Assembly (NCBI RefSeq): GCF_022201045.2
Contig: NC_068562.1
Coordinates: forward strand, 5,252,001 to 5,316,000
DNA: 64,000 bases
Source: Citrus sinensis
Taxonomy: Eukaryota > Streptophyta > Magnoliopsida > Sapindales > Rutaceae
Direction of reading: 5' to 3'
A program made the position numbers and the translations under genes. Within the stretch, counting starts at the first letter, position 1, and every line of letters begins with the position of its first letter. A model generated the notes under the pieces. The model searched no databases. It saw nothing but the letters and a program-made list of their open reading frames with translations, and was not told the DNA's origin. This document shows, piece by piece, positions 1-64,000 of this stretch.

Positions 1-403
1 GCACCCCATTTTGCCATTGGTCGGTCTATTAAAGTCCCAGGGCAAGCTTGTTCTGGTTGGTGCTCCGGACAAGCCACTCGAGCTACCTGTGATTTCCTTA
101 ATTATGGGTAAGTTCTAACAAAATTCTTCGGAAACTTGTGGTCTAAAACTTGTAATTAATATAATTCATTTGATAACATAAAATGACATAGCAGGGAGGA
201 AGACGGTGTCAGGGAGCAGCACTGGGGGAATGAAAGAGACGCAAGAGATGATTGATTTTGCAGCAAAACACAATATAACAGCTGACATTGAGGTTATTTC
301 GATGGATTATGTCAATACGGCAATGGAGAGGCTTGCCAAGGCTGATGTTCGGTATCGATTTGTCATTGATATTGCAAACACCTTGTACGCCACCAAACCT
401 TGA
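1..403 (+). CDS. CAD/mannitol-dehydrogenase-like, copy A (3' end only)
   Basis: This is the last part of a zinc-dependent alcohol dehydrogenase of the plant cinnamyl-alcohol/mannitol dehydrogenase group (MDR family), which interconverts aldehydes and alcohols with NADP(H). The window opens inside exon 4 (1-107, ending at a GTAAGT donor). Exon 5 runs 195-403 after a GCAG acceptor and ends in TGA. The encoded C-terminus has the family's [15 protein letters not shown] segment and ends NTLYATKP. It differs from copy B by scattered substitutions (for example A/V and D/N in the exon 4 loop, and Y instead of A near the C-terminus), so it is older than the B/C split. The catalytic half lies outside the window, so whether the gene is intact cannot be judged. 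Confidence 0.9.
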
Positions 404-3077
404 AGAATCAGAATCAGATTGATGTCTTCAATTCACAACCTTGTTCCATGATCCACTTTGCTATATGTAATGCTCCCTCGATCATTACACTCTTTTAGCG
501 CTTAAATTACTTTTAATTTCCAGTTACATCGACCCTAATTATGTCGTGATTGCCGAAAAACTATAAATGTTAATGAAATAAAACATTGTTCATATAAAAT
601 ATTTAGCATATGTACCTTTCACCAATTGTCCAGTCGAAATGTTTGTTTTTGTTCTAAATCACATATAGAGTTTTGCTCTCATGCGGCACTTTTCATTTTT
701 TGTTCTTCTCATACCAACGCTATCCAGTCATATAATTCAATAAAATTAGTATCGATGGCAGAAATCTATAAAATCATATTCGCAAAGGTACGTAGCAACA
801 GCAGCGTCTAGGTTCCTCTGACCTTGAACAAAAATATACGATTGGTCTAAATAACTCATGAATTCATATCACAATTTTCAACACTGCATGTATGTTTTCC
901 AGCAGAAAATTTCTTAGGATTAGGGTTTAGTGCTATGTTGAATTTTTATCGAGTATTGAATCAATCATTGAATTAATAGTTATAATTGTTTTAAATTTTT
1001 CAATTTTTACAATTTCTTCTATTAATAACTATTGATTCAATATTCAGTAAAAATTTAATTTAGCGCGCAATCCTTATTCGACTTTGCAACCAAAGAAAAC
1101 AAACAAAACTTCATCCGTCAATGGAAGCATTTTCTTAGGACCTCACGGTTCACCCCCAATGTTGATGCATGGTGGATGATTCTATCAAGATGAATATAGT
1201 TCAAGTTTTACCACCCCATCAAATCTATCATGAAATTTCATTTATTCTTTTTTTTTTTTTGGTAGATCTTAATATGTACTATGATTGAAAAAGAGAGAGA
1301 GAGAATAGTAAAATCCATATTTAAAATGGTATGTGGTATGTACATAGTAGTACATGATCTATAATGGTATGTATATGATGTACATGATATGATCTAATCT
1401 CTGCTTGTGTACATTATGAAATGTAATATTTTTATCATATTTAGGAGGATAAACGTCTTATTATTTAAGATAATAATTGTTAATGTGTACATTATAAATA
1501 CTCATCATCTGGTTATTCTAGAAGGCTCTTTGATAGGATTCTATTGGTATTTGAAAAAAAATATCAATATTCTCCCACTTTAATTAATTTTTTTCCAAGA
1601 TGTTTAATAAATAAATTTTAAGTATAAAAAATATCAATATTCTCCCAGTTTAAAAAAATTCACAAAAAAAAATTATTTTTAAAAATAATTACACAAATTT
1701 ATTATTATTTTTATTTAATTTAAATTTAACTGCAAGATTTTTAAAAATTCAAAAGAATTTAAATTAAGAAAAGATCTTATCTTTTTAAAAATATATAAAT
1801 TTAATTTTTTATTCAACAATAGTTATACAATACCTTATGATCTTCTTTTATGTTAAAAAGTAAAAAAACTACAAAATTCACATTAGCCTTTAAAATTTAT
1901 CAAAAAAAATATTTGTAATTATTTAAAAAAAAATCAAAATTTTTGTGATCATTAATTCCAACGAATCAGCGCGCTGGGTTCTCATTTTGCCGTAAGTCTC
2001 ATAATGGTTGTTGGTGGTGTTGCTTTTGACAGGTACCCCACGTTTGAGTTTGTGACACTAGGAATTGAATAGTAATAATAATGGTGAAGGTGACCCAAGA
2101 ATTACCTTTGCTGGTCCGCCATGTCATGGACGGTGCACATCCATACATAGAGCATCCGTATGTCACATCTTAGCTCACTGATTACTTCAGCAAAATTTAT
2201 GACCCCCTCTCTCCACCTCCCTGCTGTTAGCCTGTTCCCGATAATTATTATTTTTGAGATGCTCGAAAATAATTTTAAAGTTAAAAACTGATTTTTTATA
2301 TATATTAGGAAATTTTAAAATTATTCATATTAATTATAAAATAAAATTATTTTGAAGAGATTATTATCATTATCAATAATATTGAGATGAAAAAATTATT
2401 ATATATATTATGTTTATTATTAATTATTATATATACACAATAAAAATTATTATACATATATTAAATAAATTTTATTTAATATTATATCTAATTTAAGAAT
2501 GATCAAAATTTTAATTTACTCTTTTTTCAATAAATTATTTATGCATCACATCTAATAATGATTATTTTAAAAATTATAATATTATCAAATTAGCCCTTAT
2601 TATATATATTTTTTTCTCAATTAGGACATCTTCACTTTATTAAGATTAAGATGTTAAAAAAATATTAAAAAAATATCTCGTCTTTAATGCATTAAAAAAT
2701 TAAGATTATATTTTTCTATCCGTTAATAACTTAATATATTGAAATCATCACTAAATCAGTTGTTAAATCCACGATTACACAGTTATATTAACTAAATTTA
2801 ACGGCTGAAAGTAACTGTGGTACCATATTATAGTTACAACATAACTGGACCTCACTAAATAATGAATATATTATAAAATAAAAAATTTTATATTAAATTT
2901 TATATTTATATTTTTTAATTTATCTTCTCTTTAATATAATAAAAAAAACTTGATTAGAAACATCTGTACACACATTAACATTCATATGAAGCATAAACAA
3001 AAACAGGTACTTTTACTCGTCTCATCACATCATTCAAACCAATACAATAATGATAACATTGCCGTTCTCTCATCAAA
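404..3077. other. 3' flank of copy A and spacer before copy B
   Basis: Bases 404 to about 1548 are homologous to the 3' flank of copy B, apart from the element at 5552-6333 and the extra segment at about 7177-7580, both missing here. From about 1550 on, the sequence is unrelated to the B flank and very AT-rich. No coding exon is recognisable. The copy B promoter should lie in roughly 2700-3077, but I see no convincing TATA box. Confidence 0.6.
577..582 (+). promoter_or_regulatory. Likely polyadenylation signal of copy A
   Basis: An AATAAA hexamer lies about 175 bases after the stop codon of copy A. The homologous hexamer of copy B is at 6347-6352, pushed about 780 bases further away by the mobile element at 5552-6333. 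Use of the signal is inferred. Confidence 0.45.
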
Positions 3078-5382
3078 ATGGCAAAATCACCAGAAGAAGA
3101 ACATCCAGTAAAGGCCTTTGGGTGGGCAGCCCGAGACAGCTCCGGCCATCTCTCCCCATTCAACTTCTCCAGAAGGTAATTAATAGTTGAGCATAATATA
3201 TATGTGTGATGCTGCTTTAAATTTATTTAAAATTTTGTTACTGTACGTGTTGATGAAATGGTCATAAACGTGGATATGTAAAATACGGACAGGGAAACGG
3301 GTGATGAGGATGTGAGGCTGAAGGTATTGTATTGTGGGATCTGCCATACTGATCTCCACAACATCAAGAATGAATGGGGCTTCTCTCTCTTCCCTATGGT
3401 TCCTGGGTATGTACCCATGATCTATCTACCCTTCAATTTTTGTTTCTTTTGCATTTTTTTTTGTTTCGGGTCAAACCCAGCTACGCATGAACAGGCTGTT
3501 GTTTCCGTCACGGCGCTCCCTAATTATTAACTACGGTACTTGCCTGTGTATGCAGAAAGAGATTAACCAAGGCCAAGGCTTTGGGATCTTACCGTTCCAT
3601 ATTTGATGTGATGAATAACTGGAATCTCCTGGTAAAAGTGACAAACATATATATTTACGGGTCATCATCGTTTAATAAGATTTTCTTACAACAAATTAAA
3701 CAAAAATAGAGACACACAAATTTTAATATAATATAAAATAAAATATATTGGATGAAAATATGTATTTTTCTTATACATTATCTTCATAACTCTTGGTAGA
3801 TTTATACTCTCTATCTTATAAATAAAGGGTGGAAATAACAATTAACTCAATTAAAGCGTTGTTAGCATAGATATCTTCTTTTTTTCCCAATAAAATTAAT
3901 TTATTTCCATTTGACTCTGTACAATTTTTAAATATTCCAGTGTAGTGGCCAGTGGGGTGCCTTGGCATCATTAGAGTGTGGAGATCACACTAAAGACTTA
4001 ACCCATCAAAATGGTACACCTGTGTAATTGCGGAATGGTCAATTATGAGATTTTACTTGAGGGATAGACGAGGTTGACAAATAAACGGAGACATGACTTG
4101 TAACTTGAATTTGCATTCAAATGAAGACTTGTAAATTTTCAAATTTCAAATTTCTTTGCTTGAAGAATTTTATGATTGAGAAACTTACTGACAAAAGAAA
4201 AGTTGGTGGAGTGGTGTAGTATATACGTTTCCAGAAGCTAGCCAGTTATATATTGTCAAAAACAGAATCAAATACCTTGTTTCCACTAAAGTAATTTATC
4301 CTAAACAATTTGTATTTATTTGCAGGCATGAAATTGCAGGGGAAGTGACAGAAGTTGGCAGCAAAGTAAGAAAGGTTAAAGTGGGAGATAAAGTTGGAGT
4401 TGGATGCATGGTTGGTGCATGCCACAGCTGCGAGAGCTGTGCCAATGACCTTGAAAATTACTGTCCGAAAGTGATACCCACCTACACTTCCATTAACACT
4501 GACGGAACAATCACATACGGAGGCTACTCTGATCAAATGGTTGCCAATGAGCGCTACATTGTTCGATTCCCTGATAGCATGCCCCTTGATGCTGCTGCTC
4601 CCCTGCTTTGCGCCGGGATTACCGTGTACAGTCCATTGAAATACTTTGAACTAGCAGAACATGGAAAGCATGTAGGCATCGTTGGCCTTGGTGGGCTTGG
4701 TCATGTCGCTGTCAAATTTGCCAAGGCTTTTGGGGCCAAAGTGACAGTAATTAGCACCTCTCCAAGCAAGAAGACTGAAGCTCTTGAACATCTTGGCGCT
4801 GATTCATTTTTGAATAGCCGTGACCCTGACCAATTGCAGGTAATTTAATTAGATTCACGCATATATTGGAGAAAAATAAAAAATAAAATGCATTCCTTAA
4901 TTTTAATATATATTTTGTAATAACTTCATCAGGGTGCCATGGGCACATTGGATGGTATTATTGACACAGTGTCCGCTGTGCACCCCATTTTGCCATTTGT
5001 CGGTCTATTAAAGTCCCAGGGCAAGCTTGTTCTGGTTGGTGTTCCGAACAAGCCACTCGAGCTACCTGTGATTTCCTTAATTATGGGTAAGTTCTAACAA
5101 AATTCTTCGGAAACTTGTGGTCTAAAACTTGTAATTAATATAAGTCGTTTGATAACATAAAATGACATAGCAGGGAGGAAGACGGTGTCAGGGAGCAGCA
5201 TTGGGGGAATGAAAGAGACGCAAGAGATGATTGATTTTGCAGCAAAACACAATATAACAGCTGACATTGAGGTTATTTCGATGGATTATGTCAATACGGC
5301 AATGGAGCGACTTGCCAAGGCTGATGTTCGGTATCGATTTGTCATTGATATTGCAAACACCTTGGCCGCCACCAAACCTTGA
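3078..5382 (+). CDS. CAD/mannitol-dehydrogenase-like, copy B (intact, 362 aa)
   Basis: Zinc- and NADP(H)-dependent alcohol dehydrogenase of the plant CAD/ELI3/mannitol dehydrogenase clade, expected in the cytosol. Exons are 3078-3175, 3293-3406, 4326-4839, 4933-5086 and 5174-5382, all with GT-AG boundaries. They join to 1,089 nt, giving 362 aa, the family's usual length. Catalytic zinc ligands are seen at C50, H72-E73 (GHE motif) and C166 (LLCAG). Structural zinc cysteines are C103, C106, C109 and C117. The Rossmann loop GLGGLGH is at 191-197, followed by STSPSKK (214-220), the usual NADP-preferring segment. True lignin CAD cannot be distinguished from the broader CAD-like group by these motifs; the N-terminus (FGWAARD, FNFSRR) suggests the latter. 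The start is the only in-frame ATG giving the conserved exon 1. Confidence 0.9.
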
Positions 5383-5551
5383 AGAATCAGAATCAGAATC
5401 AGATTGGTGTCTTCAATTCACAACTTTGTTCCATGATCCACTTTGCTATATGTAATGCTCCCTCGATCATTACACTCTTTTAGCGCTTAAATTACTTTTA
5501 ATTTCCAGATACATCGACCCTAATCATGCCGTGATTGCCAAAAAACTATAA

Positions 5552-6333
5552 GGGTGCGTTTGGCACACTATATTATATTATGCTGTATTGCATTATTTTT
5601 ATGTTAGTGTATTGTATTATGCTGTATTGTATTAGCACTGTATTATAACAATGTTGTACAATGTTTGGTGTTGTATTATATTGTATTAATTTTTAGTTAT
5701 ACTATGTTTGGTGTTGCACTGTACTATATTAATTTTTTGTGATTAATTTATATTATATATTTATAAAATAATATTTATTAGTACTTAAAAAAACTAAATA
5801 TAGAGGTCTTAAATTTTAGAAATTTAATTACAAAATGAATTGTGCTAATATTTTATATTATTATTTATGTTATTATTAATTTTAGATTAATATTATTGAA
5901 ATTCATTCGTATTTAAATATTTATTATTTGTTATATTATATTATTTAAAAATATTAAATTTTATATATTAATATTACAATAATTAAATAGTGTAATATTA
6001 TATTATATTTTATATACTTTTAAGTATTTATTATTAATCATATTAAATTATAAATTTATTAATAAATTATGATGTAAAAATAAAAAAATAATATTATATT
6101 ATATTATAAATTAAAAAATATATATTTATCCATTTTTATTATTATTAAGTAAAACTAAAAGTGAAGGTTAAAGTTTAAAAAAAAAAAGACAAGCTAACGC
6201 GGGAGCTGCCGCATTAGTGCGCCTCCCGATGCCCAATTCCAATGAGGTTCAACTACTCCCAAATATGTTATTGGTTTTAATTAATGTTGGGCCGACAATT
6301 AATCATATGCAATACCACACACCAAACACACCC
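5552..6333. mobile_element. Non-autonomous PIF/Harbinger-like DNA element
   Basis: A 782-base AT-rich insertion is flanked by a TAA target-site duplication (5549-5551 and 6334-6336). Its termini are imperfect inverted repeats: GGGTGCGTTTGGCACAC at the left, and the complement of GGGTGTGTTTGGTGTGTG at the right. A 3-bp TAA/TTA duplication and a GGG...GTTTGG terminus are typical of PIF/Harbinger (Tourist-like) elements. There is no transposase frame. The unoccupied site with a single TAA is preserved at 564-566 in the copy A flank, which confirms the boundaries directly. Confidence 0.85.
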
Positions 6334-7176
6334 TAAATGTTAATGAAATAAAATATTGTTCATATAAAATATTTAGCATATGTACCTTTCACCAATTGTC
6401 CAATCGAAAAGTTTGTTTTGTTCTAAATCACATATAGAGTTTTTCTCTCAAGCGCACTTTTCATTTTTTTTTCTCATACAAACACTATCAAGTCATACAA
6501 TTTAATAAAATTAGTATAGATGATAGAAATCTATAAAATCATATTCGCAAAGGTATGTAGTGACAGCAGTGTCTAGGTTCCTCTGACCTTGAACAAAAAT
6601 ATATGATTGTCCTAAATGACTTATGAATTCATATCACAATTTTCAACACTGCATGTATGTTTTCCAACAGAAAATTTCGTAGGATTAGGGTTTAGTACTA
6701 TGTTGAGTTTTTATCGAGTATTGAATCAATAGTTAGAATTGTTTTAAATTTTAAATTCTTACAATTTCTCCTATTAATAACCATTGATTTAATATTTAGT
6801 AAAACTCAATTCAGCACGTAATCCTTATTCGACTTTGCAACCAAAGAACACAAACAAAACTTCATCGGTCAATGGAAGCATTTTCTTAGAACCTCACGGT
6901 TCACCCCCAATGTTGACGCACGATGGATGATTTTATCAAGATGAATATAGTTCAAGTTTTACCACCCCATCAAATCTATCATGAAATTTCATTTATTCTT
7001 TTTTGTTTTTGGTAGATCTTAATATGTACTGTGATTAAAGCAAAGAGAGAGAGAGAGAGAGAATAGTAAAATCCATATCTAAAATGGTATGTGGTATGTA
7101 CATAGTAGTACATGATCTAAAATGGTATGTATATGATATACATGATATACATGATATGATCTAAGCTCTGCTTGTG

Positions 7177-7580
7177 CTACCTATATTTTAGTGTTGGTAT
7201 ATAATTAGAATTTAACTACCGTTATTTTTAATTTATTAATTATCAATCACTTTAATAAAATATAAAACTTACTCAGAAGAAGATTATATCAAGAGAGAAT
7301 CATGACCCAATTAGAAGAGTATGTATCTTACATTTCATAAAGATTTTTGAACATCTTTCAAAATTGTGGGTTCATTTTAAGGTAAAAATTCTAACTTTTT
7401 GTGGATGAGTTTTCATGACTAATTTGCATGCATATATATCTTAATCAAATTGATACGGTGATCCATTTGTTTGGATGGTTAAGAAATCTAAGTTTCAACA
7501 CAAATAATCATTGGGCTACAAATCCAACGATAGACTGGTACTCTCAATTTATTCTGCTACCGGGGGATATGCCATCCATG
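7177..7580. other. Segment present in B/C flanks, absent from A flank
   Basis: Alignment of the A flank (around 1409) with the B flank shows about 404 extra bases here, bounded on both sides by TGTG. It could be an insertion in the B lineage or a deletion in A between short direct repeats. No terminal inverted repeat was seen. Confidence 0.55.
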
Positions 7581-8779
7581 TGTACATTATGAAATGTAAT
7601 ATTTTTTATCATATTTAGGAGGATGAACGTCTTATTATTTAAGATAATAATTGTTAATGCGTGCATTATTAATACTCCATCATCTGGTTATTCTAGAAAG
7701 CTCTTTGATAGGATTCTATTGGTATTTGAAATTTTATATACATCTTTCATTGCAGTAAAGATCTTTTTAACATGAATTGTGTGAATACCAAACTCTTGAC
7801 ACATCAAGCATGTGCAAAATTTGTAACAACAGTGCGCAGTACGAAAATTTTTTTACGGCGGTTATGTCTAAATGGTGAAAAATCTTTGTCAGATTTTAGA
7901 TAATCTTTAAATCACATTTATTGAAACTTACCATTAATAAAAGGGAAACAAGATAAAGAATAAAAACAATATATGAGCGGATCATGTGAGGTACTGAGGT
8001 CGGCGTCACTTTGTTTTGAGTGATGGTAAAATATATAAGTTAGGGAGACCCAAGAAATAAATGCAATTCAATCATCGTTCTACTCGAATTAAAAGAGAAT
8101 TTTCAAAGTTCGCACATTTTGATAATTTTTTTTTTCGTTTTTGCTTTTTGCTTTTGATATCGATAGAACTCGTTGTTTTGTTTTTTGTCTTTTATGCGAC
8201 GGAAGGCTTCTTCTCTCTCTCCTGTCAGCTTTTTTCTCTCTCTCTCTCTCCTCCCATCATATGCTTCACTCTCTCGTCCTTCTCTCATTTTTCTTGATAC
8301 TTAGCATTTTTTCAAAACTTTTGTTATGTGCACATGTCAAAGTTTCCACATTCAGATTGAATAACTTTGTCCACAAGAGCCAACTTGTCATCTAAACTAC
8401 AAAAATTAATTAATTAATTAACGACAAATGAAAGGCAGGTATACAGAGGAAAAGAGGTTGCCTCGAATTTGTGTAACCATCTCGTGGAACATCCCAGGAT
8501 GTTTGTAGGTGTGAACTAAAAAGAATAAATAAATAAATAAATAATAATTGAATGTAAGCAGCTGGGAAGATTAACTACAGTTTACAGGGAGAAAGGTACA
8601 TACCAAGTACTGGGAAGTTGGTCATTCATTCATGAGGCTTCAAGTGCTCAAAAGGTCGTGCGAGTTCATTAAGTACTTTCTCTTATTTTATTTTAAGAAG
8701 GACAAAAGTAACTAAACCATTTTGTTACTGTACGTGTTGATGAAATGGTCATAAACGTGGATATGTAAAATACGGACAG

Positions 8780-10869
8780 GGAAACGGGTGATGAGGATGT
8801 GAGGCTGAAGGTATTGTATTGTGGGATCTGCCATACTGATCTCCACAACATCAAGAATGAATGGGGCTTCTCTCTCTTCCCTATGGTTCCTGGGTATGTA
8901 CCCATGATCTATCTACCCTTCAATTTTTGTTTCTTTTGCATTTTGTATTGTTTCGGGTCAAACCCAGCTACGCATGAACAGGCTGTTGTTTCCGTCACGG
9001 CGCTCCCTAATTATTAACTACGGTACTTGCCTGTGTATGCAGAAAGAGATTAACCAAGGCCAAGGCTTTGGGATCTTACCGTTCCATATTTGATGTGATG
9101 AATAACTGGAATCTCCTGGTAAAAGTGACAAACATATATATTTACGGGTCATCATCGTTTAATAAGATTTTCTTACAACAAATTAAACAAAAATAGAGAC
9201 ACACAAATTTTAATATAATATAAAATAAAATATATTGGATGAAAATATGTATTTTTCTTATACATTATCTTCATAACTCTTGGTAGATTTATACTCTCTA
9301 TCTTATAAATAAAGGGTGGAAATAACAATTAACTCAATTAAAGCGTTGTTAGCATAGATATCTTTTTTTTTTTCCAATAAAATTAATTTATTTCCATTTG
9401 ACTCTGTACAATTTTTAAATATTCCAGTGTAGTGGCCAGTGGGGTGCCTTGGCATCATTAGAGTGTGGAGATCACACTAAAGACTTAACCCATCAAAATG
9501 GTACACCTGTGTAATTGCGGAATGGTCAATTATGAGATTTTACTTGAGGGATAGACGAGGTTGACAAATAAACGGAGACATGACTTGTAACTTGAATTTG
9601 CATTCAAATGAAGACTTGTAAATTTTCAAATTTCAAATTTCTTTGCTTGAAGAATTTTATGATTGAGAAACTTACTGACAAAAGAAAAGTTGGTGGAGTG
9701 GTGTAGTATATACGTTTCCAGAAGCTAGCCAGTTATATATTGTCAAAAACAGAATCAAATACCTTGTTTCCACTAAAGTAATTTATCCTAAACAATTTGT
9801 ATTTATTTGCAGGCATGAAATTGCAGGGGAAGTGACAGAAGTTGGCAGCAAAGTAAGAAAGGTTAAAGTGGGAGATAAAGTTGGAGTTGGATGCATGGTT
9901 GGTGCATGCCACAGCTGCGAGAGCTGTGCCAATGACCTTGAAAATTACTGTCCGAAAGTGATACCCACCTACACTTCCATTAACACTGACGGAACAATCA
10001 CATACGGAGGCTACTCTGATCAAATGGTTGCCAATGAGCGCTACATTGTTCGATTCCCTGATAGCATGCCCCTTGATGCTGCTGCTCCCCTGCTTTGCGC
10101 CGGGATTACCGTGTACAGTCCATTGAAATACTTTGAACTAGCAGAACATGGAAAGCATGTAGGCATCGTTGGCCTTGGTGGGCTTGGTCATGTCGCTGTC
10201 AAATTTGCCAAGGCTTTTGGGGCCAAAGTGACAGTAATTAGCACCTCTCCAAGCAAGAAGACTGAAGCTCTTGAACATCTTGGCGCTGATTCATTTTTGA
10301 ATAGCCGTGACCCTGACCAATTGCAGGTAATTTAATTAGATTCACGCATATATTGGAGAAAAATAAAAAATAAAATGCATTCCTTAATTTTAATATATAT
10401 TTTGTAATAACTTCATCAGGGTGCCATGGGCACATTGGATGGTATTATTGACACAGTGTCCGCTGTGCACCCCATTTTGCCATTTGTCGGTCTATTAAAG
10501 TCCCAGGGCAAGCTTGTTCTGGTTGGTGTTCCGAACAAGCCACTCGAGCTACCTGTGATTTCCTTAATTATGGGTAAGTTCTAACAAAATTCTTCGGAAA
10601 CTTGTGGTCTAAAACTTGTAATTAATATAAGTCGTTTGATAACATAAAATGACATAGCAGGGAGGAAGACGGTGTCAGGGAGCAGCATTGGGGGAATGAA
10701 AGAGACGCAAGAGATGATTGATTTTGCAGCAAAACACAATATAACAGCTGACATTGAGGTTATTTCGATGGATTATGTCAATACGGCAATGGAGCGACTT
10801 GCCAAGGCTGATGTTCGGTATCGATTTGTCATTGATATTGCAAACACCTTGGCCGCCACCAAACCTTGA
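8780..10869 (+). pseudogene. CAD/mannitol-dehydrogenase-like, copy C (lacks exon 1)
   Basis: Exons 2-5 of the dehydrogenase are at 8780-8893, 9813-10326, 10420-10573 and 10661-10869. They encode the same amino acids as copy B, with all zinc ligands and the GLGGLGH loop. The duplicated segment begins in intron 1, so the promoter, start codon and first 32 codons are missing. What precedes exon 2 is the 3' flank of copy B. No replacement first exon was found in 8300-8779. It is therefore probably a 5'-truncated pseudogene, unless transcription from copy B reads through and splices a foreign first exon onto it. The frames are undamaged, as expected for a very young duplicate. Confidence 0.8.
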
Positions 10870-13800
10870 AGAATCAGAATCAGAATCAGATTGGTGTCTT
10901 CAATTCACAACTTTGTTCCATGATCCACTTTGCTATATGTAATGCTCCCTCGATCATTACACTCTTTTAGCGCTTAAATTACTTTTAATTTCCAGATACA
11001 TCGACCCTAATCATGCCGTGATTGCCAAAAAACTATAAGGGTGCGTTTGGCACACTATATTATATTATGCTGTATTGCATTATTTTTATGTTAGTGTATT
11101 GTATTATGCTGTATTGTATTAGCACTGTATTATAACAATGTTGTACAATGTTTGGTGTTGTATTATATTGTATTAATTTTTAGTTATACTATGTTTGGTG
11201 TTGCACTGTACTATATTAATTTTTTGTGATTAATTTATATTATATATTTATAAAATAATATTTATTAGTACTTAAAAAAACTAAATATAGAGGTCTTAAA
11301 TTTTAGAAATTTAATTACAAAATGAATTGTGCTAATATTTTATATTATTATTTATGTTATTATTAATTTTAGATTAATATTATTGAAATTCATTCGTATT
11401 TAAATATTTATTATTTGTTATATTATATTATTTAAAAATATTAAATTTTATATATTAATATTACAATAATTAAATAGTGTAATATTATATTATATTTTAT
11501 ATACTTTTAAGTATTTATTATTAATCATATTAAATTATAAATTTATTAATAAATTATGATGTAAAAATAAAAAAATAATATTATATTATATTATAAATTA
11601 AAAAATATATATTTATCCATTTTTATTATTATTAAGTAAAACTAAAAGTGAAGGTTAAAGTTTAAAAAAAAAAAGACAAGCTAACGCGGGAGCTGCCGCA
11701 TTAGTGCGCCTCCCGATGCCCAATTCCAATGAGGTTCAACTACTCCCAAATATGTTATTGGTTTTAATTAATGTTGGGCCGACAATTAATCATATGCAAT
11801 ACCACACACCAAACACACCCTAAATGTTAATGAAATAAAATATTGTTCATATAAAATATTTAGCATATGTACCTTTCACCAATTGTCCAATCGAAAAGTT
11901 TGTTTTGTTCTAAATCACATATAGAGTTTTTCTCTCAAGCGCACTTTTCATTTTTTTTTCTCATACAAACACTATCAAGTCATACAATTTAATAAAATTA
12001 GTATAGATGATAGAAATCTATAAAATCATATTCGCAAAGGTATGTAGTGACAGCAGTGTCTAGGTTCCTCTGACCTTGAACAAAAATATATGATTGTCCT
12101 AAATGACTTATGAATTCATATCACAATTTTCAACACTGCATGTATGTTTTCCAACAGAAAATTTCGTAGGATTAGGGTTTAGTACTATGTTGAGTTTTTA
12201 TCGAGTATTGAATCAATAGTTAGAATTGTTTTAAATTTTAAATTCTTACAATTTCTCCTATTAATAACCATTGATTTAATATTTAGTAAAACTCAATTCA
12301 GCACGTAATCCTTATTCGACTTTGCAACCAAAGAACACAAACAAAACTTCATCGGTCAATGGAAGCATTTTCTTAGAACCTCACGGTTCACCCCCAATGT
12401 TGACGCACGATGGATGATTTTATCAAGATGAATATAGTTCAAGTTTTACCACCCCATCAAATCTATCATGAAATTTCATTTATTCTTTTTTGTTTTTGGT
12501 AGATCTTAATATGTACTGTGATTAAAGCAAAGAGAGAGAGAGAGAGAGAATAGTAAAATCCATATCTAAAATGGTATGTGGTATGTACATAGTAGTACAT
12601 GATCTAAAATGGTATGTATATGATATACATGATATACATGATATGATCTAAGCTCTGCTTGTGCTACCTATATTTTAGTGTTGGTATATAATTAGAATTT
12701 AACTACCGTTATTTTTAATTTATTAATTATCAATCACTTTAATAAAATATAAAACTTACTCAGAAGAAGATTATATCAAGAGAGAATCATGACCCAATTA
12801 GAAGAGTATGTATCTTACATTTCATAAAGATTTTTGAACATCTTTCAAAATTGTGGGTTCATTTTAAGGTAAAAATTCTAACTTTTTGTGGATGAGTTTT
12901 CATGACTAATTTGCATGCATATATATCTTAATCAAATTGATACGGTGATCCATTTGTTTGGATGGTTAAGAAATCTAAGTTTCAACACAAATAATCATTG
13001 GGCTACAAATCCAACGATAGACTGGTACTCTCAATTTATTCTGCTACCGGGGGATATGCCATCCATGTGTACATTATGAAATGTAATATTTTTTATCATA
13101 TTTAGGAGGATGAACGTCTTATTATTTAAGATAATAATTGTTAATGCGTGCATTATTAATACTCCATCATCTGGTTATTCTAGAAAGCTCTTTGATAGGA
13201 TTCTATTGGTATTTGAAATTTTATATACATCTTTCATTGCAGTAAAGATCTTTTTAACATGAATTGTGTGAATACCAAACTCTTGACACATCAAGCATGT
13301 GCAAAATTTGTAACAACAGTGCGCAGTACGAAAATTTTTTTACGGCGGTTATGTCTAAATGGTGAAAAATCTTTGTCAGATTTTAGATAATCTTTAAATC
13401 ACATTTATTGAAACTTACCATTAATAAAAGGGAAACAAGATAAAGAATAAAAACAATATATGAGCGGATCATGTGAGGTACTGAGGTCGGCGTCACTTTG
13501 TTTTGAGTGATGGTAAAATATATAAGTTAGGGAGACCCAAGAAATAAATGCAATTCAATCATCGTTCTACTCGAATTAAAAGAGAATTTTCAAAGTTCGC
13601 ACATTTTGATAATTTTTTTTTTCGTTTTTGCTTTTTGCTTTTGATATCGATAGAACTCGTTGTTTTGTTTTTTGTCTTTTATGCGACGGAAGGCTTCTTC
13701 TCTCTCTCCTGTCAGCTTTTTTCTCTCTCTCTCTCTCCTCCCATCATATGCTTCACTCTCTCGTCCTTCTCTCATTTTTCTTGATACTTAGCATTTTTTC

Positions 13801-15054
13801 AAAACTTTTGTTATGTGCACATGTCAAAGTTTCCACATTCAGATTGAATAACTTTGTCCACAAGAGCCAACTTGTCATCTAAACTACAAAAATTAATTAA
13901 TTAATTAACGACAAATGAAAGGCAGGTATACAGAGGAAAAGAGGTTGCCTCGAATTTGTGTAACCATCTCGTGGAACATCCCAGGATGTTTGTAGGTGTG
14001 AACTAAAAAGAATAAATAAATAAATAAATAATAATTGAATGTAAGCAGCTGGGAAGATTAACTACAGTTTACAGGGAGAAAGGTACATACCAAGTACTGG
14101 GGAGTTGGTCATTCATTCATGAGGCTTCAAGTGCTCAAAAGGTCGTGCGAGTTCATTACGTACTTTCTCTTATTTTATTTTATTTTTTTTATTAATTACT
14201 GACCTTTTCACACGATGGATGTTTTTAAGAGGTTCTCGCCTTTTGTCTTTGACTTTTTCTTTTTTAATGTTAAATCCATTAACTTAAAAAATTAAATAGT
14301 AACGAGAGTAAGAGTCCACTTTGATCAAACGCAAATAATAATAATAATAAAAAAAAATTAAGTAAATTTAATAAAAATATCCTAAATATAAAATTAATAA
14401 TAAGCTTGTCCAAGAGATTTGCGGAGTCAATGGGGGTGTACGTCAGTGTCATTTTTTTTTAAATTGAAAACCAAGAATATTGTGTTGCGGTAGGCTAGCA
14501 GCCGTGGGCCACGTGAATAGCCACTCCTGAAAGTTTTGAAGCCATAAAAAAAAGTAACAAATAACCGAGTAAGTCGTCCACATAAGTTGTGTTATTTGCC
14601 ACCAAATTACATCACGAAAGTCTTCTCCTTTCAGTTTTTTTTTTTTTTTTTTTGGTTATTGTAGCTTTTTAATTATTTTGAGGAGCAAGACTCATTATAT
14701 TCCACAATAAAAGTATATTATTACTATTTATCTTCAACAAATTGTCGCGTTAGTTGAAATTTATTTTTAACAAATATCGCCAAAAATTCCCGTAAAGGAA
14801 CAGTGACGGGTTGTTTTCATTCACACATGAACATTTGCACGTGACTAATACCTAACGCTTTACACGATCGAAGGTCATGGTGTTTCTAGAATCGTCGAAC
14901 AAAAGGGCAAAAAAGTGAAACTACAAAGGAAATCGAGAACCATTTTGAGGAAAATGGCTTTGGTCAATAAAGAACGGCTGGGTCGGTGAATTGAATTGGA
15001 AAATTGCTCACCGAGTACGTCACCCAAACGCAATGGGAAGATGCTGTTACTTGC
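10870..15054. other. 3' flank of copy C and upstream region of copy D
   Basis: Up to 14182 this repeats 5383-8695. From 14183 to 15054 the sequence is unique, AT-rich and gene-free. It contains a CACGTG hexamer (near 14511) and a TACGTCA motif (near 15016), plausible bZIP/bHLH sites in the copy D promoter, but not tested. Confidence 0.5.
11039..11820. mobile_element. PIF/Harbinger-like element, duplicated copy
   Basis: This is the same element as 5552-6333, carried along by the segmental duplication rather than inserted anew: it has the same position relative to copy C, the same flanks and the same TAA duplication. Confidence 0.85.
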
Positions 15055-15061
15055 TATAAAA
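15055..15061 (+). promoter_or_regulatory. Putative TATA box of copy D
   Basis: TATAAAA lies 108 bases before the start codon of copy D in otherwise mixed sequence. This implies a 5' leader of about 75 bases. Confidence 0.55.
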
Positions 15062-15162
15062 GCCCAAGGCCACCCGGCATACAGCATTGCACCTTGTTTA
15101 TTCAAATACCCTGGACGTCAAACTAAGCCAACAAGCACCAATATCATTAAATTCATTCTGAA

Positions 15163-17473
15163 ATGGGGCAAGCACCGGAGCAAGAGCACCCTAAGAACGC
15201 CTTTGGATGGGCTGCCAGGGACACTTCTGGCGTTCTCTCCCCCTTTCACTTCTCCAGAAGGTATCGTTTTCTCTCTTTTCTTTCCCTTTCTCTTCATACC
15301 ATTTCCAATCAATCTTTTTAAGTCGTGTTTGCAATTAAAATTGATCAATTATAACTTAAAAATTACAATATAAAATATTTTATAAAAACTAGTTACTTTT
15401 AGTTTAGAAGTTATATTGATATGATTTTTTAATTATTGTTAAAAATATTATTTAAAAATTATATTTATTTCATATTATTAACGCTTATTTCATAGTTATC
15501 TTTTCAATGATAAATAAAAGCTTAAATTAGATATATGCGTGCATTTATTTTTAATATGCATGTCTGATGTCTAGTGATTAGCGGTTCCGCTTTTTTTTCT
15601 TTTAATTTTAATTTTCGTTTGTTGTTAAATCGTCTGTTTTTGCAGAGCAACGGGAGAGAAGGATGTGACATTCAAAGTAACTCACTGTGGGATATGCCAT
15701 TCAGATCTTCACTTGATCAAAAATGAATGGGGCAATGCCATTTACCCAATCGTCCCCGGGTATGTTTTCCGCTTTCTCAAATCATATCTTGTTTTCAATT
15801 TGTTCTTTTCTTTCGAAAGAAGATGTATAAATATATATCTGATTTAATAGTTTTCAGTTTTGTCATCGTATACAGTACGATGGCTGATTTCTTATTGTGT
15901 CTTTTATTTTTTTCAATAATTTATTAGTAAACGAATTAAAATAATATTAACAATAATAAAAAAATGAAAGCGTGTCGATGGAGTCTGCACCACGAAAGCA
16001 CGTGTTAAATAAGCCACATAAACCTCAAAAATAAAAATGTTTCTGTACTGTCTGATCGCTGCGCTGGACCAACGTTATTTTTTATTCATCAATTCCCTTG
16101 CTATACTAATTGAAATATCCGCCTAAGCAAATTAGGAAAGTATTAATGAAGAAATTAAATATAATTCTCTCATTAGAAAGAAAATTAGGAAAGTAATAAT
16201 GAAGAAATACATTTAACTTACCAAATGTATCGAATTGTATGCGAATGAATATGAGTTTTGTTGGTCCTCTGGTTTTTATTATTTGCGTATTTTGTTATGT
16301 TCAATTTTTATTCCATCTGAAATTCAAGTCACTAAATTAAAAAATTGAACCGGCAAACGGAAATGCAGACATGAGATTGTGGGCGTAGTGACAGAGGTCG
16401 GAAGCAAAGTGAGTAAATTCAAAGTCGGAGACAAAGTGGGAGTAGGATGCATGGTGGGATCATGCCGCTCTTGTGATAGCTGCGCCATTGATCTTGAGAA
16501 CTACTGCCCCAAAGTTATAATGACCTATGCCAGCAAGTACCATGATGGAACCATCACATACGGAGGCTACTCTGACACTATGGTTGCCGATGAGCACTTT
16601 GTGGTCCGTATTCCTGAAGGCGCACCACTTGACGCCACTGCCCCTCTCCTCTGTGCTGGTATCACAGTCTACAGTCCGTTGAGATTCTATGGACTCGACA
16701 AGCCTGGTATGCATGTGGGTGTTGTCGGCTTGGGCGGTCTAGGCCATGTCGCTGTCAAATTCGCAAAGGCTATGGGGGTTAAGGTGACTGTGATCAGTAC
16801 CTCCCCTAGCAAGAAGAGTGAAGCCGTTGAACGTCTTGGCGCTGATTCCTTTTTGGTCAGTCGTGATCAAGATGAGATGCAGGTACTGCTTTTTCGCCCC
16901 TTTTTTGTTTCTGGGTGCGCTTATTTTGAACATGTTTCTTTGATTGAGAGTTGAGGTGAATTGGTCCATCATTCTTGCTTGCTAAATTGATTTGTTTGCT
17001 AACGTTGGCTGTGAAGGCTGCCATGGGCACAATGGATGGTATCATCGATACAGTATCTGCAGTTCACCCGCTAATGCCGTTGATTGGACTGTTGAAATCT
17101 CAAGGAAAGCTTGTACTTCTTGGTGCACCCGAGAAGCCACTAGAGCTACCAGCTTTCCCCCTGCTCACGGGCGAGTGATCTGCGCTTATGTTACTTCATT
17201 TTTCTTTGTTATAAACACATATTACTTTGGAACTCTTGCGGCTAACAAAAGTGTTGTGCAATTTCAGGGAGGAAGATAGTTGGTGGCAGTCTCATTGGGG
17301 GGTTGAAGGAGACTCAAGAGATGATTGATTTTGCAGCAAAACACAACATCAGAGCTGATATTGAGGTCATACCGGCCGACTATGTGAACACAGCCATGGA
17401 GCGCCTTGCTAAAGCCGATGTTAGATATCGCTTTGTCATCGACGTTGCAAACACAATGAAGTCCACTCCTTAA
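15163..17473 (+). CDS. CAD/mannitol-dehydrogenase-like, copy D (intact, 361 aa)
   Basis: Same enzyme family as copy B, in the same orientation and with the same exon structure: 15163-15260, 15646-15759, 16369-16882, 17017-17170 and 17268-17473, joining to 1,086 nt. The first four exon lengths equal those of copy B exactly. Catalytic and structural zinc cysteines, the GHE motif, GLGGLGH and STSPSKK are all present. The substrate-pocket segment after the catalytic cysteine reads NAIYPIVPG, where B has FSLFPMVPG. Intron 4 must start with GC (GCGAGT at 17171) to keep frame; the nearest GT shifts the frame and leads to a stop. It has its own TATA box and a clear 5' region and is the most divergent member of the cluster. 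Substrate unknown. Confidence 0.92.
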
Positions 17474-20400
17474 ATTTTCTCCCTTTTGAGTTGCGCTTAA
17501 AACGAGGAATGTGCGTTTATTGTTGAGTCACAACATCGTCTAAGTTTTAGATTATGTTAGTCTTTTGTTGTGATTTCAAAACTGTTTTTACTTTTTAAGA
17601 ATAATAATTTCGTGACATATATTCCATCTGTGTGACAAATTTATGTAATAGCGAGCTATATGTTAGTTTTTACTGAAATTAATTATTCAGGTTTTGATTT
17701 AACTTTGTTCTGGTGTTTTTTTTTTTCTGAAAATTGTTCTGCTATGGTTGGGCTAGTCTGAGAAATTTAAAAAAAAAAAAAAAAAAAAAACCCCTTTCTT
17801 ATGACACCCCACAAAATATAAGTGCGAATCACATTAATTCTAATTTCGCTTGTTTCATTTTCACAAATAACCCCACACTTATTTTCAACTGACGAAAGAA
17901 AGCAAGTAATTGATGTTTCCTGATATTAATTAAGAAATCTTTAAGAGATAAATAAATAAATAAAATTAACTGTAAAAATCGAATGGAAAAAAAAGGATTT
18001 TTTCAAAGAAATTTCTCTACCAACCTATCAACATCCTGAAGTCCCTAATTTCTACAGCCAACTTTTTTAACTTTTGGAGTTGTTCGTCAATTTATTGTTT
18101 ACATTGACCTTTGTTTTTGTAATATCGTTCTTTTAAGGAATTTCAATCGAATATATTATATGAGCCCTGTTTTTTTTTTTTTTTTTAAAAAAATAACGTG
18201 TATTATTAAATTAGACAATTTGGTTTCTAATATAATTCAAATTAAGGTCCAAATGGTAACTGCAGTGTAACGGGTTCGAACAGAATTGTAAGGGGTGTCA
18301 GTAGCGTAACACAAATAGTAGTAGGCCGAAACGTGGGTAAATTTTGCGAAAAAGCCTAACTAGTGTGGCCTCGACTGATTGGATTGGGCCAGTGCACATT
18401 GCAACGGACTATGAGTAATGCTTTTCACACCCATTCAATATCCTCATATCAATTTTTTTTTTCTTCTTTTTGGTAATCACGGTTGTATTGCTACTCGGAA
18501 ATTATATAAAAGGACAAATATGAATTTATTCAAAGTAAAATGTCTATACAAATCATAGACCTTAATTATTTTTTAATCCTAATAAATGATAGAGTTAATT
18601 TTGTTGATGAAAGCATAATAATTATGAAACAATGAATAAATAAATTATCTAATAACAATAATTTTATTATGGAAAAGTATGTTTATAAAATTTATTCTAA
18701 ATGAAAGTGAAATTTAATCGAAATTATGTAATAATTTTATGTCCTTTTTTTGCAATTTCTTAAAAGAAAGAGATAAAACAAATAAAAAGTTGGGTTTCTC
18801 AAGAATTTAAAAGGGGTGTTAGCTGCTCATTCATAGAATACGGATAGCTGTCAGCCTGTCATTGCCTTAGGCCAGCGTGATTATCACTAACCTCCCCTCA
18901 ACTATCTCCAACCCAGCCATAGATGGGCTTTATGTCCTCTAATTGACACTAACCTCCTCTAGACCAAATGTTTAGTTTGTTTGGCTGTTACCATCAAGGG
19001 TAATTTCGTAACTTAATCAAATTTAATCAAATTTCTTGAAATTGGCTTGAATACATAGTTAAATGCATATGCTTTCAAATGGCCTTTAGTTTGAAGCAAA
19101 CTATGAAAATTTATTTAAAATTTTCAAGAGTTTTTTCAAATAATTTTAAACTTGATGTAAATTTTTTTAAAAAAAATCTCATTTAATTTTAATATTTGAT
19201 TAAATGTAGGTACTTTTAAATAGATTTAAGTCTAAAGAAGCCAGTTAAATTTTTGTTGAAATAGAGGTGTTGTCAAATGACTTTAAACTTGAAGTAAATT
19301 AGAAAATGGAAGTGTTAATGGAAGTGTTACCAAATCATTTTCTTCTCTATTTTTTTCTTCTATTTTTTTTTTCTAACATTATGTGAGCTTATTGAAGACA
19401 TCATGTGATTAAAATTTAATTTAATGCAAATATCAAAAATAAAAAAGTATATTCTTTGATATTATATCTCTTTTGTCATTAAGCAAAAACTTCCTTTTTT
19501 ACTCTATTTATATTACCTCATGCTTGAATTTTACATGTTTCAAAATACTCAAGTCATAGAAAGGCAAGTGAAAATTACCCTACCGGCCATGCCAAGTTGG
19601 GTTGGCAAAATCCCAGGCCGGGTCCGGGTATCACAATGACCGGACCCGACCTGGATGCATAGATGCCCGGGCTAGGTTGTGCCGGGCTTTAATCCAAGTA
19701 CCCAGATTTTATATTTTTTAATATTATATGTGTATATTTTTTTTTTGGTAATTTTATAAGTTTTAAATTTATTTTAATAAAATTTGACATGAAAATATGA
19801 ACTTTAAGTAATTAAAACTTTATATATGTGTAATAAATAAGTCAGATAAATATAAATATTTAAAATAAAATATATTTCATAATATTTTTTTAATAAAATC
19901 CAGGTTCTGGGTTTATCAAGTGATGCCTAAGATCGGTCCTGCTTCATACAATTACCCGGCTCAAAATGCCTGAATGTGGCCCGGGTCTGGACCGAACGAG
20001 TATTTTTACCACCCCTAATGCCAAGGCAGAAAAGTCGTGTGACAGTAGCAATTAACGAAATTAATTAATTATATACATTACACAGGGAGCAAGAGAGATA
20101 TTATTACATAAGGATGTACGGTGAATTTATTAGTTTTTTAACGCTGTATTTTAATTTAATTAATTAAAGGTTTCCTTCGTCATTGAGTTCTGTGACGATA
20201 TATGTAGTTTTTCATTTTTTGCAAGTTAATTTAATATCTTCTGTTGGATTCAATCATTCAATGGAGCTCAAGACAACAACGACAACAACCACAACCAAAT
20301 TGATTACTGCGAGCTAATAAATATTTTTAAAGAGCAAGTAAATGGCGAAACGTCAAACTTTCGGAAGACGTGCATGGGAGAGCGACTTCACAGTGTACTA

Positions 20401-23400
20401 ATGACCAAAACTACAAGAAATAAGAAAGAACCCCCAGGCAAAGAGCATGCTCAACCCGTACACTTACGGGTGGTTTAATCGAGACTCCTCTGGTAGAGTT
20501 TTACGATGCAGACGATGACCATAAAACCATGCACAACTACATCACAAGGGCCCCCAAAAGTTCAAACAAAAAAAAAAAAAACAAAAATTTAGAGTACGAT
20601 AAAATTCATTATGATTCGTTCTAATAATTAAATTACTAATTTATTTAACTGATTTTGCAATCAATCTGCTGTCTGATGTCGAAATCAGACGTGATAGTGA
20701 TAGTACATTAACTAACGAACCTTGATTGTTGGTCTACGCACGCCATTTCTGGCTACAGGGTATAGCTCTGTCCAGCTTTTTGTATTTTTAAATTCCCAGA
20801 GGAATCACCCTGTTCAAATAATTAAGGAAACAATAATCAATTGCCATGCACAAAGTCATAATATTGTAATGATAATTGATAATTGATATGAATGCTATGG
20901 CTGTTCTGACTTTCTAACCTTTTTTTCTTTTCTTTGTAGTATTAGAAATAGGGTATTATTTTAGAACTATGCTATTTATCTTGAGTATCAAGCTGCCATG
21001 CATTTAAAACTACTAATTAACAAGGCATACGTAATGCATTTAAAATTAGGTCTGCGATTAAAATTTCAAAATTAGGCTCTGGTATTCGGTGGATGAGGAT
21101 TCTCATCACCATAATAGCGTTTCGTATTTGCCTTTCAAATTAAGCAAATATATTTGATTGGAATGTGACTCTCATCTGCTGTTGTTGTTTGTGCTCACAG
21201 TGCTTCTTTTAGTCTTCCTTGTTCCCAATATTAATTCTACTGCATTCCGATGTGCTCACATTCATTTTTAAAAACTCGATTGCAGATGGTTTGGCAAACT
21301 GTGGATTATTTTGTGATTCTTACGCGTGGTAAGATAATACTCCGCAGTTTATTCTTAAAGGTATTTTTGGAGGAATCTTGGGCCTTACTTAACCGCTTCA
21401 CCTAAATCTTTTCTGCCTCTATCCTACGTAATTTTCTTTTTCTTTCCCACTAATAAAGTTTCTGCTCTAACAAACCCAAAAAAAAAAAAAAAAATGTGTA
21501 CAAAAGCATTACTCCTTGTCTTGAAAATAATAATAAATTTATTATTCTTTCGGGGGAAGAAAAAAAAGAATCTAGGAATATTACGTGAAAGTTTGCATGA
21601 ATCTGTAAGGTTGGCATAGGGTCAGGATAGGCATTGGAAATGGAAGATGAAAGAAGGTAGTGGCTAGAATAGAACTTAGAAGAAGATGGGGGATGAGGCC
21701 CGTGAGATATTTGTAACGTTTATTGAGAGAGACCAAAAAAAAAACAAAACAAAAAGAAAAAACCATTAGCTAGCGTTTAGTTTATTTGTGAGTATCATCA
21801 CTATGTACGCTTCGTTTCCGGTTTCCTCTCACGGGAATCCACTCACCCCTCTCACGTGTTCCTCTCTCTCTCTGTCTCTCTCTGTTCATATTCATTGACG
21901 TATATATATACACACACACACACATGCATCCATCTGGATCAAGCTGTTTTTCTTCAGCTTGTTATTTTACGGCTCCTCTACGTTTCCTCTCTAGCTAGTT
22001 TACATTTTCATCCCTTAACAACTTAATTTGGGCGGTAGGAAATTTGCCACATTTCTTTCGCAATTTAATGAACTAACTAGTACTTACCACTAGCTAATTA
22101 GTTATATGCTCAATTTGGTAATTATACATAAATTAATTTGGAACGTTTCTCAATATTGATTGATTGGAACCTTTCTCAATATTGATTGATTGATAGTCAC
22201 ATATATACAAGTATACTGAGACCATGCTTCAGTTTTTCATTGCAATACAACAGTGACTGATGGGCAAATTTATAGGGAATCAAAAGTGCCCCATACTTTG
22301 TAAGCTCATTTAGAGAGAAATGGAAAAATCTCTGCTCATAGGTGTCTCTTTCTTTCCCATGCATGCCAGAGTAAACAAGATCTCCTGGTTCCTAGAAAAC
22401 AAATTTTCATGATCCAAGTCACAATAAGACAACGAGCTAAAGATCAATGATCCCGGCCCAGCTATTGAATTGAGTAATGTTGGAGGGAAATTAAAAAGAT
22501 ATCTTTGCAGTTTCAGAGTTGTACTTGCATCTGCTTCCCTGACTGAATAAAAACCACATAAGGCCAAGCAATAGCTATTTTTATATGACATTTATGGGCC
22601 TCTCCTCTGGCTAACTAGCTGCCTGCCTTTACTGATCAGTTCAATAAAGCACACCAATACACAAATAAATAATATTTATGACCTAAAGTTCCATTTAATT
22701 TGTTATCGCATTCTTTTTAGTTGCCGGTCTCCTTTGAAAGGGAATTCTATAGCCAAAGTTGTTTTATTAATTAGTCTGTTATTTTACCATATGGGCAAAT
22801 GAGCAGATACAATTAATATATAATATTTCGGAGGGGGTGTCCCATTCGGTAATAAAGCTTTTGTCCTAAAAGCCAGATGATGGTGAGTGATTAAAGAGAT
22901 AAGGAATTTTACACGTGTAAGTTACCATATAGGAGAGACTTGTTAAAGTTGAATTGGGTAAAAAGGGGCATTACGTTGAAAGGAATAGACAAGGGCTGAT
23001 GTGTCTAGCGGAGCCCCACTGCTTGCTGCTGTGTCGGCCAGAGGCCAGAGCTAGCTTGATCCACTGACTCAAGTACACTCTCCTTGATCAGCCCCTACTA
23101 CTGTCATCACTGCCCTCTCACTCATCTTTTTACCTAAATGGTATCTGATCAATATCTCAATCTATCTTTCTTTGTCATTTTGATTATTATTTTTTAAGTA
23201 AACGCTTATCCATTTCACCTCCCATGCATCAAATCATGAATGATTTTTAAGGCTTCCTTATCAAGTCTTTTTTGTACAATTTAAGTTAACCATGTTGTTG
23301 CGTGATGTTAATAATTTAATAATCCGTGTTATTTAAAATTACAATGAATTAATGATAATCCAATCTTACACTTAGTTCTTTTTATAGTTATTGGATGACT

Positions 23401-24076
23401 AAGTTGTTTAATTTTTTATTTTTAAATAATCTTCCAAAGGAGTCCTCTCAACGTAAATTGTAGAAAAAAAATTATGAAATTAGGAGTGCGATGTAAAATA
23501 ACTACTAAAATATATTAGAAGTTTTTTTTTAGTAATATGTTATTTTTATTATCTCATGTAATTTATATAAAAAATGAAAACCATTTAATTTTTCTTTTAA
23601 GGATTTTGATGGATGCGTATATATAAAAGTGATGCTTAAACATATATATATATATATACATATATATATGATTTGTTGATGCTTAAGCAGAAGAACTTTC
23701 TCCTAGAAAATCTTCACTTAAAATTTTGTACTGTTTTATTCCGCATCTTGTATGGATCATCCACATGTAATCTAGTCATTATCACATATCAAATAACCTA
23801 TGTGTTGATTTTTCAATTAACTTAAAAGGAATTTATAGAACCCTTCAAAGAAGTATTTCTATATGTAGTAATAATAAAGTTACCACATTATTTCTTTCCA
23901 TCAAGTACATTTTTCATTTAAATCAGCAGCAAGAGTAATTCAAATATATTCAATCTGTTAAATGTAATTTGCGGATCTCTCTATTCCTTTCCTCCACCAG
24001 ATCAATTTCAGATTATCTACTTTCTTACTTTTGACTTCACATATAAATCTTTCTCTTCTCTCTCTATACTCGATCG
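17474..24076. other. 6.6-kb spacer without recognisable genes
   Basis: AT-rich intergenic DNA. It contains the 3' untranslated region of copy D, a long A tract near 17769-17790, the hAT-like MITE at 19597-20017, an (AT)n tract near 23643-23666 and many homopolymer runs. A 93-codon minus-strand frame at 22310-22591 has no recognisable domain, and I do not call it. The part from about 22850 is presumably distal promoter of the Dof gene. Confidence 0.55.
19597..20017. mobile_element. hAT-like MITE with 8-bp target duplication
   Basis: A 421-base element is flanked by the direct repeat ATGCCAAG (19589-19596 and 20018-20025). The left terminus TTGGGTTGGCAAAAT pairs imperfectly with the right terminus, whose complement reads TAGGGGTGGTAAAAAT. 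Both resemble the TAGGGGTGGCAAAA ends common in plant hAT elements, and an 8-bp duplication is the hAT signature. Subterminal parts are rich in CCGGGT/ACCCGG motifs while the centre is AT-rich. There is no coding capacity. Confidence 0.75.
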
Positions 24077-24086
24077 TATATAAATA
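24077..24086 (+). promoter_or_regulatory. Putative TATA box of the Dof gene
   Basis: TATATAAATA lies between inverted hexamers CTCGAT (24069-24074) and ATCGAG (24086-24091). It is about 400 bases before the start codon, implying a leader of roughly 370 bases rich in CT. Confidence 0.45.
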
Positions 24087-24483
24087 TCGAGACTCCTCTC
24101 ACTTTTTCTTCTTCTTCTTCTAGTGAGATGTATCCCATATTCTCTCTCTTTCTCGTTAATTAGCTTTATTTATAAATTCCATTATAAATATATATATGTC
24201 CCAAACCTCTCTTTGATGGATATCACAAGACCCCATCAACATTTCCACCCCATGCATGAAACTATTCAATTGAGTATCTTTGCCTCTGTAAAAGGAAACT
24301 GATCATCAACACACAACACACATCCCACAGCCATACATCTATCTCATTTCTCCCCCCTTCTTTTTCTTTTTGGTTCAACTTTCAGTTTCAGGCACCACAT
24401 CTCTTTTTAATTAGTCCTAGGGAAAAAAAAAAAGAAAAATAGAAAAACATAATCTTTCAAAGAGTTATCTAATAGCCACCCCC

Positions 24484-25500
24484 ATGATGTCCTCTGAAAA
24501 TATTCTCACGACACAAGCTGTGATGACCAAAGAAGAAAACCAAAACCCAGCTGGCAACCGGAAAACAGCTTCAACAAGGCCACAAGAGCAAGCCCTCAAG
24601 TGTCCCAGATGCGACTCTCCCAACACTAAATTCTGCTACTACAACAACTACAGTCTCACGCAACCAAGGCACTTTTGCAAGACTTGCAGGAGGTACTGGA
24701 CTAAAGGAGGGGCTCTCCGCAACGTTCCCATTGGCGGCGGCTGTAGAAAGAACAAGAAGATCAAGTCATCTTCCAGACTCTCCGTTGACTCCAAAGACTC
24801 CGCTTCATCTTCTGAGATCGGCGGTTTCAAGTTCTTTCATGGCCTCTCTCCGGCCATGGATTTTCAGCTTGGTGGGTTATCATTTCCTCGGCTGAATCCC
24901 TCTTCGGCTGGTATCTGCAGCCAGTTCTCTTCATTTGGAGATGCTACGAGCCCTTCTTATTTCGGTCTTGATCCATCTGCTAGCTCTGCAAATCATCCTT
25001 TGACGGGCTTTAATTATCCACTTTCTTCTATTGTTGCTAATACCTTCGGTGGAGCAGTTCAAGAAATGGGTTCCTTAAATGTCAACAGTAGCCTTGCGTC
25101 TTCAATTGAGTCTTTGAGTTCTATAAATCAAGATTTGCACTGGAGACTGCAGCAGCAAAGACTTGCTATGCTCTTTGGTGGAGAGAATCAAAAAGAAACA
25201 ACCGTTGCTTCTGCTCAACTTGAGACTCAGACGCAGAAACCGCAACCCATTTTGTTTCAAAATCTGGAGATTTCATCAAAACCACAGGCTCCTGCAGTTG
25301 GGAATTCACGAAAAGAAGGTGCAAGTGGGGAAAGTACTGCAACTGAATGGTTCTTTGGGAATTCATATGCACCAGTGACTGCTGGCACTCCAACAACTAC
25401 AAGTAGCGGCGGCAACGGCGGCAATGATAACACAATTAACAACTGGAATAATGGTGCTCAAGGATGGAGTGATTTGCATCGATACAGTGGTTTGCCCTAG
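24484..25500 (+). CDS. Dof-type zinc finger transcription factor (338 aa)
   Basis: Plant-specific nuclear transcription factor that binds AAAG cores. The Dof domain occupies residues about 38-92, with zinc ligands C40, C43, C65 and C68 (C-x2-C-x21-C-x2-C), the [13 protein letters not shown] segment and the basic GGGCRKNKK end. The rest is low-complexity Ser/Asn/Gly-rich sequence, with a QQQR patch and a conserved-looking tail ending in [11 protein letters not shown], where a short activation or interaction motif often sits. There is no intron in the coding region. A second ATG immediately follows the first (MM); the first is used here. The gene stands alone between long spacers. I cannot assign it to a numbered Dof orthologue. 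Confidence 0.95.
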
Positions 25501-25979
25501 ATGTGAAGCTAGCTCTACCTGGCATATCAGGAGTACCGGGCAAGAGGTAGAATAAATGAACAAATTAATTGATAGAGGATTCATCGTCACATTATTATGT
25601 AAACCCATTTAGGTATATGCTTATTCTAGCTAGTTTCAATCTTGGGTTCAGATCAACCTGTATAATTTTTCTTTTCCCCTTATTGTTATAATTAGATGTC
25701 GAACAAAAGCACTTTTAGTTGTTGATGTCTTTGCTAATGTTAATGCCCCCAGATGGTGTCTGTTATATAACATTATATATCCAGTTGTTTTGCATGTTCC
25801 TACAAAGATGCAGGAGCAGCAGGACTATTTCTGCTTATATATGTATGGTAACAATAAAAAGACTAGATTTAGTTTTACATGAAAGTGAAAGCAGTGGCCG
25901 GGAGCTTGAAATTCTTTCTCTCTCTTTCCCTCAGTATCCCTCTCAAAGTATGTGTGGCTAAATTACATAAGTTGCAGGT

Positions 25980-26075
25980 ATGATTAGCGTTATGATGATC
26001 AGTTCTCTCATTGAAGCTATCTAGAGTATGATTAGCGTTATGATGATCAGTTCTCTCATTGAAGCTAGCTAGAGT
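25980..26075. repeat. 48-bp tandem duplication
   Basis: Two adjacent 48-base copies beginning ATGATTAGCGTTATGATGAT, differing at essentially one base (CTATCTAG versus CTAGCTAG). Confidence 0.9.
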
Positions 26076-26413
26076 TTGATGTGCTCTACTAATTCTAAAA
26101 AATAATCTTGTACTTTTTCGATGTCTTGGGGATCTGTGATGGATCTTTGTGAGGGTTAATAAATAGGACTTAATGGCATATCTTTGATTTGTTTTATGTT
26201 CAGTCAGCATCCAAAACTCTCACTGTCTGTGTTTCATTTCTCTCTCACTATAAATAAGGGATCTGAGTCTCACTGACTCAGGCTCCTCATCAGTTACTGA
26301 GCAATGTCACCATATATATGAAAACATCACAGTATCAGCAGCTCGATGAAGCCCTTTGCTGTTTAGCCCTGCAGCGTTTTAGCCTTAGAGCCTTGCCTAC
26401 GACTGTCTGTGCT

Positions 26414-26517
26414 AGCTGCTGCTGCATAGGCCTCTTCGTAATTATTAGATGCAGTGTGTTGTGATAGCTGCTGCTGCCTAGGCCTCTTCGTAATTATTAG
26501 ATGTAGTGTGGTGTGAT
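26414..26517. repeat. 52-bp tandem duplication
   Basis: Two adjacent copies beginning AGCTGCTGCTGC and sharing AGGCCTCTTCGTAATTATTA, with a few substitutions. Confidence 0.88.
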
Positions 26518-29032
26518 TTGGTGGTGTCTGAAAAAGTGGTGGTTTGAAAGTGTATTGAATTGAATACAACACTGTCAACATTTGAATGAAGAAAGGAAGA
26601 TAGAGAGATATGGCATCTACGGCTTCGGGTTCTTTGTTTTGTATTGCAAAAATGTTTTTATTATTTTAGCTTTTTCGGCTCTTGGAGAATGAGCCCTTCA
26701 GTGCTAATTGCTTCTCAGTATCACAATGTGATACTGTGATTACTGAGATGGGAGAAAAAGCTTTGCTTTTCCCTTTTTTGATTACTTTGCAAAACACAAA
26801 AGGTCCCACATAGTCTTGAAAAAGATTAACTCATTCATAATATGCTTTTCTTTAACTACAAGCTAGCTGTTTAGTTAATGGAATTTGGGTTAATAATCAT
26901 CAATCATTTACTTACACTAGGTTTCCGGATTAATTAAGACCACAACTTCTTCGTACTCTACTGGATAATATGGCTTTAATCAATTAATTTGTTTCTTCGT
27001 TCGATATTCTTTATTGCTTTAATTCTGGTTCCTAAAATATACTTGTTTCGGTAAAATTTATGCAAATGACTCTTTGTCTCCCTCTCTAAGCTTTAACTCA
27101 GTTGCACCACTGACAAGGCCAACCACTCCTTTAGCCTACATATCACCGCACAAAGTAAAATTCTCCACCATTAATTTGTATATGTGTAACATTCTATATA
27201 TAGGTTTACAAATAAATATACTCTTTGCCTCTTACATATAGGTTCGGCCCCATCTTTGAACATATTGTTGGTGTTAGCTTTTTGCTTTGCATATACCCTT
27301 TATAATTATATATATATATATTCGTCTCTACGACTCTACCTACAAATAACAACATAAATACAATGAAGTTATTTCTGTACAGAAGCCCTTTGAAAGCTTA
27401 GGCGGCAATCATTTGTATATGAAAAATGATATTCTATTCTTCCAAAAGATATATTTATTTCACAACACATCACATATCGACCACCTTTTTCTCTTTTGTT
27501 TTTATACGACCTTCGATCCAAATCAACAAAACCATTACATGGACATATTGATACAAGAAGAGAGAGAGAGAGAGAGAGATTGGGTGAAGATGAACTGAAT
27601 TAGCTGAAGACATGAAGTAGCTAGCGTGATTAACGTGAAAGACTCGCTATGAGAAAACTTTTGTTACACTATTGTTACATTACTTGTGTCAACTGTCATA
27701 TTACACAACTCACCACCTGCGAGAAGCTCATGACATTTAACGGCAAGGCAATCTTATGCTGCTCCTCGTCCTAACCCACCCCCTTAGCTAGCTATTATCC
27801 ACAACCGTCCAATATGGATCAAATTGAATCAACTTTTTAGATGGTCGCCATCAGACGGCTGATTTCGACCAATCGAAGAAGCGTGAGATTAGGGTTGGTT
27901 TGTTCAAAGCAATCAATGGGTGGAGGCATTTAACCAATATTGAAACTTGTCTTCATCAAATGATAACGTTTGTGTGGGAATAAGATTTTGTATTGCTGTG
28001 TTGTAGGTTACGTGTTCAAAGAATGGAGAGACAAACCCCACCCAGAACGAGAAAAATGTTTTCATCTATCATCACTCTTTTTGGCCTTTTGTAGTCTTGG
28101 AAGTTCAAAATTAACAGCTCCCACACCTTCCACCAAGCCCCCCTCAACCTCATCATTTCATTTCTTACATTTTAGGCTTCTAGTGCATGTGGGTTTATTC
28201 CCCTTTTTTAAAAAAGAAAAAAGAAAAAACATTTATTGAGCTAAAATTCCATTTTATAAAATGGTAGTTAGGCTGCTAGTTTGCAAATGGGCTACCTAAA
28301 AGAGCGGCTGGCCCGACTCTATTGTACGCAGGCTGGAGCCCACAAGAGCCACTCAAGATTTTCGGATCTATGGGCCTACCAAACACCATTTTCCTTGTTT
28401 TCCTTTGTTATCAGTAATTAATTCCTGTCCTTCCAAAATGAAAAAGAAGAAGAAGATGAATTTACTATTGGAAACTAACTTCGATAAAGTCGGACTATTA
28501 TTTTAGGTCTGCAAAAGTTCTTGTAAAATAGTCGTTTTAAAATTCCATTAACAAGGGAGCCTTTAATTCCACCTGATGTATATACCCAACCTCATTATAT
28601 TCTTGTCATGTGTGCCTCTCAAGTCTCAACCAATCATTAAAAATAATATTAATAATAATGTGAGAGATTATTTTTTTCATAAGTTCAAGAAGTTTAATAA
28701 GCTAATTTAAACAGAATGAAAATGAATATTTTCAGCAATAAAGTTAAACTTTCTTATTGACAAACTCTAAATGATAATAATGGAAAAATTCATTTTTTGT
28801 AAGATAAATCGAATTCTGGTAAAATATACACAATCTGTAGAAATTTTCGGGTAACCAATTTACAATCATATTAGAAGTGAAGAGTTGTGTGAATCACTTA
28901 GATGTTATGTAAATCACTTACATTTTTGATTGGGCAAACAGAAATAGGATACAATTTAACTTCCAATCACAAAGAAAGTAGATGGAAGAACAATAGATGA
29001 TGAGCAATCCGAGTTAAATAGATTTCAATTCA

Positions 29033-32000
29033 CTATCTTGACCAAATCTTTTTCTTAGTATCCCTCTCCTTAATTCCTTGAACCTGATCTCTGTTAATTC
29101 TCTTATGAACGGAGGGCCCTTGTATAGTGGCGGTGACTGGCTTTGCTGTTCTCATCACCCTTGTTGCTGCAACTCTAGGGGGGTCAGATTTCCTTTTCTT
29201 GTTTTCATATGAAGAAGATTTAAGGATATTATTGTTCTCTGTTTCACCACTCCTGGAATCTCTCTTCTTTCTTGTCTCATGCTGATGACCATTTCCTCTT
29301 GGCAATATGGAACCATGACTCATTGGCCGGTTAACTGAGTTCGAACTCCTTAGGATACGAAGATCAATATCACTCATGACTTCATCATCTCCCTTCGAGG
29401 TTTTAACTTCATTAGGAGTATACTTTATAAGATCAGCAAAATCACGAGACAGCCTGCATTGAAACTGTTGCTCTTGCTCCTTCAACTTGTCCTCAAGCTC
29501 CTTAATCTGAAAAAATATATTGATGTTCAGAACTTCCTGCATGAGTTTAGTGATTTCCCTCTAGTTTTCAAATGTCAATAACCAAGTGATACTGTTCTAT
29601 TAACAAAAAATTCAGGCTAACCAATGCAGCTACAAAATTCTTATAGTAGGTGGGTACAATTAAATATGCACAACATCTATTCTTGCTGCTAGACACTTGC
29701 AAACCTATATACTTATGCCGTTAATACTTGTTCGTAAATCATTACCAAAGGATTCTGTAGAGAAACAGTAGATAATAATAACCTTTTGACGAAGCATTAA
29801 GGACTCTACATGCTGACGTTCCTGCTCTTTCAATTTCGACTCTAGTTCCTTAACCTGAAAAAATAAATGGTAACTGTAAGTTTAAACGTAAAGATAAATA
29901 TAGTTTTCCAACCTCTCATTTGTTAATAAAAAACACGCATTTCTGCACTGTGAGTGAAATCTCAGCAATAACCTTATGTTGAAGACTAATGGAATGAGAC
30001 TCAGACTCTCGTTCTTGCTCTTTCAGCTTGTTCTCAATATCTTTGACCTGTTCAAAGTCAAATGATAGTCTATTCAAATTTCTTTTCAAAAAAACAAAAA
30101 ATAGTTTCATCTTTTGCTAGACAAAAAGCAGCTCAGTTAAATGTTACAAACAATAATCTTCAAGAAACTGAATGATTAAAGAAAACTTGAAAAAGGAAAG
30201 AACTTTTTATATTAAGGTCTAGTGTTTGATGCAGAACCTTCTGTTGGAAAATTGCAGACTCTGATTGTTGTCGGTCTCTAAGCCTGTTTTCTAGTTCTTT
30301 GACCTTTGGCATGAAATAGATTCTGGTTAGCCATTGACAAGACAAAAATGAACAAAACTTTGATTATAATTCCAGTGAAAATTTACCTTTATTTGGAGGG
30401 TACTGCAGAGCTCTTCTCTTCCCTTCAATCTCTCTAAAAGTTGTGATGCTTGCTTATCTGACTGGTCATGCAAGTTTGACTTCAAGGAAACTTGGCCTTC
30501 AAGTTCTTTAATCTTTTCTTGTTGGTTTTTGTAAGTTTGGTCTTTGTATTTGGCCCTATTTTCCAGGTTCTGTAAGTTCTCTTCTAGCTTCCTTAAAGAT
30601 TCATCTTTAGATCTGGAATCTTGCCTTGCTTTTTCAAGCTTTACAAATAAACAATATTAAAGTTGAAATCCAAAATCCTAATTAGAAAATAGAAAAAGGG
30701 AAAAAAATGTAACAATTGAGAGGAGATATGACATCAACAAGAAATCCTCAGACCTACCATCACTTTCATCTTTTGAAGCTCACTTGTATCTATTTGCTTC
30801 CTCGCGGGACCTAATTCAACCCCTCGAACTCGAGTTGCAAAATTTAATGAACTCAAAGTCTCACTAAGGTCCTGTTCTGAAGGACTGATTTGCACAAACA
30901 TCAAAGTTTTGGAGTCACCCCCTGCGATATGCATAATTTGACATCGACATGAGTGACTACGCAATCATGAAATATTAACTCCTCACGTAAGATCAAAAAA
31001 CAAACACTGACAACATCTACCTAATGAATCTTGCAGCAAATGTGTCAACTTGGAGTTCCTGAAACCAAACAAAAATATCATTTTAAGGTCAAAAATGGGT
31101 TCTGAAAGAATGATAATTATGGAAGAAAGATGAAACATATACCTATACGGAAAGTGACTATTTTTTTAGTTGGATGAAATATATACCTGTATGGAATGTG
31201 ATTGCTTTTTGTTGCTAAGGAGTAAATGACGTCTCCAAGAGCTGAAAGGGATCTGTTAATATTTTGAGCTTCTTTGAGTCGATCTCCTTGCACATCAGTT
31301 CTCGTAAGTCTTTCACTGCCGGCCAAATCCACAAGCCATAGCTTGCTCTTGGTGCATTCGCCACTAATCAAGTTCTTTGCTCTAACCATTATACAGAGCA
31401 TGCTGAGTGAAAAAGGTTCAAATATTTTCATGGTCCATCAGTAATGAAAAAATGCATCAGAACAATAATGGCTGATTTGTATGCTTAAGAAAATTAAGGG
31501 GGAAAAAAATTAAAACTCAGTACCAGTGAGATCGGCTGCTATGCTCATTCACATTATTGGACCCAACAGCTCTTGCACTGCTTCCAGTCTGTAGTACATT
31601 CCAGGCTTCCCTTATGCTATTGACATTGGCTTCTACAATGCCTGGAACATGATGTGATCCTTCAGAAGATTGCTTTATCTCCAACCTAGAAATACTCACA
31701 AAAGAAAAGTCAGTAGGCTTTTTGTTGTTGTACAATTTTGTATCTGCTAGCATAGTCAACTTTGGACTACACTTAGTTCAAGATAATAGCATGCTTCCCA
31801 AAGTCTACTTAAAAAAAAAAAATTTACTTCTTTGATGTCGGTGATGTAGCCAACAGGTCTCTGATCTGCTCATTGTAGACTTCAAGCACACTAACAGATA
31901 TGTTGTAAGTAAAGGTTTCACTTCTTTCCTTGGCAATTTCAAATAATTGCTCAAGAGTTCTGTAATTGACTCCTCTACTCTGCTCAGTACCCTCCATTGT

Positions 32001-34877
32001 AAATGTCTTCCCTGTCCCTGTTTGCCCATATGCAAATATACAAACATTGTAGCCATCTAGCACCGAAATCACCAATGGTGAAGCATCCGCAAACACATCA
32101 ACTGTTCAGGCGAAACAAAAACACCAAATCAATTATAATTCCCACAGTTTAAAAACTATATTCCATCAATCAATTGTTTGTAATATAAACACCTTGACCA
32201 TCATTTGGTGTGAAAACTCGGTCAAATTTGAAAGTCTTTCTGGTGGAACTGCCTGTCAGAACACCAAGTTCTCCATCTTTCGCTGCATCAAAGTCTACAA
32301 CTGTAGCACATCCAGCCGATATCTCCACCTTATTTAATGGACGGCACCTACAAAAAACCCTGATATTACCTGATATCAAATAAACATATTAGTGCTTCGG
32401 AGTCAACATTACCAACAAATAATGCAGCACATCTATTTCTAAATTATTTAAAAAAGGGAGAAAAAACATGCCTCTGGTCTGCTGAATTTGGTTATAAAGC
32501 TCCTTTCTCTTTGCTTGCTCTTCACTGTACTTCATTTTAAAATCCTCACACTGTGCAACTGCAGAATGACCTGTGAGTGACTACAAAACAAAGATTAACT
32601 CTCTAACAACTCACCAAGCATGTAAAACTAAACCTACCCAGTGCCTGAACTCCAATAACCATTTTATTCAACTCGGGTATTGAATCAGCACATTCATGTG
32701 CTTCACGCGAAAGTTGAGAATGTTCCTTCTTCATCATCTGCATACACGTTGGTCATTAAAATGCATGGTAGAAAACTAACTTTCACAAACGAGAAAAAAA
32801 AAATAATAATAATTTCGATGCGTGATCCAAATAAAATTTCATCATTTACCTTTACTTTCTCTTGTAAATCACTGACTGCCGCTGCCCAATACTTTTTATC
32901 ACACTCATACCTGCTTGTGATATTAATTAAATTTTCTGCTTGTTTCTCCACAGTTTGATCTAACAGGAAGAATGAAATAAGTTACCTAAAGCAGTGTCGT
33001 TTGTAAATTTCATTGTAGGAAGACCTGACTCAAAAGATGCAATCAAACCTTCATAAAGATAATAAATGAGCATGCAATTATTTACTATTTCCAGAAGTTT
33101 GAGCCTTTTGCATTACAGTATATACACTCATTAAAGAGGGTTACTAGTTGTCCATCCAGTGGAATCCATCCCAAGTTTGAGCCTTGTATCACAGTATATG
33201 CACTCAATAAAGAGGGTTACTTGTTGTCCATCCAATGGAATCCATCCCATGAAACAGTTATCGAAAAACATGTCATCATCATTACCTAGAGTTAGTGTTT
33301 GAAAGGCCTTGTTGTCAAGTTCCATCCTAACCTTCTCCAGCTGCTCATTTGCTGCAGTTAGTGACATCCATGCCTCATGGCATTCATTTGTCTTAAGCTG
33401 GAACTGTTTATTGAGCTCTTCTATTTTCTTCTCATACTTCTCGGTAGCTTTTATTCGCATAATTTTCTTCTGCTCACCACAATTAAGTAAGCAACAAATT
33501 GAAACCTCAAAGCTGTTACTCTTGATATAAGTTGCAACTAACCTGAGCAGATGGCACTTCTATCTCAGCAGCACAGTTGTTACATTTAAGAAATTCATGT
33601 GAAGTCTGTGGAACTGTATCCAATTTGCAGGTAAGATAAACATGAGGGTGCAAATATGTACATATAACATACTTGTGTTCCCAAATGATAAATTGAACAA
33701 GAAACTAAAAGTAGCAGTACCTGACAACACCTTTGATGCTCTCCTTATGCATATTCCACTAACTGCTGGACTTCCACTGATCCCTTCAAATCTTACCACA
33801 ACCGTTCCTTCCTCCTTTACAGAGACCCTGATGTCAACTAATTGCAAAGGTTTATTGGCTCCAACAATAGAGAAAATGTCAAAATCAGATACGACCTGCA
33901 TTGATCCAATTGTAGAGTTTCTAAGTACAGAAAACAAAGGAAAAGGAACCAATATATAATCAGAGTGAATGACCTTGTGTGTAATAACTTGCCTTTTCTT
34001 CCTGAACAAATACATTGAATACTCTCATTCCCTTAGGTCCATTTGTGTTTATGATCTCCGCGAAATGAAGATCAACATAATAGTGCCCAGGAGGAATATC
34101 ATTGAACCGATAACAAAAGTTCCCAAATCTTGCTGACTGATATATGAATGGATAATCTCCAGCATCACAAATATGTTCATTTGTTCGTAAGACATTTCCT
34201 CCTTCGAAATAGGTATCACCCAAAAATTTCATACTACAATCTACTTCATCTGATGCCTCACCTCCAGCATTTACAAATAAGACAAATTCGCCTGGTTCAA
34301 GAAAGTATTGCAATAAATTAAATTAAGAAGCTATTCGATCATTAAAATCATCAAGAAATTTTAGCCCAAGACTTTAGCTCCCTTTAAAAAATCAAGAAGC
34401 CATAACTTGGATCCAACTTCATACTTGTAAAACCAAATCAGACACGGAAATAAATAAACTACACATATAGCTCTATTTCACAAAAACCTATACCCTGTTT
34501 TCGTTGTAAAAGGAAAAGACAACAAGATTCAACAAAAGACTTTCCTTTTCTTGTTTCCTAACAACAGAGGGCTAAGAAAGAGCACTCATTTTGGAGCATT
34601 CTCCTAGAAGCCAAAAAATGATAAGTGTAAAACAGAACTTGAGAGGCAGTAAAGACTAACCTGTGCAGTAAGATCTTATGAACCCACAAGGAATCAACCT
34701 TGAATTAGAGTCACAGAGCATCGAATCAACAAAAGACTCTTCATTTCCATCTTCTTCTTCCATGGCAGAAGCTCTGTTTTCTTGATTCAAGTTCACATCT
34801 TTTTCCCTGTCAAAACCCTTATCTACAATTAGGTTTTCTGGGATTAGTTGAGAAGTGTTTAATTGAATGTTTTCCAT
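29033..34877 (-). CDS. Kinesin-14 with malectin-like domain (1,070 aa, 19 exons)
   Basis: Microtubule motor of the plant kinesin-14 group that carries an N-terminal malectin-like (di-glucose-binding) domain. Exons in transcript order: 34661-34877, 33993-34291, 33721-33895, 33543-33613, 33286-33469, 32850-32959, 32638-32737, 32472-32558, 32193-32369, 31828-32101, 31524-31685, 31187-31402, 31021-31058, 30758-30921, 30387-30638, 30238-30303, 29973-30047, 29783-29854, 29033-29506; they sum to 3,213 nt. The malectin-like part is residues ~73-230 ([14 protein letters not shown]), followed by coiled coil and a CNNC motif. The motor starts [12 protein letters not shown] (~415), with P-loop GQTGTGKT 499-506, switch I SSRSH 614-618 and switch II DLAGSE 644-649. 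The coiled coil is 759-930 and the tail is basic. The neck lies before the motor, as expected for minus-end-directed kinesin-14. Introns 2 and 8 begin with GC. Confidence 0.93.
31129..31216. repeat. 44-bp imperfect duplication over a kinesin splice donor
   Basis: The end of the motor exon and its donor (second unit, 31173-31216) is imperfectly repeated inside the following intron (first unit, 31129-31172). This creates a decoy TAG|GTATAT donor 44 bases downstream on the minus strand. Its use would shift the frame. Confidence 0.6.
33095..33249. repeat. 77-bp tandem duplication in a kinesin intron
   Basis: Two adjacent copies begin AAGTTTGAGCCTT and end GGAATCCATCCCA (33095-33172 and 33173-33249), about 88-90 percent identical by eye. 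It lies in intron 5. Confidence 0.9.
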
Positions 34878-35707
34878 GAAAAGCTAAGGTTTTTTGAATG
34901 TTTGGAAACTCAGAAAGTTTTAGATTCAACAAGAGAAGAGCCTTTTTCCTCCCTTTTCTCTTTGTTGCAATTTGCAAGAAATGTGTATGAAACAGAAGAG
35001 CAGATGGTGAGATTCTTCGCAGTGTTGGGGCCTTTTGGGGGGGTTTGAGAATGTTCAAATTTTAGATCTCTTCGACCGTTGAGACAATTTACCGTTAAAG
35101 TTGAACCTTTTTGAAGAGTATTATATTCTTCGTAAATATATTTTCAACATGCGGTGTTAAATGCCTTAGGACTAACAAGGTAATAATAAAAATGGAATAT
35201 AAATTTTTTTATTAATTTTTTCGGAAATTTAATTTTCATCCACACATGGCGCAATTTATTAATTTTTATTAATGTAATATTGATTTTTGTGTTTCTATCT
35301 AACTAATACATATCGACCAATTTGGATATAATAGCTTGTACAAATCGTTTATAAATTTCTAAAAATTTACCATTTTCACCTTCCTTTAAGTTTTTCAATT
35401 AATCTCCACACATCTTCTCTCATTAACTTTGTTTGTGGGAGAATAATAAAATTGTGTTTATATAAATAAAATACAACAGAACTGTACAAAAAGAAAAATT
35501 ACATATACATATACGCAATTTTTTTCTAACGCGAGCACCCTCACTTTTTTTTTTATGTAAACACATTTTTAAGCCGTGCGGATAAATAGAGTTAGATTTT
35601 AATATTATTAAATCACACGACTTTATAATGTATTAAAAAATAACTTTATTAAACCATACAGCCTAATAGCATATCCGTATTAAAAAAATTACAATATCCA
35701 CACTTAA

Positions 35708-35709
<2 letters not shown>

Positions 35710-35754
<45 letters not shown>
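35710..35754. repeat. (AT)n microsatellite
   Basis: About 22 uninterrupted AT units, likely length-polymorphic. Confidence 0.95.
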
Positions 35755-35756
<2 letters not shown>

Positions 35757-35932
35757 AAAGAGAGCTGTCTTTTATATTCCTTCAATTTTCTCCTATTTAG
35801 CCAACCAAATAAACGACAAAATGGCTATAAGTTATGATGCGACACTATCAACGAGTATTATAGATCACAACAAAATCTTAATCTCTCCAACTATTAATTG
35901 TTGAACATTGATATATATATAAAAGGCTGACA

Positions 35933-36038
35933 CTAAGTTACGTTGAACGTAACTTGCACCTCTCACAGCAACAGCACCCAATCCCACCAGTGATATTGTT
36001 GTTGTGAGAGGGCGTAAGTTACGTTAAACGTAACTTAG
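35933..36038. mobile_element. Foldback MITE, CTAAGTTAC family, copy 1
   Basis: A 106-base near-palindrome. The ends are CTAAGTTACG and CGTAACTTAG, the arms pair over about 40 bases (including CTCTCACA and TGTGAGAG), and each end is itself a small palindrome, AAGTTACGTT(G/A)AACGTAACTT. The centre is a short unpaired loop. A second element with the same ends lies at 60135-60246. Confidence 0.75.
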
Positions 36039-36266
36039 GCCCTCCCTATATAAAATACTTTTATTTTCCATCATCATCTTTGGCAAGTATAATCACACTC
36101 ATCATCATCCATCACCTCTAATTTTGTACGGAACATTGGGATGAAAAGCACGACGAATTAGGACAAGACGTCTGGTAGGCACAAAAGATGAAATTGAAAT
36201 ACCTTTCACCCAACGCTCTGTTAGATTAGAATTTAGAACGCACCATGACCATGACCCTATTAATAA

Positions 36267-36468
36267 GAGTAATGATACAACCACAAACTCTTATATAAAT
36301 TTATTTTATACAAACTGATATGGCATTAATTCATTAGTTGAATGAAAATATAAAATAATATAAATAAATCATGTAGGCCAATAGATATTTAATTCAACTA
36401 ATGAATTAACGTCACATCAGTTTGTACAAAATAAATTTGTACAATAATTTGTGATTATATCATTACTC
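36267..36468. mobile_element. Mutator-type MITE with 9-bp target duplication
   Basis: A 202-base element begins GAGTAATGATA and ends TATCATTACTC, with inverted arms extending roughly 80 bases on each side. It is bounded by the 9-base direct repeat TATTAATAA (36258-36266 and 36469-36477). A 9-bp duplication with long inverted repeats is typical of Mutator-like elements. No coding capacity. Confidence 0.82.
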
Positions 36469-38435
36469 TATTAATAATCCGTTATCACCGTAAAATTTGA
36501 GCAATTAACTTCCTTCTTTTATATCCGCATCCAAGTTGATCCAATCCTCCAATTACATGTCTTCAAGACTTAAAATGGATGTTGATATCCATATGGTGTT
36601 CCCACTTGATCCCATTGATATTTGATGGATTTAGAATCAATTTAATATAAACAAAATCAACTTTCAAGCTTATTCTTCAAATCTCGAATTTAAAATTCCT
36701 CCATCTCCATAAGGTATATTCATCTCCAAGCATCGAATTTAGATGGATAAATTCATTAAATCAAATTCATTTTAACTTATAGGAGCAAACTTGTAACTTG
36801 CCGTTACAACGTTTAAAATTAACCAACTGTATCTAAACAAAATTAATGGGATGGGATGGAATGGATTGTATGTGTTGATTTTATAAAAATAAAAAAAACT
36901 TTGTACTTATGCGATTGCAAGTGAAGCAATAAATGCAGTTTATTTTATTATATTTAACGAAAAAAATAATAAGTGTTTAAAGAATTTTTTTAACATAAAT
37001 ATCTTTTTTAATAGCACCTTTTAACCCCTAAATTGTAAGAGATATATTCAATATGAAATCTAATAGCAATCTAAATAATAACACTTGTAATATATCCTAA
37101 AGATCTATCTACTAAGCATTACACTTAAAAGTTTACTCGGTTCTTCCCATTAATATAAGATAAAAGTCTACCCTTTACTTGAAAGACACGAATGCCATCA
37201 TTGTGAACTCATTACTCTTAGCATAAATTTAAAGACATGATTGCTATCGCCCATCAGGGTACGCGCCCAGATGGCCTCTTAGTAACACTACTTGCAAGCA
37301 GGCTAACAACAACGAAAAGCCACAATGCCCTGCCAAAAGATGGTAAAACTTCGAATGCCACGCATATCTCATACACACACTCGTCTCGTCTTCACAATTT
37401 CTTTCCTTTCTATTTTAAAATACAAAAATCTATCTATACGTATTTCATTTTATAAAGCATTTTAATAAATAAAATGAACCTGTAAAATGAAGATTACTTG
37501 TTAATTGATAGATAATATATTTAAGTTAATGGATATAATTTTATTCTTTGTTATTTGATAATTTTTTTATAAATCACTAACAAAAGTAAAAACTAAATAT
37601 GTAAATATACAAATTAATTTATATGTGTAAATAACAAATATCAATTATTTAATCTTCAACATCACATATTAATTCAGATCTTTTTTATGTTTATAATTGG
37701 AACAACATAATTCTTAGTTTTATTCGTTGTCTTTTTTCTTTTGAAATTACTCATTGGCTAAGATTGTTACAATATTTATTAATTTGTATTTTTTTTTCGG
37801 TTGAAGAAGAGATAATAACAAGAGGATAAACTAAGATTGGGTTCTGTTAATGTTAAAATATATATGTTTTTAAAGAACATATAAAAGTTTCAATATATTA
37901 TACTTGTTTCTTTTTTATTGTTTAATCATTAAAATACACGTTTAATATATTTGATATCTAGTAAGTTTAAATTTCAAATGATTGAAATTAGAATATTGTC
38001 CTAACTAATTTTTAATTTAATGGACTGTTAATTAAGTCTAATAATACATACTTATAATGATGCTATAATTTTTATAATAATAGGATAGGAGGAATTTGAA
38101 TTAATGTATTAGTGACCCATAAAATGATGTATTTGGGGGGGAAAAAGGCCAAAAAAGACAAGAAGAGACAAAAAAAGTAAAAAAAAAAAAAGAAAAAAGG
38201 AAGGAAAATCGGAAAACAGAGTTGGAGCACGTGGTCATATCAGAAAAGAAAGTGGCCGAAGAGAGTGTCGAGACAGGTTGAGGAGGTTGTCCCCGTGAAT
38301 AAAAAAACTAGGGGGCGGCCAGATCGTTTTCCTTTGAATTTGATCAGCAAAGCCTTCAAATTTCCCTCCCACTTTCTTCCATTCTTCGTCTGTTTCTCTC
38401 ACTACTGTTTTTTTTTTTTTCATCTTTTAAATAAG

Positions 38436-40116
38436 GTAACGTATTAATTCTCCTAAAACTCTATTTATCCCTTCCCTTGTTTTGTGATAGTAAACGCACC
38501 ACTCATCTCTACAATGCAATATTTTTGTTTATCCTGGTTGTTATTTTTGGAATATCATTTCTGTATTTCATGATTTTGTTTTTTGTTTTTCCTTCAAATC
38601 GTTGTTGTTTGTAATTTGATTCTGTCCAATTCTGCTGTCCTCTTTTTACTTAATTTGCTTGTTTCATGGTCGTATATAGATATCCAGACTTAAAATTAGG
38701 GCGTGCAAGTGCCTTTGCCTGTTTTCAATCCTATTGCTTTACCTTTTGGTTTCAATATCATTTCTGTATTTTTCGAGTTGCTAGATTTTGTTCTTCTTCG
38801 TTCACATAAGCACTAAAACACGTAAGCGTTGTAATAGTTTCTTTCTTTGTCCATTTGATTGTCTTATAATCAAGCTTAGAGGCTTCTGCATTTTACTTGC
38901 AAGTTCTATTTTGGTTTTAAGTTGATGAAAGGTTTATTTAGTTGTATTATTCTTTCGTTTCTATGCGATGCTTGTTGAATGGATTGTGAAATGTTCTTTT
39001 GCATTTGCATTCTTTATGAAAACATATTTTCACATATTCTGCTGCTCCCAAAGTTTCACATACAAAGGGAAAGTTTTCCTGATGTTTGATCCTAAAAAGG
39101 GGAACATGCTTGAAAAAGTAACATGAAAAATCGATGGATTATTTGGAACCATTGACCGTTTTTGAAAGCCATGATCGTGGAATGGATATAGATCTATGAA
39201 GTAGCTTTTAAAGAAACTTTGTTTTATACACGCGTGCATGCACACACAAACACACCGGGGGACAAGTCTGATGTATCAGGACAATTTGACCTTTGTTTCA
39301 TTAAGGGTCGTCGGTTAATTTGGTCTATGTATATGGTATCCTGGAGAGAAATGGACCAACAAGATGTAACTTTTGTACCAATCAATATGGGTTCTATAAG
39401 TGGTTTTTGCTGGAACGGCAACCATGGTCTAATCTCAGTCCACCAATTATGACTTTCAGAGGACCGTCAACTGTTTATGTCATTCAGAAGAAAGTCTTAG
39501 TTTTTGTGAGAATTGAGAGGTTCTGAGTCTATTTGAGATACTTCTCCCCTTATTTTGAGGTTATTTTTAATTATTGTGTGGGATAATAGTAATTCTAAGT
39601 GACCCTGCTGTTGTGCCACCTCGAAAGGCTAATTCTTCTGATGGATTGGGGCCTGTGAGTGCGATATACGTGGTTCCTAGTTTAAAGGCGACTTTGGTAT
39701 TCTACAGAAGAAGAAAAAATTGCCATCATATAAGAATTCAGAAAGGACACCATCCAAAAAAAAAGGGAGTTTACACTCACCTTTCAGTTGTTATGGTAGT
39801 GGACTAGTGGGGTGGGAGAATCTTTTCAGGTGAGAAGAGGCCTTCAAAGTTAAGCTTATAGTAAGAAAGTGATCCCTTGGAATCTGAAAACAAGAGCTAA
39901 CTAGTGGTAGGTATTATGAATTAGAAGATAGGGCTCTCACTCTCTTCCCCCTTTTTTTTGGAATTGGCTCTTACTCTTTTATTCTCTATGAAATTTTCAA
40001 AGGTACATTATACCTTAATTTTATTCCTTTAAGCTTTTATGTTTTTGTCTCTATACATTACTTGAATGATATCATATGTGTTTTCATTTAGGTGATTTTT
40101 TGTTCTTCTGGTACAG
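38436..40116 (+). other. Possible 5' leader intron of the FAR1-ALDH6 locus
   Basis: AAATAAG|GTAACG at 38435/38436 follows a pyrimidine-rich leader-like region. GGTACAG at 40110-40116 is a good acceptor 23 bases before the FAR1 start codon. This would make a 1.7-kb leader intron, a common arrangement in plants. Only transcript data can confirm it. Confidence 0.35.
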
Positions 40117-40139
40117 GAACACAAATTCAGATAGACCTT

Positions 40140-40652
40140 ATGGAGCAGAAAAAGATGATTCCTCCACCCCCTGGGACTTTTCAAGATCGTGAAGATCTTA
40201 TTAAACATGTTAGAGACTTTGGCACTAATCAAGGATATGTCGTAACCATTAAAAAGTCCAGAAAAGATAGAAGAGTCATTCTTGGCTGTGACAGAGGAGG
40301 TGTCTACCGTAATAGGCGTAAGATTGATGAAAATAAACGCAAAAGGAAAGCATGCTCCCGGCTTATAAATTGCCCTTTTGAAGCCATAGGTAAAAAGGAA
40401 GATGATGTATGGGTGCTGACAATAAAAAATGGGGAACACAACCATGAACCTTTCAAAGACATGTCAGAACATCCTTATAGTCGTCGTTTCTCTGAGGAAG
40501 AGGTAAAGCAAATCAAATTAATGACTGAAGCTGGTATAAAGCCACGTCAAGTGTTGAAGGCTCTTAAGCAAAGCAATCCTGAGCTGCAGTCAACACCAAG
40601 GCATTTGTACAACCTCAAAGCTAAAATTCGTCAGGGAAATTTATCAGGTTAG
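40140..40652 (+). CDS. Stand-alone FAR1-domain protein (170 aa) if the first intron is retained
   Basis: Reading through the donor at 40648 (TCAG|GTTAG) meets a TAG stop at 40650-40652, only one codon past the splice site. An unspliced message would thus encode a compact FAR1-domain protein. It has the zinc-ligand pattern of the WRKY-GCM1 fold and a C-terminal helical segment (SEEEVKQIKLMTEAGIKP) that in longer relatives precedes a MULE transposase domain, absent here. It is either an alternative product of the fusion locus or an independent gene just upstream of the ALDH6 gene. A DNA-binding role is inferred from the family. Confidence 0.5.
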   Translation: MEQKKMIPPPPGTFQDREDLIKHVRDFGTNQGYVVTIKKSRKDRRVILGCDRGGVYRNRRKIDENKRKRKACSRLINCPFEAIGKKEDDVWVLTIKNGEHNHEPFKDMSEHPYSRRFSEEEVKQIKLMTEAGIKPRQVLKALKQSNPELQSTPRHLYNLKAKIRQGNLSG

Positions 40653-43600
40653 ATCCCTACCAATGCTTTTGAAATGAAACAAATCATGCAGCGGCTAAGA
40701 TTGGTGGGTGGAAGGTTAACATAGGGCTCTAGGATTGCTTGATAATTAACAAGGTAAATGAGATATATATTACCGAGATCATTTTCTTGATATTACAGTA
40801 AGTGGGAGATAAGTCATTTCTTAGTAAGAGCTATTGCAGAGTTTGAATGCGCACATTGACCAACCTAGTTGGACTTCTTTGTGCTTGGTGTCAGATTAAT
40901 ATTCTTCTGGGTCTCTTCATTATCTTTCAATACTAAAAAATGCTCCAAAGATATTGTGAGTAACTACAGGATTGATGTGGATTTATACTAATCTCTGCTT
41001 GAAAAGAGTTTTAACTTATTAACAGTTATCAAGCAGTACTTTGGTCTTTGAATAATCGACTAGCATAAGGGTTGGATTTCAGTAAATTAGTACGGAACAG
41101 TTAAAATGTTCAGTGGTAGAAGCGTTTTTTTCTTGAAATCAAGAGTGTCAGCTTCAGTGCCTACAAAGTTTTTCATTATCAAATGACGTTGTCTTGCAGA
41201 GAAAAGTTTCAAGTCCTGGAGACCAAATAGATCCACTCCTGTAAACACAAGCGCTTCTCCCTCTGGAGTGTCACCAAATATAGACAACAATCGAGTAAGT
41301 GATTATGTGAAGAAGAAAAGTTGGTATATAAATTGTATTCTTTCTTGAAATTACTTTGCCTAGGAAAATGGGTTTTTTCTGTTTTGAATTTAGTTTTTAC
41401 TTCTCTTTTTATCCCTCAATTTCTTTCCGTGTAAATGTATATGTATGTGTATTTGTATTCTCTGTTTAAGAGTTTGAGATTCATACCTCATCTTAAATTT
41501 AAATATGGGTGAAGGTTTCAAATTTTATCGGGGGAAAATTTGTGGATTTGCGAGGATCTGCAACCATTGATGTAATAAATCCTGTAAGTGTAAAAATTTA
41601 AATAATGAATTTTACATTTTCCCTTAATTCTTGAAGGAGTTGTTCATACAGTATTTATTCACTACATAAACGAGACTTAATTTTTTGATCAGGCAACACA
41701 AGAAGTTGGTTCTCAAGTTCCTTTAACGACATATGAGGAATTTAAAGATGCAGTTGATGCAGCCAAACGAGCTTTTCCTGCCTGGAAAAACACTCCTGTC
41801 GCTACTCGTCAACGCATCATGTTCAAGCTCCAGGAGCTGATCCGAAGGGACATTGTAAGTGCAGTATTATCTCTTTTACTTTGCCTTTTTATTTTGAACT
41901 TCTAATTTTGATTTGCAGAAAGAAATAATTATTTCAGGACAAGCTTGCCATGAATATAACTGTAGAGCAGGGCACAACATTGAAGGCTGCTCAGAGAGAT
42001 GTGTTATTTGGTTTAGGTATTCTGCATACAGCTCTTATTATATTTTAGAGGATAGTTTTTGTCTGATTGTCCGCGTTATCTAGAGTGATTTCCTCGCTTC
42101 CTCATTGTGCTTTCAGAGGTAGTTGAACAGGCTTGTGCAGTGGCAACTCTCCAAATTGGGGAGTTTGTTCCTAATGCTTTGTGTGGCCTTGATACTTACT
42201 GTTTTAGAGAACCGCTTGGTGTTTGTGCCGGAATATGCCCCTTCAACTTCCCAGACATGACTCCCTTGTGGGTATGTCTGTTGATTCCTCGATTCTTTTC
42301 TTTGGTTTTAAGTTCTTTTTTAATCTAGATGTTTAAATCAAGTTTCTGTTTTGTTTCAAGTCCTGAACCTGTTATTGTTTCTCTTTGAAATGAAATTTGA
42401 GCCATGTCTTGCTATGTTCTGTTGTATGGTTGAGAAGGTGTTAATTTTCTTTTCATGGTACTTAAAAAATGGAAGACAAGACTCTTGATGTAATAATGCT
42501 TCTATTGTTTCTACAGATGTTCTCAATTGCAGTTACATGTGGCAATACATTTATTCTTAAGCCATCTGAAAAAAATCCAGGTACTTCCTTTAGCTTTGTG
42601 GTAATAAATTTGGTTTGATGCCTTTGTAAACCAAATGAAACCGTTGGGAGATATTGACGTTGAACCCTATAACTGGAACTTCTGTTGTATGATGTGAAAT
42701 TGCCAGTATGATTCTAGTGCAAGCAATAATTGCAGACTGAAGTTTATACAAAATTAGTGCTTTGTTGAGGATGTTTTATCTTGTTAAAAGTTTGGGTTGT
42801 AATTCAACTGGACTTAAATCAACAGTGTACCACTTGGCTTATTTGACTCTTCTTTGAACCAGAATTTTCAAAGCTTCCGGATGTCCTTAGTCCGGGAGAA
42901 TTTGCAAATTGGAGTCTCATTTTTTAGTTATAATTTTAGGTGTCATATAATTTTTTTTAGAAGGTGGAGGGGTAGGCAAAACCTAAATAATTTTTATCTC
43001 CCACGCCCTCAGGATTTGAACTTTGGCGGTCAGCTGAATAAAACTGCTTGAAAACTACTCGGCCAAGCCTTTGGGGGCATCAAATATTTAGTTAATGACC
43101 GTTTGAAGTATTGTTAAAGGAATTTCATCAAGTCGCATTACTTGGCAGTGCTAAAATTGTTCTCATTTCGTTGTTATGTTTTGTATTCAGACCAATGGTT
43201 GCAAGGTTACATAAGAACGGAAAATTTAGTTTAGTTCGTTTTGCATCTTTTGGTAATAATTACCTGCGAATTTTGCATGGTTACCGGATGCATTTAACGT
43301 TGTCTTTCTTGTCAATTAGTTATCCATAAGGGACATTTGAGTTACATTGATGCGGTTAATATTGTTATTACCTTTTCTTTTTTCTTCAGGAACTTCAATG
43401 ATTCTTGCAGCATTAGCAATGGAAGCTGGTTTGCCCGATGGTGTCTTAAATATTGTTCATGGCACCAATGTATAATTTACTTTCTCAAAACCCTTCACTT
43501 TTTTGTCACCCTTCACTTTTCTGTCATTCACATGATTGTAACAGATGTTATTGAGGATCAATGGTTTTGTTAATCTAAGGTTTACCAGTAATCTGTGGTG

Positions 43601-46600
43601 TGTTATCAGAGAAGAGGTGGCCTTTTCTTAGTGCAGAGTCCTTGCACCTAAGTGAAGTGACAATGAGACCAGCTGCTATCCGGATGGTGGTGCACACCTA
43701 TAGGATTAAAAATTGACTAGATAATTCATAAACATTCTGTCCTTATTGGAAGGAGTGTGATGAGGTTTGATTTTGATATGTGGTTAGTGTTTTTGGGAGA
43801 AAGAATTAGAATTAACTAGGTTTGAATGGGAAATAAGAATTGGGGCGTCTCGTATATTTACATTCTGAAACATTCTGAAATCCCAAGCATATGTATATGA
43901 TACATTCAAGGGGTTTCTTGCATATATCTGTGAATCAAATGTCTCTTTCTTCCTTGCATTTGACCTCATGTTGAAAACTTCAAGATTACATGGACCACGA
44001 GTTGACGATGTGGGATCATTGAAATTTGCATTTTTGATGTTAAGAAGACTGCTGATTTAATCTGGAAATGGAAAAAAGTATTTAGTTTGTGGTTGAAATC
44101 AATTTTTTCTTGCAATTAACCTCCCTTTGAGGTCAAGAAATTTACGATGTCGTTATGTTTATCCTTTGATTTTATTGTATGCAACTATAGCTTAAGGATT
44201 TTGAAACAGCCAATTCATTGGAGTTAGGTATCATTCACAGCTCGAAAGCAGTTTCCTAATACATAAAAAAATGCATACCTTGGAATGTGATAAATAAAGA
44301 TTTCCAGCATGGGGTCATTAATTTATTGCTGAGAAATTCTTGTTTGGACATGTATTTGTGCAGGATGTCATAAATCATATTTGCGATGATGAGGACATAA
44401 AAGCTATATCATTTGTTGCTTCAAGCACTGTAAGTTGTCTGGTTCCTTATGATATGATATGCAATACATGAAGCTGCAACTTAAATTAAGAGACATGCAG
44501 AACCAAGTTTATATTTAATCTTACTGTGCTATTTGATGAAAATGTCTTCTTATAATGGTTTATTTTTATATTTGAAGCGAACTTAATGCATTTCCCATTA
44601 AAGTAAAGAATTTCATAAATTGTGGTATTGCCCTTTGCTTTATGGAAATGCACAGAAACTTTATTAATCATCTTTCAGCTTGAAATATGTTGTATGCTTG
44701 AAACCCAAAATACTTATACCGAGGGAATGTCATGGTTTTGTACAAGGATGCTCAATTCCAGCAAAGCTAAGCTCAAATCCTAAAATTGAGTGTATTTGAA
44801 ATCCAAACAAGATAAGAGACAAAACAGGTCTAACAGATTATGATAGAAGCAATGCTCTATGGATTCCATCTTGATCCAGTCCTAAATTATTATTTCATAT
44901 GTTTAATATTGGATTTTAAACTTTGTGTTTGACATTGATATCAATCTTGGTTGTTCTTTTTATATCTTTTTCTCATTTTCCTCCACATCTTTTTAAAAAG
45001 TTTCCCATAAACTTTTAGGCTAGCGTGCAGATGTATGCTAGGGCAGCTGCTAGAGGGAAACGTGTTCAGGTGAATACCCTCTATTTGTTTTGTTATCACT
45101 CTTTTTCCTTTCCTCTTTTTCTCTGAAAAAGGGTTTCTGTTACTCGACTAGGTTGATATTTTGAAGTCAGCACGAATTTCTTAGTTATCTGATTCTTTTG
45201 TTGACTTCATAGTCCAATAGAGGAGGCAAAAATTATGCAATAATCATGCCTGATGCAAGCATAGATGCCACTTTGAATGCTCTGGTCTCTGCTGGCTTTG
45301 GTGCTGCAGGAGAGCGGTGCACAGCTCTCAGCACAGCTGTTTTTGTTGGGAGTTCAGTGCAATGGTATATTGATTGTTTTACTTGAACTTATTTGCTATC
45401 ACAGTCATTTTTCCTTGAACCAAATCCACTATGCCCCTTATGATTCAAGTTCGAAGGCTCATATCTCCTTTAGATGTAATTTATTATTTACTTGAGATCT
45501 TCATTGCAAACAGCTTAAATTTGTTATGCTTCAACTTAGGCCTCTTGGAATTATCAATTTATCATGAGCTTGGATATACACATTCTCTTAGAAACAATTT
45601 CTGCGAGTAAATATGCTTTAATAATAAGGGATAAAATAGTAGTTATTTTAAAGAAAATCAGACAACAATTGTTAGCTTGGACGGTTTTTGAGGTCAAGGA
45701 TATTCTCTACAAACCACTTTATATCTTGTAATTAAATATTTCGTCTTTTATGTATTTGTAGAGTTTCTAAGACTCTCTGCTTTCCTTTTCTACTTAAGAC
45801 TGTCAAAGCCCTTTAGAAATTAAACACTCAGAAGTAGAAATTAACACTCAGAAATTTTACCTAAAAGAGCTCCAGTGCAGACTCAACACTAGCTATTTAT
45901 ATGTCCTTTTCACCTTTTGATCATTTAGGTTGCATTAACTTGATTCATCTAATTAATTAACACTGGAATCTTATTTTGGCAAATGTTGAGTCATGCTGTA
46001 TTTATATGATAGTTCGTGCATTTGTTCTGATGAGCAAGTCGTTATTCTTTTTGGAAAATAGATGATTGGTGTCAGTAAGATATATCTCAAATCATAGGGG
46101 TTCTGCTTTTTCCAGGGAAGATGAACTTGTGGAGCTTGCCAAGGCACTTAAAGTGAACGTGGGAACAGATGCTAGTGCTGATGTTGGGCCAGTGGTTAGC
46201 GTAGAGGTGGAAACATACCTCCAAAATTTTAGAATAATTTTGATCTGAGTGATAAAATAGGACTGATGTTGACAGTTGATTTCTGTTTTTTGCATCATAT
46301 GTTTTTCTATAAGTGGAAAACATTCCTTTACATCTAGATTGCCTTTTCATTTCGTGCATTCTGGATGTTTTTTGATGATTTTTTTTGTCCATCATTATAT
46401 TTCCTGAAGTTTTTTCTAATTCACAGGTAAAGGATCAGATAAGCAGATTAATTCAGAATGCTGTTGACAATGGGGCTAGCCTTCTCCTTGACGGGAGGAA
46501 TATTGTGGTATTCATTTATTCAATTTACTAGAAGAGAATATCATATTTTATTGCTTTAACTATTGCTTGACGCTTATTATTTTCCTTTTCTTAGTTCTGC

Positions 46601-49322
46601 TTGCTATGCATCCTTTAGAATTAAGTGGGCTTTAGAGGATTTTCCAGAGAAGTGTTGATAATTATTGATAATTTCTTGTGTTCAATTTCCATATACAGCA
46701 AACCTTCTCTAAGTGATATTGGGTTTGCAGGTTCCAGGATATGAGAATGGAAATTTTGTTGGTCCAACGATCTTACGTGATGTTACATCCAACATGGAGT
46801 GTTACAAGGTACTTCTTTTCGTTCTACTATTTCTTTTTGCATTTTCTGAATTAATGGACTTGGATAATTATGATTCTCAGTGGAAAAAGAGTTGAACCAA
46901 AGACCCTCCCATATTCTTGACCACACTCTTATTTTGTGTTGAGCAGGAAGAAATTTTTGGACCAGTTTTACTTAATATGCAGGTAACAAACATTTGATTA
47001 CTGTTTTTTGTTCCTTTATAAAAAATTTTATGGCTTTGATTGGAGACAGATTGACAGACTTCCTCTTGTAATCTTTTTTGACTGTGATCAGGCTGACAGT
47101 CTAGAAGAGGCCATAAAGATGGTAAACAGAAACAGGTACTTATTCGCTAATTGTCACCTTTAATTTTAAGTTGGCTTTATGATGCATATCTTTTTTGCAT
47201 TTTAAATTCATTCTGGGGAATAATTAGTGCTGGTTGTCGCTTTTCCTAACCATGCAAACTTTTCTTAATTTTTCCCTTGTAAGTTTTGATGATAAAGTTA
47301 GTTCTTGAAGACTAGAACTCTTTTGAATTTCCTTGGGTAACAAGTTGAAGTGCACGTTCAGTGTTCTCTTAATAACTATACTTCCCTTTTTTCATTCTAT
47401 TTACTTGTTTTGCAGGTTCGTGAATGGGGCATCGATTTTTACATCATCTGGCTTGGCTGCAAGGAAATTCCAGAATGAAATTGAGGCAAGACTGGTAAGC
47501 CGCATTTAGAAACTTAGTCATGAGTTTTGCAAAAAGCATGTTACCAAACATCTCTTTTGTTGACCTCTAGATTCCCTTGTCTCCTAGTTGATTAATGCAC
47601 AAATTTATTTGACATCCTTTATAAATATGAGTGCCAATCTGTGGGCTAGAGATGTTGCAAAAGTTTATGCCTAAGCACTCTCTGCATTGCTCATATGTGC
47701 TATTTGAAGAAGAGGTACCGGGTTGACCATAGAGGAGAATGGAGATGTTGACATTGAGCATGCTCAAGTTTTGCATGTTTCACTAATACTTGCCTGTGGG
47801 GTGTTCCTCAGTTTGCTCGTCATAGAAGGATGGAATGGTAGGAGAGTAGGTGATCATCCCAAGAACATAGAGACTTGCGATACCCTTACTCTTGTTTGAG
47901 CAAACTCTATATAATCATGAATAACGGTGGTTTCTGACATGAACTTTGTATGATTTAGGTTGGGATCAATGTTCCAGTTCCATCGTCTTTTTCCTCAATT
48001 AATGAATCTGGTGAATTCAATTTTTGTGGTATAGTTCCCTTGTCCCCATCTCATGTATCTCTTTCTCTCCTTATCTTTTTGCTCACAAACTTCATTAGGC
48101 TTGGTCAAGGTTTATTGGAGGGTATCTTTAGACCTTCTATTGTTTTATCACTTTCGCCTTTTGCCTATTTGCAGGAAAATCAGGTGTGCAGTTCTACACC
48201 CAGATCAAAACTGTGGCGCAACAATGGAATGATTTACCGAAACTCGGGATGCCATTAACTATGCCGCTGTCATCTGAGACAGATATGAGAAGCCAAGGAG
48301 TTTCTTCAGTTTTTCCTCAATCATCTGAGAGAGAGTCACCTAGCCCAAGAGTGTCTCCAGCCATGTCCTCAGCATCAGAGAGAGATTCACCAAGCCATGA
48401 AGTACTGCTGTCCATTCCTTTCACATCGGAGAGAGAATTGTCTGATCCAGGAGTATCATCCCTATCACCTACAGCTAATGTAGACTTACCAGTCCAGGGA
48501 GTATCGTTGTTCACGTCTCCAATCATCATGGATTTGTCTAACCGTGAGACATCACTAGCTATGCCTTCGGCAACTGTTGGGGATTTGTCAAGCCAAGTAC
48601 TCTCTCTACCTATGCCACAAACATCTGAAAGGTTGTATATGCTCCAAACATCTAATTGGAAATCTCCACCCATAACATCTCGAAGGACGGATGCTATTCA
48701 TCCACCCTCTGAGAGGATTTATATGCCATGTACATCTCAGAGGAATGACAACACAGCTCGAACATCTCAGAGGACCGACACTGCAATGTCGTTGCCTTGT
48801 GACAATGCATATGTACCTATGTCTTGTAAGACTGATAGTATTGGTCAGTTATCACACAGGAATGATGGTATGGCTCAAGCTTCTCATCAGGCTGATGCAA
48901 CCTTGAATCAAACTTCAGACAGGACGTACATGTTTTCTACTTCTCTCTTGAATGACACTGTGAGTCAAACATTTCATAGAACCAACACCACATTGTTTCC
49001 AACTTCAGAGAAGATATACATTCCTTGTGCATCTCCTGGAAAGGACCATATAGGCTCACCAGCTCTAAGGACTGATATTCATTTACATTCAAATATTGCA
49101 TCGGCTTCTCAACCGGCTGATGTTTTACCTCCAACTTCTGAGAGAATGTATATGTCTCCACTTGTTCAGAGAAATGCTGGAATGCCACCAACATCTGAGA
49201 GGTTATACATGCCTGCAACATCATCATCTCAGAGGATATATACCCAAAACCCAATACTTCAATTGGATGATTTTTCCAGCCAAGGGTCATCTATTACTTT
49301 GCCTACATCTCAGAGAATATAG
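40140..49322 (+). CDS. FAR1 DNA-binding domain fused to divergent ALDH6, repeat-rich tail (1,035 aa)
   Basis: Nineteen exons close in frame (3,108 nt): 40140-40647, 41200-41294, 41515-41583, 41693-41854, 41938-42016, 42117-42271, 42517-42580, 43390-43469, 44364-44429, 45019-45069, 45213-45364, 46116-46206, 46427-46507, 46731-46808, 46947-46982, 47092-47135, 47416-47494, 47959-48028, 48175-49322. Residues 1-169 are a FAR1/WRKY-GCM1-type zinc domain (GCDRGG, INCPFEA, EHNHE). Residues 202-~660 are a CoA-dependent methylmalonate-semialdehyde dehydrogenase (valine/thymine catabolism), with catalytic C479 (AAGERC) and oxyanion N348 (CPFNFP). Residues ~665-1035 are Ser/Thr/Pro-rich with repeated TSER-x-YMP. 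Odd points: the usual F-x-GS-x-x-x-G cofactor loop reads FVASSTAS (421-428), EQGKT reads EQGTT, and the usual mitochondrial presequence is missing. Alternative: two genes, with a separate ALDH6 start near 40674-40707. The ALDH6 exons are certain; the junction is not. Confidence 0.7.
42951..43075 (-). mobile_element. tRNA-derived SINE remnant in an ALDH6 intron
   Basis: On the minus strand the sequence shows an A-box-like TTGGCCGAGTAG (complement of 43056-43067) and, about 35 bases on, a B-box-like GTTCAAATCC (complement of 43012-43021). An unrelated body and a short A-rich end (near 42951-42959) follow. This is the layout of plant tRNA-related SINEs. No clear target duplication was found, so the ends are approximate. 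Confidence 0.55.
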
Positions 49323-49874
49323 AATACTACCCACTGTATATTTATTTTTATTTTTAGGTTCCTAGTAGACAAAGGTATCTCATAGTGTCAATAATTCCAT
49401 TTGATTTTCCAAAATTGAAGAGTTAATGCCGTCTCCCATATTTTTGCATTTATTCTATAGAGCGAGAAGCAAAGAGAGCCTGGGGCATGGTATTGCAAGT
49501 TATGAAAGCCGTTGAAGTGTATTATGCAGTTAAGCAGTGCTAGCAAAGCAAGTCTGTTATAAAATTTACGGTTACAGCAGCCTACAGGAAAATAGCAAGT
49601 GAGCCTGATATGTAATTGATCTGGAGTCATGGAATTTGGGAAGCTGACATAGCAAAGGAAATTTAACATGCTTTTAGATAATTCACCTGCCCACACTATT
49701 CCTAATAGTGCCCTGGCTCCAAAAGTCCAGGGGCCCTGTCCAGTTTCCTCAGTTGTTAATGCTACAAATGGGCAATTTTCTCACGATTTGAAATGCTGTG
49801 GACTTGATTGCATTTAAGGAAAAATGAAAGGATCTTAATGAAAAAATTTAACCAACAATTTGCTTACGAAAACA
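49323..49874. other. 3' end of the ALDH6 locus and leader of the SpoU gene
   Basis: About 550 bases with no conserved coding sequence. It holds the 3' untranslated region of the upstream gene and the promoter/leader of the next. A short upstream ATG frame near 49824 and another near 49837 overlap the proposed start region and might affect translation if transcribed. Confidence 0.45.
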
Positions 49875-52800
49875 ATGAACTGGTCTTCTCGGGAGAGGAA
49901 GAGAAGAAGAATGCAGTACACTTACACAGCCGGGGCACCAGCAACTTATCCTCCACTGCCCAAAATCGTAACTGTGAAGTCGAAGCTATCATCTGCTAAA
50001 ACCCAAATTCCAATTCGATACAGTGCTCATGAATACAGTAATAATAATGATAATATAAATATAAATGATGATGAGGATGATGGTAGGAAGTTCGCTTTAC
50101 CTTATCACGTCAAAAACATAACGAGCACTTCAAATCCATTTGTGAAGCACTGCCTCAAGCTCCGGCAGAGCTCCTCTTATCGCCACTCTCATGGCTCTGC
50201 TTTGGTTGTGGGTACCACTCCTATTAGGTAACCTGAACTATTCCCGCCTTTTTTTTTTTTTGTGTGATGACATTCGAGTTTGTTTTAGTTAATTTTGCAA
50301 AACATATTTCTGCTGTTCTTAGTTATCATAAATTTTACATTGGTGTTGGGTTCATTTTCATGTTAGATCAAATAAAAAGTTAGTACTCAATAATTTGCAG
50401 TCCTTCGTACTAAAACTACTTCAGGAAATGAATGAATGCTTTCTCTTTTTGGTCTGAGTTGTGGATTTGTAGTCTATAGTTTGCTATTATTAGTATCAAT
50501 GTTCTCCAACTTTTGGAAGAACCAACAAATGATTGACGGGCATTTTTATCAAATACATGCTTTAGTAGTTTCTGTTGTCTATGTTTATTTGTCAATTCTC
50601 ATAGCCTGTTTCTTGCTACCTTTTCTTGATGGATTGAATTCATGAATACTTGAACTATACTGTATTTATTTTTTATTTTTTTGCAGTGCTGTGAATTATA
50701 TTGTGTTGCCACATTTCATAATGCAAACCTCTGTCCCAAAAAATGTTTTTATTCGGAGGTCAACACACTTATTAACAAATGGAGAAAGCAATTTACAAAT
50801 TTACAATATGTTGTGTTACTACAGCTATAAATGGGGGCAAAGAGGGGAATGCATCTACGGGTGGGGCTGTGGGGTGTTAGGAGCATTTCACAGATTAGCT
50901 ATTGAAGGGGATAACATCTGGTATTGGAAGTTATTGATAGGTTTTCTGTTAAGGTTCTGAGTGAAAATTGCTGAGATGTATGTTTTTGGGACCTTCAGTA
51001 AAGAGAGTTGAAATAGGCATCTACATTACGACAGACCAATGATGTGCTTCTCATTGTAGGTTATGCTTTTATATAATATAACTGAAGGGGACTATAAGAG
51101 AGAAATTAAAAGGAAGTGATGATTTTGAGCAGAAGCAACAGTATCTTCCGGGGAAATATACAACTTTGATGCATTATTGTTCCACAGGAGACTATAGTAC
51201 TTCCCATTATATGTTGAGTGAAATCCTTAATGAATTTTATTCGCAGGGAAATATACAACTTTAATAGGTCCTTGCAAGAGAGAACTGTCAGAATGGATTG
51301 TTTACTGTTACTTGATAAGGTGGAAGTTCCTGAAGGACTAGACAATATTTCTACTCATACTGTGCGTGTTAGCTCTGTGGTGATGAAAAAACTTTCTGGA
51401 GTACAATCATCTGAATCCATTGAAGCAATTGCCCTAATGAAAATTCCAACTAGTGTTTTTAGTATAGATGTCAATCAAAAAGAGGCAGATTGCCGAAGTT
51501 GGTTCCCATCTATACACCGAATTCTAGTCCTTGATGGAATTCAGGTAAATTTCACTTACCTAGAAATTTTTTATTTTGCACTCCTGTCAAATTTTGATCT
51601 TTAATTCTAATCTCGCATTATTGTGATGAAGGTGGCGCCATAAAGCCTCATTGCCTTAAGAATGTTAGGAAACTGATGATTTTGCATGTTGGTCTAATCA
51701 TTGGCAACAAGAACTAACCAAATACCTACTCTGTGATAGTTATTGAACATACACATAGAGGAGAATCCTAATGGAAATTCAAATTGAAGATATTCTTATG
51801 TAGCTATATGCACTAGGTCAAGCTTACTTCTTTTGACCTTGTGGTGCAACAATAGTCTGAACTTGTTGCCATCATTTTTTTTCCATGATTATTTGTTGGC
51901 TCTGCTTGTTGCAACATAATATGTTTGAACTTATTGCCATCATGTTTGTTCTATGATTATTTGTTGGCTCTGCTTGTCGCAACATAATATGAGAATGTAT
52001 TTGAAGGCTTATGAAGGTTCTCATCTGATGCTTGATTTAACAATTATAAAATTTGCATGGCATTTAGTTCTACAGCATTCTTTAATTTAAAATTTGCAGG
52101 CATTTAATACCTGGAACATTCAGGGCACATGCATCACTAATGTGTTAGAGTTGTTCCCTGCAGGACCCCGGTAACCTCGGCACATTACTCAGAACAGCTA
52201 TGGCCTTTAAATGGGTAACATGGCAAACCTAATATCTTTCTACCTTTGGTTTTTCCTTTTTAATTATCTTTTTATCTTGTTGATTATGTGTTTATTTGTA
52301 TGTGTTAAGCACGGTCACTTCTAGATACTCGTCAATCAGTCATGCATGGCCGAAATATATTCAGTAACCCAAAATCCAAAAAAAAAAAAAAAACAATACC
52401 AATCCATGCTTGACCCAACAATAGTATAAATGATGCATACATCAAATTCCCCCATGATTCCATCATTCATATTTTCTAACATTACAGCATATCTTATGGA
52501 TGGTTATAATGATTCGAGGGTCAAAATGCAACAGGGAGGTGTTTTCCTGCTTCCTGGCTGTTGTGATCCATTCAATGAGAAAGCTCTTCGGGCTAGCCGT
52601 GGGGCCTGCTTTCAGCTCCCCATAGTTTCTGGCAGTTGGTATCATCTTGAAGTGCTTAAAGATGAATTTCAGATGAAGTTACTAGCTGGACATGCAGGTG
52701 GTAATGAAGAGCCGAGACCAGTGTTACAGTTGTCTCAAGAGCTTGTGGATTCTTTCGCCGGTGTTCCGTTGTGCTTGGTTATGGGTAGTGAAGGGCGTGG

Positions 52801-52936
52801 CCTTTCAGAGGAATCACAACGGGTATGTGAACTTGTGACTATTCCGATGCAAGGAGAATTTGAGTCCCTTAATGTTTCTGTTGCGGGTGGAATTTTCTTG
52901 TACATGCTTCAGCCAAAGACTCAGAAATTTATATAA
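49875..52936 (+). CDS. SpoU (TrmH-type) tRNA/rRNA 2'-O-methyltransferase (367 aa)
   Basis: S-adenosylmethionine-dependent ribose methyltransferase of the SPOUT class. Exons 49875-50227, 51247-51544, 52164-52214 and 52535-52936 join to 1,104 nt. The three SpoU motifs are present: motif 1 DPGNLGTLLRTA (218-229), motif 2 LVMGSEGRGLS (315-325) and motif 3 IPMQGEFESLNVSVAGG (337-353), which form the trefoil-knot cofactor site and the dimer interface. The N-terminal ~115 residues form an RNA-binding-like substrate domain (NPFVKHCLKLRQS) typical of RlmB/TrmH relatives. The first residues are basic (RERKRRR), which could be a nuclear signal or part of an organelle presequence. A second ATG at 49911 is an alternative start. 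The target nucleotide cannot be predicted. Confidence 0.9.
51855..51991. repeat. 68-bp tandem duplication in a SpoU intron
   Basis: Two adjacent copies share GATTATTTGTTGGCTCTGCT and GCAACATAATATG, with a few substitutions (51855-51922 and 51923-51991). Confidence 0.85.
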
Positions 52937-53533
52937 TTTTTAACTCAATTTAATTGATGGTTTGATGTTGAATTGACGACATTGAAGCGAGATTATGATT
53001 TATATTTATGCACATGCCGTGTGCATCAAATATTGAAACAGCAGTTTTTTTTATTTTTTATTTTTTCAAGTAAGATCATTTATAAAAAAAAAACATAAAA
53101 ACATTAACTCAATATTTCGCTGTAATATATGAGGTTCGATCATACAATCAGTATATCAACATCAATATTGAATATGTAATATATATCTTATTTTATTTAT
53201 ATAATAAATAAAATATTATATTAATATAATTTTTAAATTACAACATATTATGTTTGAGAAATTGTACCATACAATTTAGGGCGAATTCCAAACGCACCTT
53301 ATATTATAATATATTAATGTTATATTATTTTGTTTTTGTTTTTTATTAAAGAAACGTGTAAAAATATTATTACTATTTAAATAATAACCGAGTCACTCCA
53401 GTTTACATCTTATTTAACTTTGGAGGTAAAAGAAAATATATCAAAATCAGAAACACAGACGCAGAGATCCTCCAATCCACAGCCTTAGTTGGGAACTTGG
53501 ATTCAACCGGAATCCGCCGCAGTTTCCGGCGGG
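52937..53533. other. Spacer between the SpoU and GT47 genes
   Basis: About 600 bases, strongly AT-rich in the middle. It contains the SpoU 3' region and the GT47 leader. An upstream in-frame extension of the GT47 frame exists without an ATG and is treated as leader. Confidence 0.5.
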
Positions 53534-56243
53534 ATGATAGGAAGCAAGGCGGCACAGCCGAATCAAGCACAGACGACATTGTGCTCACTCCGAAGCTCGC
53601 TTCTTACTTTAGCACTTGTAACCCTACTCTGCTTCACTTGTCTCTCCTTCAATTCCTTTCGCTCTTACCCTCTACAAAACAACTTCAACTCAACTCTCTC
53701 TTTTGCCATAAACAAACAAGATTATTCGGATTTAGGCTCTGATGTTTTCCACTCGCCCAGCGTCTTCCACTTGAATTACTTGGAAATGGTGACAAATTTC
53801 AAGATCTATATATACCCAGATGGTGATCCCAATACATTTTATCAAACCCCAAGAAAATTGACCGGAAAATACGCCAGCGAAGGCTATTTCTTTCAGAATA
53901 TTAGAGAGAGTCGCTTCTTGACTCATGATCCCGATCGAGCCCACTTGTTCTTCATCCCCATTTCCTGCCACAAAATGCGCGGCAAGGTAACCCACATCCA
54001 CATTAACTTAGTTTTCTTTTCTTAGACTCATTATATTGCTGTCACTTGTGTTGTGGCTTTTTTGAGATTGATGGGTATTTCTTTCTTGAATGCAGGGAAC
54101 TTCTTACGAGAATATGACAGTAATCGTTAAGGATTACGTGGACAGCTTGATCAACAAGTATCCTTATTGGAACAGAACTTTGGGTGCGGATCACTTCTTT
54201 GTAACTTGTCATGATGTAGGTGTGAGGGCAACGGAAGGAGTTCCGTTTCTCATTAAGAATGCAATTCGAGTTGTATGCTCTCCTAGCTATGACGTTGCTT
54301 TCATTCCACATAAAGACGTTGCTCTGCCTCAAGTACTGCAGCCATTTGCTCTTCCCCGTGGAGGACGTGACGTTGAAAACAGGTTACATTTCATTGATCT
54401 TTTCATGTATTAGTTGCTTCCCATGTTAGTTGTTGTTCACACTATACTTCGCCTAGTGTTCATCTGGGCTACTCAATTTTTGATAGTTCCCGTTTTCAAT
54501 TGTGCTCTTAGAAGTAAAACAAACTCTTTTTGCTATTGGAAAGAATATAGGGGACTGATGCTCTTTTTGGTACTGCTAATATCGGCATGTATCCTGTTTG
54601 TTATGGTTGTGGAGGAATTTTTTTTTCGCTGGCCCACAATATATGAGGAATAATTGTTGGTTTTGTGTTGCTGCTACATAGTTGCTTATTTTGAAATCTT
54701 ATTCATCGATTTAACTGTTAATTAAAACATCATTTGCAGGACCGTTCTTGGTTTTTGGGCTGGTCACCGTAACTCTAAAATTAGAGTTATCTTGGCTCGT
54801 GTATGGGAGAATGACACAGAACTTGACATTTCAAACAATAGAATTAATAGGGCTATTGGACCTCTTGTATATCAGAGGAGATTTTATAAGACAAAATTTT
54901 GTATATGTCCTGGTGGCTCACAGGTCAATAGTGCTCGTATAGCTGACTCAATCCATTATGGATGTGTTCCTGGTAAGTTCTTAGTTTACACTGTTGTTGC
55001 AATGAGTGAGTTCTAGGAATTTTGTTTGTTTTTTAAAATTTCTCTCTCTTTCTCTCTTGATTGCTTCAAGGTATATATGGCTTCTGAAAGCCTTATACCT
55101 GGATTAAAGAGAATATGTATTGCTATTTTCTTTTCTCATGTCTCCAAACATGTAGTGGTTGTTTTACATAACCCCTTGGATGAGGCTTCGTAACAGGAAA
55201 CACCACTTTATAACCTTGATGGTTTCATCAATCCCAATGAACAAAGCCTGTAAATAATTGCCAAAGTGTAGAAGAGTTGCCTTATGAACTATACTGGGAA
55301 GGTTTTTCTTCCTTTCCCTTTAGTGGCACTAAAAGTTAATGGATACGCAAGTGTAGAGGAGTTGCCTTATGAACTATACTGGGGAGGTTTTTCTTTCTTT
55401 CCTGTTAGTGGCACTAAGAGTTAATGAATACTTAATCCAGCATGGTACAAAGAGTGCTGCTTTAAGTGATTGTGTATCTTTTTAGCAAAATTTTGAAGAG
55501 CATTGATTTTGAAATGATTTCCTAGGTGTAATCTAATGACCTAACATAACTTCCTGTGCCTATAATTTTATTTTATCAATTAGGCATTCATTGTATTTTA
55601 CTTGTGTACATAGAATGCTCGCTAAGTTCTGGAATTAGATTAACCAATATTGATAGTATTATAGAACCAATATGTGGTAGTCTCACTTTGAAGATTTGGT
55701 GTTTTTCCCCCCATTTTCCTCGTTTTGAAGGATATTAGATGTTACTTTAACCTTCACTGTAGTTTTATTTGCCCCTGTCTGAAATCTTCTGTTTGTTTAT
55801 TGCAGTAATATTATCCAATTACTATGACCTGCCATTCAATGACATTCTTGATTGGCGAAAGTTTGCTGTCATACTTAACGAAAGGGATGTTTATCAGCTC
55901 AAGCAAATTCTCAAGAACATCTCTGATGCAGAGTTTGTTTCACTTCATAATAACCTAGTGAAGGTAAAATTTTCAAGCGCTCTAGTTGAATTTTCTTGTT
56001 ATAAACTGACACTTTTTTTATATGAAAAATCCTTAAATTTCTGTAATTGGACAGATTAAACAATTTTAATAGTAATCACTCTCAATATGAATAACTTGCT
56101 GTCTGTTATCAGTAATTTGTTGTGCTGTATGTTGTCAGGTCCAGAAGCACTTTCAATGGAATTCACCTCCTGTCAGATTTGATGCATTCCACATGGTCAT
56201 GTACGAGCTATGGTTACGCCGCCATGTGATTAAGTACTTCTAG
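53534..56243 (+). CDS. GT47 exostosin-type glycosyltransferase (411 aa)
   Basis: Predicted Golgi type II membrane protein of the plant exostosin-like family, which builds cell-wall polysaccharides or proteoglycan glycans. Exons 53534-53986, 54096-54382, 54740-54972, 55806-55963 and 56139-56243 join to 1,236 nt. A hydrophobic anchor spans about residues 22-39 (LLTLALVTLLCF), followed by a short stem. The exostosin domain covers roughly 85-365 and includes FKIYIYPDG, YASEGYFFQNI, GADHFFVTCHD, SPSYDVAFIPHKDV, FWAGHRNSKIR, KFCICPGGSQVNSARI and YDLPFNDILDW, all signature blocks of the family. Several N-glycosylation sequons (NST, NMT, NRT, NDT) fit a luminal domain. The sugar donor and acceptor cannot be inferred. 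The GGGATG at 53531-53536 supplies the first in-frame ATG. Confidence 0.92.
55264..55433. repeat. 85-bp tandem duplication in a GT47 intron
   Basis: Two adjacent copies begin AAGTGTAGA(A/G)GAGTTGCC and share TTGCCTTATGAACTATACTG and TTAGTGGCACTAA, with minor substitutions (55264-55348 and 55349-55433). Confidence 0.9.
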
Positions 56244-57636
56244 TTTGCTGAATGATATAATTCTTTTCCAGTTTTGTATACCTTTAAATGGCTGCTTCCT
56301 AACATCCCGATTCCCGAAAAGTTTGTAGAGTATCTCACATATAACACACGAATCTTTAACCGTGATCCTTTAATGGAATTGATGCGTATGCACCTGAAGG
56401 TTGCAATTGATTTGTTCTTTATCGGTTCGTTTTGTGGCAATTCTCTTTTTCCAGATGTACAGTATTTCTGGTATTGATAGTTTTAACTCAAAATAATCCA
56501 AACTCCATAGCAGTTTCATTTTAAAGAGTCGCAGTCGATGACTTTTTGCCGTTGTGGCCAGTGGGGTTGAAGTTGTGACACGGGCCGGGTTGGGCCGGAC
56601 AAGCACCTGGAATCACATCCTACTTATTGAACAAAATTGTATAAATTAATGCGACGTATATTAAGAGATTGGTGCTACGCTGCGTTAAACGTAACATAAC
56701 AAGATTTATATTAAAATCTATAATTTTTTTTTTTTAATCAATCAATTATATTTTGTCACCTAGTCGAGTTCCATTTTGTTGATTATCCTTCACATACATT
56801 AAATTTGGCACGTTAAGTTTGATTGAGTAAAAAAAAATGATAATTATTGAGGGAAAAAAAAAGAAGAAAATTATTAAAAGAATTTTGATGATGGTAAAAT
56901 AATAAAAGAGAGATGATATGACTTCTCTGACATCTGTCCTCCTCCTCCTGCAACGTTATTATCCGTTGAGTGGTTAAATTGCTGAATTGGGTGCCCTCCT
57001 AATTCCTGTATGGACAAAATTTCCTGTGGGGAATGGTTGGCTGTTCAGTTTTGTCACCTACACGAAGACGAAGTCAAATAGTCAATGCACATGCGTCACA
57101 CACTCGGGCCTCAGGCAGCAGCAGTGACTGATGCCTTCGCCCATCACACCATCCCTGAAATTCAAAGCATGCTGCACATGCGCTGATTCAAAAACAATGA
57201 CTGCTTGAAGCAGGTTCCACGTGAAAATAAAATATCTTATTTATCATATTGAGGCAGCCCTGCTCGCCCCAAGACCAAAAGTTGTGCAAAGCTTGAACAC
57301 CACCTGTATCTCCTTCTAATCTTGTGGCTTGTGGGATGCACTGGTCAACATACTTGTCCATCGATTATGACTGGAAACTTGGAACACCTGCTGCACCTTC
57401 AACAATTTCCTCTTCTTCTTCCCCCCTCCCCCCTTCTTTCAATTTTTTACATCCATTACGACTAGAAAACAATGTTAATGAAATTTGAAATATCCCAAAA
57501 GCAATCATCAAGTTGAAAGTAATGTAGTTCGGCGCCGCGGGGGAATATCTTTATATTAAATTCTTTTTTTATGCATGTATTACTGTTGGATAAGTAATAG
57601 ACTAATAGTCTGATTTCTTGTGGTATTTTTCTTTCA

Positions 57637-57689
57637 ATACACACACACACACACACACACATACACACACACACACATACATACATACA
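57637..57689. repeat. (AC)n/(ATAC)n compound microsatellite
   Basis: Alternating AC units interrupted by AT steps and ending in repeated ATAC units; probably length-polymorphic. Confidence 0.92.
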
Positions 57690-58888
57690 TCTAATATGGG
57701 CAAATAAAAAAGCTAAGAAATATAACCAAGAGTAAACACAAAATTGTATTACATTAGAATGTTACCTCCTATGATTAGTTATTATTTTTTTTTTTTTTTT
57801 AACGAACCCGTCCAAGTGTTACTTTATTCTATATATTTATGGTAATGTATTCGGTAAACTTTCGTCCAAGACTTGGCAGAATAGTTTTTAAACAATTTCC
57901 ATTAAATGATCATTGTAGATGAGTACGGAATTTTCCAACCTCTTGCCCCCCCTTTTTTTTTTTTTTTTCCTCCCCAAACTTAATATGTCTCAAATATATT
58001 AATTGCTTGGTCAATAATAATCATAAAGGCTAAGGACGCTAATTGGGGTAAGCATCATCTAACAACATTATTTCTCAATAAAAAGTCAAGGTGACAACTT
58101 TGACCAGATGGACTGACTAAGCGACTGTGAGTAGTTGGTAAGAGCCTGCCATAGCAGACCGGTTACCCCGAATTTTACGATTGCAATATATATATCAATC
58201 TCGTCGGGTCAAACTTATTTTTTAATAATATTTTTTCAAATTATTGAGGTTGGCCATGCGATGATAATTCCATTCGGAGCTGCTTTAAAATATTACCCAC
58301 AAATCTAACGACATACAAAATTTAGTGCGACCATACCAATTTTTTTTTTTTAATTAATTTAAGTTACTAAAGCTAAAGAGTGTGCATATGCAATTATTTG
58401 TTCAAGTGATAATAAAAATTTATGACAATATTTTCGTAACGGATGCGTCTGCAGAGGCAGTAGGTAGAAATTAATTAAGAGCCAAATTATCACGACGTGG
58501 GTGTTGAAATGTTGAATCAACGAAGCTAGAAAAGGAGTGATGTGATTGAGGTGGGTAGAAAATGGTGCAAGAGGTGAGAATTGTGCAATTAAAATACCAA
58601 GGATGGTAAATGAGGAAGGCATCTGCGCAAAGTGGCCGGCATTTTGATGCTCTCGTCTCTTTTCCACAAATTCAACCTTCCCCCACCATCAACTAACTAC
58701 TAAGTCAGATAGATACCCCTTGGATTAAGCATCCCTTAAAGAATATATGTGAATAAATTTAATTTCGTATACATTGAACATGTTACATATATAGTTCTTA
58801 GAATGCGCCTTGTTAGTTATTAACTTGGCTAATTGAGGCAGTTATATCACTAACTAATACATTTTATTTTTTATTTTTTTTTATGTGT

Positions 58889-58903
58889 CCCCCCCCCCCC
58901 CCC
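58889..58903. repeat. Run of 15 cytosines
   Basis: An uninterrupted C15 tract directly follows a T-rich stretch. It is unusual in this AT-rich DNA, and its exact length may be uncertain in the assembly. Confidence 0.85.
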
Positions 58904-60134
58904 ACCAGTCGAAATTTGTAATGTTTAGATACTGGAGATTCTTTCGCACATCTAGAGTATCTATCTATCGAAAGGTAGATAAGCTAGAGAGGTGCAGGCG
59001 TTGTCGTGCATGGTTTCATTGTTTAAGCTTTAAACTTTGTTACTTTGTTACATAATAATAAATTAAATCGCCTTTGGTTTGTTGTATCAACAAATTAAGA
59101 AATTAATCAAATATTATACAATACATGGAGGTGCACTATACGTAAACAACATGTTGGCTTCATCACGAGAATTCAATTGCCGCGCTTTTTAGGGCATTGT
59201 GTGGAGTTCTCTCATTCCTTTAATTTATGATTGTGGGGTCATCTTCATGGATAAGAACCAAAGTATTTTCTTTCTTCTTTTTCTTTTTTCAGTTGGTAGT
59301 ATAACTACATTATTATTTTTTTTTTTGAGTCGGCCAGCAGGAGATTGACTATGTACAAACGTATATATAATTTTATAATACAAATGATAGCATTTTATAA
59401 ATTGCGGGCATGTTCTTGGTTTTTGAGTCGGCCAAAGAGAGGAACTTGTTTTATATATAAAAAACGGCACAAAGAAACGTCGTTTCTTGTTGCCCTTCTA
59501 ATCTCTATCACCGCTCGGTTCGATTAACATGTCCGAATATGGTAAATTTACAAGTTAGTGGTGGTTCGTGGCGCCAAAAATTATGTCACCTGTGGCTTCT
59601 TATCTCTTCATGTCTCCCATTATCTTTTTTGAATTAAGATCCAGTGATCCACTATCTTTTACTTTTAGATAATCGAACTGAAAATGGCCTGCCCCCATTA
59701 TCATCTTCTTCGTTTGTAAACTTTTAACCTTAGAGTTCCATTTCACAATAGATTTATAATTTTTTTTTTTTACCTTTTGGGATAGAACATTTATTATGTG
59801 TTTTCTAATAAGCCATTTTGTCCGAAAAAGATGATAATGGGGAAAAGTGTAATTTACATGATGTTCATTGAGATGATGATGAGAAATTTCCCGTCACGCA
59901 GTCAGAATAATCCCATTTCAATATTCTTTTGTTTTTTCTGAAATTATTTTTTTTTCTTAAAAAAAAAAAAGTCTTCCAACCTTGTATGACCAAATATAAA
60001 TACACTACACCATCATTTTGACCTACCATCGTGACATTTTTGTACCTATATGGACATTAGTAGGACATCAACTAAGACATGCTCTTATGAACGATTTATT
60101 TTTATAATTACCCACCATAACTAACTGGGAGCCT

Positions 60135-60246
60135 CTAAGTTACAATAATTGTAACATACATCCCTCATGTGAACCACACAAAATTATAGGACCCACAATT
60201 TGTGTGGTTCACATGAAGAATGTATGTTACAATTATTGTAACTTAG
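60135..60246. mobile_element. Foldback MITE, CTAAGTTAC family, copy 2
   Basis: A 112-base near-perfect palindrome running from CTAAGTTAC to GTAACTTAG. The arms include ATGTGAACCACACAAA and its complement, each end contains a nested palindrome around TTACAATAATTGTAA, and the loop is about 15 bases. It shares its termini with the element at 35933-36038, but its internal sequence is unrelated. Confidence 0.75.
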
Positions 60247-60333
60247 CATTTGCCTAACTATATATATATATATATAAATACTATAAATAAACTAAACAGG
60301 GAAAACACGACACGAAATCCATACCCACCCAAT

Positions 60334-60361
60334 GCAATCGGCAATCGGCAATCGGCAATTG
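60334..60361. repeat. GCAATCG heptamer repeat upstream of DXS
   Basis: Three GCAATCG units plus a variant GCAATTG, head to tail, about 220 bases before the putative DXS TATA box. Confidence 0.8.
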
Positions 60362-60579
60362 GGGAATTTCCTTGATAACAGAAATTATCGATATTTCAGC
60401 GCCAAAATTGGTTCATTTCACATCATAATAGACAACAAAATAAAATAAAATGATTAATTGATTTAATCAATAATTTGGTTCTGCTGCCTACTTGAAAAAT
60501 GAAATGGATGTCGTGGCCCTCGTGGGAAACTGGCAGCCCGCCAGTCCGCGGTCCCCACTCCCCGTCACGCTTCTCTTAC

Positions 60580-60587
60580 TATAAAAA
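60580..60587 (+). promoter_or_regulatory. Putative TATA box of DXS
   Basis: TATAAAAA sits 132 bases before the chosen start codon and is preceded by a GC-richer segment. It predicts a leader of about 100 bases. Confidence 0.5.
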
Positions 60588-60711
60588 TACGAGTCTAGTT
60601 ATTACACAACGAAGACATTGCACAATTAGCACAGCTTCCCTCTCTGTCTCTTTCACTTCCTCCTTCGTTATTCATCTCGCGCTCACTACTGAATATTGGA
60701 TCGCACCAACT

Positions 60712-63700
60712 ATGGCTCTCTCTTCCGGGATTGCTATTGGAGCTAAACAATCTATTTCTCCATTTTTCACTGTTTCACAACCAAGCCTTAGTTACAGAAA
60801 ACAGGTCGGTTCATCCGCATGCAGTTTTCAAGATTTTGTTTTTGTTGCTTTCGCTATCTGGGTTCTCAATTCTTTTGCTTGCTTGTTTAAAGATTCTTGT
60901 TTTTCGTATCTGTATCTGTATCTGTGTTATTTGCGTTTCTTGGTTTCTCAAACATGGTCATCTCCATTGAGTTTGTATGTATTGACTGTGGTTGGTTGGT
61001 TCGTTCGTTGTCGTGGTGATGTGTTTCAGAATTTCTGTTTGAGAGCGTCCGCTGAGAAGAATAGCTCAGATGGCGAGGAAGCGACGAAGATGGTGATGAG
61101 GAAACAAAAAGGCGGCTGGAAAATTGATTTTTCTGAAGAGAAGCCACCAACACCATTGTTGGACACGATTAATTACCCAATTCATATGAAGAATCTCTCT
61201 AAAGAGGTAAAAACGTGCGCGTCTGATTGATGGGAATCCTGTTCTTTCTTGAGGATATTTCATTTGTTCATAACATAGTTCGTACAATTTTCAGGATCTT
61301 GAACAACTGGCAGCAGAGCTTAGAGCAGATATTGTTAACAGTGTATCGAAGACAGGTGGGCATCTTAGTGCAAACTTAGGAGTGGTGGAGCTAACACTTG
61401 CTTTGCATCGTGTTTTCAACACACCTGACGATAAAATTATATGGGATGTTGGCCATCAGGTAATTAATTGAAGACACTTGTTAATTCGCTACTGCCCTGT
61501 CTCAAACGAATCATGGCTGAACAAATTAAAGGCCCAAACATATATCAGTGTTACTGAATGGCTGACCTTGAATCCTGCAGGCTTATGTACACAAAATTCT
61601 GACTGGAAGAAGATCCAGAATGAACACCATGAGGAAGACTTCGGGGCTTGCAGGATTCCCCAAAAGAGAGGAAAGCGTTCATGATGCATTTGGTGCAGGA
61701 CATAGTTCCACAAGCATCTCTGCTGGTCTTGGTATGTACTTCGCTCTCTTAATATTTTCCTTTCATCAATCTAGAGAAATTGTAGGATGCAGAATACATA
61801 ATTGAGAATTTCCTAATCTAATCATATTTTTTAATAATAGGTATGGCTGTCGCAAGGGATATTCTGGGGAAGAACAATAATGTCATTTCCGTGATTGGAG
61901 ATGGGGCCATGACTGCAGGACAAGCATATGAAGCAATGAATAATGCAGGATTTCTTGATTCTAACCTGATTGTTGTGCTGAATGACAATAAACAAGTATC
62001 TCTACCCACAGCTACCCTGGATGGTCCTGCAACTCCGGTTGGAGCCCTCAGCAGCGCTTTAAGCAAGCTCCAAGCGAGCGCTAACTTCCGCAAACTTCGT
62101 GAAGCCGCAAAAGTAAGCCTTTTAGATCCGGATTGCTGTCTTCACGATAATTTCCTTCATGTTTTTTGGGAGTGATTCAAGAGTTATTGACCTGGATTTC
62201 TTTTCTGTTGCAGAGCATCACTAAGCAAATTGGTGGGCAAACACATGAAGTTGCTGCAAAGGTCGATGAGTACGCCAGAGGACTGATTAGTGCTTCTGGT
62301 TCAACTTTCTTTGAGGAGCTAGGTCTGTACTACATTGGTCCAGTGGATGGACACAATGTCGAAGATTTAGTTACTATCTTTCAGAGAGTGAAAGAAATGC
62401 CTGCGCCAGGGCCAGTTCTGATCCATGTTGTAACAGAGAAGGGAAAGGGCTATCCCCCAGCGGAGGCAGCAGCTGATAGAATGCATGGTGAGAGACGCTG
62501 ACCTTTTCTATAATCTGTGCTTGTTTTATGAATTGTTCGCATGATCCTTACTCTCTTGTGCTCTCAGGAGTTGTCAAGTTCGATCCAAAAACTGGCAAGC
62601 AATTTAAGACCAAATCCCCTACGCTCTCGTATACACAGTACTTTGCTGAATCTTTGATAACGGAAGCTGAGACAGACGATAAGATTGTGGCCATCCACGC
62701 TGCAATGGGTGGTGGTACTGGCCTCAATTATTTCCAGAAAAGGTTTCCAGATCGCTGCTTCGATGTGGGGATTGCTGAGCAACATGCTGTTACTTTTGCA
62801 GCTGGTTTAGCCTCAGAGGGAGTCAAGCCATTTTGTGCCATCTACTCATCATTTCTGCAAAGAGGATATGATCAGGTGAGTCAACAAAATTAGAAGAACT
62901 AGTTGACTAGTAGGCTAATTTTATTTTGTAATTTTATTGAAAAAATTCACACTAATACTTTACAATGGTTATGAAGGTTGTGCATGATGTAGACCTTCAA
63001 AAATTACCAGTCCGCTTTGCAATGGATCGGGCTGGTTTGGTTGGTGCGGATGGACCTACTCATTGTGGAGCATTTGACATCACATTCATGTCTTGCTTGC
63101 CCAACATGGTGGTCATGGCTCCATCTGATGAAGCTGAGCTAATGCACATGGTCGCTACAGCAGCAGTTATAGATGACAGGCCCAGCTGTTTCAGATTTCC
63201 AAGGGGCAACGGAATTGGAGCAGTTCTCCCACCTAATAACAAAGGAACTCCACTTGAGGTTAGCATAAGTAACCCTCTTTTTAACATGTGCAGAAAAAAT
63301 ATAGACCAAATTAAACTAAAAAGAATAATTTCATGTTTCATGATCAATAGATTGGGAAGGGAAGAATCCTAATGGAAGGCGATAGAGTGGCAATTTTGGG
63401 CTATGGTTCTGTAGTCCAACAATGTGTGCTAGCTGCGAACATGCTTAAGAGCCAAGACATTTCCGTGACAGTGGCTGATGCAAGATTTTGCAAACCTTTG
63501 GATACAGACCTCATTAGACAGTTGGCCAATGAGCATGAAATCCTAATTACTGTGGAAGAGGGTTCTGTGGGAGGCTTTGGCTCTCATGTATGTCACTTTC
63601 TAACCTTAAGTGGCATTCTGGATGGACCTCTCAAGGTATTTATTTTCTCTTTGATTCAGAAACTTGAAACAGACTGCAGACTTCTTTCTTTTCCTTCTCC

Positions 63701-63886
63701 TTTTATTTATTCAATTCTAATTCTCTAGACATGCTTCTGCAGTTGAGATCAATGGTGCTTCCTGATAGATACATTGACCATGGATCACCAGCCGATCAGC
63801 TTGAAGAATCAGGGCTCTCCTCAAGGCATATCTCTGCAACAGTCTTATCTCTCTTAGGGAGGCCAAAAGAAGCCCTTCTGATTTAA
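60712..63886 (+). CDS. DXS: 1-deoxy-D-xylulose-5-phosphate synthase (716 aa)
   Basis: Thiamine-diphosphate enzyme that condenses pyruvate with glyceraldehyde 3-phosphate, the first and usually flux-controlling step of the plastid MEP isoprenoid pathway. Exons 60712-60804, 61030-61206, 61295-61459, 61581-61731, 61841-62112, 62214-62487, 62568-62875, 62977-63258, 63351-63635 and 63743-63886 join to 2,151 nt, the normal DXS length. The first ~55 residues are Ser-rich and basic, as in a chloroplast transit peptide. The cofactor motif GDG (215-217) is followed by NN and [18 protein letters not shown] carries the catalytic glutamate (E448). Pyrimidine-domain ([20 protein letters not shown]) and C-terminal transketolase blocks are intact. 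The start at 60712 fits the transit peptide; an upstream in-frame ATG at 60499 lies before the TATA box and is rejected. Sequence features such as [11 protein letters not shown] do not decide the DXS clade; a DXS2-like type is possible. Confidence 0.96.
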
Positions 63887-64000
63887 GTAATCATACAAAA
63901 TCAAACAACATCTTGCCCTTCGGATCCAACTTACAATTCCAAGTTGGGGGTGTTATACACTATAAGGTCCAACTCTTAGAATCTTTACCTTCATATCCCC
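63887..64000 (+). other. 3' flank of DXS
   Basis: The sequence after the stop codon to the window end is presumably 3' untranslated region. No poly(A) signal is seen before the edge. Confidence 0.6.

Follow-up and report, generated by a model that had tools for sequence, protein, structure and literature searches.

A gene in the window, the 64,000-nucleotide stretch of Citrus sinensis DNA analysed here, joins a FAR1-type DNA-binding exon in frame to a coding region for ALDH6 (methylmalonate-semialdehyde dehydrogenase, MMSDH), the phase-1 FAR1 exon having replaced the first presequence exon of ALDH6. The fusion is old, being present in several core eudicot orders and as two paralogues. Its product is probably a nuclear DNA-binding protein in which the ALDH6 fold would serve as an oligomerising scaffold and/or a cofactor or ligand sensor.

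Rebuilding the gene from the window gave 19 exons on the forward strand (40140-49322), with GT-AG at all internal exon borders and one frame of 3,108 nt encoding 1,035 residues and a stop (Table 1). The in-frame joining of the FAR1 exon, which ends in phase 1 at 40647, to the exon at 41200 and onward to 49322 was the core of the first-pass annotation, and it was reproduced in this reconstruction. The one-frame gene is more than a chance reading, since other Citrus assemblies have yielded 1,035-aa proteins with 99% identity (P0003 and P0004 in NCBI/UniRef) and NCBI models the gene as LOC102618946; isoform X1 of this model has 1,041 aa, its exon 12 starting with six extra residues relative to the window protein. 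The sequence ahead of the start codon suggests a probable UTR intron, and the fusion paralogue on C8 likewise has an AG acceptor slightly upstream of its start. The repeat domain described in the initial reading corresponds to a Ser/Thr/Pro-rich tail in the last exon of the long form, whose end, SSITLPTSQRI, matches the C-terminal end of canonical ALDH6, SGVSLAMPTSQK; this enzyme peptide is also partly repeated within the tail.

Table 1. Features of the window gene and its canonical counterpart.
Feature	Position	Strand	Evidence
5' UTR end after probable UTR intron	40117..40139	+	Acceptor AG 40115-40116, sequence
Exon 1 = FAR1 exon, 508 nt, residues 1-169, phase-1 end	40140..40647	+	
WRKY-GCM1/AFT-type zinc DNA-binding subdomain, residues 9-102	40164..40445	+	
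Three-helix, helix-turn-helix-like subdomain, residues 117-169	40488..40646	+	
Intron 1	40648..41199	+	GT-AG rebuild; junction in P0002, P0006, P0007
Exon 2 = diverged second presequence exon of ALDH6 (EKSFKSWRPNRS...)	41200..41294	+	Aligned with C8 genes
Exons 3-18 = ALDH6 (MMSDH) domain, 16 exons	41515..48028	+	Exon lengths; P0003 model score
Catalytic cysteine codon (GERC), present in Citrus	45318..45320	+	
Exon 19 = ALDH domain end, then repeat tail, stop	48175..49322	+	
Ser/Thr/Pro-rich repeat tail, residues 672-1035	48228..49319	+	
Canonical mitochondrial ALDH6, 535 aa	C8:8746739-8756495		

Searching proteins for the combined FAR1 and ALDH6 architecture, as proposed at the outset, revealed full-length orthologues in many core eudicots of several orders among the matches listed, and Citrus is not a lone case. 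The gene models are widespread and named MMSDH or 'uncharacterized'. As the matches listed were 120 of 607, 344 and 184, absence outside core eudicots was not used to date the fusion. All 22 'lgn' entries among the matches listed carry FAR1 and ALDH in a single frame, 21 with a recognisable junction. Their contigs do not exceed 4,551 nt, compared to the 9,183 bp needed for the genomic span of the window gene. These intronless contigs of 1.5-4.6 kb look like spliced transcripts. Three of the entries (P0002, P0006 and P0007; longest contigs 3,282-4,551 nt, with a 1,030-aa frame) contain the 40647/41200 junction itself (KAKIRQGNLS-EKSFKSW). Two fusion lineages are seen, a short form of ~710 aa without tail and a long form of ~1,035 aa with the tail in its last exon. 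In a quick tree, 42 of 123 inner branches were weakly supported and two short-form rows fell inside the long-form clade.

Row totals given below include isoforms and near-copies. In the first alignment and trees some of the canonical sequence had been placed wrongly in the FAR1 columns, and the figures for the ALDH part come from later alignments. The ALDH rows passed from 100 long-form and 127 short-form rows to 99 and 116 (alignment over 85% or more of the ALDH query) and then to 98 and 102, when two-copy and canonical-like models, including P0040, P0105 and P0106, were dropped; all three were still among the 99/116 rows, and P0040 and P0106 also in one of the early counts or trees.

On C8, the same genome also carries a second FAR1-ALDH6 gene, which is shorter (718 aa) and stands in tandem with an ordinary mitochondrial ALDH6 gene; with this parent intact beside one fusion, the fusion step can be followed one exon at a time. 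Exon number and phases are common to the three genes, and exons 4-17 of the window gene are equal in length to those of both C8 genes. The first coding exon of canonical ALDH6, with a length of 31 nt, encodes the presequence start MLTRFASIQR and ends in phase 1; in this comparison within one genome, the FAR1 exon stands in its place with the same end phase. Exon 2 of the window gene has in-phase counterparts, by alignment, in the second exons of both the canonical gene (VRNLKAVRPQIFAKFSTDAK...) and the C8 fusion. Its assignment to the donor FAR1 gene, considered in view of the homologous C8 copy, was discarded because the canonical gene has it as second presequence exon. The idea that a captured exon had replaced the targeting peptide thus applies to the first presequence exon, while the second survives in diverged form. 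As for the proposed domesticated-transposase donor, the FAR1 exons of the fusions have as their sister a third clade, which among the matches listed was confined to short proteins; the exon may thus have come from a FAR1 gene that was already short and stand-alone, and not from a transposase. Synteny between C7 and C8, compared over 104 kb and 158 kb, was rejected as proof of a whole-genome duplication, since the two regions yielded, besides the ALDH6 and FAR1 exons, a single weak pair (29.5% over 227 aa).

The FAR1 exon displays a fold of the WRKY-GCM1 type. Against Pfam, the whole window protein scored 405.9 bits for Aldedh and 21.7 bits for AFT (cut-off 21.6), and the exon by itself 25.9 bits for AFT and 23.7 bits for FAR1 (PF03101), the latter not reaching the gathering score of 28.1. 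PF03101 matches all 10 members of A1 (E <= 1; best 1.2e-6) and is precomputed for the orthologues P0097, P0101 and P0103. For the whole protein, Pfam at E <= 0.001 gives Aldedh and AFT only; as the MULE transposase and SWIM domains were not found by this search, the fusion is not a full FRS protein and is FRF-like at most. A Foldseek search gave no match at E <= 0.001, and single-sequence AlphaFold gave a low-quality model for the exon (pLDDT 59.4). The exon is 69% identical to that of the C8 paralogue, with other Citrus matches (E <= 1e-8) at 29-34%. The C-C-H-H zinc ligands are kept in all 100 long-form and all 124 FAR1-bearing short-form rows (224/224 together), a count that is uninformative on copies that lost FAR1 since rows were sorted by a filled FAR1 stretch; P0040, P0105 and P0106, first sorted among the 127 short-form rows, carry no FAR1. 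Mean identities, taken from the first alignment over rows of both forms, indicate a stronger constraint on FAR1 than on the ALDH part.

The ALDH6 part matches TIGR01722 (NCBIfam, cut-off 448.5) with 592.8 bits in P0003 and 561.9 bits in P0126, the C8 fusion. However, the Cys-less Alnus protein P0020 reaches 673.1 bits against the MMSDH model, so this score is no guide to activity. The Citrus long form retains the active-site Cys, Arg, both Asn and Glu. The catalytic Cys (C302) is kept in 76 of 95 long-form rows (lost in 19) and 93 of 100 short-form rows; among representatives at 93% identity, it is lost in 17/66 and 6/54, respectively. In its place many lineages have Gly, Ser, Arg, Tyr or Phe, with at least 14 changes on the tree; Alnus and Daucus are among the plants with Cys-less proteins. 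The 'CoA-linked dehydrogenase' of the first-pass annotation is indeed an ALDH6 domain with its cysteine kept in Citrus, but this label may not fit everywhere because the residue was lost repeatedly elsewhere. ALDH6 (MMSDH) enzymes have Asn where ALDHs usually have the general-base Glu; this Asn, present in Citrus, is kept in 78/96 long-form and 98/102 short-form rows, and the oxyanion Asn is replaced in 74 of 100 short-form rows. In the long form, the adenosine-binding Lys (K192) is kept in 97 of 98 rows, and the glycines of the cofactor-binding motif in 69/96 (G245) and 68/95 (G250), with Citrus reading VASSTAS; the eroded motif weakens a pure NAD-sensor reading. At the 290 sites that human and Citrus ALDH6 have in common, the residue is kept on average in 81.9% (long form) and 84.8% (short form) of representatives, as computed before the last row cleaning. 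The window ALDH part is 72.6% identical to canonical Citrus ALDH6, in which every catalytic residue checked is present and whose branch is much shorter than those of the fusions.

As the exon comparison shows, a copy of the mitochondrial ALDH6 gene swapped its 31-nt presequence exon for the FAR1 exon. We propose that the resulting protein would most likely be nuclear, given the loss of the presequence start and the invariant zinc DNA-binding module. Sequence comparison revealed no mitochondrial presequence start in the fusion, where the FAR1 exon replaces presequence exon 1, and its first 35 residues include five K+R and five D+E, compared to eight and one in the canonical protein. The conserved job of the fusion would most likely be DNA binding, with the ALDH6 fold providing a scaffold for oligomerisation and/or sensing cofactor or acyl/semialdehyde ligands; as catalytic residues are lost in many lineages, the fold is presumably not chiefly a catabolic enzyme. 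More tentatively, and less likely than not, the fusion could be a metabolite-gated transcription factor that evolved independently of BZR1-BAM; FAR1 would bind DNA, while the ALDH6 fold, no longer needed for catalysis, would sense the amounts of NAD(H), CoA or semialdehydes in valine, propionate and beta-alanine breakdown. If so, the state of the canonical mitochondrial pathway would be reported directly to nuclear genes. By replacing an organelle-targeting exon, a transposase-type DNA-binding exon would probably have turned the gene for a mitochondrial enzyme into one for a nuclear regulator. The invariant zinc ligands and the repeated Cys loss together allow a direct test, in crops, of the notion that an enzyme fold works as a regulator.

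Since the active site is intact in Citrus and the Cys is present in most long-form rows, an enzymatic role may still be played. A bifunctional, DNA-tethered enzyme, active in the nucleus and making acetyl- or propionyl-CoA or lowering semialdehydes near target genes, would agree with the retention of the Cys and the adenosine-binding Lys in the long form, Citrus included, and with the P0003 score above the model cut-off. It nevertheless seems unlikely in view of the replacement of the Cys in many lineages and of the oxyanion Asn in the short form while the zinc ligands stay, and of the Alnus score, which deprives the model match of weight. Nor do we expect a passive competitor of the FRF kind, with the FAR1 module occupying FAR1/FHY3 sites and the ALDH6 part only multimerising or stabilising: the missing MULE and SWIM domains, as in FRF proteins, and the stronger constraint on FAR1 are consistent with it, but the ALDH frame is open in many orders and the residue retention at the 290 sites exceeds what an inert scaffold would seem to need.

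Two further alternatives concern the transcription unit itself. Retention of intron 1 would lead to an in-frame TAG (40650-40652) and a predicted 170-aa FAR1-only product, and another promoter could give a FAR1-less, possibly organellar ALDH6. Such dual products are very improbable, although splice variants are predicted in Citrus (P0001, P0012) and 6 of the 231 proteins fetched are models with ALDH and tail without the FAR1 exon; these may be incomplete predictions, and by eye no presequence-like start in intron 1 can be joined in phase to exon 2. The candidate ATG near 41105, in the exon 2 frame, was rejected, as a TGA intervenes and inspection by eye showed no phase-matching donor. The same stop, one codon past the FAR1 exon if intron 1 is retained, could suggest a short FAR1 gene and an adjacent ALDH6 gene wrongly merged by prediction, and database models do sometimes merge neighbours (eight two-copy proteins; Cannabis P0108 with a SpoU methylase). 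We consider this mis-annotation practically ruled out by the in-phase fusion, which recurs at a second locus and across several orders, and by the 'lgn' frames and junctions; furthermore, the window has no ALDH start codon directly 5' of exon 2.

What is already known comprises the gene models and the long 'ALDH6B' entries of ALDH surveys; no description of the FAR1 fusion was found among the titles and abstracts listed, which came mostly from openly available published papers. The gene is currently filed as a mitochondrial dehydrogenase, and the surveys discuss its expression among aldehyde-detoxifying enzymes. In the portions available, they list VvALDH6B7 (1,031 aa), PtALDH6B7 (958 aa), PtALDH6B5 (713 aa) and CmALDH6B1 (1,043 aa), predict a nuclear location for the poplar and melon proteins, and report low CmALDH6B1 expression without organ specificity. 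These four are likely orthologues or siblings of the window gene, as judged from length, the tandem arrangement of PtALDH6B5 and the poplar and melon nuclear predictions. The available portions of the grape, poplar and melon papers treat the ALDH6B proteins as ALDH6 enzymes, and the word FAR1 is absent from their main text.

Canonical plant MMSDH (ALDH6B2) is homologous to the fusion from exon 2 onward, with the equal exon lengths noted above, but has the 31-nt presequence exon where the fusion has FAR1, and no tail. As far as the available part of PMC6394054 describes them, BZR1-BAM7 and BZR1-BAM8, known from earlier studies, are nuclear and combine a BZR1-type DNA-binding domain with an inactive beta-amylase. 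The likeness lies in a plant DNA-binding domain placed on a metabolic-enzyme fold with poorly conserved catalytic residues, and in the paralogues that were kept; FAR1-ALDH6 has this layout, with decay in many lineages and intact catalytic residues in Citrus. The domains differ, BZR1 and beta-amylase there and a FAR1/WRKY-GCM1 type and ALDH6 here, and BZR1-BAM dates back to early land plants according to that same part of PMC6394054, whereas FAR1-ALDH6 is confined to core eudicots among the matches listed. Activity and location have been studied for BZR1-BAM, while FAR1-ALDH6 is known here from sequence. The FRF1-4 proteins, truncated FAR1/FHY3 relatives proposed as competitors for FBS promoters (PMC13306707, in the part available), share with the fusion a FAR1-type module without MULE and SWIM; the enzyme domain, absent from the FRF descriptions in that part, is what distinguishes FAR1-ALDH6.

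Rebuilding the fusion gene from the window sequence gives a product of 1,035 aa from 19 exons, all with GT-AG borders, and bears out the in-frame splice from a FAR1 exon to ALDH6 proposed in the first-pass annotation. The NCBI model of this gene ('uncharacterized protein LOC102618946 isoform X1', 1,041 aa) has six additional residues where exon 12 starts. A genome search with the FAR1 part of the fusion revealed a second close FAR1 exon on contig C8; the remaining matches come nowhere near it, with 29-34% identity among those at E <= 1e-8. The C8 fusion is likewise complete, encoding FAR1 and ALDH6 in 718 aa, but has no tail. It is followed after 1.8 kb, on the same strand, by a canonical mitochondrial ALDH6 of 535 aa. 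Exon number, phases, and the lengths of exons 4-17 are common to the window fusion, the C8 fusion, and canonical ALDH6. Coding exon 1 of the canonical gene has 31 nt (MLTRFASIQR) and ends in phase 1; the presequence continues in exon 2, VRNLKAVRPQIFAKFSTDAK. Each fusion has the FAR1 exon, which also ends in phase 1, at the position of canonical exon 1, and next to it a diverged copy of the second presequence exon. As read from gene structure, the first presequence exon of ALDH6 is swapped for the FAR1 exon, in agreement with the earlier proposal that such an exon had replaced the targeting peptide. Published work also describes tandem ALDH6 pairs in grape (6B3/6B5) and in poplar, where 6B3 has 542 aa and 6B5 has 713 aa.

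Features of the fusion gene, its relatives, and the surrounding window
Feature	Handle	Coordinates	Description
Fusion gene		window 40140-49322 (+)	19 exons
Exon 1, fusion gene		window 40140-40647 (+)	FAR1 exon
Exons 2-18 and start of exon 19, fusion gene			ALDH6
Remainder of exon 19, fusion gene			364-aa tail, Ser/Thr/Pro-rich
Short FAR1-ALDH6 fusion and canonical ALDH6	L017, L018, L020	C8:8735260-8756495	in tandem
Second close FAR1 exon		C8:8735299	69% identity
Third-type FAR1 proteins	P0303, P0304, P0306-P0318, P0320, P0327, P0348		sister to fusion FAR1 exons
Head-to-tail duplicates		window 3232-8695; 8719-14182	~5.46 kb
Alcohol dehydrogenase exons		window 4192-4848; 9679-10335	one per duplicate
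Dof zinc-finger transcription factor		window 24421-25500	
SpoU rRNA methylase exon		window 52430-52936	same strand as fusion gene
Local FAR1-domain clusters		C2:22.54 Mb; C3:37.4 Mb	short frames

Among the matches listed, FAR1 and ALDH share one frame of 404-1,084 aa in all 22 'lgn' entries (records on short intronless contigs), with a recognisable junction in 21; the exact 40647/41200 junction is found in P0002, P0006, and P0007, which match the window protein at 99-100% identity. Since the longest contigs of these 22 entries span 1,493-4,551 nt, whereas the fusion gene requires 9,183 bp of genomic sequence, we infer that spliced transcripts were assembled here.

The fusion-bearing species recognised by name among the matches listed, a minority of all matches, are core eudicots, and include Vitis rotundifolia, Liquidambar (Saxifragales), Malania (Santalales), and Dillenia (Dilleniales). 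A cactus match (P0105) lacks FAR1, and a single ALDH6 gene has been reported for foxtail millet (581 aa) and for tomato. In a tree built from 60 selected FAR1 rows, the long forms (with tail) and the short forms (without) each form a clade, with support of 100/99 and 99/94, respectively; the two are joined (98/95), and their sister is a third FAR1 clade (100/99). Among the matches listed, this third type accounts for 18 of 120 short proteins and is absent from the 231 fusion-search proteins. Two of its members, Acer P0327 and Corchorus P0348, continue past the exon border with a short non-ALDH stretch and then end. Because the search that gave this type took in short proteins only, and many matches resemble single-exon frames, that it is unfused is the simplest reading rather than a proof. 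The genome search with the fusion FAR1 part showed no prominent third-type copy in Citrus. The simplest history suggested by these sequences would be a single fusion event predating the long/short split. Across the Citrus genome, at least 150 sites score above the Pfam cut-off for a FAR1 domain (150 of 150 scored, of 341 candidates), several clustered locally and others with long frames.

The FAR1 module is the better conserved part of the fusion. Its zinc ligands (C, C, H, H) are kept in 100/100 long and 124/124 FAR1-bearing short rows among the matches listed. For 63 long-form representatives, mean pairwise identity is 86.7% for FAR1, 76.5% for ALDH, and 43.0% for the tail, and FAR1 identity exceeds ALDH identity in 1,948 of 1,953 long-form and 1,529 of 1,653 short-form pairs. 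Catalytic residues of the ALDH part have decayed in many lineages and are intact in the Citrus long form. In cleaned alignment rows, among the matches listed, the catalytic Cys is kept in 76/95 long and 93/100 short forms, the PFNFP Asn in 90/97 and 26/100 (Asp in 58 short forms, Glu in 15, His in 1), the Arg preceding the Cys in 77/94 and 26/102 (Lys in 76 short forms), the KPSE Lys in 97/98 and 101/102, the EEIFGP Phe in 80/95 and 50/99, and the two VGSN..G glycines in 69/96 and 68/95 long and 98/101 and 78/99 short forms. The C8 short fusion likewise has Asp for the PFNFP Asn and Lys for the Arg. Human and Citrus canonical ALDH6 are identical at every site counted; residue roles and numbering follow those in general use for ALDH enzymes. 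Examples of Cys loss in long forms include changes to Gly (Castanea, Alnus, Carya, Ricinus, Dillenia), Ser (Daucus, Apium, Heracleum, Diospyros, Cephalotus, Fragaria, Mercurialis), Arg (Xanthoceras), Tyr (Pterospermum), and Phe (Mucuna), and in short forms to Arg (Gossypium, Hibiscus, Humulus). A quick tree of 126 rows, in which many branches are weak, implies at least 14 changes of the Cys. Root-to-tip distances average 0.367 in the long forms and 0.316 in the short forms; the canonical plant gene has 0.055 (one sequence, indicative only). A Sesamum alatum protein (P0114, 707 aa) combines the FAR1 exon with a canonical-looking ALDH6 through the C-terminal GVSLAMPTSQK, and may be a mixed gene model, unless the fusion is still an enzyme in that lineage.

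The Citrus tail ends in SSITLPTSQRI, matching the canonical C-terminal end SGVSLAMPTSQK. The tail-end match beats all 2,000 shuffles in seven of eight proteins, and in the eighth its score is reached by 1 of 2,000. QGVSLxxPPTSE-like units are enriched within six of the eight tails, at a level reached by 0-1 of 2,000 shuffles; in the other two the enrichment is weak (28 and 32 of 2,000). Given the terminal match and the internal units, the tail seems to have arisen by expansion within the exon, with the C-terminal peptide of the enzyme itself taking part.

The SpoU methylase exon follows the fusion gene at a distance of ~3 kb downstream, and a Cannabis model (P0108) merges a long-tailed ALDH6 with a SpoU methylase, which together suggest a conserved gene order. 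Elsewhere in the window, a Dof gene is present, and the head-to-tail duplicates are 99.89% identical, with identical translations of their alcohol dehydrogenase exons; they reflect either a tandem duplication of very recent date or an artefact of the assembly.

In the working that we propose, mitochondrial import would be lost, the fusion protein would enter the nucleus, its FAR1 module would bind DNA, and the ALDH6 fold might act as scaffold or sensor. In published surveys, predictors place the poplar 713-aa and 958-aa and the melon 1,043-aa proteins in the nucleus, and their short siblings in mitochondria. A poplar Ka/Ks of 0.116 between two fusion-sized genes is consistent with constraint, and the melon 1,043-aa gene is described as lowly expressed and up after salt by RT-qPCR. 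Fusion genes are already in public annotation, and ALDH surveys file them as ALDH6B enzymes. The word 'FAR1' is absent from the main text of the grape, poplar, and melon ALDH papers, as is 'dehydrogenase' from the FAR1/transposon papers searched for it, and our literature searches found no title or displayed abstract on a FAR1-ALDH6 fusion. We class FAR1-ALDH6 with the enzyme-fold/DNA-binding fusions, where its closest analogue is BZR1-BAM7/8, nuclear proteins with a DNA-binding domain on an inactive, poorly conserved beta-amylase (PMC6394054).
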